Part shown: positions 1 to 64,000 of the stretch, one piece after another
Layout of the letters: every line of letters starts with the position of its first letter
Position numbering within the stretch: the stretch's first letter is position 1
From: Pagrus major
Lineage: Eukaryota; Chordata; Actinopteri; Spariformes; Sparidae
Length of the DNA: 64,000 nt
Direction of reading: 5' to 3'
Assembly (NCBI RefSeq): GCF_040436345.1
Contig: NC_133219.1
Span: 18,188,958-18,252,957, forward strand
Translations under genes and position numbers: made by a program
Notes under the pieces: generated by a model
What the model was told of the DNA's origin: nothing
The model's input: the letters and a program-made list of their open reading frames with translations, nothing else
Database searches by the model: none

Positions 1-421
1 TTCTCTTGACAACTGCAAACTATCACACCAACCCTCTGGGCACCATTTCCATTTCTATTTTAACCATTTAGCTGATGAATTTATCTGCAGGAACGTATGA
101 TCAGTGCAAGAGTTCAATAAGCTCTCTATTCCCAGACCAGGCCCAACATTTCAACTGAATGATAATGATTGTAATGGGCAGAGAGCCCTGAAATCTGTGG
201 TGTAATTACATAAGAACAGCTACGGTAGCTAGAAAAAGAAATAAGAATAGTTTCTAAGAGTAATTATTTGATCACAGGAGGGAAGAGAAGGAGAGGAAGT
301 ATGAGTCAGTAAGAAGGGACAGTACTTCTTGAAAAAAGCAGAGAGAAAATGGAGAGAGATTAAACATTAAACAACAAAATGCTCTAAAATTCTGTTTTTG
401 TTCTTATCCCTCCACCTGCAG
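1..421 (+). other. unc13: unc13 intron, 3' part
   Basis: Intronic sequence ends at the acceptor tcttatccctccacctgcag just before base 422. Nothing else is seen in it. Confidence 0.7.
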
Positions 422-1998
422 TTCCAGCAGACGTCTGAGCACGCTCTGTTCTCCAGCTCGGTGGTGGACATCTTCACTCAGCTCAACCAGAGCTTTGAGA
501 TCATCAAGAAGCTGGACTGCCCCGACCCAACCGTGGTGGGACATTATAACCGACGCTTCGCCAAGGTGAGACGCAGGCTGCTGCATGAACATAAACAACA
601 TGCGTCATGTCACCCGTATATATTATGAGCTCATAAAAAACTTGTTTCTTTCTAAAAAGTACTGTTGTTGTCAGGTCACCCAATTTACAGAAAGTATATA
701 TTCTCCTTTGGCTGTAGTGGTATCTACATTAACATGCAGATAGTTGTGGTCTTATTTGGCCATGTCTTAAAGAGTAACTCCACCAATTTTACACATTAAA
801 GTGTGTTTAAGATGTATGTTTCTGTCTTGGCTCTACATCAGTACAATCAACATGAATAAAAACAGTTCCCCTAAGAAAGGATCGGACTAGGAACAAAATT
901 CACTTCTGCCAATATTGGTCTGGGTAGGGGCTGATGCCACTTCCTGCACCAGCCTATTGACAAACAGAAGGGCTCTTTCTTCCAACAGCAGTGGGCTGCA
1001 GCCAGCAGGTCAATTTTTTCTCCTCAGTTCTTTTTCCTACATTGCACTAGGCGGGCTGTGCCCATCTGGCATTTTCCAGAGTTGCAAGATTGCCAGTCCG
1101 AACCTGCCTGTTGAGCTGGAGCAGAAACATTAGTTCACCAGTAGATTAATCATTTAAGGATTTTTACAGGCAAAAATGCCGTTTACATGTTCCAACTTGT
1201 CAAATCTGCTGCTTTTCCTCATATCATAGTCATTTTAATATCTTCCATTTTAGGCTGAGAGTTAATTTTTTTAAAAAAAGCTATTTTATGAAATTTTTAA
1301 TGAACAGTTTTGAACTATTTTCTGATGTTTTTACAGCAAAAGACATGAATTAATTGAACAGTTAACCAGGGAACTAATCAGCAGACTAATCAATAATGAA
1401 CATAACTGTTAGTTTCGGCCTTCCTCAGAACCCACAGGTGATGGTTTTTATTTAAGTATGTCTTTAGTATCCATTGGTTCCTGTCCTGTAACATGAATTC
1501 AGACTTTTAAACTTTCATCGTCTTTAAACTTTGGTTTTCAAGACATGACAGACTTCAGCCGTGGTTTGTGAGTTTGAACTCTTTCTCCACCAATTTGCTT
1601 GTGTGTTCGAAACAATATGTAGCAATTCATCGCTCCCTGCATACAAATAGAGTTTACTGTCTATGATGAAACTATAGCATAAATATGTGTTTGCTTCGTA
1701 AGAGAAGATAAAGTGTTTTTCATAACTGATCATTTTCCCTGGTGTAGCTTTAAATCATCTTAATCTTAAGAGCTTTGCTAACATGAGTCTCTTGAATCCT
1801 TTGTGCCTTTGAGGTGTAGACTGATGAGTTTCAGGTACAAAACGTACACAGCGTAGTGTTTCGTTGTTGGATCTCTGTGATCATATTTCTTCTACAAATT
1901 TAATGTAAGGCAGTTGCTTTTAGGCATAGCAATTAAACCTAACAAACCTTTCTCTGCAGAAGACTTGTGCATTTATATTTGAGTGTGTGTGTGTGTGT

Positions 1999-2069
<71 letters not shown>

Positions 2070-5000
2070 GTGTGCGTGTGGTTGGTGAAGTGTTATGGCT
2101 CAATCAATAAGGGACTCATTAAATAAAGAACGGCTAATGTAAGCCATCACTCTGTGCTGTCCATCTCTCCGTCCCCAAGCCTTGACTCCCTTTTCATTTT
2201 CTGCCACTCCACTCATGTTAATCTCTCTCCACCTTTTCATCTCCTCCCTGTCTTATCTTTAGTTTGTTTTTCATCTTCCCCTCTACCGTCCTTCCGCCTC
2301 AGTCATCTATGCACTCTCCATCTTGTCTTTTCGATCTATATTTTACCTCAATTTCTCCCCATATATCGACCATTTTCTCTCTATTCTGCTTCATCTATTC
2401 CCCTCTCTCACCTTTTTTTCTTTCTCTTCTCTACCAGTATAGTTCATTTTGGAAAGGTGTGAGATGACAGTAAAGGCAGAGACAGCAAGAGAAGAGGGTA
2501 AAAAGAGAGACAGAGTCATACAATATGAGGAAAATGTACTAAGTAATGCATCAGCCACAGGCTGCATGTTTAATGGATGAGTGTAAGAGGGCCGTCTGGC
2601 TGACTCAGCAGAAAGTAGGGAAATCTCTCACAGCAGGCCTGAGACGCTGTGAGCTAACAGGCACAGTTTTTGTCATTTAGACCGATGAATTAACTTGCTG
2701 ATTATTTCAAAGTACCCCATGGGTTTTCTTATTGTAAACAAACATTACATTCATTGTTTCTCACCAAAAGGCATTGTGTGTGTCCTAACAAACGCGTCAG
2801 ATAGGTGATTTGCTACCTTATTAATCATTTGAAAATACTTCTTCTTGGAATTTTTTGAGACCTGCATTTTTTCTGTCTTTTATTTGTGCATTGCTACATT
2901 ACATTAAACTAAATAGTTTAAAGCTGAGGGATGTCATATAGATGCTATCTCTTTCATGAGTTTTTGAGGTAAACACCTCATATGATCAACATGGACACAT
3001 TTGGATAGACCTACAACCAATCAGAGCACGAAACGTGTGATGTGGCACTTCTTGGTTGTCTAGAAAAAAACCTCAGCAGCACTCCTCTACAGTCGTCGCC
3101 CCATATTAGATACGGAGATTGGCTCAGCACAGGCCAGATCAGCTGGAAATCTGTCTGAACGAAAGGGACACCAGACACCAGATCTGCCAAAGCAAATAAA
3201 ACATGAGCTTGGAGATGCATCTGACTCCCAGGCTAGCATGCAGGTGTTGTTAGCAACTGATGATATACAGTATCTCCTGCAGTGAGATAAGTCTAAGATA
3301 TAATACAGTATACTGAGTGACAAAGCTCAGTCATTTTGCCTATTTCTGAGTTTAACTGCTTGATGAAGTGCTGGTCAGCCTGATTTATATCACACCACAT
3401 CACAGTCACCAGTGTTGGGGAAGCTACTTAGAAAGCATAATTTCGTGAGTTTCCAATGACCTTACACTGGAAGCTACCCAAGGAAGAAATCTAGTTCGGT
3501 TAAAGGTCATATTGAACAGAGTAAACAAATCATTAAAAGTTTGTAGAAAGGTGCAGAATAAAAGTGTCTCTTTTCCTTAAAAACATCTTTATGATTGTGG
3601 ATTACTAATTTTGAAATTTTTGTCAGGTCCAAAATTATTGTTTTGTTTATGTCTGTGTAAGACTTCTGTTAAGTGCCAAAAAATAAATATTAAATACCCT
3701 ACAATTCAACTTCTAGTTTAATTAAATGTAGTTCACTACTCCCTAAACGCTGTCAGTCACATGTATGGCTTGTTATGTACAGAACAATTTGTGGAAGTTT
3801 GCCTACTGAACTGGAAACGACATACTGTGTGGAAAGTAAGGCAATGAATTGTTTTGGACGCTTCACAATTTAGAAAAAAAAATATGATCAGTTTTATTCT
3901 CCTGGCAACTAGAACAGTGCTTTATTTAAAATAGAAACAGAATTGGCTTGCTACATGTGAGGGCTAGTAGCCACCATGGCTGAACAAGCTGTGTAGACAG
4001 AGCCTAGAGATTGCTCATCAAGAGAGATCTGAGGGAAAAACATGTCCCTCGAGTGCCGCCTACAGTCTGTGATTGGCAGGAGGGTCACAGCAAAAACAAA
4101 AATTTTCACATAACACCTTAAATATGTTGCCAAATCAGAGAACACGTAATTCTCAGTGCATTCTGTAAACACTGTCACACAAACAAACCCAGTTTCATCC
4201 CTTGTCACTCTGGCTAAACACACTGGACACGGCTGCCAACTGGGAACACTGATTTGTTTGATTTGTTCTGCTACTTTTCTATCCATGAGGAATGTTTATC
4301 AGACATAAATATCCATTTCCTCATATGCATTGCTCCTTCACCTCAGTGGTAGCCAGCTGAGATTTGAAACCATAGCTGTATAGTTAAGAGATTGACTCCC
4401 CTAAGACTTGAAAAGAAAAACATCCAAGTCTCAAGAGTCAGACATGCAAAAGACAGACACACACACACAAACGGCCTCAGAGTTAATATTTGATGCCTGA
4501 TGTTTGAACAGCATTGTCTTCACCTGACCGAACAAATCAAACATAGAAAACTGTGTTCAGATTCACTACCCACCACTAAACATGCCCTACATGTGTGTGA
4601 TCTTGTTTCCACAGACGATCACCAAAGTGCTGCTGCAGTACTCTGCCCTGCTGGCCAAGAGCTTCCCCTCCTACTGTGAGAAGGAGAAGATAGTGAGTAC
4701 TGCTGCGTCACCACTTCACTCTGAGCTCATCTCTGATTTAGAGAGAGACCCAGAGCTTTGAAAGCCTGTGAGCTTTCTGTGGACTGGATTCATATTTTAG
4801 ATGCTGCTGCCCACTTCTGTAACTCTTTATCTTCTGTCTATCCCTGTGTTTGTGTTTGGTTCTTTCATCATTCTGTCATCGTCTTTTCTTTCTTTGCCTG
4901 ACTTTCATTCGTTTGCTCTTGTATTTTTGCTTTCTGTGACTTTCTTGACTTTCCACTTGTCTCTCTGTCTCCCTCCTCTCATGTTCTCTTGTTCACTCGC

Positions 5001-8000
5001 GCCTGTTTTCTCCCTCATCCATCTTGCACCAGCCCTGCGTGCTGATGAACAACATCCAGCAGATGAGGGTCCTGTTGGAGAAGATGTTTGAGTCGATGGG
5101 AGCAAAACAGGTCAGCATTAACGGTTTCCCACACACACACACGCACATAGACGCACGCACACACTTCCGAACACTTTTCCTGCACCATTGGTTTTTAATC
5201 ATCTGCCACAGAGACCTGAGAGTCTGACATTTCTCATTTCACCTCACTGTCAGTGATTTCTCTGATGAGGTGTTTCTTTGTGGTTCAAACTCAGAAAAAC
5301 TTTAAATGAAAACTTGCAGCGTATAGGGGTCTTTATAGTACGAGACAGAAAACTGCAAGATTTCAACATTATCTTCTTTATTCACAAGGTGCTTTAACAT
5401 AAAAGTTGTGGGAAAAGTCTGGTTGAAAGGATTTTTTTTACAGACCAGAGAAAGTTTTATAAAAAAAAAAAAAATCTGTTCTACATTGCTGCCACGTCAG
5501 AGAAAGAGAATGTATCAGTAGCACCTTATAACGTGAAATGTTTGATGTTACAACAAGATATTTCCAGTTATTACGTAATAAGAACTTATATAACGTTATA
5601 ACAAGGAACTTCTACTTCTACAAAGTATTTTCACATTATGTTATTTACAGTTTACATTATAACAAGATATAGATACTATAGCCTATTGTATTAACAAGAA
5701 AAGTTTCTTTCTATGTCGTACATTTATACCAGAGAGAGGAAAACTAATGGGGGACACAAGTAGCTCTGCTGAGAAAACCATTTATTTCAAATGGAAACAT
5801 GCTGTGAACCTCCTGTTCTAAAGACTTGATACGAGTGAAAGCAGAGAACATTGAGGATAAAGTTTTAACACATGTGTAATGCGGCAAAATGCACTGATGT
5901 TGTTTGGGACACTATAGTGTGTTTTCTACATCGTCGCTCACACTGTGGATGTTCCGATTTTCAACCCAACACACCCAACAAATGAAAGGAAACAGATCTT
6001 AGACGCTGTTCAACAAGTTGTGATCAGGAATGCAAACGGGTGACGAACGTTTTCGAGGTCAGTGCTTTTAAAAAATCTGAGCTAATCCAGAAAACTGCTT
6101 CTAGATTTTTAAATATCCAGTTGTCCAGATATTTATTTAGTGGATTGATTTGATTTAAACTTTATTTTACTCATCTGATGCAGAAAAAGCTGCTCTAGCC
6201 AATGAAATCACAGACACGAAGCGCATTTGTGCACGCAAAACTTCCCTGTCCACTCTTTTAGTGGCTGTCGGTATTGGACATAGACCTAAACTTATTTGGG
6301 TCAGCTCATTGCCCTCCAGGTGTGACCTAATTTTTGTGATAAAACCATTTTGTATGTATTTGGGTTCACTATGAGGAGAAGCAGCAGGTTTTTGTGTGGA
6401 AATAAATCGACAGTACATCTTCAGCCTTATAGCCTTCTAGCCACTAATTCTAGTGGAGAAATCTCTCTAACAAAAGCTCACCTTGTTTTGGTCATTTGTT
6501 TGCAGATGAAGGTGTAAAAGGTGCAGCAGGTGTTCAGAAAAAAATGTAACTTCCATGTGGCTGCAAGTTAATTTATGTAACATGACATTGAGTGTGTGTG
6601 CTTTTCTCTCTGCAGATAACTGCTGAGGAGGACAGGGTATGTCTAGGTTTCTGTTTTGCCCTCGCTCCTCTTTCCCCCGTAGAACACAAAAATCCATAAT
6701 AAACAAGTTTATTAGAGCAACAAACACCACCCTGTACCTCTTGCCAACTGTCAAACCTTCTTTTTAACAAGTAGTGTGTCTGTGTGTGTGTGTCTATTTT
6801 TAGGTTGATCCCAATTCACCCATAAACAAGAGATAGACTTGATCTCTTTCTCCTCCTCCTCCTCCTCCTCCTCCTTAGTCGACTCCCAGTTTTCACTCCC
6901 AGAAACAAACTTTGCTTTTCTTTTCCACTGAATTTAATGTATTTGAAAACATACTGTGCTCTCTACCACGTTGCTGCTTCTCTCCAAAAGCTTGAGAACG
7001 AGGAGGAACCTGAGGATTTTGATGAGGAGGTGGGTCAACAACCACAGAGCTCATTGTTCAGTTTGGATAAGATAAAACGACTGGTTGTCACAGACGGCTG
7101 CACCTAATAGCAAAAGTCATGGCTGCTGAGCCTTGTTGTGTTGTTATTGGTTACACCGCTTTCCAAGTCCAAGTCCAAATATTTGCTGCAAGAAAAGGCT
7201 TGTTAGAGATTCTGAAAGCTTAAGAATTTACAAAAGACTCTTTGTGATCAATTGCTTTTCTCTTTAAATAGCAAATACATTGAATAGCAGAAAGTATGTG
7301 GACACCCACACATTACAACAGTATTTCAGACATTTAATCCCAAAATATGGGTACTAATCTGGATTAATAATTTTGGAACCTGGGGATCTGCTCCCAATTA
7401 GCACGAGAGTATCAGTGACGTCCAACACTGATGTTGACATGGCTCGTAATCTGCATTCCAGTTCATCCCAAAGATGTTGGATGGGGGTGAATTTGAGACT
7501 TTGTGCAGACCAGTCAAGTTCCTCCACACCAAACTGGGAAAAGCATTTCCTGATGAAGTTGGCTTTCAGCACAGGGGCATTGTCATGTTGAAACCAACCT
7601 CAGAATCCATCAGCTATAATTCGACAAAGATTTGGCCTCTGGGGCTAGCCAGCGGATCCTGATATCAGATATATGGGGCAGTATTTGCTTTGCCATGTGC
7701 CAGTCACTGTTTACAGACTGATTAGCAACTTGAGACTTGAGATTCAATTTGAAGTTGAGAGACGACTAATCTCTACAAACAAATATTTGCATATGAATCC
7801 AGATACATTTCTGAAAAGCTAATTAAAAGCTAAATCATTATCAGACGATAGCCGATGCGCTCCAGGATTGCATATCGGCCAATGCATTCTGCCTCTTTTG
7901 CTCTCCACACAGACTGTTTGCATGTAATCAAAGCCTGTTATGTTTGCCACACCAAAATATTGTCCTTTGTTGACGTATGCTGCATTTATATGCAAATATT

Positions 8001-11000
8001 TGTTTTCAGAGATCATGTTGAAACAGGAAATGGACAAATTATATTTGTGGTTCTTCCAGTTACTTTCAAAGTAAAATCTTTCAGGTCAGATAGTAAAAAA
8101 TAATTTACTGGTTGATGTAATTCTGAGTGTGGTGTGATGGCAGATCACATTTAATTTTTCGGGTCTTGACTCAATGAAAGCTTGAGCTTGTAGCCAGCAG
8201 TATTATCATTATCATGAATTAGTGTCTCATTGAGTGAATTGTTTTATAATCTAACACTAAAACCTACATACTTTTGTCATGTCCTTACAAAATCTGAGCA
8301 GATTTCTTAAAACATTATAAGACTCTCTATCATGCAATTGTTATTTTTTTCTTTATACCATTGTTTTTTTGCCCTACATATTATATAATTTTCTTTTTTT
8401 AAATTTCCATATCATCTCCACCAGGCCGTCAGTGACAATGAAGGGGAGGATGACATGGTGGGTAGGCTGCATCAGCAAAAGCTGCCAGCAAAAACACAAA
8501 AATCACAAATATTTATGCTCACCACGTCTTTATGTTTTAATAACTGTCATTTGTTTTGGGGGTTGGGGACAATCTTTATGGCCACCAGTCAGAGGACTCC
8601 AAGGTGAGACAGGGATTCTAGGTCATTCCCACTGAGTTCTTATTCCATATATTTTCTTAAATCTCATTTATTATTTTTTTTCTAATTATTTTCTCATTGT
8701 TTTGTCCATTTCAACACCAGTCTGGTTGCTCAGACTCGGAGGGATCTGAGGTAAGAGTATTTTTAGGGGATATGTACATTCATTGTATTATAGTTAGTTT
8801 GGACTTCTGGCAAGTAGAAATTTACAAGTGAATCATCCATTATTATATATGAGTGTCTTGTTTAGTGAATATGGATTGGTCGCATGGATAGCAGTATAAT
8901 CTGAGAATGTTTTTGAAACTGCCTGTGGCTGTGACCTTACCAAATGTCATTTCAACATTAAATGTCGATGTGAAGGGAGGGAAGAGGAAATCATTTTATA
9001 ATCATAATCATTTTCCCTTTCAAGAGTTCTTTGATCACACATTTAGACATGTCCTACAAAAAGAAACAAATGATTTTGGACATGGATAATCACAGATTGG
9101 ATAATAGTCAATGTGTTCTCAGCTTTTATTACAAGACTAAACAAAACAAAAATGTGCAGACTCAAAAAAAACAAAAAAACCCTGTGTGTTATGTAGCATG
9201 GAGGTTTAAACATTTGGTTGTCTAATTGTTCTGCTTTAGGAAAAGTGTCCAAAATCACAGGGAAGCATTTTATATACATTTCACATGATTTAAGATGAAT
9301 TTAAAGTGACTCCCCATCTGCTCCGCCTTAAACTCTCTCCATGCCAAAGCGTCCATATAGCCTCTGGTACCACATGCTAGCATAGCCCTGAACACATTTA
9401 CAGCTGGGTGCTAACACAGCCTCCCTCCTCTAGTGAGTGCTTAATAGACTAGACAGTGGGCTGCCAGATAATTGAATTTGATTGTGCATAAAAATGTTGT
9501 ATTTAGCCGCCACTAAATGGCCTCTTGAAATGGCTTAGTTTGTTAGCTGACTGTGGGGGAGGAGGAGGAGGAGGAAAGACAGATTTGGAGCAGAGGATGA
9601 AGAAAGTGTGGCAGAGTTTCAACCATGCTGCTTAATGGCCAAAGTTACCGTTGTCTTAACAGATGTTGAATGGGATGTTAGAGTGAAAGTACACATAGTG
9701 TTACGGTGAGCTTAATGTGGTGCTCCTTTGCAGGAGAAGAGATTGTGTGTGTGTACTGTATATAGTGTGTGTAATTGGTCATAAAAATTGGCCTGAGAAC
9801 AAACGTTTAAGCTCGAACCCGACAATGAATAATTTTAAACCTTTTATGCTCCTGAATTGATGCTGTCCTCTTGTGTTAGTTGAAAAAATTTAAATTAGCA
9901 GTGTGCGAAATTAGAGGTGTTTTTGATATATATTTCTTGGGGACTTTCTTCATAAAAAGGGAACCTCAAGTCACCTGAATGCACCCTGAGTTTTTGTGTT
10001 TTTATTCCTCTGCGCTGGCAACAGCCGTAGCTTGAGGCGTCACGTTTTCAGATTGTGCGAAGCTCATTAGTTTTGCGGATATTGAGCTGAGGTGATTATT
10101 GTTGCACCGTTTGACAAAGCTCTATATCAGTCGTCTGTACTGTAAATATAGTCTCTACTGTAAGTGAAGACAGCTTGTTTCTCACTGGTAATTATTCACG
10201 GGAATCATACATGTCATTATAGTGATGACTACCATTTCGCCTCAAAATAAACCAGAGGTGTCTCTCCACAGATGAATTAAATTAGTTTACATTTTAACAA
10301 TACGTGCTATTTCACGTCCAGATTACATGTATGTGAGCTGACTTTCATGTGAGGAAGAGGGGTTGATGTTCAGCAGTACAGTTCCACCCATTAAGTTTGT
10401 TAAAAAATGATCTTCATACAACTTTTCACTGCTGGTTTTACCATCTGTGAAGTTCTGAAACATGTTGGATTTTAAGGGCTGCCTTGTAAGAAAACACAGT
10501 ACTTTCTTATTTTGCTAATGCTGTCCTGTCCATTCCTATCTCTCCTATCCTCTCCCGTCTTGAATTGTCCCATATGCCCATAGGTTGACAACAAAGAGAA
10601 GGAGAAAAAGGTTGGTTGGTCAGGCCCAGTAATTAGGCATTTGTGCAACCAGGACTTGTGTTTTGTGTGCCGTGCTGTATTTGTGAACTAGACCCACCTG
10701 TGTATGTTTATGTTCTGTTTTTTTACCATAATTAAGTAGTGTCTAATAGAATATTAACAATTATGATGTAATATTATAGATTAAGATCAAACTTTACTGA
10801 TCCTCAAGGGGAAAACAAGCTGCCAAGCAGACAAACGATAAAAAGTAGTGAAACCACCTTTACCAGCTTCAACGATGTAAGTGATGACCACATTAATCAA
10901 TAATCTTAATCCAATATTATAATATTATTGCTGCATAATGAGTACTGTGGTACTCTAAGTATATTTTGATGCCAACAGTTTCTGTTCTTTTACTTAAAAA

Positions 11001-14000
11001 TTAAAATGCAAAACTTGTAACTGAGTATTTCTACTCTGTGGCACTGCTGTTTTTTATTTAAGTACAAGATCTGAGTGCTTCTTCCACCTCTGGGGAAGAG
11101 TTCTGCATTTGTCGCCTTATGACAATAAAGATTAGCATCTCGTTAAATGCCTCCTTATACAGCTAGCAGCAGTAAAAGGATGCTCCAGGGAAATGCTGGG
11201 TGCTACATGGCTCCTGCTATTACTCTGAGAAGATTGGAAATGTAGTTGAAGTGAGGAACAAAAACATGATATATTTTTAACTTACGCTAAAAGAAAATGC
11301 TGAGCCCACACAGCTGTTGAGAACTCGCGACTCACAAAGAGACAACAAAGGGAGGTGTTGGGTAGACACACTGGCACAATCACATGGAGTATTCATCACT
11401 AACTGATATTTTCTCCTAAAACTTAGGATAAAAAATAGAGTTCTGTTATTGTGATGCTGAAGTTTAGTTTGTGCCCATGTTAAGCCGTTGTTTACCATCC
11501 GTCTTCCTGTAGGATGATTCCTCAGCCTATGATGACAGTGAGGATGAGCAGGAGAAGGTTTGCTCTCTACAATAGGTTCCTCCAACATTTCCATTACTAA
11601 CCTCTCCTCTCCTGCTGGCTGCCACCTCAGAGCTGATAAAAACCTCATATTGTGGTTATCTAGATCTTCCATGAACTTTACTATTCTCTCGTGAGACAGT
11701 GTCTCAGTTTGTTTGTGTGTGTGTGTGTGTGTGAGCAGATATACTGTATGTGTGCACATTTCCACAGTTGTTTTCCGTCATTTCCATCAACATTTTCTTA
11801 TTGTCTTCCTCATGCCTCCTATTTGTTGTTTTCTTTCTTTTAATACGTCTTTGTTTCGTTCCTTTTGTCGTCCAGAAGGTTGATAAGGAAAAGGTGAGCC
11901 AGAAGCCAAAGACTTCCATGTACACTTTTAATCTTAAGGATTACTTGTGTTGAACATTTATGTCATTTGTCTTTCTCTTTCTTGTTTTCACATCTTTCTT
12001 GTCTCAATCCAAGAAGGAGAAGGTGTGTTTGCATCTACACTGTATTTGCGCAGACACATTTTTTTAGCATTTAGAGAACATGTGTGTGTAGTATGAATGT
12101 ATGAAATGACAATGTGAAAACGATCCCAGTGGGAAAGCTTTTGCTCATGTTGATGAACATACATGGAATAATCACCTGAATCTGCAGCTAACTTCAGCTT
12201 TATAGAGAGCATCAGCTCATTGTCTAGCTGTCCGACCCTCATCTTTACTTTCTTGGTTCACTCTTACTGCTCTTATTGTATTATTTTGGGCTGCAGCAGA
12301 AAGGTGGCCTTAACTGCTGGTTGTGTTAATAACAACACATGCTCATACCTAAATGACCTGACTTCCTCCTTTGCTCCTGTCATAATTACTCCTGCCACTA
12401 GAGGTTGCTAAACACAGTGTATGGCTCCTAATAAGCTGCTTGTACAGACTTATACAGTGACATCACTGGTGAGGACGGGCTTGTAAATAAGTAACTGTTT
12501 GCCATATCTACTAAAAAGGTGCTTTTTTAAAATTAGAAGAAAATGTATAATATAGTTTATAAATAATAGCGTTGGGTATGGCACTTAGCTTAAATTTGCA
12601 GTTACATTACAGTCACTTGAAAGAAGAGGCAGGAGCTTGTGTGTAATGACAAAGACCCCAGTGTGAGAGGTAATGAGTGTTTTAAATAGGGAAAACAAAT
12701 GCTTTTGAAACTTACCATGCTCTAAATTATTGATACTGAAATGATCAGAGGTCCAACAGAGCGATAGCACTCTGGCTAAAGTGAAGGATGGACAGATAGA
12801 TTTGCCTTTATCGCTGACAACATGAGGCCAAAGTGTAAACTGTCTCGCATCAATAAGTTGTTTTTGTCCAAAGGAGATCTCAGTCAACTAGCAGGGACAA
12901 GACTCCGCTGTTTTCCTTTCAGCTGTTTTCACGATATCATATCTTTGAGCACAGATGGAGCAAGTCATTAGTGACATGATTTGGTGGTAGAAAGGACAGA
13001 CAGACTCTAAATAGCTTTTGACATTTAAGTGCGTTTAAATCCCAACTGTTAATGATCCTAATCCTGTTGAAAGTAGCTAAAATCATGCATCTTGTCTCAT
13101 ATCTGAAGGTGTAAATCCTGTGTGTGCTTTATGCAGAGAAAAACCTTGAACCCTTTAAATGTCAAAGCTTGTTTTAAGCTATGTTTTAATCATCCCTCAG
13201 AGGAGGGATGTGAACCTCCAAGCTTGATATAAAACCTGTGAATCAGCAAAACTGCTCCAATGAGGGTCTCACCTGAAAGCAACAATAAGCTTTATGAATA
13301 TGTGAGTCACTGTCTGGAGGGAACGAAAGGCTAACAGGAAGGCTGAACTTAAAAGAAAGTGCTGAAAAGAGTGCGCCTGTTATGATGTGTGAATGTGAAC
13401 ATTTGTTCATACTAGTGCTTCTTGCATCTAAGCGTATAGCTCACTGACAAATGTGTGTCCTTGCAGGCTGAAAAGAAAGACAAGGAGAAGCAGGTTGGTT
13501 TGTAATCACTCTGCCTTTCACCTCCCCTCTCTGCTCAATTCAGCTTTTCGTATTTGCTCTCCTTCCTGTGTAATACTCCCTGAACCTCTGATCTTTTTAG
13601 TCATTTTGAATGCACTCATGTATTGACTTCATTGACGCGCCATAATTGCTGTTCAGATACATATTTTTTTAAAGCTAGCTCATTAGGAGGAGTTTGTTAG
13701 TGGAAAAAAAGGGATTAATGGTGCTGGATTTCTTTTTGAACATTTCTTTTCTTTTTTCCCCACAAGGAGGATAATAAGAGCAAACAGGTGGGTGCTTAAA
13801 ACACACTTTACAAAGACAAATGGGGATTTGCAAATATTTGTTTTAAAAAAAAAGAAAAAAAAAAGGCCCTGCAATGCCCTGTAATATGCATCTTTCTCAA
13901 GTTTTTGTTCTGAAATTCATAATCTGCCCACTTTGACTGAAGGCTGAATGATCACTTTGGATGTACTGACTCATTTTTGAAAACATTGTCAAAGGAAGTT

Positions 14001-17000
14001 AAGGAAGCTTCACATCAGTCAGCATAGGCATCAAATATCAAAAGTAACAGTAAGAAGCTGATACAAACATTTTTTTAAAACTAAACAAAACACACTGACA
14101 AACTGCAGGCAAGAAAACTATCCGGCATGATTTGGAGCAAAGCCAGTGGCTGGTGCTGGCACGGTGTAAGCTAACAATACATCTGGGTTGTAAACAGCAG
14201 CAAGGGCACTTTATCACGTGTTAAAGCACTTCAGTTAAGTGTGTATGTGTGTGTATGACTTCCACTTTGTGTCTGCTGCCCCTGTTGACTCAGACTTTTC
14301 CCAGAATTCAATTCAAAGGATCATTTCTAATTGCCAAAACACTTGGATTTGGCCTTCGGCAGAGGCTGCACTGTTTGATTCAATTGAAGGCGATATTTGC
14401 CTGAGAATGAAGCTTATTCTCTCTGAACTTATAGGCATGCTGTTTTGTGTTGTATTGCAGTAAAATTGTTGGCTCATCGTTCCCTTTGGAATATTTTGTA
14501 CTTGTGGGGAAGGTGAAAAACATGACTATAGACCGCTGCTGTCTAATGTTTTATTTTGTTTTGTTTTTTTCCTCACCAGTCAAAGGAGGAAGTAAACAAG
14601 GTTTGTTTTAGCAGTCACAGTCCTTTTTTTCCTTTGTAGAGTTTCTCCCTTTGATCCACCTCTTTCATGCCACTCCTGAATTTAGACTATTAAGCTGGTA
14701 GCCATGGTACAACAAACATCCCTGTCTTCCAGTTAACCTGATAAACATTATTACTGCAGGTTGTTATTGTAAAATGGTAGAATCAGTCTTATAAAACAGA
14801 GCTGGCCTCAAGAATAAGCAGACTAAGCAGCTGTTGAGGGGCCCTCAGCGACCCCAGACAAAATGAAAATGTGAAAAGAAAAAAGGGAGGGTGTTTTTTC
14901 TTTATGTCTATATATTTCATATATTTGTATGGGATGGGAAAGAGTGAGAAGTTCTTCTAAAGTATGCCTTGACTGACTTACTTTTAACTGAATGTTTGTA
15001 TGTGCATGTGTGCAATCATCCATGGACAATTGATAGGAAATTGTGAGAATATACACTTACCCGCTCTGTAATGAACATGTACTCTGCTGGGACCAGAAAC
15101 TCATTAGTCATTAGGATTTCTTTGCTGCCCCATTCTTTCTAGTTGAGGGAAATTGTGTGTGTGCTTTCAACAACCCAGTTGAGTGCCCAGCAATAGTCGC
15201 ACTTCAATCAGGGCCGAGCTTAATTGTGCAAGTGTGTTGCTTACCTTACTGAACTGTACAGTATATATTTTTTGTTTATATTTTTATGTATGTTGGGGCT
15301 GGTTTGTAAGCATTTTACTGCCAGTACCGCCACATCACAAAATTGAGCGATTTTATAAGGGAGTCTGGGGAATTTCTTCCCCTCTTCATCTCCATGCTGT
15401 TCCAGACTGTAGTTGCTGTGGCTGCTTTGACCTATAGTATGTTGATGTTCCAGTTTACCCCCAGCTGTAGTCCAAAACGTCCTCAAATTGTTGTTAATAA
15501 CTTTTAGATATATATTTTATCTTGGCCATTCAAATTAATTAAAAAAAAATGTTTAAATGAATGTTGTGCACCATTTACGGTGACGTCATTATATAGACTG
15601 AACCCTCAGCAGTAACTGACTTCCTGTATCCCTGCTACAGTCCATATTTATTTATTCCTCCAGGCACATTAAGTACCCAGGAGAGTATATGAACAGGTTT
15701 GCTTGCGTTGCTTAGATGCTTGTCTAAGCGTATATTCGCGACATTTACGCAAGTAGTCATTGACTAACCCCCAAAATTGCAGGTGATTCATCATGCTAAA
15801 ACCACAGATGAATGATTAGTACAGCGATGCACAGTGAAGACTACTGGTTTAGATATTGGATCGTAAAAAAAGCTTTGGCCAGCATGAAACATCTGCTTCA
15901 ATTACATCTGATCATTCGTTCTATACATGAGGCTATCTTCCAAATAATTCTTGTTTTGGATGACGTCAGCGTGCAGCAGTGTCATATCAGACAGCAGTGA
16001 AATGTTTTTCATCAGGTGATGTCAGTTTTCCCTTTTGTCTTGTATCATCTCAATAAACCTGGGGCAATAAACAAAAATCTTTTATTAAAATCACCCACTC
16101 ACCATTACCCAATCCACCAGACAATATCACAGAAACTCCCCCAAAATAAACCCTGACGCTATTTTCACCTGCCGTATACCATAATGTACAACCCTGTGTG
16201 TGTGTGAGTGTGTGTGTATGTTACAATTTATTTAAATCATCAATGTTCCTCACAGTATTGTGTGACTTTACGTTCTCTTTTTACTTTTGTGTCTTTTCTC
16301 GTTTTTTCCTTTCTGTCTCTCCGGGAAGACTGAAGCCACAGCTGCCACAAAGAAGGTACAGTTGGGTGGTAGAGTGCGATAAGATAGTCGAACAAACACT
16401 TGTATTACTTATAAAGGACACTTCTAATTTCAGGCTGTGTTTCTAGTGAAGAGAGTGTGTACATGCAGGCTTGTGCGTGCGTGTCCTTTTGTTCTTAAAA
16501 GTACTTCTTTGTAGTCATTCCCACTCACATCACTTTCCTTCTCACAAGGTCTTGAAGAATTGCAGTCTGTAGTATCTCTACAGTTGGTGTTTTAAAGGCT
16601 TGGTAGTTTTAGCTATGAAAGAGATTATATTAAATCAAACATGATGTAAAATTGTAAGCTCATCTGTCACGAGCTTAGAACAAACACCAGAAGCTCGGGG
16701 ACCAGGGGAGCGTTACTCCAATGTTTCCAGCCCGAGCACAGGAGCTTCAGACTAGGAGGGGCCAGGGCTAGCTGGTTAGCATGCTAACTTCAGTAGATAT
16801 CACTGCAAGAAAAATTCATAGACATCATAATGTCAAAACTGATATTTATTCACATTCTGGTGAAATGATCAATGATCACTTACAGCAGCTTTCAGTTGCT
16901 GTTTTGGCTTACAGTGAGTAACATAGTTGCTGATTTGAATCTCAAATACAGAATTGTAAGTGCTGAATTAATCTATGTACTATTCCACTTTTAGGCTTGA

Positions 17001-20000
17001 CTAGGTCTCAATACATCTACACTCACACTTCTCTTGATTCACCTTCCTTTCTAATACTGAAGAGGATGTCGTCTATTTTCACTCATTTCTCAAGGACACC
17101 TCACACACTCATGTGCGCACTCACCTCCAAATGCCTGTAAAGATGCTTGAATCTTGAACACTTGCAGCCCACATAAACACAGCTGTACATTTCATTTTTG
17201 GATCCAGACCAAGAGCAGACTTGGTCTGACGGTGCAGAGTGGACACTCCCGCCTCTCACTTCACTCATTGCAACATTTCCCAATTAAATTCCAAGATACT
17301 AAAACACTGTCACTTGAAAGTCATGGCCTCCTTTTAGTCCAATTATATGTTATGGCAGTTTGCCCAACGTCCTCTATCTAATAACACAGTTATCGATGGC
17401 ACACTTTCTATGAAGACACTATAGGATGCCTTATCTTGCAATCGTCTAGCCACTTGGCTTGTGTAACATGTGATGCATACTTGAGGTCCAGCATACTCAT
17501 GAGCTTCAGGCTTAATTTTACAGGTTTATCGAAGGTCTGCTACTAGACACTTTAAGGCCAATCTTTCCTGCTGGCTGCAGAACCACTAAAAGCTGCACTT
17601 TGCAGTGATAGTTTCTTAATAGTAGCTGACAAATGAAAAAAGACTGATTACTAGTGCCATGTTCAGCATCGTGGGCATTGCTTGGTGTGTCAAGCTGTCA
17701 AAACTGCAATTTGATATTTTTAATAATTGTTTTGTTTTTTATCTCTAGTGCTTAGATTCATGGCATGTATTGAAAAATCTTTAAAAGCCTGCTTTAGCAT
17801 CACTCAAGATGTTGCCGACATTTCTTTGCACCTGAATTTACGTGAGTCTAAATGTGAAACATTCAAAAGGTATTGGAGAAACATTGATCACACACTAATA
17901 TTAGCTAAAACATGTCATAAGGTATATGGGAAATTGACCAATCTAAACTCAAAAGTTGGATTTCCTTGCCTAAAACCACTTCGATGTGTAACAAAAACAC
18001 AAAGCCCAACGTTGTGATTTCACTCAGTTGCAAAAGTGCTGTTTTCTGTGTCCATTGCATGTCATTTCCAAGTAAACTTAAACTTGTATTATTGGCTGAA
18101 TCATCACGCCTGCAACTACAAACCTCCACTCCCTCCCACTTTACAAAAAATGACACCAAAATATCCTAGCTATACTACAGGTGCCGCCATCTTGTGCTGT
18201 CGACATCACTTGACCTATACTGCAGCCAGTCACCAGGAGGCAATTTGGATGTTTTGGCTTCACTTTTGGGGAGCTGTCATGTTGTCCATCTTAAATCATC
18301 AATGCCTGCAACACACAGGACTTACAACGCGATCAAGCCTTTAAAATTATACCACAAAGGTCAGAGGACTGTCTGTAGTGCATTTCAGCCCTGGGGTGAT
18401 TGCAGTCAGGTGGATCTGGCAGCCATTTGGTGTCCTACTCAGGTTTACTTCCATCCTAGGTAGGACACCAAATGGCTGCCAGATCCAGGGCTGCTCTCAA
18501 GAATCCATATTGCACCTGTGGTTAAACCACAACCAGTCAGTGTCCAGTGAAAAACTACTGAGAACCACAAGCATGTTTTAGGTGTGACGACTGGTGGTAG
18601 AAGCGTTTTTGAAAAAACGGTTGTGGCTCTTCAAGAGGTTAGGGTAGATGTTGCTTTGTATCAGCTCAGTTATATCAGAACTGGAGAGTTTATTTTATTA
18701 AAGACAACCAAAGGAAGATGTTTTCGCTCTACCCTCAACTGGCTTCATAAGAGTTTGATTACCAACTGGCTCTGCCTGCAGTAGAAGCTGATAGAGAGAT
18801 GGTTTGTCCAATCACCTGCCAAGTTTCCAGGACGAGGATGTGCGAGATGGTTCTGTGTAAAAAAAGTTATCTGAGCCTGACCTCTTGGCTTGAAGTTAAC
18901 TTTTATTATTACAGCTATTTAGACTTAATCTGCCAAATTTTGCATCCAAAAATGAGTTCAGGTTTCCCTGGTTTGCAATATTTGCGAAGCACAGGTCTCA
19001 TTTAAACATGAGCTACTGGTTGCTGAAAAAGCCTACAGAAACAAATCTCATGAAAATGTTTGTAAGAGTCAGCTAATTTTAGATCACTCTTTGAGTAGCT
19101 TCCTCCTTCTTCTTTCTACTCTGAACATCAGCCTCACTGTGCTTCCCACCAGTTTTATTATATGTCATTTTATTCACCAGATTCAGCTTTCTACTCTCAA
19201 GAAGTCTGTTAACTGAGGATAGAGTGACAGCCTCCTGTCGTCAAACGAGTTCCACTAAATGGACTCACTTCACCTCCTGTGGTATATTTTTGAAGGCCTT
19301 GAGTTTGTGCTTGTGTTCTTTATAACTTGAAGCGCGCTTTTCACACGCTGTTGAATGGTTTTGAAAAGGCATGAATGAACTCCTCATCTGTTTCTACCGT
19401 TACATCTACAAACTCCTCCCAGCTGAACTCGTCACAACCTTTTTCGATTTGTATCTGAGTCAGCATTTCTTTCCTGTTCTGTGTACATTCGTCATCCAGC
19501 TGCATCATTAAACACACAAAATATGCCCATACTGTAACTCCTGGTGCGTGTCTGACTGATACTCTCATTGTATTCACAATCGGTGACACTGAGAATTGAA
19601 TGCGGTGTTATTCATCTCCTCTGCACACTCCAAATATATTCCTGCACTAGAATTTATATATACATACTGTACAATTTTCGAATCCGCTTCATACAAATTT
19701 ATGTTGCTGCAAACTTTGTGCACAGTTCTGCTCAAACATCCAGAAAATCACAGAGGAGAAACCAACCAGATGTTCATATTGATTTTGGCACTTCAGAGTG
19801 AGTTTGTGGAAAAGTTTTCAACTCACAGCACAGAAATAGATCTTACACGAAAGACAACCACCTTTGGTTTTGGTTGTTTCATCTTACTGTTACTTCAAAG
19901 CGCTTCCATCACTTGATCCAGAACCGTAAATAGAGACATTACCTGAAGTCTTATTACACTTAAGTTGGACTGTAACCTTCTAATGTTCAATGGACGCAGC

Positions 20001-21329
20001 TGTCACATATTTTTGCTCAATGCTCCTGCTCCTGTCATACCTGCACTTCTTTTTCCCAAAATCTTTACAACCCTTCTGCCTTTATCAAACCATGTTCCTA
20101 TGCACAAAAAATATGTTATTTATTAAACATGCGTACGCACACCTGCATGCAGTGAACAAGAATAAATCCTACCTATTCTGTGCATCCACAAGCTTATTCA
20201 CCAAAACCTGCAGCCTCAAAGTGTTATACAGTAAACATCCCTTTCAGGCGGACTACTTGTTGTGGGGAAAATACTAAAATTAATAGTAAAAGCAACTCAG
20301 GAAGATCACTGACGAGGATGTTCAGCTAAACCAAAATGTTTTATTTGGCACTTTCAGAAGCGGTTTGTCAAAAAAATGCTGTAACAGCATTTTTGCATGT
20401 GTTAACGCCTGTATTTATTCACATTTGACATTACGCTTATGTTTAATGTCATTTTTCATTGGTTAGCCTCTATAAAGATAGAGAATTACAGTTTTCAATA
20501 TTTTTTCCCATTCATACAAGCAGTCTTTCTTTGTCATGTTTATATTAAATGTAGTCTATTCACATTAGTGTACAAATACCTAAAACTACATTTCATTTTG
20601 GCTTGTTCTCACATTAAAATCATATCAGTGGGTGTCACTGAGCTACAGTTAGGTATTTTTGGTCTTCCTTATTGATAAATGATTGTTTTCAAAGGTGCAA
20701 TATGTAAGACTTGGCCACTTGTTGAATTTATACAATTGGGGGCAGCATATCCCATCACCAGAGTAACTACTAACTTCTGCTTACTGTATTTTATACATAC
20801 GTACATGGCTTCTGTTAGCTTTAAGCTCAGTTAGCCGTGCAGATAGTCGGACTACTGGGGGAGCTGGTTAGCATGCTAATTCATTACATATCTGCAACAA
20901 ACGTCTTTGACATAGCGTCAAAACTGTTATTTCTTAAAATTCTGTTGCTGATTTTAGTCGATTTTTTAATGTTTAAAACTAAAATTTGATGGCTTTAATT
21001 TTAATTTATTTTAATTTAATGTGAAGTTTCTTTAATAGTGAGAGAGAAGGAGAGAAGAAAATACAAATACATACAGAAAGAGGAATAAAACTCACAAAAA
21101 GGGAGAACTGAACTCACTGAATCTGCCATAAGAATGCAGAATTTTGGGTTTTAACAATCTAGATGTGGCTGTATAACTCAGAAAAGACTTTAAGTCACCT
21201 GATCTCACCTGTCCACTGTTCATTTATATGTGTGTTGTAGCTGGATACAGAGGCAGCTGACATCCTCAATGAACTGCAGGTGAAGCTCAACACTGTCCTG
21301 GACAACTTCAGCACTGTATTTGCCAAGAG

Positions 21330-21364
<35 letters not shown>

Positions 21365-24300
21365 ACACACAAATATAGTATTGCAATATGGCCCAGAAAC
21401 ACTCCTCCACCAGCGTTGCAGAGGTTTTCTTCTTTAAGTTTGTCTCTGTCTTCCTCTCCCTTCAGTTTCCAGGCTCGTATTAACGGCTGCATGCGTCAGA
21501 TGGCTGAGATCCTCTACCAGATCAAAGGCCCACCCAACCACAACACTGCAGAGGCAGATGCTGACACCATGCTGAGGCCCCTCATGGAGTTCCTGGATGG
21601 AAAGTAAGAAAGCATGACACACACGGTGGCTCCTATTATATTTTTTATATTGCTTTTGGAATATTTACCGGCTATAAAACATGTATGTGGTATGTGTCAC
21701 AGTCTGTTATTGTGAGAGATTGGTGTATCGGTTGCAGTTTTGAATGCGACATTGTTTAATTCCCCTAACAATACATTTGTGATTGGAAAAACTTAAGCTT
21801 TTAATGTGTAGCACATGACCATGATGTAGTTTGATCAAAGCCAAGAGTAATACATGAAAAAAAACACAAACTCCAGGTCAAAACATCCCCTTTTGAGCTG
21901 GGTAAAAGTGGTATATTAACCCAGACTGGATCAATTTTAGTGTGTAAATACTGAAATTCCTTAGATTCCACTTCTTCCTAATTGAGTTCAGGAGCACCGG
22001 AGGGCAATTTAATGAGGCACGCTAACACAGCATGAAGTTGACACTTATCCCAAAATCTTGTCCAATGTCGAGTTAACACTTGGCTGTTGAGGCTGTAGTT
22101 GTTGCAAATTTCATTATTAATAAGGTTAAAACATCAAAATTAATTTAATAATTCTACAGTCCTTGACAACTTTCTTGGGGCATTAAGGTGCAGCTGATTA
22201 GCAGCCCAAACTGAAACCGAACATAGCTGTGAATGAATCAGTGTGAAAAGCAAAAGACGAATGAAAATGGTCAAATGGATTAAAGGGGGGGGAAATAGTT
22301 TTTAAATTGCAGTACACACCTTGCTGCATCACAAAGGAGAGAAACATATTTTATCTAATCATGTCATTCACAATAATCATTTTGTCCTTCGAGCATTTTG
22401 TCCTGTTGTTAAGGTGCAGGAGGCTGTTATCTAGCAAAACCAAACAAAACCATCATCATAGTACTGGAAAGTACAGAAAGAGAGTTTTTTCTGTGGAAAC
22501 AGACATTTTGTCTCGACTGTTACAAACAGCCATGTCTGGCCAAAAACTTCTCCTTCTCTCCCATGCAGATTTATTAAGATTTACGATGCTATGACCGCAT
22601 GATATTCAAGAAAGAAGTATTATTATTTTAACTTGTTTATTTAGGACACACACTGAGGGTTCTCCTGTGAGCATGCAAACATATTTTATTTTGTATTCAT
22701 CTAACTAGTATTAACACTGGCTTTAAAAAAAAAACATAATCACTGTTCTGTTTTGTTTTGTATGTATTCATTGTTCTGTATAACCCTTATCATGTCATTG
22801 ACAAATCACTCTTTGTACAGTACTTAGGTCACAAACTGACCTCTACAGAGACAAGTTTGAGCTCACAGTTTTGGTGTTTGTTTGTGATTCAGCCTCAGTA
22901 TCTTTGCTGACATCTGTGAGAAGACAGTGCTGAAGAGAATCCTGAAGGATCTGTGGAAGATCGTACTGAGCAGCCTGGAGAAGACCATCGTCCTGCCTCA
23001 GAGCAATGACAGCTTAGTAAGTACAATCCTAACTCTTGCTCCAACCCAAACTTCAACTACACAGCGTTGCACTCCTATAACACGTTTGGACTCACTCAGG
23101 ACAGTGAGTATCAAACGTATCAAAATCAATGCAGCTATACTAGATAACGTCTTTTTGTTGCACATGTTCTTCCTTGTCAAAACCTGATTGCTTATATTAC
23201 CCACAATGCAATAGTTCAGTCAGAGATTTAAGGGTTTTATGCTTGTAGCGGCTAATGTAGCCTAGAGCCGCTAGCCACTAGAGATGAGGAGTGGGCTGGT
23301 ATGCTCACTTCTTTCTAACTCCAAACCTCAGATTCCTTCTGTTTTCCAACTGTTGGTTGGATCTAAAGACTACAAGTTCAATTTTATCACATCACATACA
23401 AATCACATACCACACTATACTTATTGCCAACAATGGATAATTGTAGGAACCCAGCTGAGATCAGCAGCTGTGCTCTGCTGCCACCTAGTGGTGTATCTCA
23501 GCAGGTGTGTTTCTATAATTCAAAACATTGGAATAATCTTTACATGAGTCTGTTCTAGTTAGATTTTCTTCTGTGAATCATGTTGAATTAATTCGTTTTG
23601 TCTTTTGTACTGATAATTATGACAATATCACATGAAGTCTCCCCCTCCTCTCCCTCTGCAGGGTGCCCAGCTCCTCACAGCCGCTAAAGGACTGTCTAAT
23701 CTCAAGGTAACACACACAGGCTTTGTTTGTAAAGGAACATTTGAAACCCTGAATGTTGGTTGAAACATTCATAAAAAGAAGTCAAATTAGCTACAGAGAG
23801 CACAAGTTCTTGCAGATTTTCCTGGTGACTTTGAAGTTTCCCACAGCCACAGTCATAGATGTTTAAGTAATTGCATCTAAAAGCATTTGTACATGGATAT
23901 CAAAAGTCGCTGGTGGATGCTTGTTAATGCAGCATGCAGGAGGTTGCATAAAGCTTGCAGTTTAAAGACTAAACAGGTAAATCAAACATTTTCCCCTACC
24001 TCAGCAGTTACTGTTGAGCACTCAACTACTGCTCACAGAGCTGAAGTCTCTGAAATTTGTTTGCCACTTAACTATTCAATCGATTAAAGAAAGAGGCTCA
24101 TGATGATGTACACAGTCAGTGTAGACGTACTGATGAGGGTTCATTGGTCTGTTAAAATGATTCATATTCATATGGAATTAATATCCAACCGGATTTATGA
24201 GCAACACTTTTTAGTGAGACTAAATATCAACACTATGTGATACATAACAAAGGCCTGGATCTTCTGTTTTGTTTTTTATTCACTTTATAAAATGTGTCTA

Positions 24301-26886
24301 AATCTGTGAACTGTTGTTATTGTAGGGAGGTGGTGAAGCCAAAACCTTGACGCCCAAACAGTGTGTGATTATCGATGCAGGGCTGGAGTCCATCAAGGTA
24401 GGTGAAGAACATTCACATGTCTGAAAGTCACATGTCAAGCAAAAACTGGTCAATTTCAAACTAAAGAGAAATTGATACAATTTCTCGGCATTAAAAACAT
24501 GCAAGATAATAGTAAAAAGTTAAGAAATGCTTTTCAGTACTATTTATTTCTGGTAGCCAACAACATTAGCCAAGACAAACGCAGACAATAACAAAAACAA
24601 TAAAGGAACTCTGACAATCCCAAAATACACTGAAATATCTTTGTTACAAGTATTACAAAAGTACACAAAATTAACAAGAAATAAAAGATTAACACCTCCA
24701 GACAAAATAACATTATGTCAAAGAACTGAGTCTACCTATCAAGAAAAAAGGTCAATCATAAACAAGAACAAATTCTCAAAGTCATGAAAAGTAACTCAAT
24801 CTGAGTGACTCTCTTTTACTTTTTTTATTTATTTCTTATCTATTTTTTTGGATGTCCTTATCTTAAGTGTGATTTGGCTACTGAAAGAGTGCAACTTCTT
24901 TAATGTTATCATGAATAAAGCACTCTGATGTAAAATGATATATTTCTCCCCTTAACCACGCTGCTCTCTCTTCCGTCAGCAATACTTCCACGCAGGAGGA
25001 AACGGGCTGAAGAAGGCGTTTGTCGAGAAAAGCCCTGAACTGGCTTCACTGCGTTACGCCCTCTCCCTCTACTCCCAGAGCACCGATGCTCTCATCAAGA
25101 CCTTTGTCACCACACAACACTCTCAAGGTGGTCATACACACACACACACACACACAAGTACTGTAGACGCATTTACAGTATGGGCTTTGGGGGGTTGGAT
25201 GTCGCTCATGTGGTTCAAATTAACTAAAATGTTCCTCTCTGCTCATCCCTGTCTTCTCAGTGCATGATGGGATGGGCATCAGAATCACTGGCAATGAGAA
25301 GATTCGACCTGACAGGGGTAAGTTCACCGCTCTCTGAAATAAGGGCTTTTCACAGGGAACCGTTGAGCTTCTTTGTAGACTTTCACACTTCAGTGAAACA
25401 ATAGAGGTCAAAGAAATTGAACTGAAGCGCTTATTGGATCACCTGTCACCAAAAAGGTGCTTTACTCTATTAACTAATGAGTCACCATGTTGCATTATAT
25501 TTCACGTCTCCTTGTTAATGAAAACGTGTGTCAAACTGTAATGTAATTAAAATGGAGAGCTATTTTAAGCACTACCTGCTGCAATGCTGAATTTCCATTG
25601 GCATGGCTGAGTACTCTCAGTCTGTGGGTTGTACAGTTTTTAAATGATGCTGAAAATTAGAAAATGATCACTTAATCAAAGACTAACCAAAAGTTTAAGA
25701 TATGGTGGAGTGTCTTTAGTGTTACCTAGTTTTCTGATTATTATCATCACCCTCTATAGTCGTATAGTAAAAGCATTTTTTAACAAGTTTGACCAAAGCT
25801 GAACTGTAAGATAAGAAAGTCGGCGCAGCAGCAGTAATATCAAGATAAGACTAAAGAGGGAAAGGAAAACATTGGGAGTGAGCTTTAAAGATGTTAATCA
25901 TGTTAATGTGCCATGTGGTGTTTGTGTCCTGCAGGCGCCGGGATAGAGAAGCCTATCGGAGAGGCTGTTCTTCAGATCGACATGATGCTCGGGAAGGAAC
26001 GCAAAATCACTGTCAGAGGTGAGACCTCCTAAATTCAGAATACACAAACATTTAGAATTATATCCTGATGTTTTAACGACATCTTTAAATCTGTCAACTG
26101 CATAGACTACTATACCAAACCTGACCTCTTCCTCATTCAAATCTTAACTTTAATCCAGGACAAAATCCTGGATTAATATTGTTCTATAACAAATAGTGAT
26201 GTAAATAGGGCACATCAAAACAAAACAAAATATATAAAATGGGAAAATCAAAATACAGTGTGTACAAACACACATGAATGTATCATCAACATTGAATCTC
26301 AGTCCGTTTCATGTGCTCTCCCTCTGTTTTCCACATTTCTCCATCCAGTCATCGCAGCAAACGATATGAAGTGGCAGACATCCGGGATGTTCCGGCCTTT
26401 CGTCGAAGTCTCCATGGTTGGTCCCTTCCTGGCCGACAAGAAGCGCAAGTTCACCACGAAGTCCAAGAACAACAGCTGGTCGGCAAAGTTCAACGAGGCT
26501 TTCCAATTGTGAGTTTGAAATCTGTACTCTGACACCTACAAATGAACTAAACGAGCAGTAAATTAGTGGCTGATGTTTTTTAATTCCCTTTTCTGCCATG
26601 TAGTGTCCTGGGTAAGGAGTCCCCAGACTGCTATGAGCTCCAGCTGACAGTGAAGGACTACTGTTTCGGCCGGGCGGACCGGGTGGTCGGCATGGCCGTG
26701 GTTCAGCTGCGTGACATCGCTGACCGCAAGACCTGCGTGTGCTGGTGTCCGCTGGGGCCGCGCATTCAAACTGACGAGACGGGCATGACGGTGATGCGTA
26801 TCCTGTCCCAGCGGTCTGCTGACGAGGTGGCCAAGGAGTTTGTCAAGCTGAAATCTGAAACTCGTCCTGTGGAGGAGGGCAGATGA
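422..26886 (+). CDS. unc13: UNC13/Munc13 family priming protein, 3' half (5' part outside window)
   Basis: Munc13 proteins prime synaptic vesicles at the presynaptic active zone by opening syntaxin through the MUN domain. Exons read from GT/AG sites and phase: 422-565, 4615-4692, 5033-5110, then 13 micro-exons (6616-16355, listed separately), 21241-21329, 21466-21603, 22893-23016, 23662-23706, 24326-24397, 24980-25127, 25261-25317, 25935-26018, 26349-26508, 26604-26886 (stop TGA 26884). They join in one open frame of 610 residues. Family hallmarks seen: [71 protein letters not shown], then a C2 domain from about VRVIAAND to WCPLGPRI and the tail [20 protein letters not shown]. The first 100 residues and the last 399 fit the family; the 111 between them are extra. 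C1, C2A/C2B and the N-terminal MUN lie upstream of base 1. The paralogue is not settled; wording such as VLPQSNDS suggests UNC13B/UNC13C rather than UNC13A or UNC13D. Confidence 0.93.
566..4614 (+). other. unc13: unc13 intron with GT microsatellite and diverged repeats
   Basis: A 4 kb intron between the exon ending RRFAK and the one starting [13 protein letters not shown]. It holds a long GT repeat (1983-2066). A stretch at about 1290-1425 resembles the end of the dispersed teleost repeat also seen at 55.7-56.4 kb. An antisense open frame at 3951-4286 has no recognisable product. No coding exon was recognised. Confidence 0.6.
1983..2066. repeat. (GT)n microsatellite
   Basis: About 84 bp of GT dinucleotide with one GTAT interruption near 2001, in an unc13 intron. 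Confidence 0.98.
5111..6615 (+). other. unc13: unc13 intron before the first micro-exon
   Basis: AT-rich intron. The donor after 5110 is followed within about 25 nt by a CA-rich run (5131-5163). The last bases before the 6616 acceptor are a GT run and a pyrimidine tract (tgtgtgtgcttttctctctgcag). No other feature was recognised. Confidence 0.6.
6853..6875. repeat. (TCC)n microsatellite
   Basis: Seven to eight TCC units between the first two micro-exons of unc13, forming a pyrimidine-rich tract. Confidence 0.9.
7288..7600 (-). mobile_element. Tc1/mariner-like transposon remnant, antisense in unc13 intron
   Basis: Read on the minus strand, 7600-7400 encodes a recognisable piece of a Tc1-type DDE transposase: [12 protein letters not shown] (second catalytic Asp region), [12 protein letters not shown] and [14 protein letters not shown]. 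In the usual NPIEHLW motif the third catalytic Glu is Gln here, and the frame is short and broken, so it is inactive. At 7290-7306 lies AGTATGTGGACACC, the terminal sequence shared with elements at 42278 and 55171. Only the 3' part of a transposase remains. Confidence 0.85.
8751..10583 (+). other. unc13: unc13 intron within the micro-exon array
   Basis: A 1.8 kb intron between the micro-exons [10 protein letters not shown] and [10 protein letters not shown] possible extra exon start at 9734 (ttgcag, then GAGAAGAG) has no in-phase donor and was not accepted. Confidence 0.55.
12023..13466 (+). other. unc13: unc13 intron within the micro-exon array
   Basis: Lies between the 9-nt exon and the exon AEKKDKEKQ. 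No additional exon, RNA gene or complete transposon was recognised. Confidence 0.5.
14601..16328 (+). other. unc13: unc13 intron before the last micro-exon
   Basis: AT-rich intron ending in a strong pyrimidine tract (tcctttctgtctctccgggaag). No coding potential was recognised. Confidence 0.55.
16650..16880. mobile_element. Degraded MITE of the AGGTGCAAT family
   Basis: Shares the internal blocks gctggttagcatgctaac and tcaaaactg..tatttat.cacattctg with copies at 20693, 44441 and 62690. The terminal repeats are not intact here. Confidence 0.5.
18411..18487. repeat. Perfect 28-bp inverted repeat (hairpin), unc13 intron
   Basis: The left arm 18411-18438 (TGGATCTGGCAGCC...CCTAC) is the exact reverse complement of the right arm 18460-18487, with a 21-nt spacer. 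It would fold into a perfect stem of 28 pairs. Pairing stops abruptly at both ends. No transposon terminal repeat or target duplication is evident beside it. Confidence 0.95.
20693..20960. mobile_element. Degraded MITE of the AGGTGCAAT family
   Basis: Starts with AAAGGTGCAATATGTAAGA, nearly identical to the terminal repeat of the intact copy at 44441. It shares the internal gctggttagcatgctaatt and gtcaaaactgttatttctt blocks. The right terminus is eroded. Confidence 0.7.
21332..21371. repeat. (CA)n microsatellite abutting an unc13 splice donor
   Basis: CA dinucleotides begin at about +3 of the intron whose donor is AG|GTAACACACA after exon 21241-21329. CA-rich tracts near donors are known binding sites of hnRNP L-type splicing regulators; any effect here is inference. 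Confidence 0.95.
21604..22892 (+). other. unc13: unc13 intron
   Basis: AT-rich intron between exons ending MEFLDG and beginning [11 protein letters not shown]. Nothing else was recognised. Confidence 0.6.
25137..25156. repeat. (CA)n microsatellite beside a weak unc13 splice donor
   Basis: About ten CA units start within 10 nt of the non-consensus donor CAAG|GTGGTC that ends exon 24980-25127. Confidence 0.9.
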
Positions 26887-29130
26887 GCAGCAGAAACACA
26901 GTGACTCGAGATGGGAGATAGTTGGAAAAGGTGAAAATAAGAAATTGACATGGATAATAGTCAGAGTTTAGAGTCAGGGGAACGCGTTGATCACAGCTTT
27001 GTCTGATGTTTATGAGTACTGTCATCTTCATCCTGAGACTTTGAGATTCTGACTGATAGTATTCAACATGGATGAGATCCTCCAAAAGAAACCGTACAAA
27101 CAAGCAAGCTGTCGTAGTTTGGTGAGAACGAAAGTACGTTTTGGAAGGACATGGTCTCTCAAAATGTTGAAAAAGAAGAACACATAGCATTACAATCAAG
27201 CAACATATGTGTTTAAATCACCAACTCTGTGGTCAAACATAGTTTTAGTTCATCTCTTGATCTTCTAAGGGAATGACTATGACTATTTTGGTCATCTGTA
27301 GCAAAATCGAACATATGTGTCACATGTTGGCCTTCAGAGCTGACCTCGCATCGCTAATCCACAGCTTTTTACCAAACATCCATTCACTGGAAAGAGTGGA
27401 TTTGTGTCTCTGTCTAACAGACAGTGTGGGAAGATGTTGACAAGGTTAACAAGGTGTTAGTTTTTTAAAAGTGAATGGATCTTATTGCTAATAAACGACT
27501 GTTTACCGAATTAAAGTAACTATGACATGACATGATAAATTGGAGGAAGAAGTTATTAACCAGTTAATTTATGTCCCAAAAAACCCATTAAAATAAGAAC
27601 ATGTCATTCTCAAAAATTCAAAAACATGGGAATTTAGTAACCGACAATGATTCCCAAAACTGAGCAAAAGAACAAAAAAAAATAAGCTCATGGTTCGTTT
27701 GTCATGTAGCCGCACCATATGTAATTCCTGCCACTAGAGGTCTCCTCAACCAAAACACAATAACAGACATAAGTAGCATGGGATTGTGGGAGTTGTTGTC
27801 CGCAATTTTAAAAAACCATCGCAGATTAAACTCTTTTTAAGTCTTGTTCACTGGCTTCCTTCCTCACGCTCTGACTTTCTCCCGTGCATTTAGTGACAGG
27901 CGACCAAATGAAACTCATCAATAAAATGCTTTAAAGTCTGGTAAGTTTAGAAAATGACATCACTTTACTTAAATGCAGTCTTTAAAAACAGGAAAAGATA
28001 AAAACCTATGCCATGTCATGATAAATGACATCCAAATCTAAGATGATACAGAGTCTAATGTCACGGTAAAGATAGAATTTCGATATATTGCTCAGCACTA
28101 GACTGAATATACTTTATAAAACCTTGAAAAGACAGAAAATTATGAAATACATCGCCTTAAAATACGCTGGCTAGCTAACATAGCTAGCTCACACACTCAG
28201 TGGGATTCAGGGAGATTTGTGTAGTAAAAAGTATTGATTTTTTCAGGAGCAAAGAATTATGGGAATAATAGTTTAAAGTGTGCGACTGACTGACCTCTGG
28301 ACTGTGGCCTGTCGAACAAAGCGCAGCTTCCCTGCACTGAGAAGAAACAGTGTCAGAGGTTTTTAATTTAGCTCTTCTGTTTTTGCCAAGTGTCAACCTG
28401 TGACTGTGAGCACTGTTTACCTGTCTCCCTGCTCTGAATGGAAACGACCAAAAGCTGACAACCTGTTTTGGTTAACACCTTTTATGCAGGACCAGAAATG
28501 GACCTCTATTTTTTTTCTGTCTACTTTTACAGTTTGAAATTGGATGAGAACAAAGGTTTTTAAAACGCCACAGCCTTGCCATGCATGCACAGTCACTGGA
28601 CCAATCGTATGTTTCTGAATGCCAGATTGGTCTTTCGCATTAGGCGCACTACAAACTTGGACTATGATGGAAACGATATCATGCAGGCAGGTTGTTCATT
28701 TGACCGAAGTGAGACTGGGTTTGATCCACACTCTTGTCTGTTTACTACGTGCCAAGGAACGCAACTGTTCAGCCAGCCATGTTGAACTAGCTCCCTCCAT
28801 GTATTTTGGGTTGTTCGCTGACAGATGTGGCCACTGTGGACGTCCCACTTTTTTGCTTACGATTTGCCAAAACTAGCTGCACTTAGGCTCTAAACTGAAC
28901 AGGATTTGTTTTGTAGAATTTAGATGAGATGTCCGAAGTTGTGTTGTTGGTTCTGCTGTTGGAAAATGAACAAATATTGGTCTGCAGCAGGGAATATAAG
29001 TGCATAAAAGGGGATTTTTTTACAATGGCCACAGCTGTAGTGACGACTGAACTCTTGCACTCTGTTTAAAATAACTGTAAGTTTGTAAAAAAAATAATTA
29101 AATACAAATAAAAGCCTACGACCAGAGCAT
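26887..29130 (+). other. unc13: unc13 3' UTR (probable extent)
   Basis: Sequence downstream of the unc13 stop has no further exon, is AT-rich and contains AATAAA hexamers at 27920-27925 and 29107-29112. Munc13 genes commonly have long 3' UTRs. The 3' end at about 29130 is inferred from the second hexamer. Confidence 0.5.
29107..29112 (+). terminator. unc13: Candidate poly(A) signal of unc13
   Basis: An AATAAA hexamer lies in an A-rich stretch about 2.2 kb past the stop codon, followed by T/G-rich sequence (gtatttattgtat). The upstream AATAAA at 27920-27925 is an alternative. Confidence 0.45.
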
Positions 29131-29320
29131 GTATTTATTGTATACAAAGTCAGCTAGAATTGTGATCTTTTTCATGTATGTAGTGTGAAATATGAAGACT
29201 GATCAAATGTATGTAAAGTAGTTATCATTATTCTAATGTGACATATGTTGAATATACTTGTAACAATATTTTGTATATAAAATATTTATGAATCAAAACA
29301 GTGGCTCCTGTTCTTCGTGA

Positions 29321-29367
<47 letters not shown>

Positions 29368-32047
29368 AGAAAAACTTGTAGCCTGCACTATAATGTTCTC
29401 TTCAGTGTCCTTGAGCAAGGAGCTAAACCCTGTTTACTCACTGTCATCTACATTAATTTAAGTTTTACAGTATAAACAATGAGTGGATATATTGTAGGCT
29501 GTCTTCCAATACTCATACAACCAGTAAAGTATTTAGTATGCAAGGAAAGCTCATTCATCTGTGCTCCAAATCACATATTTTTTTCCTTTTAATTAAAATT
29601 TTACAGACAGCGGCGGGTGTATGAGCAAGAGGGTCAAACTTTAAAGGCGCAATGTTATAACAAAGTAGTATGTCCCAATTACATGCATACTGCATGTAAA
29701 GAAAAAGAGAAATATCCATCAGAAACTGATAAGAGGTGGTGCTGTTGATCAACCTGTGCAGCTAACAATAATATTCATGTCAATAAGTGACAGAAAGTGG
29801 AAATAAAATGTTCAGAGTTCAAAATGAGCAGGCTGTGAACAAAATGTCTTCTTTGTCTCCATCTTGTGGCGTTTACAGGAAGTAAAATGTGTCCATGCAC
29901 TCACATCCTGTCTACATACTGTACATTCAATAATGTTGATGACATCATGCACATGTGAGCATGTTGTCCCGGAAAACTGCATTTAGTCTGTTACAACATG
30001 AATCAAATGTAACAGTGAAACCGTTTCTTAAACTATGTTGTCTTCTTGTAAATGTTGATCATTTCTACAGCCTTCATACACTGTGTTAGCATCATACAGT
30101 CCTGCTGACTGACTCAACTTGTTTAAAGAAGCAAATCTTTAGTGACAATCTGAATTCTCCTTCAGAGCAAATAATGTCAGACACCATCACTACATCTGTG
30201 TCTGTACAAGCCTCAGTACTCCCTCTCTTCAATGAGGCTGTCTGTAACAGAGCTGAGGAGCAACACACTGTCACAACTTCACTTTACAAACTTTATCAAC
30301 AACTGGAAAGTTTCTGCAGGTGTTTTTTTATTAACACAAAGTCTAAAAGGGAAATAAATATATATTTCATACGAAGATTGTTGTAAATTATTGTTATTTT
30401 TAAATGTTGAAATGCCATTTTTAGAGTTTATAATCCTGCAGTGAAGTTGTAGGAGAGTAAAGTTTAACCCTCTTTTAAATTAGGTGCTAACCAGCGTGAC
30501 AATCAATAAAACTCCATCAGTATTAAACGAGCTGCACAACTCTTCTCCAGTATGACATGACAGATGTGTGTCAAGAAAATTAAAACAACCTCATTGACAC
30601 AATTTTGTATCAAAGCTGTGATTTAATGTCACATCATGTGAAGCTGCATCCATCTGATTTACATTTTATAAACATGTAAATGATTAAGAAAGACACATTA
30701 AACTAAACTGCACTGTTGGTATTTCCTTTATGTTTAATCAAAAACTGAACATTTTCCATTTCCACTCATGTAATTGATCAAGTTTACACTACAACAGATG
30801 TCACATACAGCACAAAGAAGCACTGTGAGAGTTAGAGACTTAAATAAAACAAAATTAAATTAAAACAAGTTTCCTCAATAACTCATCAGAAATCCTGAAA
30901 ATATCAAAAACTAAAACTGATGACATGACGCTGTTTGACTCAAAACAAGATAATAATGACAAGGCGTTTTAACGGCTTTGAGTTGTAAAGTTTGTCTCCT
31001 GATGATGTGACACAGTTTCAACATTTTGCAGTCACAATTTTTTTATGGTTTAAACATAAAAAAACGCAATAAATCTTCTTTTGTTTACGGCTTTTTTAAT
31101 AAACAAATATTTTGTTGACATACATGAAAAGTAAACAGTTTATAAACAGCAGGAGTTACCACCTTTATACATGCAGGCTAAATAAAATATAATTAAACAC
31201 TTAACAAATCAACATCTTTAAAATGATGATTTTCAGCTGAAACTAATGAATTAAGTGTGAATATTGTCACAGTGAGTTTCCATGGAAACGTTCAAAGAAG
31301 ATCAAAACCACTTTTCATAGTTTGTTGCAAACAGTAGAGACACTTAAGACAAACATGTGACTCGACAACAGATGATAAAAATTTACAATCAATCAGAGTC
31401 AGAATGTGTGTTGATCCTCTGAACCACTGAGAGTCTGAGTGTAAAGAGTAAAAACTGAATTAAAACATGATCAGAACTAAAAGATCATCAGAAGATCCAG
31501 AAATCTGACAAACAAAAACTGATGTCTGATGATGATAAAAGTTAAAGAATCACACAACATATTTGGTTCAGTGGATACAGTTTATGTTATATTGTGATCT
31601 GATTTAAGACAAGATGCTTCTGAGCAGGATATCCAGTTATAATCTAAAATAATTAATTAGTATCATGTTTAAGAATGGATAATATAACACTGTCTCAGTA
31701 TAGTTTTAATCTAATTCAAACTTTATTTACTCTGATTTTTTTATGTGATCTAGGTTGGCGTAAAATCTTAATTGTCTTTCAAAAGTGACAATTAACTTTT
31801 TAATTGAAAGCAGTGAGGTTAAAATGTTTTCAGTTTTGTGCATAAAAACCACTTTGGATCATTTATGTCAGACAACAGAAACAGTTAAAAAAAACATTTC
31901 TGTGACCTTCAACATCAAATCAGATCTGCTTCAGACTTAATAATAAGTGTGATGATGATTTTAGTGATGAATTAATTAATCTCAAACGATCATGATACAG
32001 TGACACTGAATGTAAAAGTTGGAACAATTAATTCACATTCCTGAACA
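29131..32047. other. AT-rich non-coding DNA, 3' of TRIM gene A
   Basis: Apart from the GT repeat and the duplication unit itself, no gene was recognised. Part of the right half may be the 3' UTR of the minus-strand TRIM gene; no single poly(A) signal stands out. Confidence 0.5.
29325..29366. repeat. (GT)n microsatellite
   Basis: About 21 GT units between the unc13 3' end and the TRIM duplication. Confidence 0.97.
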
Positions 32048-33478
32048 TCACAGAGAAATATCAGTCTGACAGATTTTGAGATCAGCAGTTTTAGCATCAT
32101 CAGCATTTCCAATACTGAAATATGGGAAGAGTTTCTCAGTGAAAGTGTCTCTGTGAGTGTAGATGTGAGTCGTGTCTTCAGGGTCGTTGAAGGACACCTC
32201 CCCCCTGTCATAGTCCAGCTGGACTCTGATCCTCTGGAGACTCTTCTTCACTGTGACAGTCTCACCAGCACCATTAGTGTATTTTCCACTGCGATGCAAT
32301 AAACACCAGATTCCATATTCTGGTGTCAAACATATCTCTCCCTTCCTGTCAACTGACTCTTTAACCACACCTACATTCCAGTCAGGATGATCTCCCACCT
32401 CCACCTCCCAGCTGTGTTTCCCTGAGCTGAAGCCCTCAGAGCCATGAACATCTGCAAAGAACTCACATCTCTCTGGATTGTCAGGAAGCTGCTGCTTTGT
32501 GTCTCCATATCTCACACTGATCAGATCATCAGACAGATGGAGCCAGGGGTATGCAGTGTTTGGGTCCAGAATGACAGGACTGAAGTGGACCCTGTCCTTC
32601 ATCTTCTCCCAGACTCTGAAGGACAGGTTGCCCAGGTGTTTGGCCACATCTATCAGCGCTCCTGAGACCAGCTGTGGATCTGACAGTGAGCACTGGACTC
32701 TGGCTCTGGTCTGAGTGGCTTTATAACTGCTGAGGAATGGCACATTGTGTTTCTGCAGCTCTTCTTCAACAGCACAGATACTGTCTGACAGAGAGGAGAT
32801 CTGCTCCTCCATCATCTTCATCTCTCTGCTGATAGTCTTCCCCTTCTGCTCCTCTTCCTCCCTCAGAGCTGCCAGTCTGGACTCCTCTTCGTCTTTCAGG
32901 AACTGGTGGAGCTTGTTGAACTCTGCTCTGATCTGCCTCTCTGTGGACGACAGCTGCTTCTTGGAGTGTTCAATCACTTCATTGTATGTTTTCTTCACAT
33001 GTTTGTATTTGTTCCTCTTGTCCTGTAGAGACTTGAGGTCAGATGTCAGCTGCTCCTTCAGCTCACTGACTGCTTGTTCTACAGGAACCACCTTGTGACT
33101 CTGGTGGAGAGAAAACTCACAGACAGGACACACAGCTCTCTGCTCGTCCTCACAGTAGAGAAATGTCTCTTCTGGATGTTTACTACACACCACCTCCACC
33201 TTCTTCTCTCCTTTTTCTGCCTCAGATGATCCAGATTTCCGTCTCCCAGCAAAGGAGTCAGCCAGTTCCTTCAGAGCAAAGTTCAATGGTGGAAATTCCT
33301 TTGAGGATCTTCTTTCACAAATGGGACAGTTTTTGTTTTTAGCTTGTTCCCAGAATTTTTGCAGGCAGCTTGAACAGAAGCTGTGGTTGCAGCACAGAGA
33401 CACAGGATCTCTGAAAGTCTCTGAACACACATGGCAGCTCAGGTAACTTTCAAGAAGAGCAGAACTTTTCTCAGCCAT
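32048..33478 (-). CDS. TRIM protein A (RING, B-box, coiled coil, PRY-SPRY), TRIM35/NF7-like
   Basis: An intact intronless 476-aa tripartite-motif protein, a likely E3 ubiquitin ligase of the fish class C-IV TRIM expansion. RING zinc ligands seen: C15, C18, C30, H32, C35, C38, C51, C54. B-box 2 ligands: C98, H101, C109, E112 (usual Asp position), C117, C120, H125, H128. A long charged coiled coil follows at about 130-250. A PRY-SPRY domain spans about 285-470, with WEVEVGDHPDWNVGV and LDYDRGEVSF. The start is the first Met (MAEKSSALLES), immediately before the RING as in related genes; the length is typical. The paralogue at 37149 is very similar except in the B-box and one SPRY loop. An interferon-type element lies 149 bp upstream. 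Function in antiviral signalling is inferred from family and promoter; exact orthology is not assigned. Confidence 0.93.
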   Translation of the reverse strand: MAEKSSALLESYLSCHVCSETFRDPVSLCCNHSFCSSCLQKFWEQAKNKNCPICERRSSKEFPPLNFALKELADSFAGRRKSGSSEAEKGEKKVEVVCSKHPEETFLYCEDEQRAVCPVCEFSLHQSHKVVPVEQAVSELKEQLTSDLKSLQDKRNKYKHVKKTYNEVIEHSKKQLSSTERQIRAEFNKLHQFLKDEEESRLAALREEEEQKGKTISREMKMMEEQISSLSDSICAVEEELQKHNVPFLSSYKATQTRARVQCSLSDPQLVSGALIDVAKHLGNLSFRVWEKMKDRVHFSPVILDPNTAYPWLHLSDDLISVRYGDTKQQLPDNPERCEFFADVHGSEGFSSGKHSWEVEVGDHPDWNVGVVKESVDRKGEICLTPEYGIWCLLHRSGKYTNGAGETVTVKKSLQRIRVQLDYDRGEVSFNDPEDTTHIYTHRDTFTEKLFPYFSIGNADDAKTADLKICQTDISL

Positions 33479-33626
33479 TTGTTACTGAAGTTATTTTTCA
33501 CTGCAGGACTCACCAAGTTACTGTCTCTTCTCTTGATTGCTTCAAATACTCCGAACGAGTGTTTTTCAGCAGAGAACTCACACCCTGTAATGGCGTCTCA
33601 GCTCTGTTCAACAATGTCAAATCTAC

Positions 33627-33636
33627 TTTCACTTTC
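33627..33636 (-). promoter_or_regulatory. Candidate ISRE/IRF element of TRIM gene A
   Basis: The minus strand reads GAAAGTGAAAG, matching the ISRE core GAAANNGAAA, 149 bp upstream of the TRIM A start codon. The same element at the same distance precedes TRIM B. Confidence 0.65.
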
Positions 33637-33639
33637 TTT

Positions 33640-36600
33640 TACATGACTCACAGGTTAAATTATTAACAGAAGGAAATGCTGTCATGTCATGTTGTCACCA
33701 GCAGATGGAGGAGTCAGGATGTCATTCCTCTTGATTCAGAACAAATTTCACTGTATAGCATTTGCTTACCAGACAAAAACAAAAATGAAAGACAACATGT
33801 ATAAAAAATGACAACCTTTCATGTTTTCTTTTTACTAAATAAAGAACAGAAATGATCACAAACAAGGAGAGGATTGAACATTTCAACAGGCTGACTGACA
33901 CTAAACCAGTTTTACAACATTTTTATTTTTCAGCCACTGTAACAGGAAACATGTTCTGCTGATAAGTCTGAATGACTGTGTTCATTTCATCCTGTTGGAC
34001 TAAATATAAAACACTCAGTTAACAAGCAGAGGGAAACTTTTATTTAAATGTATTTAGTTTATCTCTTTATGTCCCAGTTTGAATTATGCTTGTGAGATTC
34101 TCAACTACAACTGAAATAACAAATTATCAAGTTTTTGGTTTTAAAACATCATATAAATGTCAATGCTTTAAAGACGTTTTGAATTATAAATATGACAATG
34201 AAGCAGTCTGTGAAAGTTACTCTTCCTCAAGTGCAAACTAAACCTCAGAATCAAAGTTTATATGATGTTGATTCAGACACAAATCTATGACAAAACATTG
34301 TAAGAAAACATGTAACTCAGGCAGGAACAGATGTTGTTTAATAGTAACATTTTCCATAAACCTGCTCACTGAAAGACCGACTCCTACAAGATGTCCTGGA
34401 TTCAGAAGCACTCCACTGATGTCATCACACCACTGCTGCTGTTGCACATGATGATGTCACTGATTTGTAGTTTAACAGTAAGATGTCTGTGTGTAAAGTG
34501 TTTGGTGGGAGGAAAGAAAAACTGGACTAATACAGATACTTCTGTTGATCAACCTGTGCAGCTAACAATAATATTCATGTCAATAAGTGACAGAAAGTGG
34601 AAATAAAATGTTCAGAGTTCAAAATAAGCAGGCTGTGAACAAAATGTCTTCTTTGTCTCCATCTTGTGGCGTTTACAGGAAGTAAAATGTGTCCATGCAG
34701 TCACATCCTGTATACATACTGTACATTCAATAATGTTGATGACATCGTGCACATGTGAGCATGTTGTCCCTGAAAACTGCATTAAGTCTGTTACAACATG
34801 AATCAAATGTAACAGTGAAACCGTTTCTTAAACTACGTTGTCTTCTTGTAAATGTTGATCATTTCTACAGCCTTCATACACTGTGTTAGCATCATACAGT
34901 CCTGCTGACTGACTCAACTTGTTTAAAGAAGCAAATCTTTAGTGACAATCTGAATTCTCCTTCAGAGCAAATAATGTCAGACACCATCACTACATCTGTG
35001 TGTGTACAAGCCTCAGTACTCCCTCTCTTCAATGAGGCTGTCTGTAAGAGAGCTGAGGAGCAACACACTGTCACAACTTCACTTTACAAACTTTATCAAC
35101 AACTGGAAAGTTTCTGCTGCTGTTTGTTTTTTTATTAACACAAAGTCTGAGTTAAAATATATATATATTTCATGCAAAGATAGTTGCAAATCTTGTTGTT
35201 TTAAATGTTGAACTGCCATTTTTAGAGTTTATAATCCCGCAGTGAAGTTGTAGGAGGGTAAAGTTTAACCATCTTTTAAATTAGACACTAACCAGCATGA
35301 CAATCAATAAAACTCCATCAGTATTAAACAAGCTGCACAACTCTTCTCCAGTATGACATGTTTTATTCCTCACATTTTCAGCTGTTCAGCTTCATCAGGG
35401 TGGTATGAGGCTGATTCAGGTTTCTTTATATACAATCAGTTCATGAGTCATGTGACTTTATAAAACAAATGTTAACTAAATGAGTTGGTCTGTCCATAAA
35501 TGTTGATGTTGAAAGAGTTTCACTGAGGAATTTGTTGTTTTGAAGATTAAAAAATGGAGATTGAACCTTTAATGAGTTCAGATGAAACACTGGATTCTTG
35601 TAATAGTTGTTGTCTAATTTTCTTTTATGATTTGTGTTTATTGTAATTTGTAGTTTTTCACACGATCATTTGACAGATGTGTGTCAAGAAAATGGAAACA
35701 ACCTCATTGACACAATTTTGTATCAAAGCTGTGATTTAATGTCACATCATGTTAAGCTGCATCCATCTGATTTACATTTTATAAACATGTAAATGATTAA
35801 AAAAGACACATTAAACTAAATTGGATGTCAGTATTTCCTTTATGTTTAATCAAAAACTGAACATTTTCCATTTCCACTCGTGTTATTGATCATGTTTACA
35901 CTACAACAGATGTCACATACAGCATGAAGAAGCTCTGTGAGAGTTAGAGACTTAAATAAAACAACATTAAATTAAAACAAGTTTCCTCAATAACTCATCA
36001 GAAGATCTGAAAATATCAAAACTAAAACTGATGACATGATGCTGTTTGACTCAAAACAAGATAATAATGACAAGGAGAATTAACGGCTTTGATTTGTAAA
36101 GTTTGTCTCCTGAGGATGTGACACAGTTTCAACATTTTGGAGTCACATTTTTTTTACTGGTTTAAACGTTATTCTAAGAGCTGGCTCAATTTACACAATA
36201 AATCTTTTTTTTATAAACAAATATTTTGTTGACATCCATGAAAAGTAAACAGTTTATAAACAGCAGGAGTAACCACCTTTTTACATGCAGGCTGAATAAA
36301 ATATAATTAAACACTTAATGAATCGACATCTTTAAAATTATGATTTTCAGCTGAAACTAATGAATTAAGTGTGAATATTGTCACAGTGAGTTTCCATGGA
36401 AACGTTCAAAGAAGATCAAAACCACTTTTCATAATTCACTGCAGACAGTAGAGACACTAAAGATAAACAACATGTGACTCGACAAGATGATAAAAATTTA
36501 CAATCAATCAGAGTCAGAATGTGTGTTGATCCTCTGAACCACTGAGACTCTGAGTGTAAAGAGTAAAAACTGAAATTAAAACATGATCAAAACTAAAAGA

Positions 36601-37148
36601 TCATCAGAAGATCCAGAAATCTGACAAACAAAAACTGATGTCTGATGATGATAAAAGTTAAAGTATCACACAACATATTTGGTTCAGTGGATACAGTTCA
36701 TGTTATATTGTGATCTGATTAAAGACAAGATGCTTCTGAGCAGGATATCCAGTTATAATCTAAAATAATTAATTAGTATCATATTTAAGAATGGATAATA
36801 TAACACTGTCTCAGTACATTTTTAATCTAATTCACTCTGATTTTTTTTATGTGATCTAGGTCGGCGTAAAATCTTAATTGTCTTTCAAAAGTGACAATTA
36901 AATTTTCAATTGAAAGCAGTGAGGTTTAAATGTTTTCAGTTTTGTGCATAAAAACCACTTTGGATCATTTACAACAGACAACAGAAACAGTTAAAAAAAA
37001 AACATTTCTGTGACCTTCAACATCAAGTCAGATCTGCCTCAGACTTAATAAGTGTGATGATGATTTTAGAGTCTAATTAATCTCAAACGATCATGATACA
37101 GTGACACTGAATGTAAAAGTTGGAACAATTAATTCACATTCCTGAACA
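33640..37148. other. Non-coding DNA between TRIM genes A and B
   Basis: Upstream region of TRIM A, the duplication junction at 34541/34542, then AT-rich DNA matching the 3' flank of TRIM A. No other gene was seen. Confidence 0.6.
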
Positions 37149-38573
37149 TCACAGAGAAATATCAGTCTGACATATTTTGATATCAGCAGTTTTAGCATCA
37201 CCAGCCTTTGCAACACTGAAATATGGGAAGAGTTTCTCAGTGAAAGTGTCTCTGTGAGTGTAGATGTGAGTCATGTCTTCAGGGTCGTAGAAGGACACCT
37301 CCCCCCTGTCATAGTCCAGCTGGACTCTGAACCTCTGGAGACTCTTCTTCACTCTGATAGTCTTACCAAGACCATTAGAGTATTTTCCATTAGCATGCTT
37401 CAAACACCAGATTCCATATTCTTGTGCATCAAATATCTTTCCCTTCCTGTCAACTGACTCTTTAACCAAACCTACATTCCAGTCAGGATGATCTCCCACC
37501 TCCACCTCCCAGCTGTGTTTCCCTGAGCTGAAGCCCTCAGAGCCATGGACATCTGCAAAGAAGTCAAATCTCTCTGGATTGTCAGGAAGCTGCTGCTTTG
37601 TGTCTCCATGTCTCACACTGGTCAGATCATCAGACAGATGGAGCCAGCGGTTTGCAGTGTTTGGGTCCAGAATGACAGGACTGAAGTGGACCTTGTCCTT
37701 CATCTTCTCCCAGACTCTGAAGGACAGGTTGCCCAGGTGTTTGGCCACATCTATCAGCGCTCCTGAGACCAGCTGTGGATCTGGCAGTGAGCACTGGACT
37801 CTGGCTCTGGTCTGAGTGGCTTTATAACTGCTGAGGAATGGCACGTTGTGTTTCTGCAGCTCTTCTTCAACAGCACAGATACTGTCTGACAGAGAGGAGA
37901 TCTGCTCCTCCATCATCTTCATCTCTCTGCTGATAGTCTTCCCCTTCTGCTCCTCTTCCTCCCTCAGAGCTGCCAGTCTGGACTCCTCTTCCTCTTTCAG
38001 GAACTGGTGGAGCTTGTTGAACTCTGCTCTGATCTGCCTCTCTGTGGACAACAGCTGCTTCTTGGAGTGTTGAATCACTTCATTGTATGTTTCCTCCACA
38101 TGTTTGTATTTGTTCCTCTTGTCCTGTAGAGACTTGAGGTCAGATGTCAGCTGCTCCTTCAGCTCACTGACTGCTTGTTCTACAGGAACCACCTTGTGAC
38201 CAACATGGTGAGGAAAGTCACACACATGACACACAGCTCTATCTTCATCCTCACAGAATAACTTAGGCTCTTCTTGATGTTTACTACACACCACCTCCAC
38301 CTTCTTCTCTCCTTTTTCTGCCTCAGATGATCCAGATTTCTGTCTCCCAGCAAAGGAGTCAGCCAGTTCCTTCAGAGTAAAGTCCACTCCTGGATTTTCA
38401 TTTGAGGATCTTCTTTTACAAATGGGACAGTTTTTGTTTGCAGCTTGTTCCCAGAATTTTTGCAGGCAGCTTGAACAGAATCTGTGGCTGCAGCTCAGAG
38501 ACACAGGATCTCTGAAAGTCTCTGAACACACATGGCAGCTCAGGAAACTTTCAAGAAGAGCTCTCTCAGCCAT
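37149..38573 (-). CDS. TRIM protein B (RING, B-box, coiled coil, PRY-SPRY), tandem paralogue of A
   Basis: An intact intronless 474-aa TRIM protein with the same order of domains. RING ligands: C13, C16, C28, H30, C33, C36, C49, C52. B-box 2 starts with CSKHQEE and ends CDFPHHVGHK. The coiled coil is almost identical to that of TRIM A. The PRY-SPRY contains LDYDRGEVSFYDPEDM. Differences from A cluster in the RING-B-box linker, the B-box and the SPRY loop around EYGIWCLKHANGKYSNG; the coiled coil and most of the rest differ by only a few residues. The start MAERALLES lacks the two extra residues seen in A. It probably arose with the tandem duplication and is likely interferon-inducible by its upstream element. 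Confidence 0.93.
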   Translation of the reverse strand: MAERALLESFLSCHVCSETFRDPVSLSCSHRFCSSCLQKFWEQAANKNCPICKRRSSNENPGVDFTLKELADSFAGRQKSGSSEAEKGEKKVEVVCSKHQEEPKLFCEDEDRAVCHVCDFPHHVGHKVVPVEQAVSELKEQLTSDLKSLQDKRNKYKHVEETYNEVIQHSKKQLLSTERQIRAEFNKLHQFLKEEEESRLAALREEEEQKGKTISREMKMMEEQISSLSDSICAVEEELQKHNVPFLSSYKATQTRARVQCSLPDPQLVSGALIDVAKHLGNLSFRVWEKMKDKVHFSPVILDPNTANRWLHLSDDLTSVRHGDTKQQLPDNPERFDFFADVHGSEGFSSGKHSWEVEVGDHPDWNVGLVKESVDRKGKIFDAQEYGIWCLKHANGKYSNGLGKTIRVKKSLQRFRVQLDYDRGEVSFYDPEDMTHIYTHRDTFTEKLFPYFSVAKAGDAKTADIKICQTDISL

Positions 38574-38721
38574 TTGTTATTCAAGTTTTAGTTTTCACAG
38601 CAGGACTCACCGAGTTACTGTCTCTTCTCTTGATTACTTCAAATACTCCAAACAGGTGTTTTTCAGCAGAGATCTCACCCTGTAATGGCGTCTCAGCTCT
38701 GTTCAACAACGTAAAATCTAC

Positions 38722-38731
38722 TTTCACTTTC
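38722..38731 (-). promoter_or_regulatory. Candidate ISRE/IRF element of TRIM gene B
   Basis: GAAAGTGAAAG on the minus strand, 149 bp upstream of the TRIM B ATG, the same position and sequence as in copy A. Confidence 0.65.
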
Positions 38732-39455
38732 TTTTATGACTCACAGGTTAAATTATTAACGGCATTAAATGCTGTCATGTCATGTTGTCACCAGCAGATG
38801 GAGGAGTCAGGATGTCATTCCTCCTGATTCAGAACAAAACTTTCACTGTATAGGAAATTGTTTTACAACACTACATTTTTATTTTTCAGTCACTTTAACA
38901 GGAAACATGTTCTGCTGATAAGTCTGAATGACTGTGTTCATTTCATCCAGTTGGATATAATATAAAACACTCAGTTAACAAGCAGAGGGAAACTTTTATT
39001 TAGATGTTATTAAGTTTATCTCTTTATGTCCCAGTTTGAATGATTCTTGTGAGATTAACAACTACAATTGAAATAAATGATCAAGTTTTTGGTTTTAAAA
39101 CATCATATACATGTTCTGTCAATACTTTAAAGATGTTTTGAATTATAAATATGACAATGAAAGCAGTCTGTCAAAGATACTCTTCCTCAAGTGCAAACTA
39201 AATGTAAAAATCAAAGATTATATGAAGTTGATTCAGACACAAATCTTTGACAAAACATTGTAAGAAAACATGTAATTCAGGCAGGAACAGATGTTGTTTA
39301 ATAGTAACATTTTCCATAAACCTGCTCACTGAAAGACCGACTCCTACAAGATGTCCTGGATTCAGAAGCACTCCACTGATGTCATCACACCGCTGCTGCT
39401 GTCGCTCATGATGATGTCACTGATTTGTAGTTTAACAGTGAGGTGTTTGTGTCTT

Positions 39456-40000
39456 TGACATCAACATCAAATCAGATCTGTTTCAGATACAAAAATAAGT
39501 GTGATGATGATTTTAGAGTCTATTTAGCCTCAAACGATCATGATACAGTGACACTGAAGGTAAAAGTTGGCACAATTAAATCACATTCCTGAACATCACA
39601 GAGAAATATCAGTCTGACAGATTTTGATATCAGCAGTTTTAGCATCACCAACATTTCCAATACTGAAATATGGGAAGAGTTTCTCAGTGAAAGTGTCTCT
39701 GTGAGTGTAGATGTGAGTCATGTCGTCAGGGTCGTAGAAGGACACCTCCCCCCTCTGAAAGTCTCTGAACACACATGGCTGCTCAGGAAACTTTCAAAGA
39801 GAGCTATTTTCTCAGCCATTTGTCATCACCCAGTTTCTGTCTCTTCTCTTGATTGCTTCAAATACTCCGAACGAGTGCTTTTCAGCAGAGATCTCACCCT
39901 GTAATGGCGTCTCAGCTCTCAGCACACAGCAGGAAATGCTGTCAAGTCATGTTATCACCAGCAGGGGGTTGGAACCTTCACTGTACAGGAAGTTGTTTAA
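39456..40000. repeat. Tandem duplication unit, partial third copy
   Basis: Begins mid-unit (acatcaacatcaaatcagatctg, matching 31907 onward), includes the 3' end and 5' end of a TRIM gene with the middle deleted, and runs out near 40000. It is shorter and more rearranged than copies 1 and 2. Confidence 0.9.
39596..39819 (-). pseudogene. Collapsed third TRIM copy (head fused to tail)
   Basis: Reading minus from 39819, the first 22 codons match the TRIM start (MAEKIALFES...HVCSETFR). The sequence then jumps at about 39751-39757 to the end of the SPRY domain (EVSF-YDP region through the C-terminus and the stop at 39596-39598). Roughly 1.2 kb of coding sequence is missing. The junction shifts the frame, so translation from the ATG ends after 33 codons at 39718-39720. 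Upstream, the segment holding the ISRE in copies A and B is also absent. It is not expected to make a TRIM protein. Confidence 0.9.
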
Positions 40001-40724
40001 AGACGGAGACAAAAAACAAAGAACAACGACCTTTGACCAGGAAGTTGCTCGGCAGTCAGTGTGACAACTAAAAGTGCACATCTGCTGCCGACTCTGAGAC
40101 AAAAGCTGCACAGGCTGTTTATCTCCTGTACAACACCTTTCCACTGTCAGTACAACATGAATTATTGTAACTAAATCAAGACGTTGTCTCTCAACTTGCA
40201 TCACATGTTGACAACAAGGTGTAAACTGAGCATGTTGATAAATGTTAATCTACAATAAGAGACTTTCCCAGGTGACCAGGGTTCGAGTTCTGTTGGAGCC
40301 AGAGAGATCACAGCTACCATATGAAGGGATCTGAGTTCCCATGAAAGCAGTAATATACTACACCTGTTGGGGTCATTAATATATTACCAAAAACCATTAC
40401 TGTAATCACAAATAATGCATAGTTTTATTTATATATATTCCCATGGTAAGGCATAATTATGAGATAAAAGCTGAAATTATGACAAGAAAGTCACAAAAGG
40501 TACATTTTGAGTTTTATCTCAAAATTATTAAGATTGTAACTCAAACTCTGCAGGTGGCCACAAACTCCAATGAATACTAATTTCCTCTCTGTCTGTTTTG
40601 CTAACTTGTTAGCTATATTGTGAGTATATATTGTGCTAGTAATCGATAGGCAGGGCTGAGTGTAATGCTTCTATCAGGCACTTCAGATCTCTCCATGTAA
40701 TGTGTTTGTAATTTGTGTAACACA

Positions 40725-40726
<2 letters not shown>

Positions 40727-40764
<38 letters not shown>
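40727..40764. repeat. (CA)n microsatellite
   Basis: About 19 CA units in intergenic DNA. Confidence 0.97.
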
Positions 40765-40768
<4 letters not shown>

Positions 40769-41735
40769 TGTCCTGATGAAACAAAGCTTTGACAGTTAAA
40801 ATAAGACAGAGAGGTTGAAGAGACGTTTCATGCAAAACCTGCAATTAAAAAAAACATTCAGCTGGCACTCTGAGTACTTTTCAACAGATTTATTTACTTC
40901 TCTTATAACTGTTTCAAGTTTATGTCATCTTCATCACATGTGAAAAAGATTTTTATCAACACTGTTTGGACAATCCAGACAGCATGACCATGACAGCAGG
41001 CTTATTTTGTTTCACTCGTACTTATCAGGTTGTTGCAGAAGTCTCTCAATGCTGCTGCAATATAAATATGAAAATAACTTCTGCCTCAAGTCTACATTCA
41101 GTAATTGTCTGGTGAGTGAGTAACATACTTTATATTCACTGCAAATGAGTTGACATGACTATTGTTATTAACACTTGTTACTTAAATACTGAATATTTGT
41201 GAAAATCTGAAAATCTTTGCCATTATAAAATGACAATTGATTGAATGAATGAGGAAATAAATATTTAAAGATATGTTATCTGAATATGTCAAGGGGAAAG
41301 AGACAACCATGAGAGGCACATCCACTGAGTAATAAATGTAAATGGGGCATTAAAACTTAACTTTTTATAAAAAATTATTCGTTAAGCTTCCATGTGTAAT
41401 TATGACATAAAGGAATGTTCAGTGTGGAAACCTGTGATCAAATTTGCATTAAGGCAGAAGAAGTGAGAGACGATTTCTTCTTTCCTTAAGTCTTGAAACG
41501 TATTCTATATAAATTAACTGAAATGCTTACACTGTTATTGACATGGCAAATTAATCTATAAAACATTTATCCTCTGTTTTGTACGTAGAGGATTAAAAAC
41601 TCTGTCACTCTGTGCTACTTTTATTTGATTTTTAAAGTGTGGTGGCCTACTTTACATATCATACCATTAAAGCAGGCTACGGTAGCACTAACATAACTCA
41701 TTTGGTGCCTATTTGAAACATTTTTACACGAGAGA

Positions 41736-41765
41736 CATATACATATACATATACATATACATACA
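41736..41765. repeat. (ACATAT)n short tandem repeat
   Basis: Several hexamer units ACATAT in a row in intergenic DNA. Confidence 0.9.
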
Positions 41766-42277
41766 TAAAACTGGAAAATGTCAACACATAAGTGAGGATA
41801 GTCCACCAATTTTAATGTGCGTTGCAATCCTATAACATTGACAGATATCGTTGTTTTTATTCCACACATTCTTCTTCCTTGGCCACCTCCAGATGTGGCT
41901 CAAACCTGACTCATGTGACATCACTTGAGGCAATTTCTCAGACTCCCATCCAACCCATATGTGAGCGGATTGTAACGTGGTGTGAAAAGTGTCTTACTTG
42001 GTTGCCTATACAAGCCTGTGGGCGATTAGTTTTATTTGTTTAATGCTCCTGGACTGTGGATTTCTTCGTGAAGGATGTGACTCTATGAACGTTCTCGAGT
42101 GCCTCTTGTCAGTGTCTCTCTATGTAGCTAACGTTAGCTTAGAAATGGAGTCCGCTAACATAAACAAACGACCGGCTACCAGCACAACACTGAAGTTCCA
42201 CAGAGCCCCGTTAACATCTGTGTCCAGGGGTCCTCATGTCTCAAACATGTCAACCAAACATTAAATGTTAAGCTACA

Positions 42278-42514
42278 CCATATGGACAGAAGTATGTGGA
42301 CAACACTTGTGGACACTTATGATTGCCAAACATCTCATAGCAACAACTCGACTCGTTTCGATTTAGGCTTTCCACCAGATGTTGGAACCTGGCTGCAGGG
42401 AGTTGTCTTATATATCGCTGTATGTCATAGCATTAATATTTCTACTACTATTTAGACACTAAGACGCCTCGGACCAAAAGTGCACAAAATATGTCCACAT
42501 ACTTTTGGCCATGT
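42278..42514. mobile_element. Tc1/mariner-type MITE with terminal inverted repeats
   Basis: The left end ccatatggacagaagtatg.. (42278-42302) and right end tgtccacatacttttggcca (42491-42514) are imperfect inverted repeats sharing AAGTATGTGGACA. There is no coding sequence inside about 235 bp. The same terminal motif flanks the Tc1-like remnants at 7288 and 55167. Confidence 0.85.
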
Positions 42515-42711
42515 TTCCAAATGGAACAGGTCATCCTTAGAGATGATTCAATGGTCAAACCATCCGATCTTTACACGAGTCAAATACTTTTAATTTTTGC
42601 TTTCTGACAGCATGTTGGGGTTCCTGTTCAAATCAAGTCTCTCAGGCTGTGCTTACTAATTACATTACAGATCCGACAACATGGAAGTGGCACATTGTGT
42701 CAACTTCTTGG

Positions 42712-45700
42712 TTATGATTGGCTGTTGCCCTCAGCTTGTACATGGTTTTTGGACCCCCCGTTGGTTTGTGGGGACTGTAAGTGGTCTGGGAGCAGGACCT
42801 CAACGGAGAAGCTGATTCTTTTGGCCTGGAAAATGCTGTAAGTGTTGTCAAATCTGAGAACATCTGTGGAAGACAAACAGAACAGAATATTTACTACACG
42901 GCTGAATTCGATCTAATGCTGCACTGACACTTCTGCATACTGAGCACGAGTCTATGCTGAGTGTTGTAGGTTACTCACAGACTCCTGGGCGCTCACAGGT
43001 CAGTGATCCGTCCTCGGGCACTAAGTGGGCGTTGTAGCGTTGGCTGGGCACGACCTCCTGCATCTGAGCTGCCTTCTTCCATTCGCCCTTTCTAGCCTTC
43101 AGAAACACCCCAAAGCCAATGTCTGCACTCTCAGTGGCAAATTGCCATCTGCCCACATTGAAGAAAAAATTTTTAAATTAGTTCAACTTTGCTTTTATAA
43201 CTTTCAATAAATCTTATTTAAAAAACTACATTACTATGTGAAATGTATCTGTTAATGTGATTAGGCTACTGAGATTAGTGTTGAAACGGTTGGCCTTTAA
43301 ATAAACCCTTACTTTTTTTATACTTTGATTAAAGTTAAAAAGGACATGGAATAAGTAACTTTGAGAGGGAAAAAAACTGAATTTAATCCTTAACAGACCT
43401 AATTATTGTTTATACTCCTTATTCTACTCTTATATTGATAATTAACAGTTTTAATAAATGTTTGGTTTTTGTTTATCACCTAAAACTTATTTTGTCACTT
43501 CATTTTAATTATGTCTGCAAATTATGGCCACAAACCTCCTTTTTTCTTTGTATGAAAAGAGCACTGTCCACAACTCAAAGATATACTCAATTAACAATGA
43601 TATAAAACAGCGAATGAAACAAATCCTCACATCTAACAAGCTGGAATCAGTGAATCTTTCCTTGACTTTAAAATGACTTGATAACTTTATATTTCTGCCA
43701 CTGTGAGAAAACTTGCGGTGCACCACTGACCTGAGAACGCAGCCCGGGAACAGGATATCATATTCCAGCTGTTGGGAGGAACCTCGGCTGACGCTCATAC
43801 ACTGCTCGTAGTCCACCTTAACATGGTCCCGCACGTAGTAGGAGGAGGGAACTGGGCCGACATGGTTTATCTGCAGCCGAGACCATGCATGAACAGAGTT
43901 AGGATATGGGTGTCAAAAACCTTAAAATATGAAATGTTGAAAGTTTGAGGGTAGGAGAAATGGGGAAAGACCCATCACTTACTGTGATTTTGTGACATGT
44001 CTGAGTGCTTGTTATTTTACAGGTTTTGCACAAAAGGGAGAAAATGTTTCTCTAGTTCCACTTTTCCTTTTATTCACATAAATAAAATAAATATAAGACC
44101 AATCAACTTCTGTGGTTTTCCAGTACTGTACAATGCAGCACATGATTCAACCAACAGAGGGTAGTAATGTGGACAAGTTTAATCCAGAGTGTCAGTTAAA
44201 TCTAACATTATGTATACTACAGATGACAGACACACATACACACAAATAAACCGAAGAAAATGTAAGAACAGCCTGTCAGCTATCAAGAATAATTTCCTGG
44301 AAACATTCAGAAAGACCTATCTCGGAAATTAACATTATTATAAGGGCAGTCAAACTCATCTGAAACCACAAAATCTAGGAAGTGTGAGAAAAAACTCAAA
44401 TGCAAAATGTATAAGGCTCAAAAGTTTTCCTCCTATGACATTAAAGGTGCAATGCGTAAGAATTTTAGTTTAAAACTGTACTTAAACTTTCAACAGAATG
44501 TGAATAAATTACAGTTTTGACATTATGTTGAGGACATATATGTATTGTGTTGCAGAGACATCTACTGAAGTTTGCATGCTAACCTGCTTGCCCCTAGCCA
44601 GATATCTACCTCTAGAGGTGACAGCCCAATAGAAAATAACACCAACAATGTCCCAGTGCTCCAAACTCCCAGTCAGAGTCTGATAGCAGCAGTTAACTGC
44701 TACCCTGGTGATATGCCGCCCCCTATTTTTTTGGATGAATTCGATGGGTGGGCAATTCTTACATATTGCACCTTTAACCGCTCAGAAAATGTAAAAACAA
44801 TAAATCCAGTTTTTAGAAATGAATAAATTAAAATAATTTAACTCTCAGATTGAAATAATAACTGACTATAATGAGCCGTAATGATGCAGAAAACGCACAC
44901 ACACAGACTGGATCGACGTTTCTTTGAACTCTACCAAAAAGTTTTATTTACATACAATTTGTATAAAATTGTATGCTATAAGTGCATTATTTCAGCCCCA
45001 TATATGATGCCCAATTCATAAAGGAATAGTTCAAAATTTTGGGGGATACACAATGTTACCTTAGCACGGAGACTGGAAACAGGGGGAAACTAACAAAATC
45101 CAACTACCAACAAACCAAAGTATCAAGATGATGAATTGTAGGAGGAGATATGGGCGTAGTTACTTCCTGACTAACAGGCTAGCTGTTTCCACCCACTTGC
45201 AGTCTTTATGCTAAGCTAAGCCAGTTATCTCCTGGAGTTAGCTTCATATTTATTGTACAGACATTATAGTGGTGTCAATCTTCTCATCTAACTCTTGGCA
45301 AGAAAGCAAATAAGTGTACTTCCGAAAATGTCAAACTATTCCTTTAATAAGATAATTCAGCTCCTATGACCTAATCAAAATAATACAGTACAATGTCAAG
45401 AACACACAGCTAGCTAACTAAAAAAGTGTATTTAAAAAAAAAAGTAGAAAAAAGAAAACACTTTGAGCCTGAGCATGATAATTCCTTGAATCTTGAACGT
45501 AGCCGAAATGAATTTCTCTCTTCCTGTTCCTCATCTTTCCTGGGCCCAATTATTTATCTACAGAAACAGTGACAAACTCACAGTCAGTCTAGAGTATTAT
45601 CTATAAATGTGACTACTCAAGCTGCTTTTCTCTGTGCTTGCTGCTCGATACTACGCTGCCCACTAAAGCATGCTCACGTTTGACTGCATCTCTTGTGCTG

Positions 45701-48700
45701 AGGCTGTTTCTACGCAGCGAGGCAGGGTTGAAGCGTGGATGAAGTCGTATTTCTTGAGTCATTAAGTAATTCATTTCTTATTTGTAATTTCTTGTTGATT
45801 GTCTCTAATCGCAGAAACATTTCCTCTATTGTTACCTGTTATAATTCACATAGCACACCATCTGCTCGGTACAACCCACAAATTGCATCCTTTATGCGTC
45901 AGTTCCTTGTTACATTCAGTGGTCAAAATGGCCACGGCTTGCTAGGAGATTTGTTGGGGGGAGGGGGAAAACTTAAGATGTTTTTACATAGACAGAAACA
46001 AATAAATCTTACTCATTACCACTCATTACAAAAGTCTTCCCCTGACAGACTTGAAATGCAATTGCAAATCATAATTAATTTAGTTTTTTCTATTGAACCT
46101 TTAAGAAACACATTTGATGTTTCCCTTGTTTTTGTTTGTTTAGATAACATGTATAACATGTAGCAGCAAACAATGAGTAATGGCATCCTGACCAGAGAAT
46201 ATAGTCACACTTCCTGTTTATGTTGTGATCAAAGCTTCTCTGTTCTTTGTTTTGGTAGCCGGGCTGGTCAAGTTAGCTCATGTGAGTTATGTGCTACAAG
46301 CTGCTGAAGGGCTCCAACGTACATAACTTTACAGGCTAGAGAAGCATGAAAGTTAGCTGTGAATATGAATTTTAGTTTTGCAAATGTTGAAATGGCTAGA
46401 TGTCGCTGAATGTTATATATAGCACCTTTAAGCTTGCTCTTTTTATATTTACTCACTTTATATTTTGAAATTATCATTTTACATTTTAAAATGTGCTTTT
46501 TCAGTTCCCTTTATCGTTTTAAGTTTAATTACAGCCCGAGTATTCCTCATAGTATACTCAAATATTAATCTTTTATTATATCTCTTTTCAATTTTCTATT
46601 TGGACTTTTCATTTTTAATAAAGATGAAAAATATCGTCACTACAGAGGCCCAAAGCACTCTGACTGAATTTATAAATGCACCCATATTTATAGCTAAATA
46701 ATCAGTGGGCTCATGGTTTCCTTTAATCATTAACCTATGTTTAGTTAACTCCGCCACACACTCGATATGGATGGTGAAAGGAGAAATTAATGTCAAGCTT
46801 CTCCACCTGTATGCCTGTATGCCAGACACATATTGTCTGTGTCGACTCTAGTGAAGTTTAACCAGACGTCTGAGCTCATTTTCATCAGGGCAGGGTCTCT
46901 GTATCTGTGTCAGCTGTATTGATTCATTCTGCTGTGGACAGCCGGTCCAGAATAGCCCCTTGCATTGTCACTGACCCGCTGTGATCAAACTGGCTCGTTC
47001 ATGTGTAACAGGAGCCTTCCTGTGCTGGTGTTAGCAGCATTTTATGATCCGGTGTTTTAGAAAATATCTTTTCTACTGTTTTCCCTTTGTGGCCTGGAGG
47101 TGGTATTGCATTTTTCCTGTTAAAGCAAACTATTTATTTATATTTCTAGGGGAAGGGGAACTCCAATAAAACATAGTTTGCCAGTCAAATTTCAGGTGCA
47201 CAGTATGCATATTAGCCAGCCGGTCTCTCAGCAGAGCAAAGCTGTAAGCTGCCAAACTAAATGAGCACAGTATGCAAACCAGTGAAAGAACTACAGGGCA
47301 GGACTCACAACTCTATGAAAACAAAGTCGATATATGTTAGTAGTACACAGCAAGCAGACTGCAGTGGCTGTGATTGTACAGGAGGGCTGATCAGCTGCTG
47401 TTGGAAACAGACTCGGCTCTGTTGCAGGACTGTTGTGTAAGTTGCCTCATAGCCTGTTCCTCATATTAAACCGTCCATAGAACTGGGCAATAATAACTGT
47501 ACATTGACCTTTGGTGTAATTGTACTGTGACAATAAAATCATCATTTTCTTTGACTGAAGTGACTGATTCCTAGAAAACTGTAACATAGTTTATTGCATT
47601 GAAGCTTAGTTTTATCATGTTATGTGATTTTCATTGACATTTATCAATACCAGATAATTATGTTTACACTCACAGACAGAGTTCACCGTGCAGGAGTTAA
47701 AAAATGATACCGAGTTAGGAAAAACTGCTTTCTGTAAACTTTAAGTTGACCTCTGAGTCAATTTAAAGGTTTAATTGTGACTTTTTCTAACTGTGAATGT
47801 TACTGTCTTTAATCTTTTAATTGTTTTAGTTATCAGTCTCATTATCAACATCTGCACCTTTACCTTTTTACATTTCTATCCTGTCTTAAACATGCATTCT
47901 TCCTTTATGGCTCCCTCCAAGGTTCTTTAATGATTTGAGCATTTGCTTTATAGTATGTGTTTTCTGAGTATTATAATATATAAATGGATGATGAAATAAA
48001 CTGTTGGATTTGGTAAATATACATTTGTATAATACTACTGTATTATTACTTTGGTTCTCATTTTTGCTTTTGCTCAAAGTAATTTTAGGATTAATATCCT
48101 GACACCTTCCTCCATCTGAGAAATATTCATCAAGGTAGCACTTTAACAACACAATAACACTAAAAAATATTAACTAAATTAAAATAATAAAAAAATAGTA
48201 TCAATCTAAGCACACACCAATTGCACAGTTAATGCAATCAGTGAATCAGTGTAACCGTAAAATGGTCGCTGTTAAAACCGGAGCAGCTGTTATTAACAGG
48301 GGAAAACTTTACAGTTTATCAGTCACATCATACTAAAAAGGGAATCAGTTTCTATAAAGAGGAAATTGGAAAACTCTTACTGGAGCATTTCCTGGTGAAT
48401 TATTGTTTATTTAACAGCTTCGGTCTTCAGTTTTATTAATTACCTCAGAAACAAGTTGTTTGAGGCCACCTACAATAAATATAAGGGAATATATCCTGAT
48501 GAATCTGCAACAGAGACTTGTCTCTTCCAACTCATCATCAGCCCACCTCAGTACCAAAAACACACATCACCCTTGGGTGTGGAGTTTGGCTTGTCAGTCA
48601 CTGACTCACCCTGGTCCGACAGCGAGGATCTCCATCAGGATCTGTCAGTTTGCCCCCGTATATCGCCGGCAGCTCCTCTGCATCAATGTACTTCAGTAAA

Positions 48701-51700
48701 ACCTCCTGCCAGTTAGCTGTCAAACCAGAGAAACAACAGCACTTGTATCATCAGGAAGTCAAAGTGTTTTGATTGGACTGAATGTGGTATTTGGGTGAAA
48801 TATGACAAAGGTACAGTGTCTCACCCCCGAGGATATGGATCTTTTGTCTTGTGTTCTCACTCAGAAAGTGCTTGACGAGGTTGTAGGCCACAGGAAAGAG
48901 TTTGGGGGCTACAGGAGAAAAGCTTACAGGTGTTAAAACAAAAACGAGCAATGATAGAAAGTCTGGCTCTTCAAAAGCAGCATATAATAATAAAAAAGAA
49001 CAAAGACAAATGATAAATCATTTGTTTACTGAAACATGCTTTCATGGAGGAAGAACAAATTCACCTTTAATGACAAACAGCCTTTTCAAGCCTTCTGGGT
49101 AGTTGTCTTCAAACATCTGGAGGATCTGGTGACACAGAGAAACATTATTTGGAGATGTCGACCAACCTAATAGTCAATAGTCTGCGACATCTATGATTAA
49201 ACTGTATGTGTTTCTGTACCTCTCCGTATGTTTCTATAGCAGGTTTCCATAAGTGTTTCAGACCCAAGCCTTCAACATCATAGATCATGGTGATTGACTC
49301 CACGTTCCTCCCAAGCTGGTTGACAATAGAGACAAAAAGACAGGAAAACTTAAATCTGTGAAACTATAAAAAGGTTTACATACTGTTTATATACAAGGTG
49401 GTAGCGCAGGTTGATACAAAACTTTGATAGAAAATGTACATGTAATGACAAAAGTCATTGCTGTAGACATAATAAATAATACAGTTTTTCACTGTATTTC
49501 TCTGAGCTAAATAATCTCACTCTGTTCCGATATACACTGCTAAGTGTTGTCTCTGCTCGCCTCTCACCCTCTGTGACTGCAGGTTACACTCCTTCTGCAG
49601 GACCTCACAGTCTCTGATCTTGGACTTGATGAAGTCTTGCTTGGAGGCAGACAGGAAGAGGCCTTTAGGATCCACAGGTCCGATGACATCGTACCAGATG
49701 GGACTGCCTTCACGGTCATAACCACACATCCCACCTGACAGATACTTTTCTATCACCTGCAAACAGCAGTCATTTTAGATGTCAAACCACTGGTTTCTTT
49801 AGTCGTGTACAGGATTATTTGTCAAGAGGAGAATTCAGAGACATTTATTTGATTACACTGAACTTACAGTAAAATATGGTTTATAGGGTTGTTTTATTTT
49901 TACCTCTGGTGGACGCCAGTCGGTGATTATCATGTCTACTTTCATGTGTTTCCTGAACTCCAAATGCTGGAAGAAAAGATGGGTGCCTGTTAATCATTTG
50001 ATTATTAATATACAGTAAGTAGGGGAACATTAAAACTTGTTTTTTACTTCCTCCGTGATAGACTGCTTGTACAGTGGCAGATCCGCCCAAGCACAATCTA
50101 GTGATTTAAGTGGATTATGAGGTTTCAGACAGTAGGCTAGGTGATGTAAAACTAGCCCCGTCAGCAGGAGGGGGATCAATTATGAAGCGCTGTGGAAACA
50201 GACACATGCCAACACATGATCACAAGCACAAGCACCACCAGCCACCAACTGAGGGGACAGAAATGAAAGAACATTTTCTAGATACCTTAAAAAGGTGGTT
50301 GTGGCGAAGGTGTAGTCCAAATACATTGTAAGCAAATCAGTTTGATAAGGTTTGTTCAAGAATATAAGCAACCACAACACAGTAAACGTTGTCTGTGAGA
50401 GGCAGCTCAGTAACCTGAGCAAACAACTACTGTAGCTGTCGGCTTTGGCTAACAAGCAGCCTTGTGCTAGTTCAGGAAAGTGACAATGTTATTGCTTACC
50501 ACGTAGTTCGACTCATTTGTAGATTATTAGATTAATTTGTTATGTAGAAATTGGCATTTTGTGCAATTCAGCGCCCCCCCCCCCCCCCAGTTTTTGAGTG
50601 CAACACCACGGTCGTCAATACAAATCCCAGGTCTATAACAATTTGTCAGATGTAATGTAGGTGCTAACTACAAACATGGTTATTTTAAGGTAAAAAAGTT
50701 ACATAATGTTGCTTTAAAAAATAGGGTGCGTGGCTACATCAATATGTTAATGCTTTGTCTGCCCCCTAGTGGACAGAAATCAGTTTGTGCAGCTTTAAGT
50801 GAGGTGATTGTAAATCGTACTCTGTCATCTTAAGTAATCATTTAATCCCTGCTATCTATATCTTATCTCCCCAGGCTGCCATGATGACTCAGTTTCACCA
50901 CAGCGAACCTTTACAACACAGCCCCACTCTAATCTGCGGCCAGTACTGAGCTGATGGTCTGAACAGTCTTTCCTAGTGCTAACTGCACTTTCACACGCAA
51001 CACCAATTAGTCACAGGAAGGGAGGACATTGTGGTTGTTGTACCTCGATTTTTAATCCAGTACATGATTTGTAATATATTGCATCTCTACAAGAGAATGA
51101 CACATGTGGGGACTAAAAAAGAAAGTTCTGCTGAACGAGATACCTTTCGCAGCATGGCCTCAGACTTCTGGATATTGAAGTTTCTGGCTGAAAAAGAAAA
51201 AAGAAGGATGATAAATATCATTGTCATTAACATTAGTGTTAAATGATAAATGACATTTCACAAGAATGCATCTACTCATGGATGAAAGGCTCATGCTCAT
51301 GACAACACGGGATGTAAACATTAACAGCGTCCTCTTTTCGCTGAACTGTACAGATATCTAGCTCACTGTAGCTAACTTAGCTAGCTAGCCTCTCATCCAT
51401 GAGTAGGTGTTGTAGCAGATGGCTGGTGGTTGTAGTTCTGTCGAAAGAAAATAGTTGCCACGTGAAACTGCTCACAACAAGGTCTGGGGATTATCTTGAG
51501 TAACCGGTTGGTGATTTCTGGAAAAGAAACATTGCTGTTCAGTATTTCAAAAATGTATTTTTATTTTTGTGCTTTGAGCTTTGGCGTGAACTGTCCCTTT
51601 AAACTCTTTTAAACGGCTAAAACAGGTCAGTCATTCAGTCAGGAAAGCAGAGGAGGAGGTGTTGGGGAGATTTTTGGAAATCTCGCTGATTTTATATCCA

Positions 51701-52847
51701 AACCTGCTTAAAGAGAAAATGCCTGAAACGCCAATAACTACAAATAAAAGCAAGGTTTGAAGCACATCGTTTGAGTTTAAGGTTTTAGGTAAGTAATGCA
51801 TCCTACCAGAGCCTGTCCTGTCACGGCTGTAGTTTGAGCCTACTTGGTCTAACAAGGGCAGCATCAAAAACATTATGTCAAAGTCTTAGACAACCAACAG
51901 AATAGGTGTCTATGGAAGCAACCAGTTATTGACTAAAATGTGGTCTTGTGTCTCTACAATTACACAAGAGATCTTCAAAGGTTTCTGTTCCATCCAATGA
52001 CATGCATCAAACCAAGACTAAAATATGAAAGAATCTCTTAAACTGTAACCTTTTTATTGATGCCCTCTGGGAATAAACTTGTATAACCTCCTCCTCTTTA
52101 ACACGGTCAGTATTAAAACCACTGTGTCAGTATGACGCTCCAGGAGAGAGTTGACACTCTATATAAGCTGCATCTAAGGTGATTAGCTCTGCTGCTGACA
52201 GTCTGGTGGAAAAGCACAACAGTTCTGCTGCGGACGAGAAGTGAGACTTACAACTTACTCCAACAGTGGATTACGCTGCACCTAATGCTCCATCCTGGCA
52301 CCTTAACTAGGACATTGAGGGACTTAAATTTACAAAAGCACAAAGCAGATTCTGGCTCATGACCAGGCCATGTATCATTTTGAATTACTAATAAGTGTTA
52401 TGCTCCGAATGCCTCAGGCTGCTGGATAATTACAGGGATTTTGCAACTTTTAACGACTAACATGCAGAGCCATGGATGGCGCCAAGGGTGGCTCTCCTGC
52501 AGCTTCTCAACATAGAAACGGATCTCCTATTAATTCTAATCAAAAAATGCCAGGTGATTTTCTTTAAGAGTGTGTGTGAAACAATCTGGGGGTGCAGAAC
52601 AGGACAGTGCTATGTTTTTAAGGTGATGTCAGAGTCAGTGTTCCTCCTCAGATCTCTGAACGAACAGTGATGTTTTATGATCTGAAATAAGGTTATCTCA
52701 AGCTGTGATAGAGGCTCCTGGTACGAGTACAACCCATTCAGCTCATTGTCTGATAACATTTGATGATACTGCCATTATAAAATGGGATAGGAGGGACTTT
52801 GTGACCATGTTGTGGTCTGTTAATACATCACTCTAAAAGCCCTACTG

Positions 52848-52885
<38 letters not shown>

Positions 52886-55800
52886 TTTTTTGTCATCACA
52901 ACATTGAGACTGAGACAATCAGGGTCACAGTCTACTCATGTGACTTGTGACTAAAACTGGACAGCAGTGTTCAGAAGTTTCTGTCCATTTCACTGAACTC
53001 TGGTACAAAATGTAGCTTTAACTCCAGAGTAATACTTTGTCTTCACATACTGCAGTACAACTGATAAACTGACTGAACTATCATCTACCCCGGCTCCTTT
53101 ATCTCTTAAGGTGGAGCTCCTCAGAGATAAATACTGCTCCACTCAAAGCTGTGAATCATCTGACAGCAGACACGGAAAACATGCATTTGGTTGGAAGAAG
53201 AGGAGGTGGGTTGTTTGGGGAGGGAGAAGCTGGGTCTGCCTGGATCTTTCACATAATTTACTGCCTTAATTTCCAGGAATATGGCATATATGTCATGATA
53301 TTTTATGTACTAATTTCCTCTTTCCTTCCGTCAGCTAGTCTAAAAGCAGTTCCTGAAATCTTTTATGTTTTTGGTGTTACAAGCAGTTCTTTCATGGACA
53401 AAAAGTAGCTACTGTACAAGAAGTGATGGATTTTATATCTCTTGAAAAAAACAGAACAACTAAAGAGACCTTAGCTCTAACTGCGACCTATGTTTTACTG
53501 TGTGTAAACTGGTAAATTCTAACTTCAATCTCATTTTGAACTTGCAAAACCCCGCAAAAGCCCAGTTAGGCTCTATTCTATGATTCTGTTATAAGGTCAA
53601 TCATTAGTGCTCACTGAGTGCCACCTCGGGCAATTTGCTTTAAATCAATGAACTAGACTGAGCTATCCTCACTCTTCCCACAGCTTGAATGGGATCATCT
53701 TTACATTCATATTAAAAGGGAAATAACTTGAATCATTCAGAGCGTATACAAACAGGCCAAACAGACCCTCATTGTCCGTGTTTGGAGCTGTGACGCTAAT
53801 CTTCTGAGAGGCGTTTGGCAATGACCGTTTAGTAAGACTTCGTTAAAGAGGACGACGTGCCTCCTAGCTCTTGTTGTGAAACGACTTTGGAGGGAAATAC
53901 GGCGGCAGAGTGTCTCCTGGCAGATGGGCTGTCGTCCATCGTAGTGCACCTTTAATGCGATTAGCCCTGGATTAGCCAGATACACGGAGTGCTAGACCTC
54001 TGCTCCAGAACTAATCAGCACAAGGGCTCCTTTAATCAATGCTTCCCATTTCTTCGAGTGTCTGAACATGAAACCACAGCGTGGGTTTCTGCAGGGTCCA
54101 CCAAGTTACAAGACTTTTTAATACCACATTGCATTCAATTTAATACCTGTTGTATTGTTCATGCTGGCCATAGTATGAAAAAACGGAAAATATTTCACAT
54201 GCCCTATCCACCAGTGTGTCCTGAAAGCCCGCAACCAAATACAAAAATATATTTCAAATTAAATTAAAGACTTTTTGATAACTTTTTCAAGGCTTTTTGT
54301 GAGGAAACTGAATTCTCTGACTTTTCAAGACCTGCAAATAAGATGTCTCAGCCTACCCGAGGAAAATCAGAGTCAAGGAATCGATTAACTTTAGTCTGAA
54401 AAGTTCAATCCTGGTTTGGTTTGGTTTAGCCGCTGCTGAATAGGAACCTTGGTTTGTCAGCTGTGGTTTGAGCATCGTGCGCTGGAGTGAAAATCACGTG
54501 AGTCTCTTTCTCAACCACTGCTAATAGGGATGCTTACATCATGTCATTTTATGTAATAAACCACTGCAGTTTCTGCTTGTTGCACAAGCACAACAGCTCC
54601 GTCAGATTTCACCCTCGAATAGGAATGATTACAGGCTAATTATCACAAATTTACCATAACAGCACAGGATTATGTGAGGGTTTTTTTCTGAGAGGTAGGC
54701 TTTGGTAAGGTTAAAGGAGCAGGTGCATCATGATTTTCAACTCACCTCTGAGCCAACGTAACAGGAAGTGGTCATGCTGTGCAGGAAGTTGAGGAAGAAT
54801 GTCTTGTATCCTCTCTCGAAACTGTGACCAGAGGAAGGAGAGAAGAAGAGACACATGATCGACAAGTTTTCAGGGAAGCCTTTAACTAATATGTTATAGT
54901 TCTTACCCTGGAGGTAAAAAAACAGTCTTGAGAAATACAGTACTTTTCTTTGTTGAAAGGTATTTATAGTTTCACTCATTCATTTCAGATTAGTAGGTTT
55001 CATTTCCCAGTGCTGCTGAAACTTGTGACTCGGTGACTAATTATTTTACACACTTTAATGCCAACGTTCAACAATGAGTATCTGTAAACATGTTTTGCAT
55101 GGGTAGAAAAACAGCCAGGACACAAAACGTGTGTTAGAATATTTTAGGTTTCAACTGGGATACATGGCCAATAGTATGTGGACACTTGAGCAAAAATCTA
55201 TTTTCTTGATTGATCTACCTATTTGCTTATAAAATGTGAGAAAGTATTTCATAAATAAAGATTTTTTAAAAATCTAATTTGCTGATATAACAGTCTTCTC
55301 CACTCTTCTGGTTTCCACAAGATTTTGAAATATGTTTGCAGGGATTTTCTCCCAAGAACATTAGTGAGATGTTGTGCAGGAAAGCCTGGGTCTCCACCAA
55401 CATTCAAATTTATCGCAAAGGTGTTGGATGAGGTTAAAGTCAGAGCTCCGTGCAGGACAGTCAAGCTCTCCAACCCCAAACTGGGAAAGCCAAACTTAAA
55501 ATAAAAAGTGGCACTAACACTGAACATTTAGTTAAGTTTCATTGAAAGAAAACTGAGCCTGAGAGAAGTCCACCACAAAAACAAAATACAACAAATGAAA
55601 ACAAATAAAGCATGTCAAGAAACTTTGACTGACGTATATCTTTACTCACCAAAAATCAGTTATTGTTTCAGGAACACTGTGCTTTGCTGCCTTAGCTTTG
55701 ATTGATATAAAATTGGAGCATATTTATATTGGAATAATATAACTAGAGCTTCAAAAATGTATTAATCTATCCATTAGTCGACTGAAAGAAAAGTAATCAA

Positions 55801-56600
55801 CAATTTTGATTATCTGCTGATCATTTAAATCATTAGCCAAGCAAAAGTGCCAAAATATCACTGGTTCGAATGTCTTGACGATTCACTTTCCTTACATCAC
55901 AGTAAATATCTTTGGGTTTGTGCTCGGACATAATCAGAAATTTGGGGACATCATGTTGAATATTGTCACTTATAATTAAAGTATGACTACATCCCCCCTC
56001 CCCCTGACTTCTCACTGTGTGCTTCCTGGAAAATATTTCTGAGAAGGCAAAGCATTTATAGTTTTTACCGATGCTTTGCATAACAGTTATATGGTGTTAA
56101 AAATAACAGGTGAGAGTTGAGAGCTGCAGCATCTAACTAACTGGTTGATCATTTTGATAATTGATAAATCATTTTAGTAATTTTTCAAGTAAAAATGCCA
56201 AATATTTGTTGGTTCCAGCTACTCAAATGTCAGGTTGTGATGCTTCTCTTTGTCATATATGATAGAAATTGAACATTTTGGGAGGTTTGGGCTGTTGGTC
56301 TGGCAAAACAAGACATTGAAATAGATAATCTTGGGCTTTGGGACATTGTACTAATAGTTTTTTTTTCTCTCTCTTCATTTATTTATTCATTTTATTTATT
56401 TATTTCACATTTTATAGAGAAAATGAGTAACACATATATATATAATACATTTTTTCCCTTCATTTTTCATAACCTGGCAAGATAAATTGTTCTTAACAAT
56501 GGCTGACAACTGATCTATAAAAAATAAATAAATGAGCAACACTTACCTGCTCCAGTGCTTCAGCCTGTTTAGGACTGAGGTCTCCTACTCTTCCGCTCAT
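42712..56600 (-). CDS. sec14l2: SEC14-like lipid-transfer protein (CRAL-TRIO plus GOLD), SEC14L2 group
   Basis: A cytosolic lipid-binding/transfer protein of the SEC14L2/3/4 (supernatant protein factor) group, which binds tocopherol, squalene or phospholipid. Twelve coding exons on the minus strand, in order: 56547-56600, 54746-54821, 51144-51187, 49904-49966, 49568-49756, 49220-49315, 49065-49125, 48825-48908, 48610-48716, 43731-43870, 42979-43148, 42712-42863. They give 1236 nt in one frame, 411 aa, the family's usual length. The start [16 protein letters not shown] is the standard start. CRAL-TRIO-N is at about 10-60. The SEC14 domain (about 75-250) has [34 protein letters not shown] and [13 protein letters not shown]. 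The GOLD domain (about 270-385) has [30 protein letters not shown] and VLRFDNTYS. All splice sites are GT-AG. It is head-to-head with rnf215. The exact fish paralogue (sec14l2, sec14l7 or sec14l8) is not certain. Confidence 0.93.
44441..44777. mobile_element. piggyBac-like MITE flanked by TTAA
   Basis: The left end TTAA-AGGTGCAATGCGTAAG and the right end CTTACATATTGCACCT-TTAA are inverted repeats of about 20 bp, each bordered by TTAA, the target duplication typical of piggyBac elements. It is about 337 bp with no transposase. Related degraded copies lie at 16650, 20693 and 62690. Confidence 0.85.
45019..45346. mobile_element. Tc1/mariner-type MITE with TA target sites
   Basis: The terminal inverted repeats start TA-AAGGAATAGTTCAAAATTTT on the left and end with AAACTATTCCTT-TA on the right. 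The interior has segments such as gactggaaacagggggaaac and ctaagctaagcc that I recognise as a repeat widespread in teleosts. There is no coding sequence. Confidence 0.85.
49967..51143 (-). other. sec14l2: sec14l intron
   Basis: Contains a run of about 17 C residues (50573-50588) and AT-rich sequence. No gene was recognised. Confidence 0.6.
50573..50588. repeat. Poly(C) tract
   Basis: A mononucleotide run of C in a sec14l intron. Confidence 0.95.
51272..51406. mobile_element. 135-bp inverted-repeat element, possible MITE
   Basis: The 20-bp ends CTACTCATGGATGAAAGGCT (51272-51291) and AGCCTCTCATCCATGAGTAG (51387-51406) are reverse complements with one mismatch. No target duplication is obvious. 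Confidence 0.7.
52848..52886. repeat. GGA/GAA purine-rich microsatellite
   Basis: A run of GGA, GAA and AGA triplets in a sec14l intron. Confidence 0.9.
55167..55510 (-). mobile_element. Tc1/mariner-like transposon remnant
   Basis: The end AGTATGTGGACACTT at 55171-55186 matches the terminus of the 7288 and 42278 elements. Read on the minus strand, 55500-55400 gives a degraded transposase segment resembling the LDCPA-S-DFN-IQHL motif around the third catalytic residue, with frameshifts. Confidence 0.75.
55745..55960. repeat. Dispersed teleost repeat, copy 1
   Basis: Blocks such as attaatctatccattagtcgac and taaatatctttgggtttgtg are characteristic of a repeat I recall as abundant in teleost genomes. 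A second copy follows at 56120. Confidence 0.6.
56120..56360. repeat. Dispersed teleost repeat, copy 2
   Basis: Contains gatcattttgataattgata, gtaatttttcaagtaaaaatg, aacaagacattgaa and atcttgggctttggga, matching the same family as 55745. Confidence 0.65.
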
Positions 56601-58226
56601 GTCTGCAACCACAAGAAGCGAGATAAAGACAGAGCTGCTTCAAAGTCAGATTAACAGACAGAGAGACAGAAACAGAAACAGAAACAGCACCGTCACCGTT
56701 AACCGTGACAGGCGGATTTCAGTCTCTGACGCCTCCCCGTGATGCTCATCCACGGCTTCAGTAGCCAGTTATCCTCGCTGTCAGCTGCCTGCAGCTGAAA
56801 AGGCAGCTAGGGGAAGAAAAAATGTAAACAGGAGAGTCGCACCGCCTGTTAGAGATCCAGTCCACCCAGCTGACTTGGCCAAAGATAAGAGAAAATGACA
56901 GGAGGATTACTCGCTTTAAGAAAGAGGAACGACACAGGAGCCCCCTTTGCCAAGCTAGCTCCTGTTCCACTAGCATCACCATTCTTACAGACTTGAACCA
57001 ATATTTGTGAAAAATAAAGGGGAGACACATTCACTGCGTGTGAATCTACTATTTTAAGGGCTGAAAAGGTTTGTCATTTAAACAGAGACAAAAACAAACA
57101 AACAAACAAACAAAAAACACAGCACGCATGAAGCTTTGAAAGCACATAGAGGCCCCTGTCTAAGAAATATGAACCCCAGTGTATAGAGATAGTTGGTATG
57201 GTTGAAATCACAATATTAATAAAGGATATTTTCTAATATCAATGGGCTATATTTAGACCTATATGGAAAATGTACCAAATGTGTGCAGGGCCACATACAA
57301 GGTAATCATACAGATGTTCAAAGCACTGAACATTTGACTAAATGAACAAGTTGATTAACTTTGACAACAGAAATCTGATAAATGTTAAAATGATAATATG
57401 ATCATAGCATCACAATATGATTTCGCTGAAGGCTGATTAACAAAGAACGTTTTGAAAAATGTTAATTTCCTGTCTTTATTTTTTGGGGGAAATCAGATTA
57501 AAACTTGCTGCAAAGTCGAACATGTGTGTTTTTGCACAAAAAATGTGGCAAAGGAGGTGGATCATGTTTTTAAAAAACTATTGAGTGACTCATCTCCAAT
57601 TACATGGAATATACAATCTTTGGTGGTAATCCGAAAACCTCGAACGTGCGCACATACACAAGAAAAGATACTAAAAACTGTTTGTTTGTTTTTTCCTGCA
57701 GCGATTTAGTTAATCAAATCATTTAGGCTACTATTGCCATTATTTGAGAGTAAGACTGTTTTCCACATTTTAGCCAATTTTATTAAATACTAGACGCCAC
57801 GATGACGTCACACTGCGCAAATGCAAAGTGGAACAGGTGCAGCTTCCTCGATTTCTGACTTTCAGAGCTCACTCACACAAAATGTCGGACTACGGCAATG
57901 AAAATAAAGTACCCATCGTGTTAACAGAAGTGAAACATCGGTCTGAGGTTTTGTACTAGTACTAGTTGTAGCGGTTTGGAGTCACGGCTTTAAAGCAAAG
58001 AAGGAAGTATGGGGATCTCACTCTCGACTTACTACATTCTTCTCTGGTTGTATAACCTCAATTGTCACAACACTGTAAATTAACGGAAGAACAGTTAAGT
58101 TTTTTTTTCAATCTCAGTACGGAGTCAAGTCATGGGTGAAGTTATAAAAAAAAAATCTTGTTCAGTTTAATTTCAACCTCTTAGCTGCCTTGTATACGTG
58201 GATACAAGATAATAATCCTCACGCCT
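56601..58226. other. Divergent intergenic region between sec14l and rnf215
   Basis: About 1.8 kb separates the two start codons. It includes a GAAACA-rich run (56665-56685), a CAAA repeat (57091-57113) and AT-rich DNA. Upstream non-coding exons of sec14l may lie at 56601-57050 but cannot be fixed from sequence. Confidence 0.6.
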
Positions 58227-58246
58227 CTTCCGGTCGGAGCCGGAAG
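58227..58246. promoter_or_regulatory. rnf215: Paired inverted ETS-type sites, probable rnf215 promoter
   Basis: CTTCCGG and CCGGAAG face each other with 6 bp between them (58227-58246), about 150 bp upstream of the rnf215 start and beside GC-rich sequence. This is the usual make-up of a TATA-less housekeeping promoter (ETS/GABP sites). A tiny upstream reading frame (ATG GGT AAC AGG TGA, 58323-58337) lies in the presumed 5' leader. Confidence 0.5.
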
Positions 58247-58397
58247 CTGCCTTCGCTTGTTTACATTCTCCGAGGGGTCTAGCTAACTGGCGAACAAAAC
58301 CGCTAGCAGCTTTTCCAACATAATGGGTAACAGGTGATTAGGCTTGTGTGTTTAGAGCAGTTTTCAGCTGTAGTTTCGCTCTGTGGTTCCTCGGGAC

Positions 58398-63169
<4,772 letters not shown>

Positions 63170-64000
63170 CGGTCACCTCACCTCCACCGCTGCCACCATC
63201 GCAGCAGCTCTGGGAATCAAGTCTCTTCTCTTCCTCGGTGACACTCCAGTAGCCGTTTTTTTTTCCACTGACCTCAAGCTCCCTCCTTCCCAAGGTGGAT
63301 CGTGGGAGCAAATACAAACTTTTTAGAGCAACTAGCCGTCCGTCTGGACTGTGGAGCAGTCCAATTTTGACGTCTGACCCTCGGGTGGGTGCAGCAGGTC
63401 TCACAGACATGCAGTCGCAGTGTAAACACAATACTATGAAGTACTTTACCGGTACTGTTGTGTGTGAACAGTACTTCCTGGGATCATGTTACTGTACATT
63501 TGTTGAAATATTTGTTTGTATGTGTGATATACACCAGTGAAGATTTGGCTCATGAGGGAGTTTGTGCTCAATGTGACTCTTCACATAAACACCTTCTGCT
63601 CTGTATTGGTACAAACAGCTGAAGAACAATACAGAGAGAATTTGTGAGTCAGTAGTAGCTGCATGGACATTCAATGCTTTATGGTTTTTAGCATGGAGTC
63701 CAAATGATGTCAATAACTCACTTATTAAGTGGACTAACAAGAGTTTAAACGTGACTGATTTCATCTAGTGTCCAAACTCCTAATTTGCTATTACATGTTA
63801 GTAGTAGAGGTTCTGTAGTTGTAGTCCAGTAGTTACTGTGCTACAGTCGGTAGACATTGAAAAAGTGTTTGCACTTGTCCTTAACATGCCTTATGACTTC
63901 ACTGCAGAGTGAGAGAAACCCAAACCACAAACACACTTCCTGAATTATGCTTTAAAACTTGAACTGTGTATGCTATAGTATCTGATTTTGACCCTTATTT
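63170..64000 (+). other. rnf215: rnf215 3' UTR and downstream DNA
   Basis: Follows the rnf215 stop at 63167-63169. Open frames here are short and have no recognisable product. No clear AATAAA was found before the window ends. Confidence 0.5.

Follow-up and report, generated by a model that had tools for sequence, protein, structure and literature searches.

A row of 13 micro-exons in phase 0 is very probably real in one intron of an unc13 gene of Pagrus major, where it would insert a highly charged linker into the MUN domain, the core of vesicle-priming activity. The row lies in the window, the whole 64,000-nt stretch of DNA that was analysed, and occupies a host intron of 16,130 nt between the upstream and downstream MUN exons (Table 1). 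A check of splice borders and frame found that each of the 13 is preceded by AG and followed by GT, has a length divisible by three, is in phase 0 and contains no stop. The coordinates and composition in the initial annotation (lengths of 9 to 45 nt, 111 residues, 59% E/D/K) were correct: the exons total 333 nt and the encoded insert has 65 E/D/K among its 111 residues (58.6%) and a net charge of -22. The acidic block and subsequent mixed K/E block described in the same place were recovered as net charges of -20 (micro-exons 1 to 5) and -2 (micro-exons 6 to 13), but this two-block picture is not clean because micro-exon 7 is acidic despite its place in the second block. Microexons have been delimited at 27 nt (strict) or 51 nt (PMC4991804); by these limits all 13 are at most 51 nt and multiples of three, and 9 of the 13 are at most 27 nt.

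Table 1 Candidate micro-exons and surrounding MUN exons, in window coordinates
Feature	Position	Strand	Length (nt)	Encoded residues and remarks
Upstream MUN exon	5033..5110	+		ends ..MFESMGAKQ, phase 0; PDB alignment, Pfam
Micro-exon 1	6616..6636	+	21	ITAEEDR; matches C12 exon IATEEAL
Micro-exon 2	6991..7029	+	39	13 residues; matches C12 QNEEVVEEEEEEAGEEEE
Micro-exon 3	8425..8457	+	33	11 residues; matches C12 KAVTDDEETKAV
Micro-exon 4	8589..8603	+	15	SEDSK
Micro-exon 5	8721..8750	+	30	10 residues
Micro-exon 6	10584..10610	+	27	VDNKEKEKK; like micro-exon 10
Micro-exon 7	11513..11557	+	45	15 residues; weak DNA match to C12 exon 4 (24/29 nt, E 0.089)
Micro-exon 8	11876..11893	+	18	KVDKEK; resembles C12 TDKEK
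Micro-exon 9	12014..12022	+	9	KEK
Micro-exon 10	13467..13493	+	27	AEKKDKEKQ; like micro-exon 6
Micro-exon 11	13767..13787	+	21	EDNKSKQ
Micro-exon 12	14580..14600	+	21	SKEEVNK; resembles C12 TNEPVEK
Micro-exon 13	16329..16355	+	27	TEATAATKK; resembles C12 TESAFEEKK and LETAGKK
Downstream MUN exon	21241..21329	+		phase 0 start; PDB alignment, Pfam
Following MUN exon	21466..21603	+		PDB alignment, Pfam

Judged from profile and structure matches, the gene is a member of the UNC13/Munc13 family and the interrupted region belongs to its MUN domain. The joined flanking exons match the Pfam MUN profile (PF06292, 2.6e-37, residues 1-101 on profile positions 257-357 of 473), which bears out the earlier placement of the array between adjoining MUN exons, and also match six Munc13-1 PDB sequences (best 8.4e-31). 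The PDB alignment, with its numbering checked against D1358, Q1362 and D1366, puts the insert junction at E1290|L1291 of rat Munc13-1. The report on the MUN crystal structure interprets it as limited in flexibility and describes the loop 1408-1452 of Munc13-1 as flexible, poorly conserved and alternatively spliced (PMC5344669). This loop shares its domain with the array but lies about 118 residues beyond the array site (rat numbering), and the identity of the two was rejected.

The intron at this junction measures 16,130 nt in the window's copy (C5), 5018 nt in the paralogue on contig C12, 4007 nt in C4, 171 nt in C11 and 84 nt in C21; in C11 and C21, the putative unc13a copies, an array would not fit. 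In a tree of six sequences, these five and rat UNC13A (the sole reference paralogue), C5 and C12 are split from the other four with support of 99/97. C11 and C21 are closer to rat UNC13A (81/103 and 76/102) than are C5 (60/100), C12 (64/103) and C4 (68/100). C5 and C12 are most likely unc13b ohnologues, the name unc13b being a provisional one that we assume for them by elimination.

The comparison of paralogues at this junction, proposed together with the first description of the array, was made within one genome and revealed a matching array in C12: eight charged in-phase candidates stand at exactly the same junction and in matching order. These exons, which were chosen by eye and scored afterwards, with QHHSDK and the nested or longer variants of a relaxed list left out, encode 88 residues (58.0% E/D/K, net charge -31), and three of their eight acceptors score below 0. 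The order-preserving similarity between C5 and C12 was equalled by 25 of 20000 permutations at the protein level and 84 of 20000 at the DNA level, and exons 1-3 of one array are the reciprocal best protein matches of exons 1-3 of the other. In both arrays a net-acidic block is followed by a near-balanced K/E block. It is this similar row at one junction in a paralogue that makes the array very probably real.

It seems rather likely that these rows represent a symmetric cassette array, inherited by two paralogous fish unc13 genes at one MUN intron, whose alternative inclusion determines how long and how charged a disordered loop is. Individual exons or groups of them would be skipped or included according to cell type. 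Because each exon is a multiple of three in phase 0, any choice of exons would keep the frame, as the initial annotation had also stated, and splicing would thus set the length of the loop (0 to 111 residues) together with its charge. The loop would leave the MUN rod at the junction given above, and its acidic N-terminal block and the KEKE-like block after it may together form an adjustable arm that acts electrostatically, lies between the syntaxin/Munc18 and synaptobrevin-linker sites and tunes vesicle priming. The combinatorial use, the tissue and the function of the micro-exons are what we infer from genomic sequence. The effects on membranes, Ca channels or SNAREs proposed in the initial annotation are likewise conjectural. 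A bolder version, unlikely as a whole, would have a splice-coded electrostatic rheostat of up to 2^13 in-frame variants: the array would predate the unc13b duplication, encode a charged arm located on the MUN rod between its two SNARE-binding sites, and be read out separately in each cell, with Musashi as a possible regulator at retinal ribbon synapses. At these synapses of the mouse, ubMunc13-2, which we take to be the counterpart of the fish unc13b product, replaces Munc13-1. By placing 0 to 111 charged residues into MUN in two gene copies, the array would offer a natural gradation of inserts with which to test how release strength depends on charge and reach near the SNARE sites.

The strength of the splice sites bears on whether the exons, if real, are instead constitutive or spliced in and out together as a single unit, which would allow the protein no more than two insert states and leave it without a combinatorial code. 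The donors of the micro-exons score no lower than those of larger neighbours (means of 4.1 and 3.5), so that regulated skipping is not strongly implied by them, and the order and the acidic-then-mixed layout are kept in both arrays, which is what selection acting on the insert as a unit would produce. Nevertheless, the acceptors are weaker (mean 3.0 for the 21 micro-exons of C5 and C12 against 5.4 for 15 larger neighbour exons from the five copies; P = 0.013), which fits the expectation for regulated exons. Moreover, each exon is separately a multiple of three in phase 0, a property that a fixed block does not need, and the number of exons differs (13 versus 8). Such joint or constitutive use appears unlikely.

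Another scenario is a nearly neutral expansion, in which an insertion-tolerant loop gained small purine-rich exons, some of them duplicated, with little effect on priming. A self-comparison of positions 4601-21700 (plus strand, E<=0.01) found two repeat pairs, one of which is formed by micro-exons 6 and 10, alike through their donors at 32 of 39 nt; this pair is by far the most similar among 78 exon pairs (score 43, the next 22). Their likeness indicates that the array was enlarged in part through exon duplication, and would fit such an expansion, as would the two C12 exons that consist largely of GAG/GAA tracts and the high sequence drift between the paralogues outside exons 1-3. Yet the frame, the open reading, the charge bias and the order are kept in both copies, and we consider a nearly neutral origin quite improbable.

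The excess of exon-like intervals over chance was measured against a control of 400,000 nt (20 x 10 kb, both strands), with all scan cut-offs set after the finding and the scores were known. The main scan, for open, in-phase, non-overlapping intervals of 9-75 nt with acceptor and donor PWM scores of at least 0 and an E/D/K fraction of at least 0.5, returned 9 candidates on the plus strand of the intron and none on the minus strand; the control gave 4 candidates per 400,000 nt (at most one per 10-kb strand), a rate at which about 0.16 would be expected in the intron. The rest of the window (21605-64000) contains two charged candidates on the plus strand and one on the minus strand by the same scan. 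A composition-free scan (acceptor at least 0, donor at least 3, 9-60 nt) found nine intervals in the whole intron, namely 8 of the 13 micro-exons and a variant of exon 8 that arises from its CAGAAG tandem acceptor (alternative product VDKEK, starting at 11879), while the control gave 30 per 400 kb, or about 1.2 per 16.1 kb; the remaining five micro-exons fall short of the donor cut, with scores of 0.1 to 2.0. A stricter scan (acceptor at least 0, donor at least 2, sum at least 6, E/D/K at least 0.5) kept 4 candidates in this intron, 1 elsewhere in the window and 3 in the corresponding C12 intron, and none in the 400-kb control. That these are chance open AG..GT intervals of a long intron is extremely improbable and was ruled out, some weak sites such as the donors of exons 7 (0.2) and 13 (0.1) notwithstanding, by the excess over the control and the opposite strand and by the matching array in C12, and the identity of the micro-exons as predicted exons seems near certain.

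UGC close upstream is a motif of SRRM3/4-dependent microexons. The 40 nt upstream show no enrichment of it (7 of 21 micro-exons versus 9 of 15 larger exons), trinucleotide counts show no TGC excess upstream of the micro-exons, and GCATG occurs downstream of none of the 21. The density of TAG downstream is 1.82 per 100 nt in C5 and 2.56 in C12, compared with 1.01 for 16 larger exons; the corresponding P values (dinucleotide shuffles, 0.096 for C5, 0.008 for C12 and 0.008 for both; Fisher test, 0.009, computed from rounded totals) are optimistic because several motifs were tried (TGC, TGCATG, GCATG, TCAT, TTTCT and TAG). Among the 64 downstream trinucleotides, TAG ranks 2nd and 1st at +7..+200, 3rd and 3rd at +7..+60, and 6th and 7th at +7..+100, and a single exon contributes 14 of the 31 downstream TAGs of C12. 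Musashi-dependent photoreceptor exons have downstream UAG clusters (PMC4991804), and in mouse retina that lacks Msi1 the splicing of an Unc13b alternative exon is abolished (PMC7948980). By the criterion of PMC4991804 such clusters are not enriched in the array, since runs of at least three occur in 2 of 21 micro-exons (shuffle mean 2.56) and 2 of 16 larger exons. The downstream UAG triplets would hint weakly at Musashi control.

The initial remark that no described equivalent was known holds for the junction itself, as no printed account of a micro-exon array there was found in the accessible portions of the open-licence literature, but not more widely, since UNC13 microexons, splicing of the MUN loop and troponin T exon runs have been published. 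Microexons have been reported in worm, fly and mammalian UNC13 genes (Unc13a, b and c), including a 9-nt exon of worm and fly unc-13 with a 6-nt mammalian counterpart in Unc13c, both between the calmodulin-binding and C1 regions (PMC12287369), and a 6-nt microexon of mouse Unc13b (PMC5247714); effects on synapses or neurite growth have been reported (PMC12287369, PMC5247714). They resemble the array in being tiny, in-frame and of one gene family, but each is described there as single. The location of the 9-nt exon led us to reject its identity with the array site, while the site of the mouse Unc13b microexon could be the array junction.

Exons 4-8 of TNNT3 (fast skeletal troponin T) are small, acidic and used combinatorially, and encode an N-terminal tail. 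In troponin T, alternatively spliced exons that share a phase class are described as occurring in runs, and TNNT3 exons 4-8 are, like the array, consecutive and mostly of one phase class (PMC2447309, which also cites a 1985 paper with combinatorial use in its title). Unlike the array, they are fewer, belong to an unrelated protein and form a terminal tail instead of a loop inside a folded rod. The same structural pattern is seen here in the genome, with symmetric phase 0 and lengths divisible by three in 13 of 13 exons and E/D/K at 65 of 111 residues. The KEKE exons of triadin and junctin are likewise many, small, in-phase and K/E-rich, but these are proteins of the muscle sarcoplasmic reticulum. 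The micro-exon genes of schistosomes similarly have numerous short exons (3-81 bp) separated by long introns, but encode secreted parasite proteins (PMC10526429). Standard aligners are described as often missing microexons (PMC7821500), and fish unc13 gene models may for this reason omit or merge them.

The window spans C5:18188958-18252957, and the 3' portion of an unc13 gene fills it to about 26.9 kb, its last open frame reaching a stop after ..RPVEEGR. When joined, the three coding exons listed in the table match the Pfam MUN domain (2.6e-37) and also six PDB sequences of rat Munc13-1, over their MUN portion. The 13 intervals reported as micro-exons in the initial annotation all lie in the intron between the first two of these exons, and their description holds: all 13 are preceded by AG, followed by GT, multiples of three in length and free of stops, and because both flanking exons meet the intron between two codons, every one of them is in phase 0-0. 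Alignment to rat Munc13-1 puts the insert site between E1290 and L1291. Two sites of the MUN rod contact the SNARE machinery (the syntaxin/Munc18 site and the synaptobrevin-linker site), one of which has residue numbers near 1130. Given the insert site and the site positions, the array opens between the two sites in linear sequence. The rat numbering was checked at residues 1358, 1362 and 1366, which are D, Q and D, in agreement with the available text of PMC6325239.

Coordinates of the features discussed (window positions, or positions in the extracts L009, with the C12 copy, and L011, with the C4 copy)
Feature	Location	Strand
MUN exon upstream of the array	ends 5110	+
Array of 13 micro-exons	6616..16355	+
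MUN exon downstream of the array	starts 21241	+
Further joined exon	starts 21466	+
CAGAAG tandem acceptor, micro-exon 8	11876-11881	+
CAGAAG tandem acceptor, C12 exon 3	L009:4562-4567	
TAG triplets just after C12 micro-exon 3	L009:4604-4797	
Candidate exon of the C4 copy	L011:2510-2536	
Dispersed direct repeat	16770-16862 and 20862-20947	
Inverted repeat arms	18412-18438 and 18460-18486	
TRIM-like open frames	32051-33481 and 37152-38576	-

In a protein search, the genome (786 Mb, 25 contigs) gave unc13-like exons on C5, which carries the window's gene, and on four further contigs, C12, C4, C11 and C21. At the identical junction (..MGAKQ/MDTEAS..), the C12 copy has an intron of 5018 nt. Its eight in-phase candidates, [88 protein letters not shown], were chosen by eye and scored afterwards, with QHHSDK and nested variants omitted; three of their eight acceptors score below 0. 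Compared as proteins, exons 1-3 of one array and exons 1-3 of the other are each other's best matches ([31 protein letters not shown]), and the order-preserving chain over all C5 and C12 exons was matched by 25/20000 permutations for protein and 84/20000 for DNA. Both arrays open with the acidic block previously described for C5 (net -20 in 46 aa; in C12, net -30 in 60 aa). The second block is balanced (net -2 in C5, -1 in C12), although micro-exon 7 of C5, which lies in it, is acidic. Aligned as DNA, the two introns match at the coding exons on either side and, briefly and weakly, at three further places (E 0.09-0.31), among them micro-exon 7 with C12 exon 4 (24/29 nt). That C12 shares the array is what chiefly speaks for its being real and old. 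CAGAAG tandem acceptors, which could add or remove one lysine, occur in both arrays.

Candidate exons were also scanned for with textbook vertebrate acceptor and donor matrices, keeping open intervals of 9-75 nt; the control was 20 stretches of 10 kb on both strands (400 kb). As the cuts were set after the finding and its scores were known, the counts show an excess and not clean P values: when both splice-site scores are ≥0 and E/D/K make up half or more of the residues, nine non-overlapping candidates lie on the intron's coding strand and none on the opposite strand, against four per 400 kb in the control, and the remaining 42.4 kb of the window has two charged candidates on the plus and one on the minus strand; without the composition filter and with donor ≥3, the intron has nine intervals, eight of which belong to the 13 reported exons while the ninth is a tandem-acceptor variant of one of these, against 30 per 400 kb.

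The introns of C11 and C21 at the array junction, 171 and 84 nt respectively, are too short to hold an array. Both copies resemble rat UNC13A most (81/103 and 76/102), and a tree of about 104 columns splits C5 and C12 from the other four sequences (support 99/97). By elimination, C5 and C12 are presumably unc13b ohnologues, C11 and C21 unc13a and C4 unc13c. At the same MUN junction, C4 has a single strong candidate, EEGVVSFCK, which is 27 nt long and in phase (acceptor 9.0, donor 5.4); none of the 30 control intervals (acceptor ≥0, donor ≥3) reaches a sum of 14, the highest being 13.3.

Self-comparison of the region gave two repeat pairs. In one, micro-exons 6 and 10 agree at 32/39 nt, a stretch that begins at the acceptor AG and includes the donor GTTGGTT. 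Since this similarity stands alone among the 78 micro-exon pairs (score 43, the next 22), duplication within the array has probably produced one exon or more. The other pair is a dispersed direct repeat of about 90 nt (77% identical) in the same intron, which also contains, 3' of the array, a perfect inverted repeat with 27-nt arms.

Compared with 15 larger exons from the five copies, the 21 micro-exons of C5 and C12 have weaker acceptors (3.0 vs 5.4, P=0.013) but not weaker donors (4.1 vs 3.5). Many of these donors are GTNNGT (GTGGGT, GTTGGT, GTATGT, GTAGGT, GTTTGT) and not the usual GTRAGT. Upstream UGC is not enriched (7/21 micro-exons vs 9/15 larger exons). Downstream (+7..+200), TAG ranks second among trinucleotides in enrichment in C5 and first in C12, and lower in shorter stretches; its density per 100 nt is 1.82 in C5 and 2.56 in C12, compared with 1.01 downstream of 16 larger exons. 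For the C5 array alone the excess over dinucleotide shuffles is not significant (P 0.096), a single exon accounts for 14 of the 31 TAGs in C12, and TAG runs of at least three are not enriched (2/21 micro-exons, shuffle mean 2.56; 2/16 larger exons). The 14 TAGs directly after C12 micro-exon 3 include nine in one tightly spaced run.

Musashi control of the array via UAG is a lead, considered because, in the available text of the papers cited, Musashi promotes photoreceptor exons via downstream UAGs (PMC4991804), an alternative exon of mouse Unc13b is Msi1-dependent in retina (PMC7948980) and ubMunc13-2 is used at retinal ribbon synapses (PMC7660176, PMC11536687). Loss of ubMunc13-2 is described as having little effect at mouse photoreceptor synapses (PMC7660176), with a drop of roughly 30, unit not given, in the ERG b-wave (PMC11536687), which disfavors a large role at these synapses.

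Beyond the exon structure, the charge and the matching paralogous array, which are observed directly, we infer that the micro-exons may be alternatively included; because of such inclusion, the encoded loop would vary in length and charge. Automatic gene models of fish may well already include the array exons. The initial annotation knew of no described equivalent, which is true only in part: small in-frame UNC13 exons, a spliced MUN loop and runs of alternatively spliced exons that share a phase class are known, but no comparably large array within the MUN domain was found in the accessible portions of the open-licence literature searched. The phase-sharing runs are those of TNNT3 (PMC2447309). 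The differing position rules out identity of the array with both the spliced Munc13-1 loop 1408-1452 (PMC5344669) and the 9-nt site that lies between the calmodulin-binding region and C1 (PMC12287369).

Elsewhere in the window, two long TRIM-like open frames, similar to each other in sequence, both have RING, B-box, PRY and SPRY domains.
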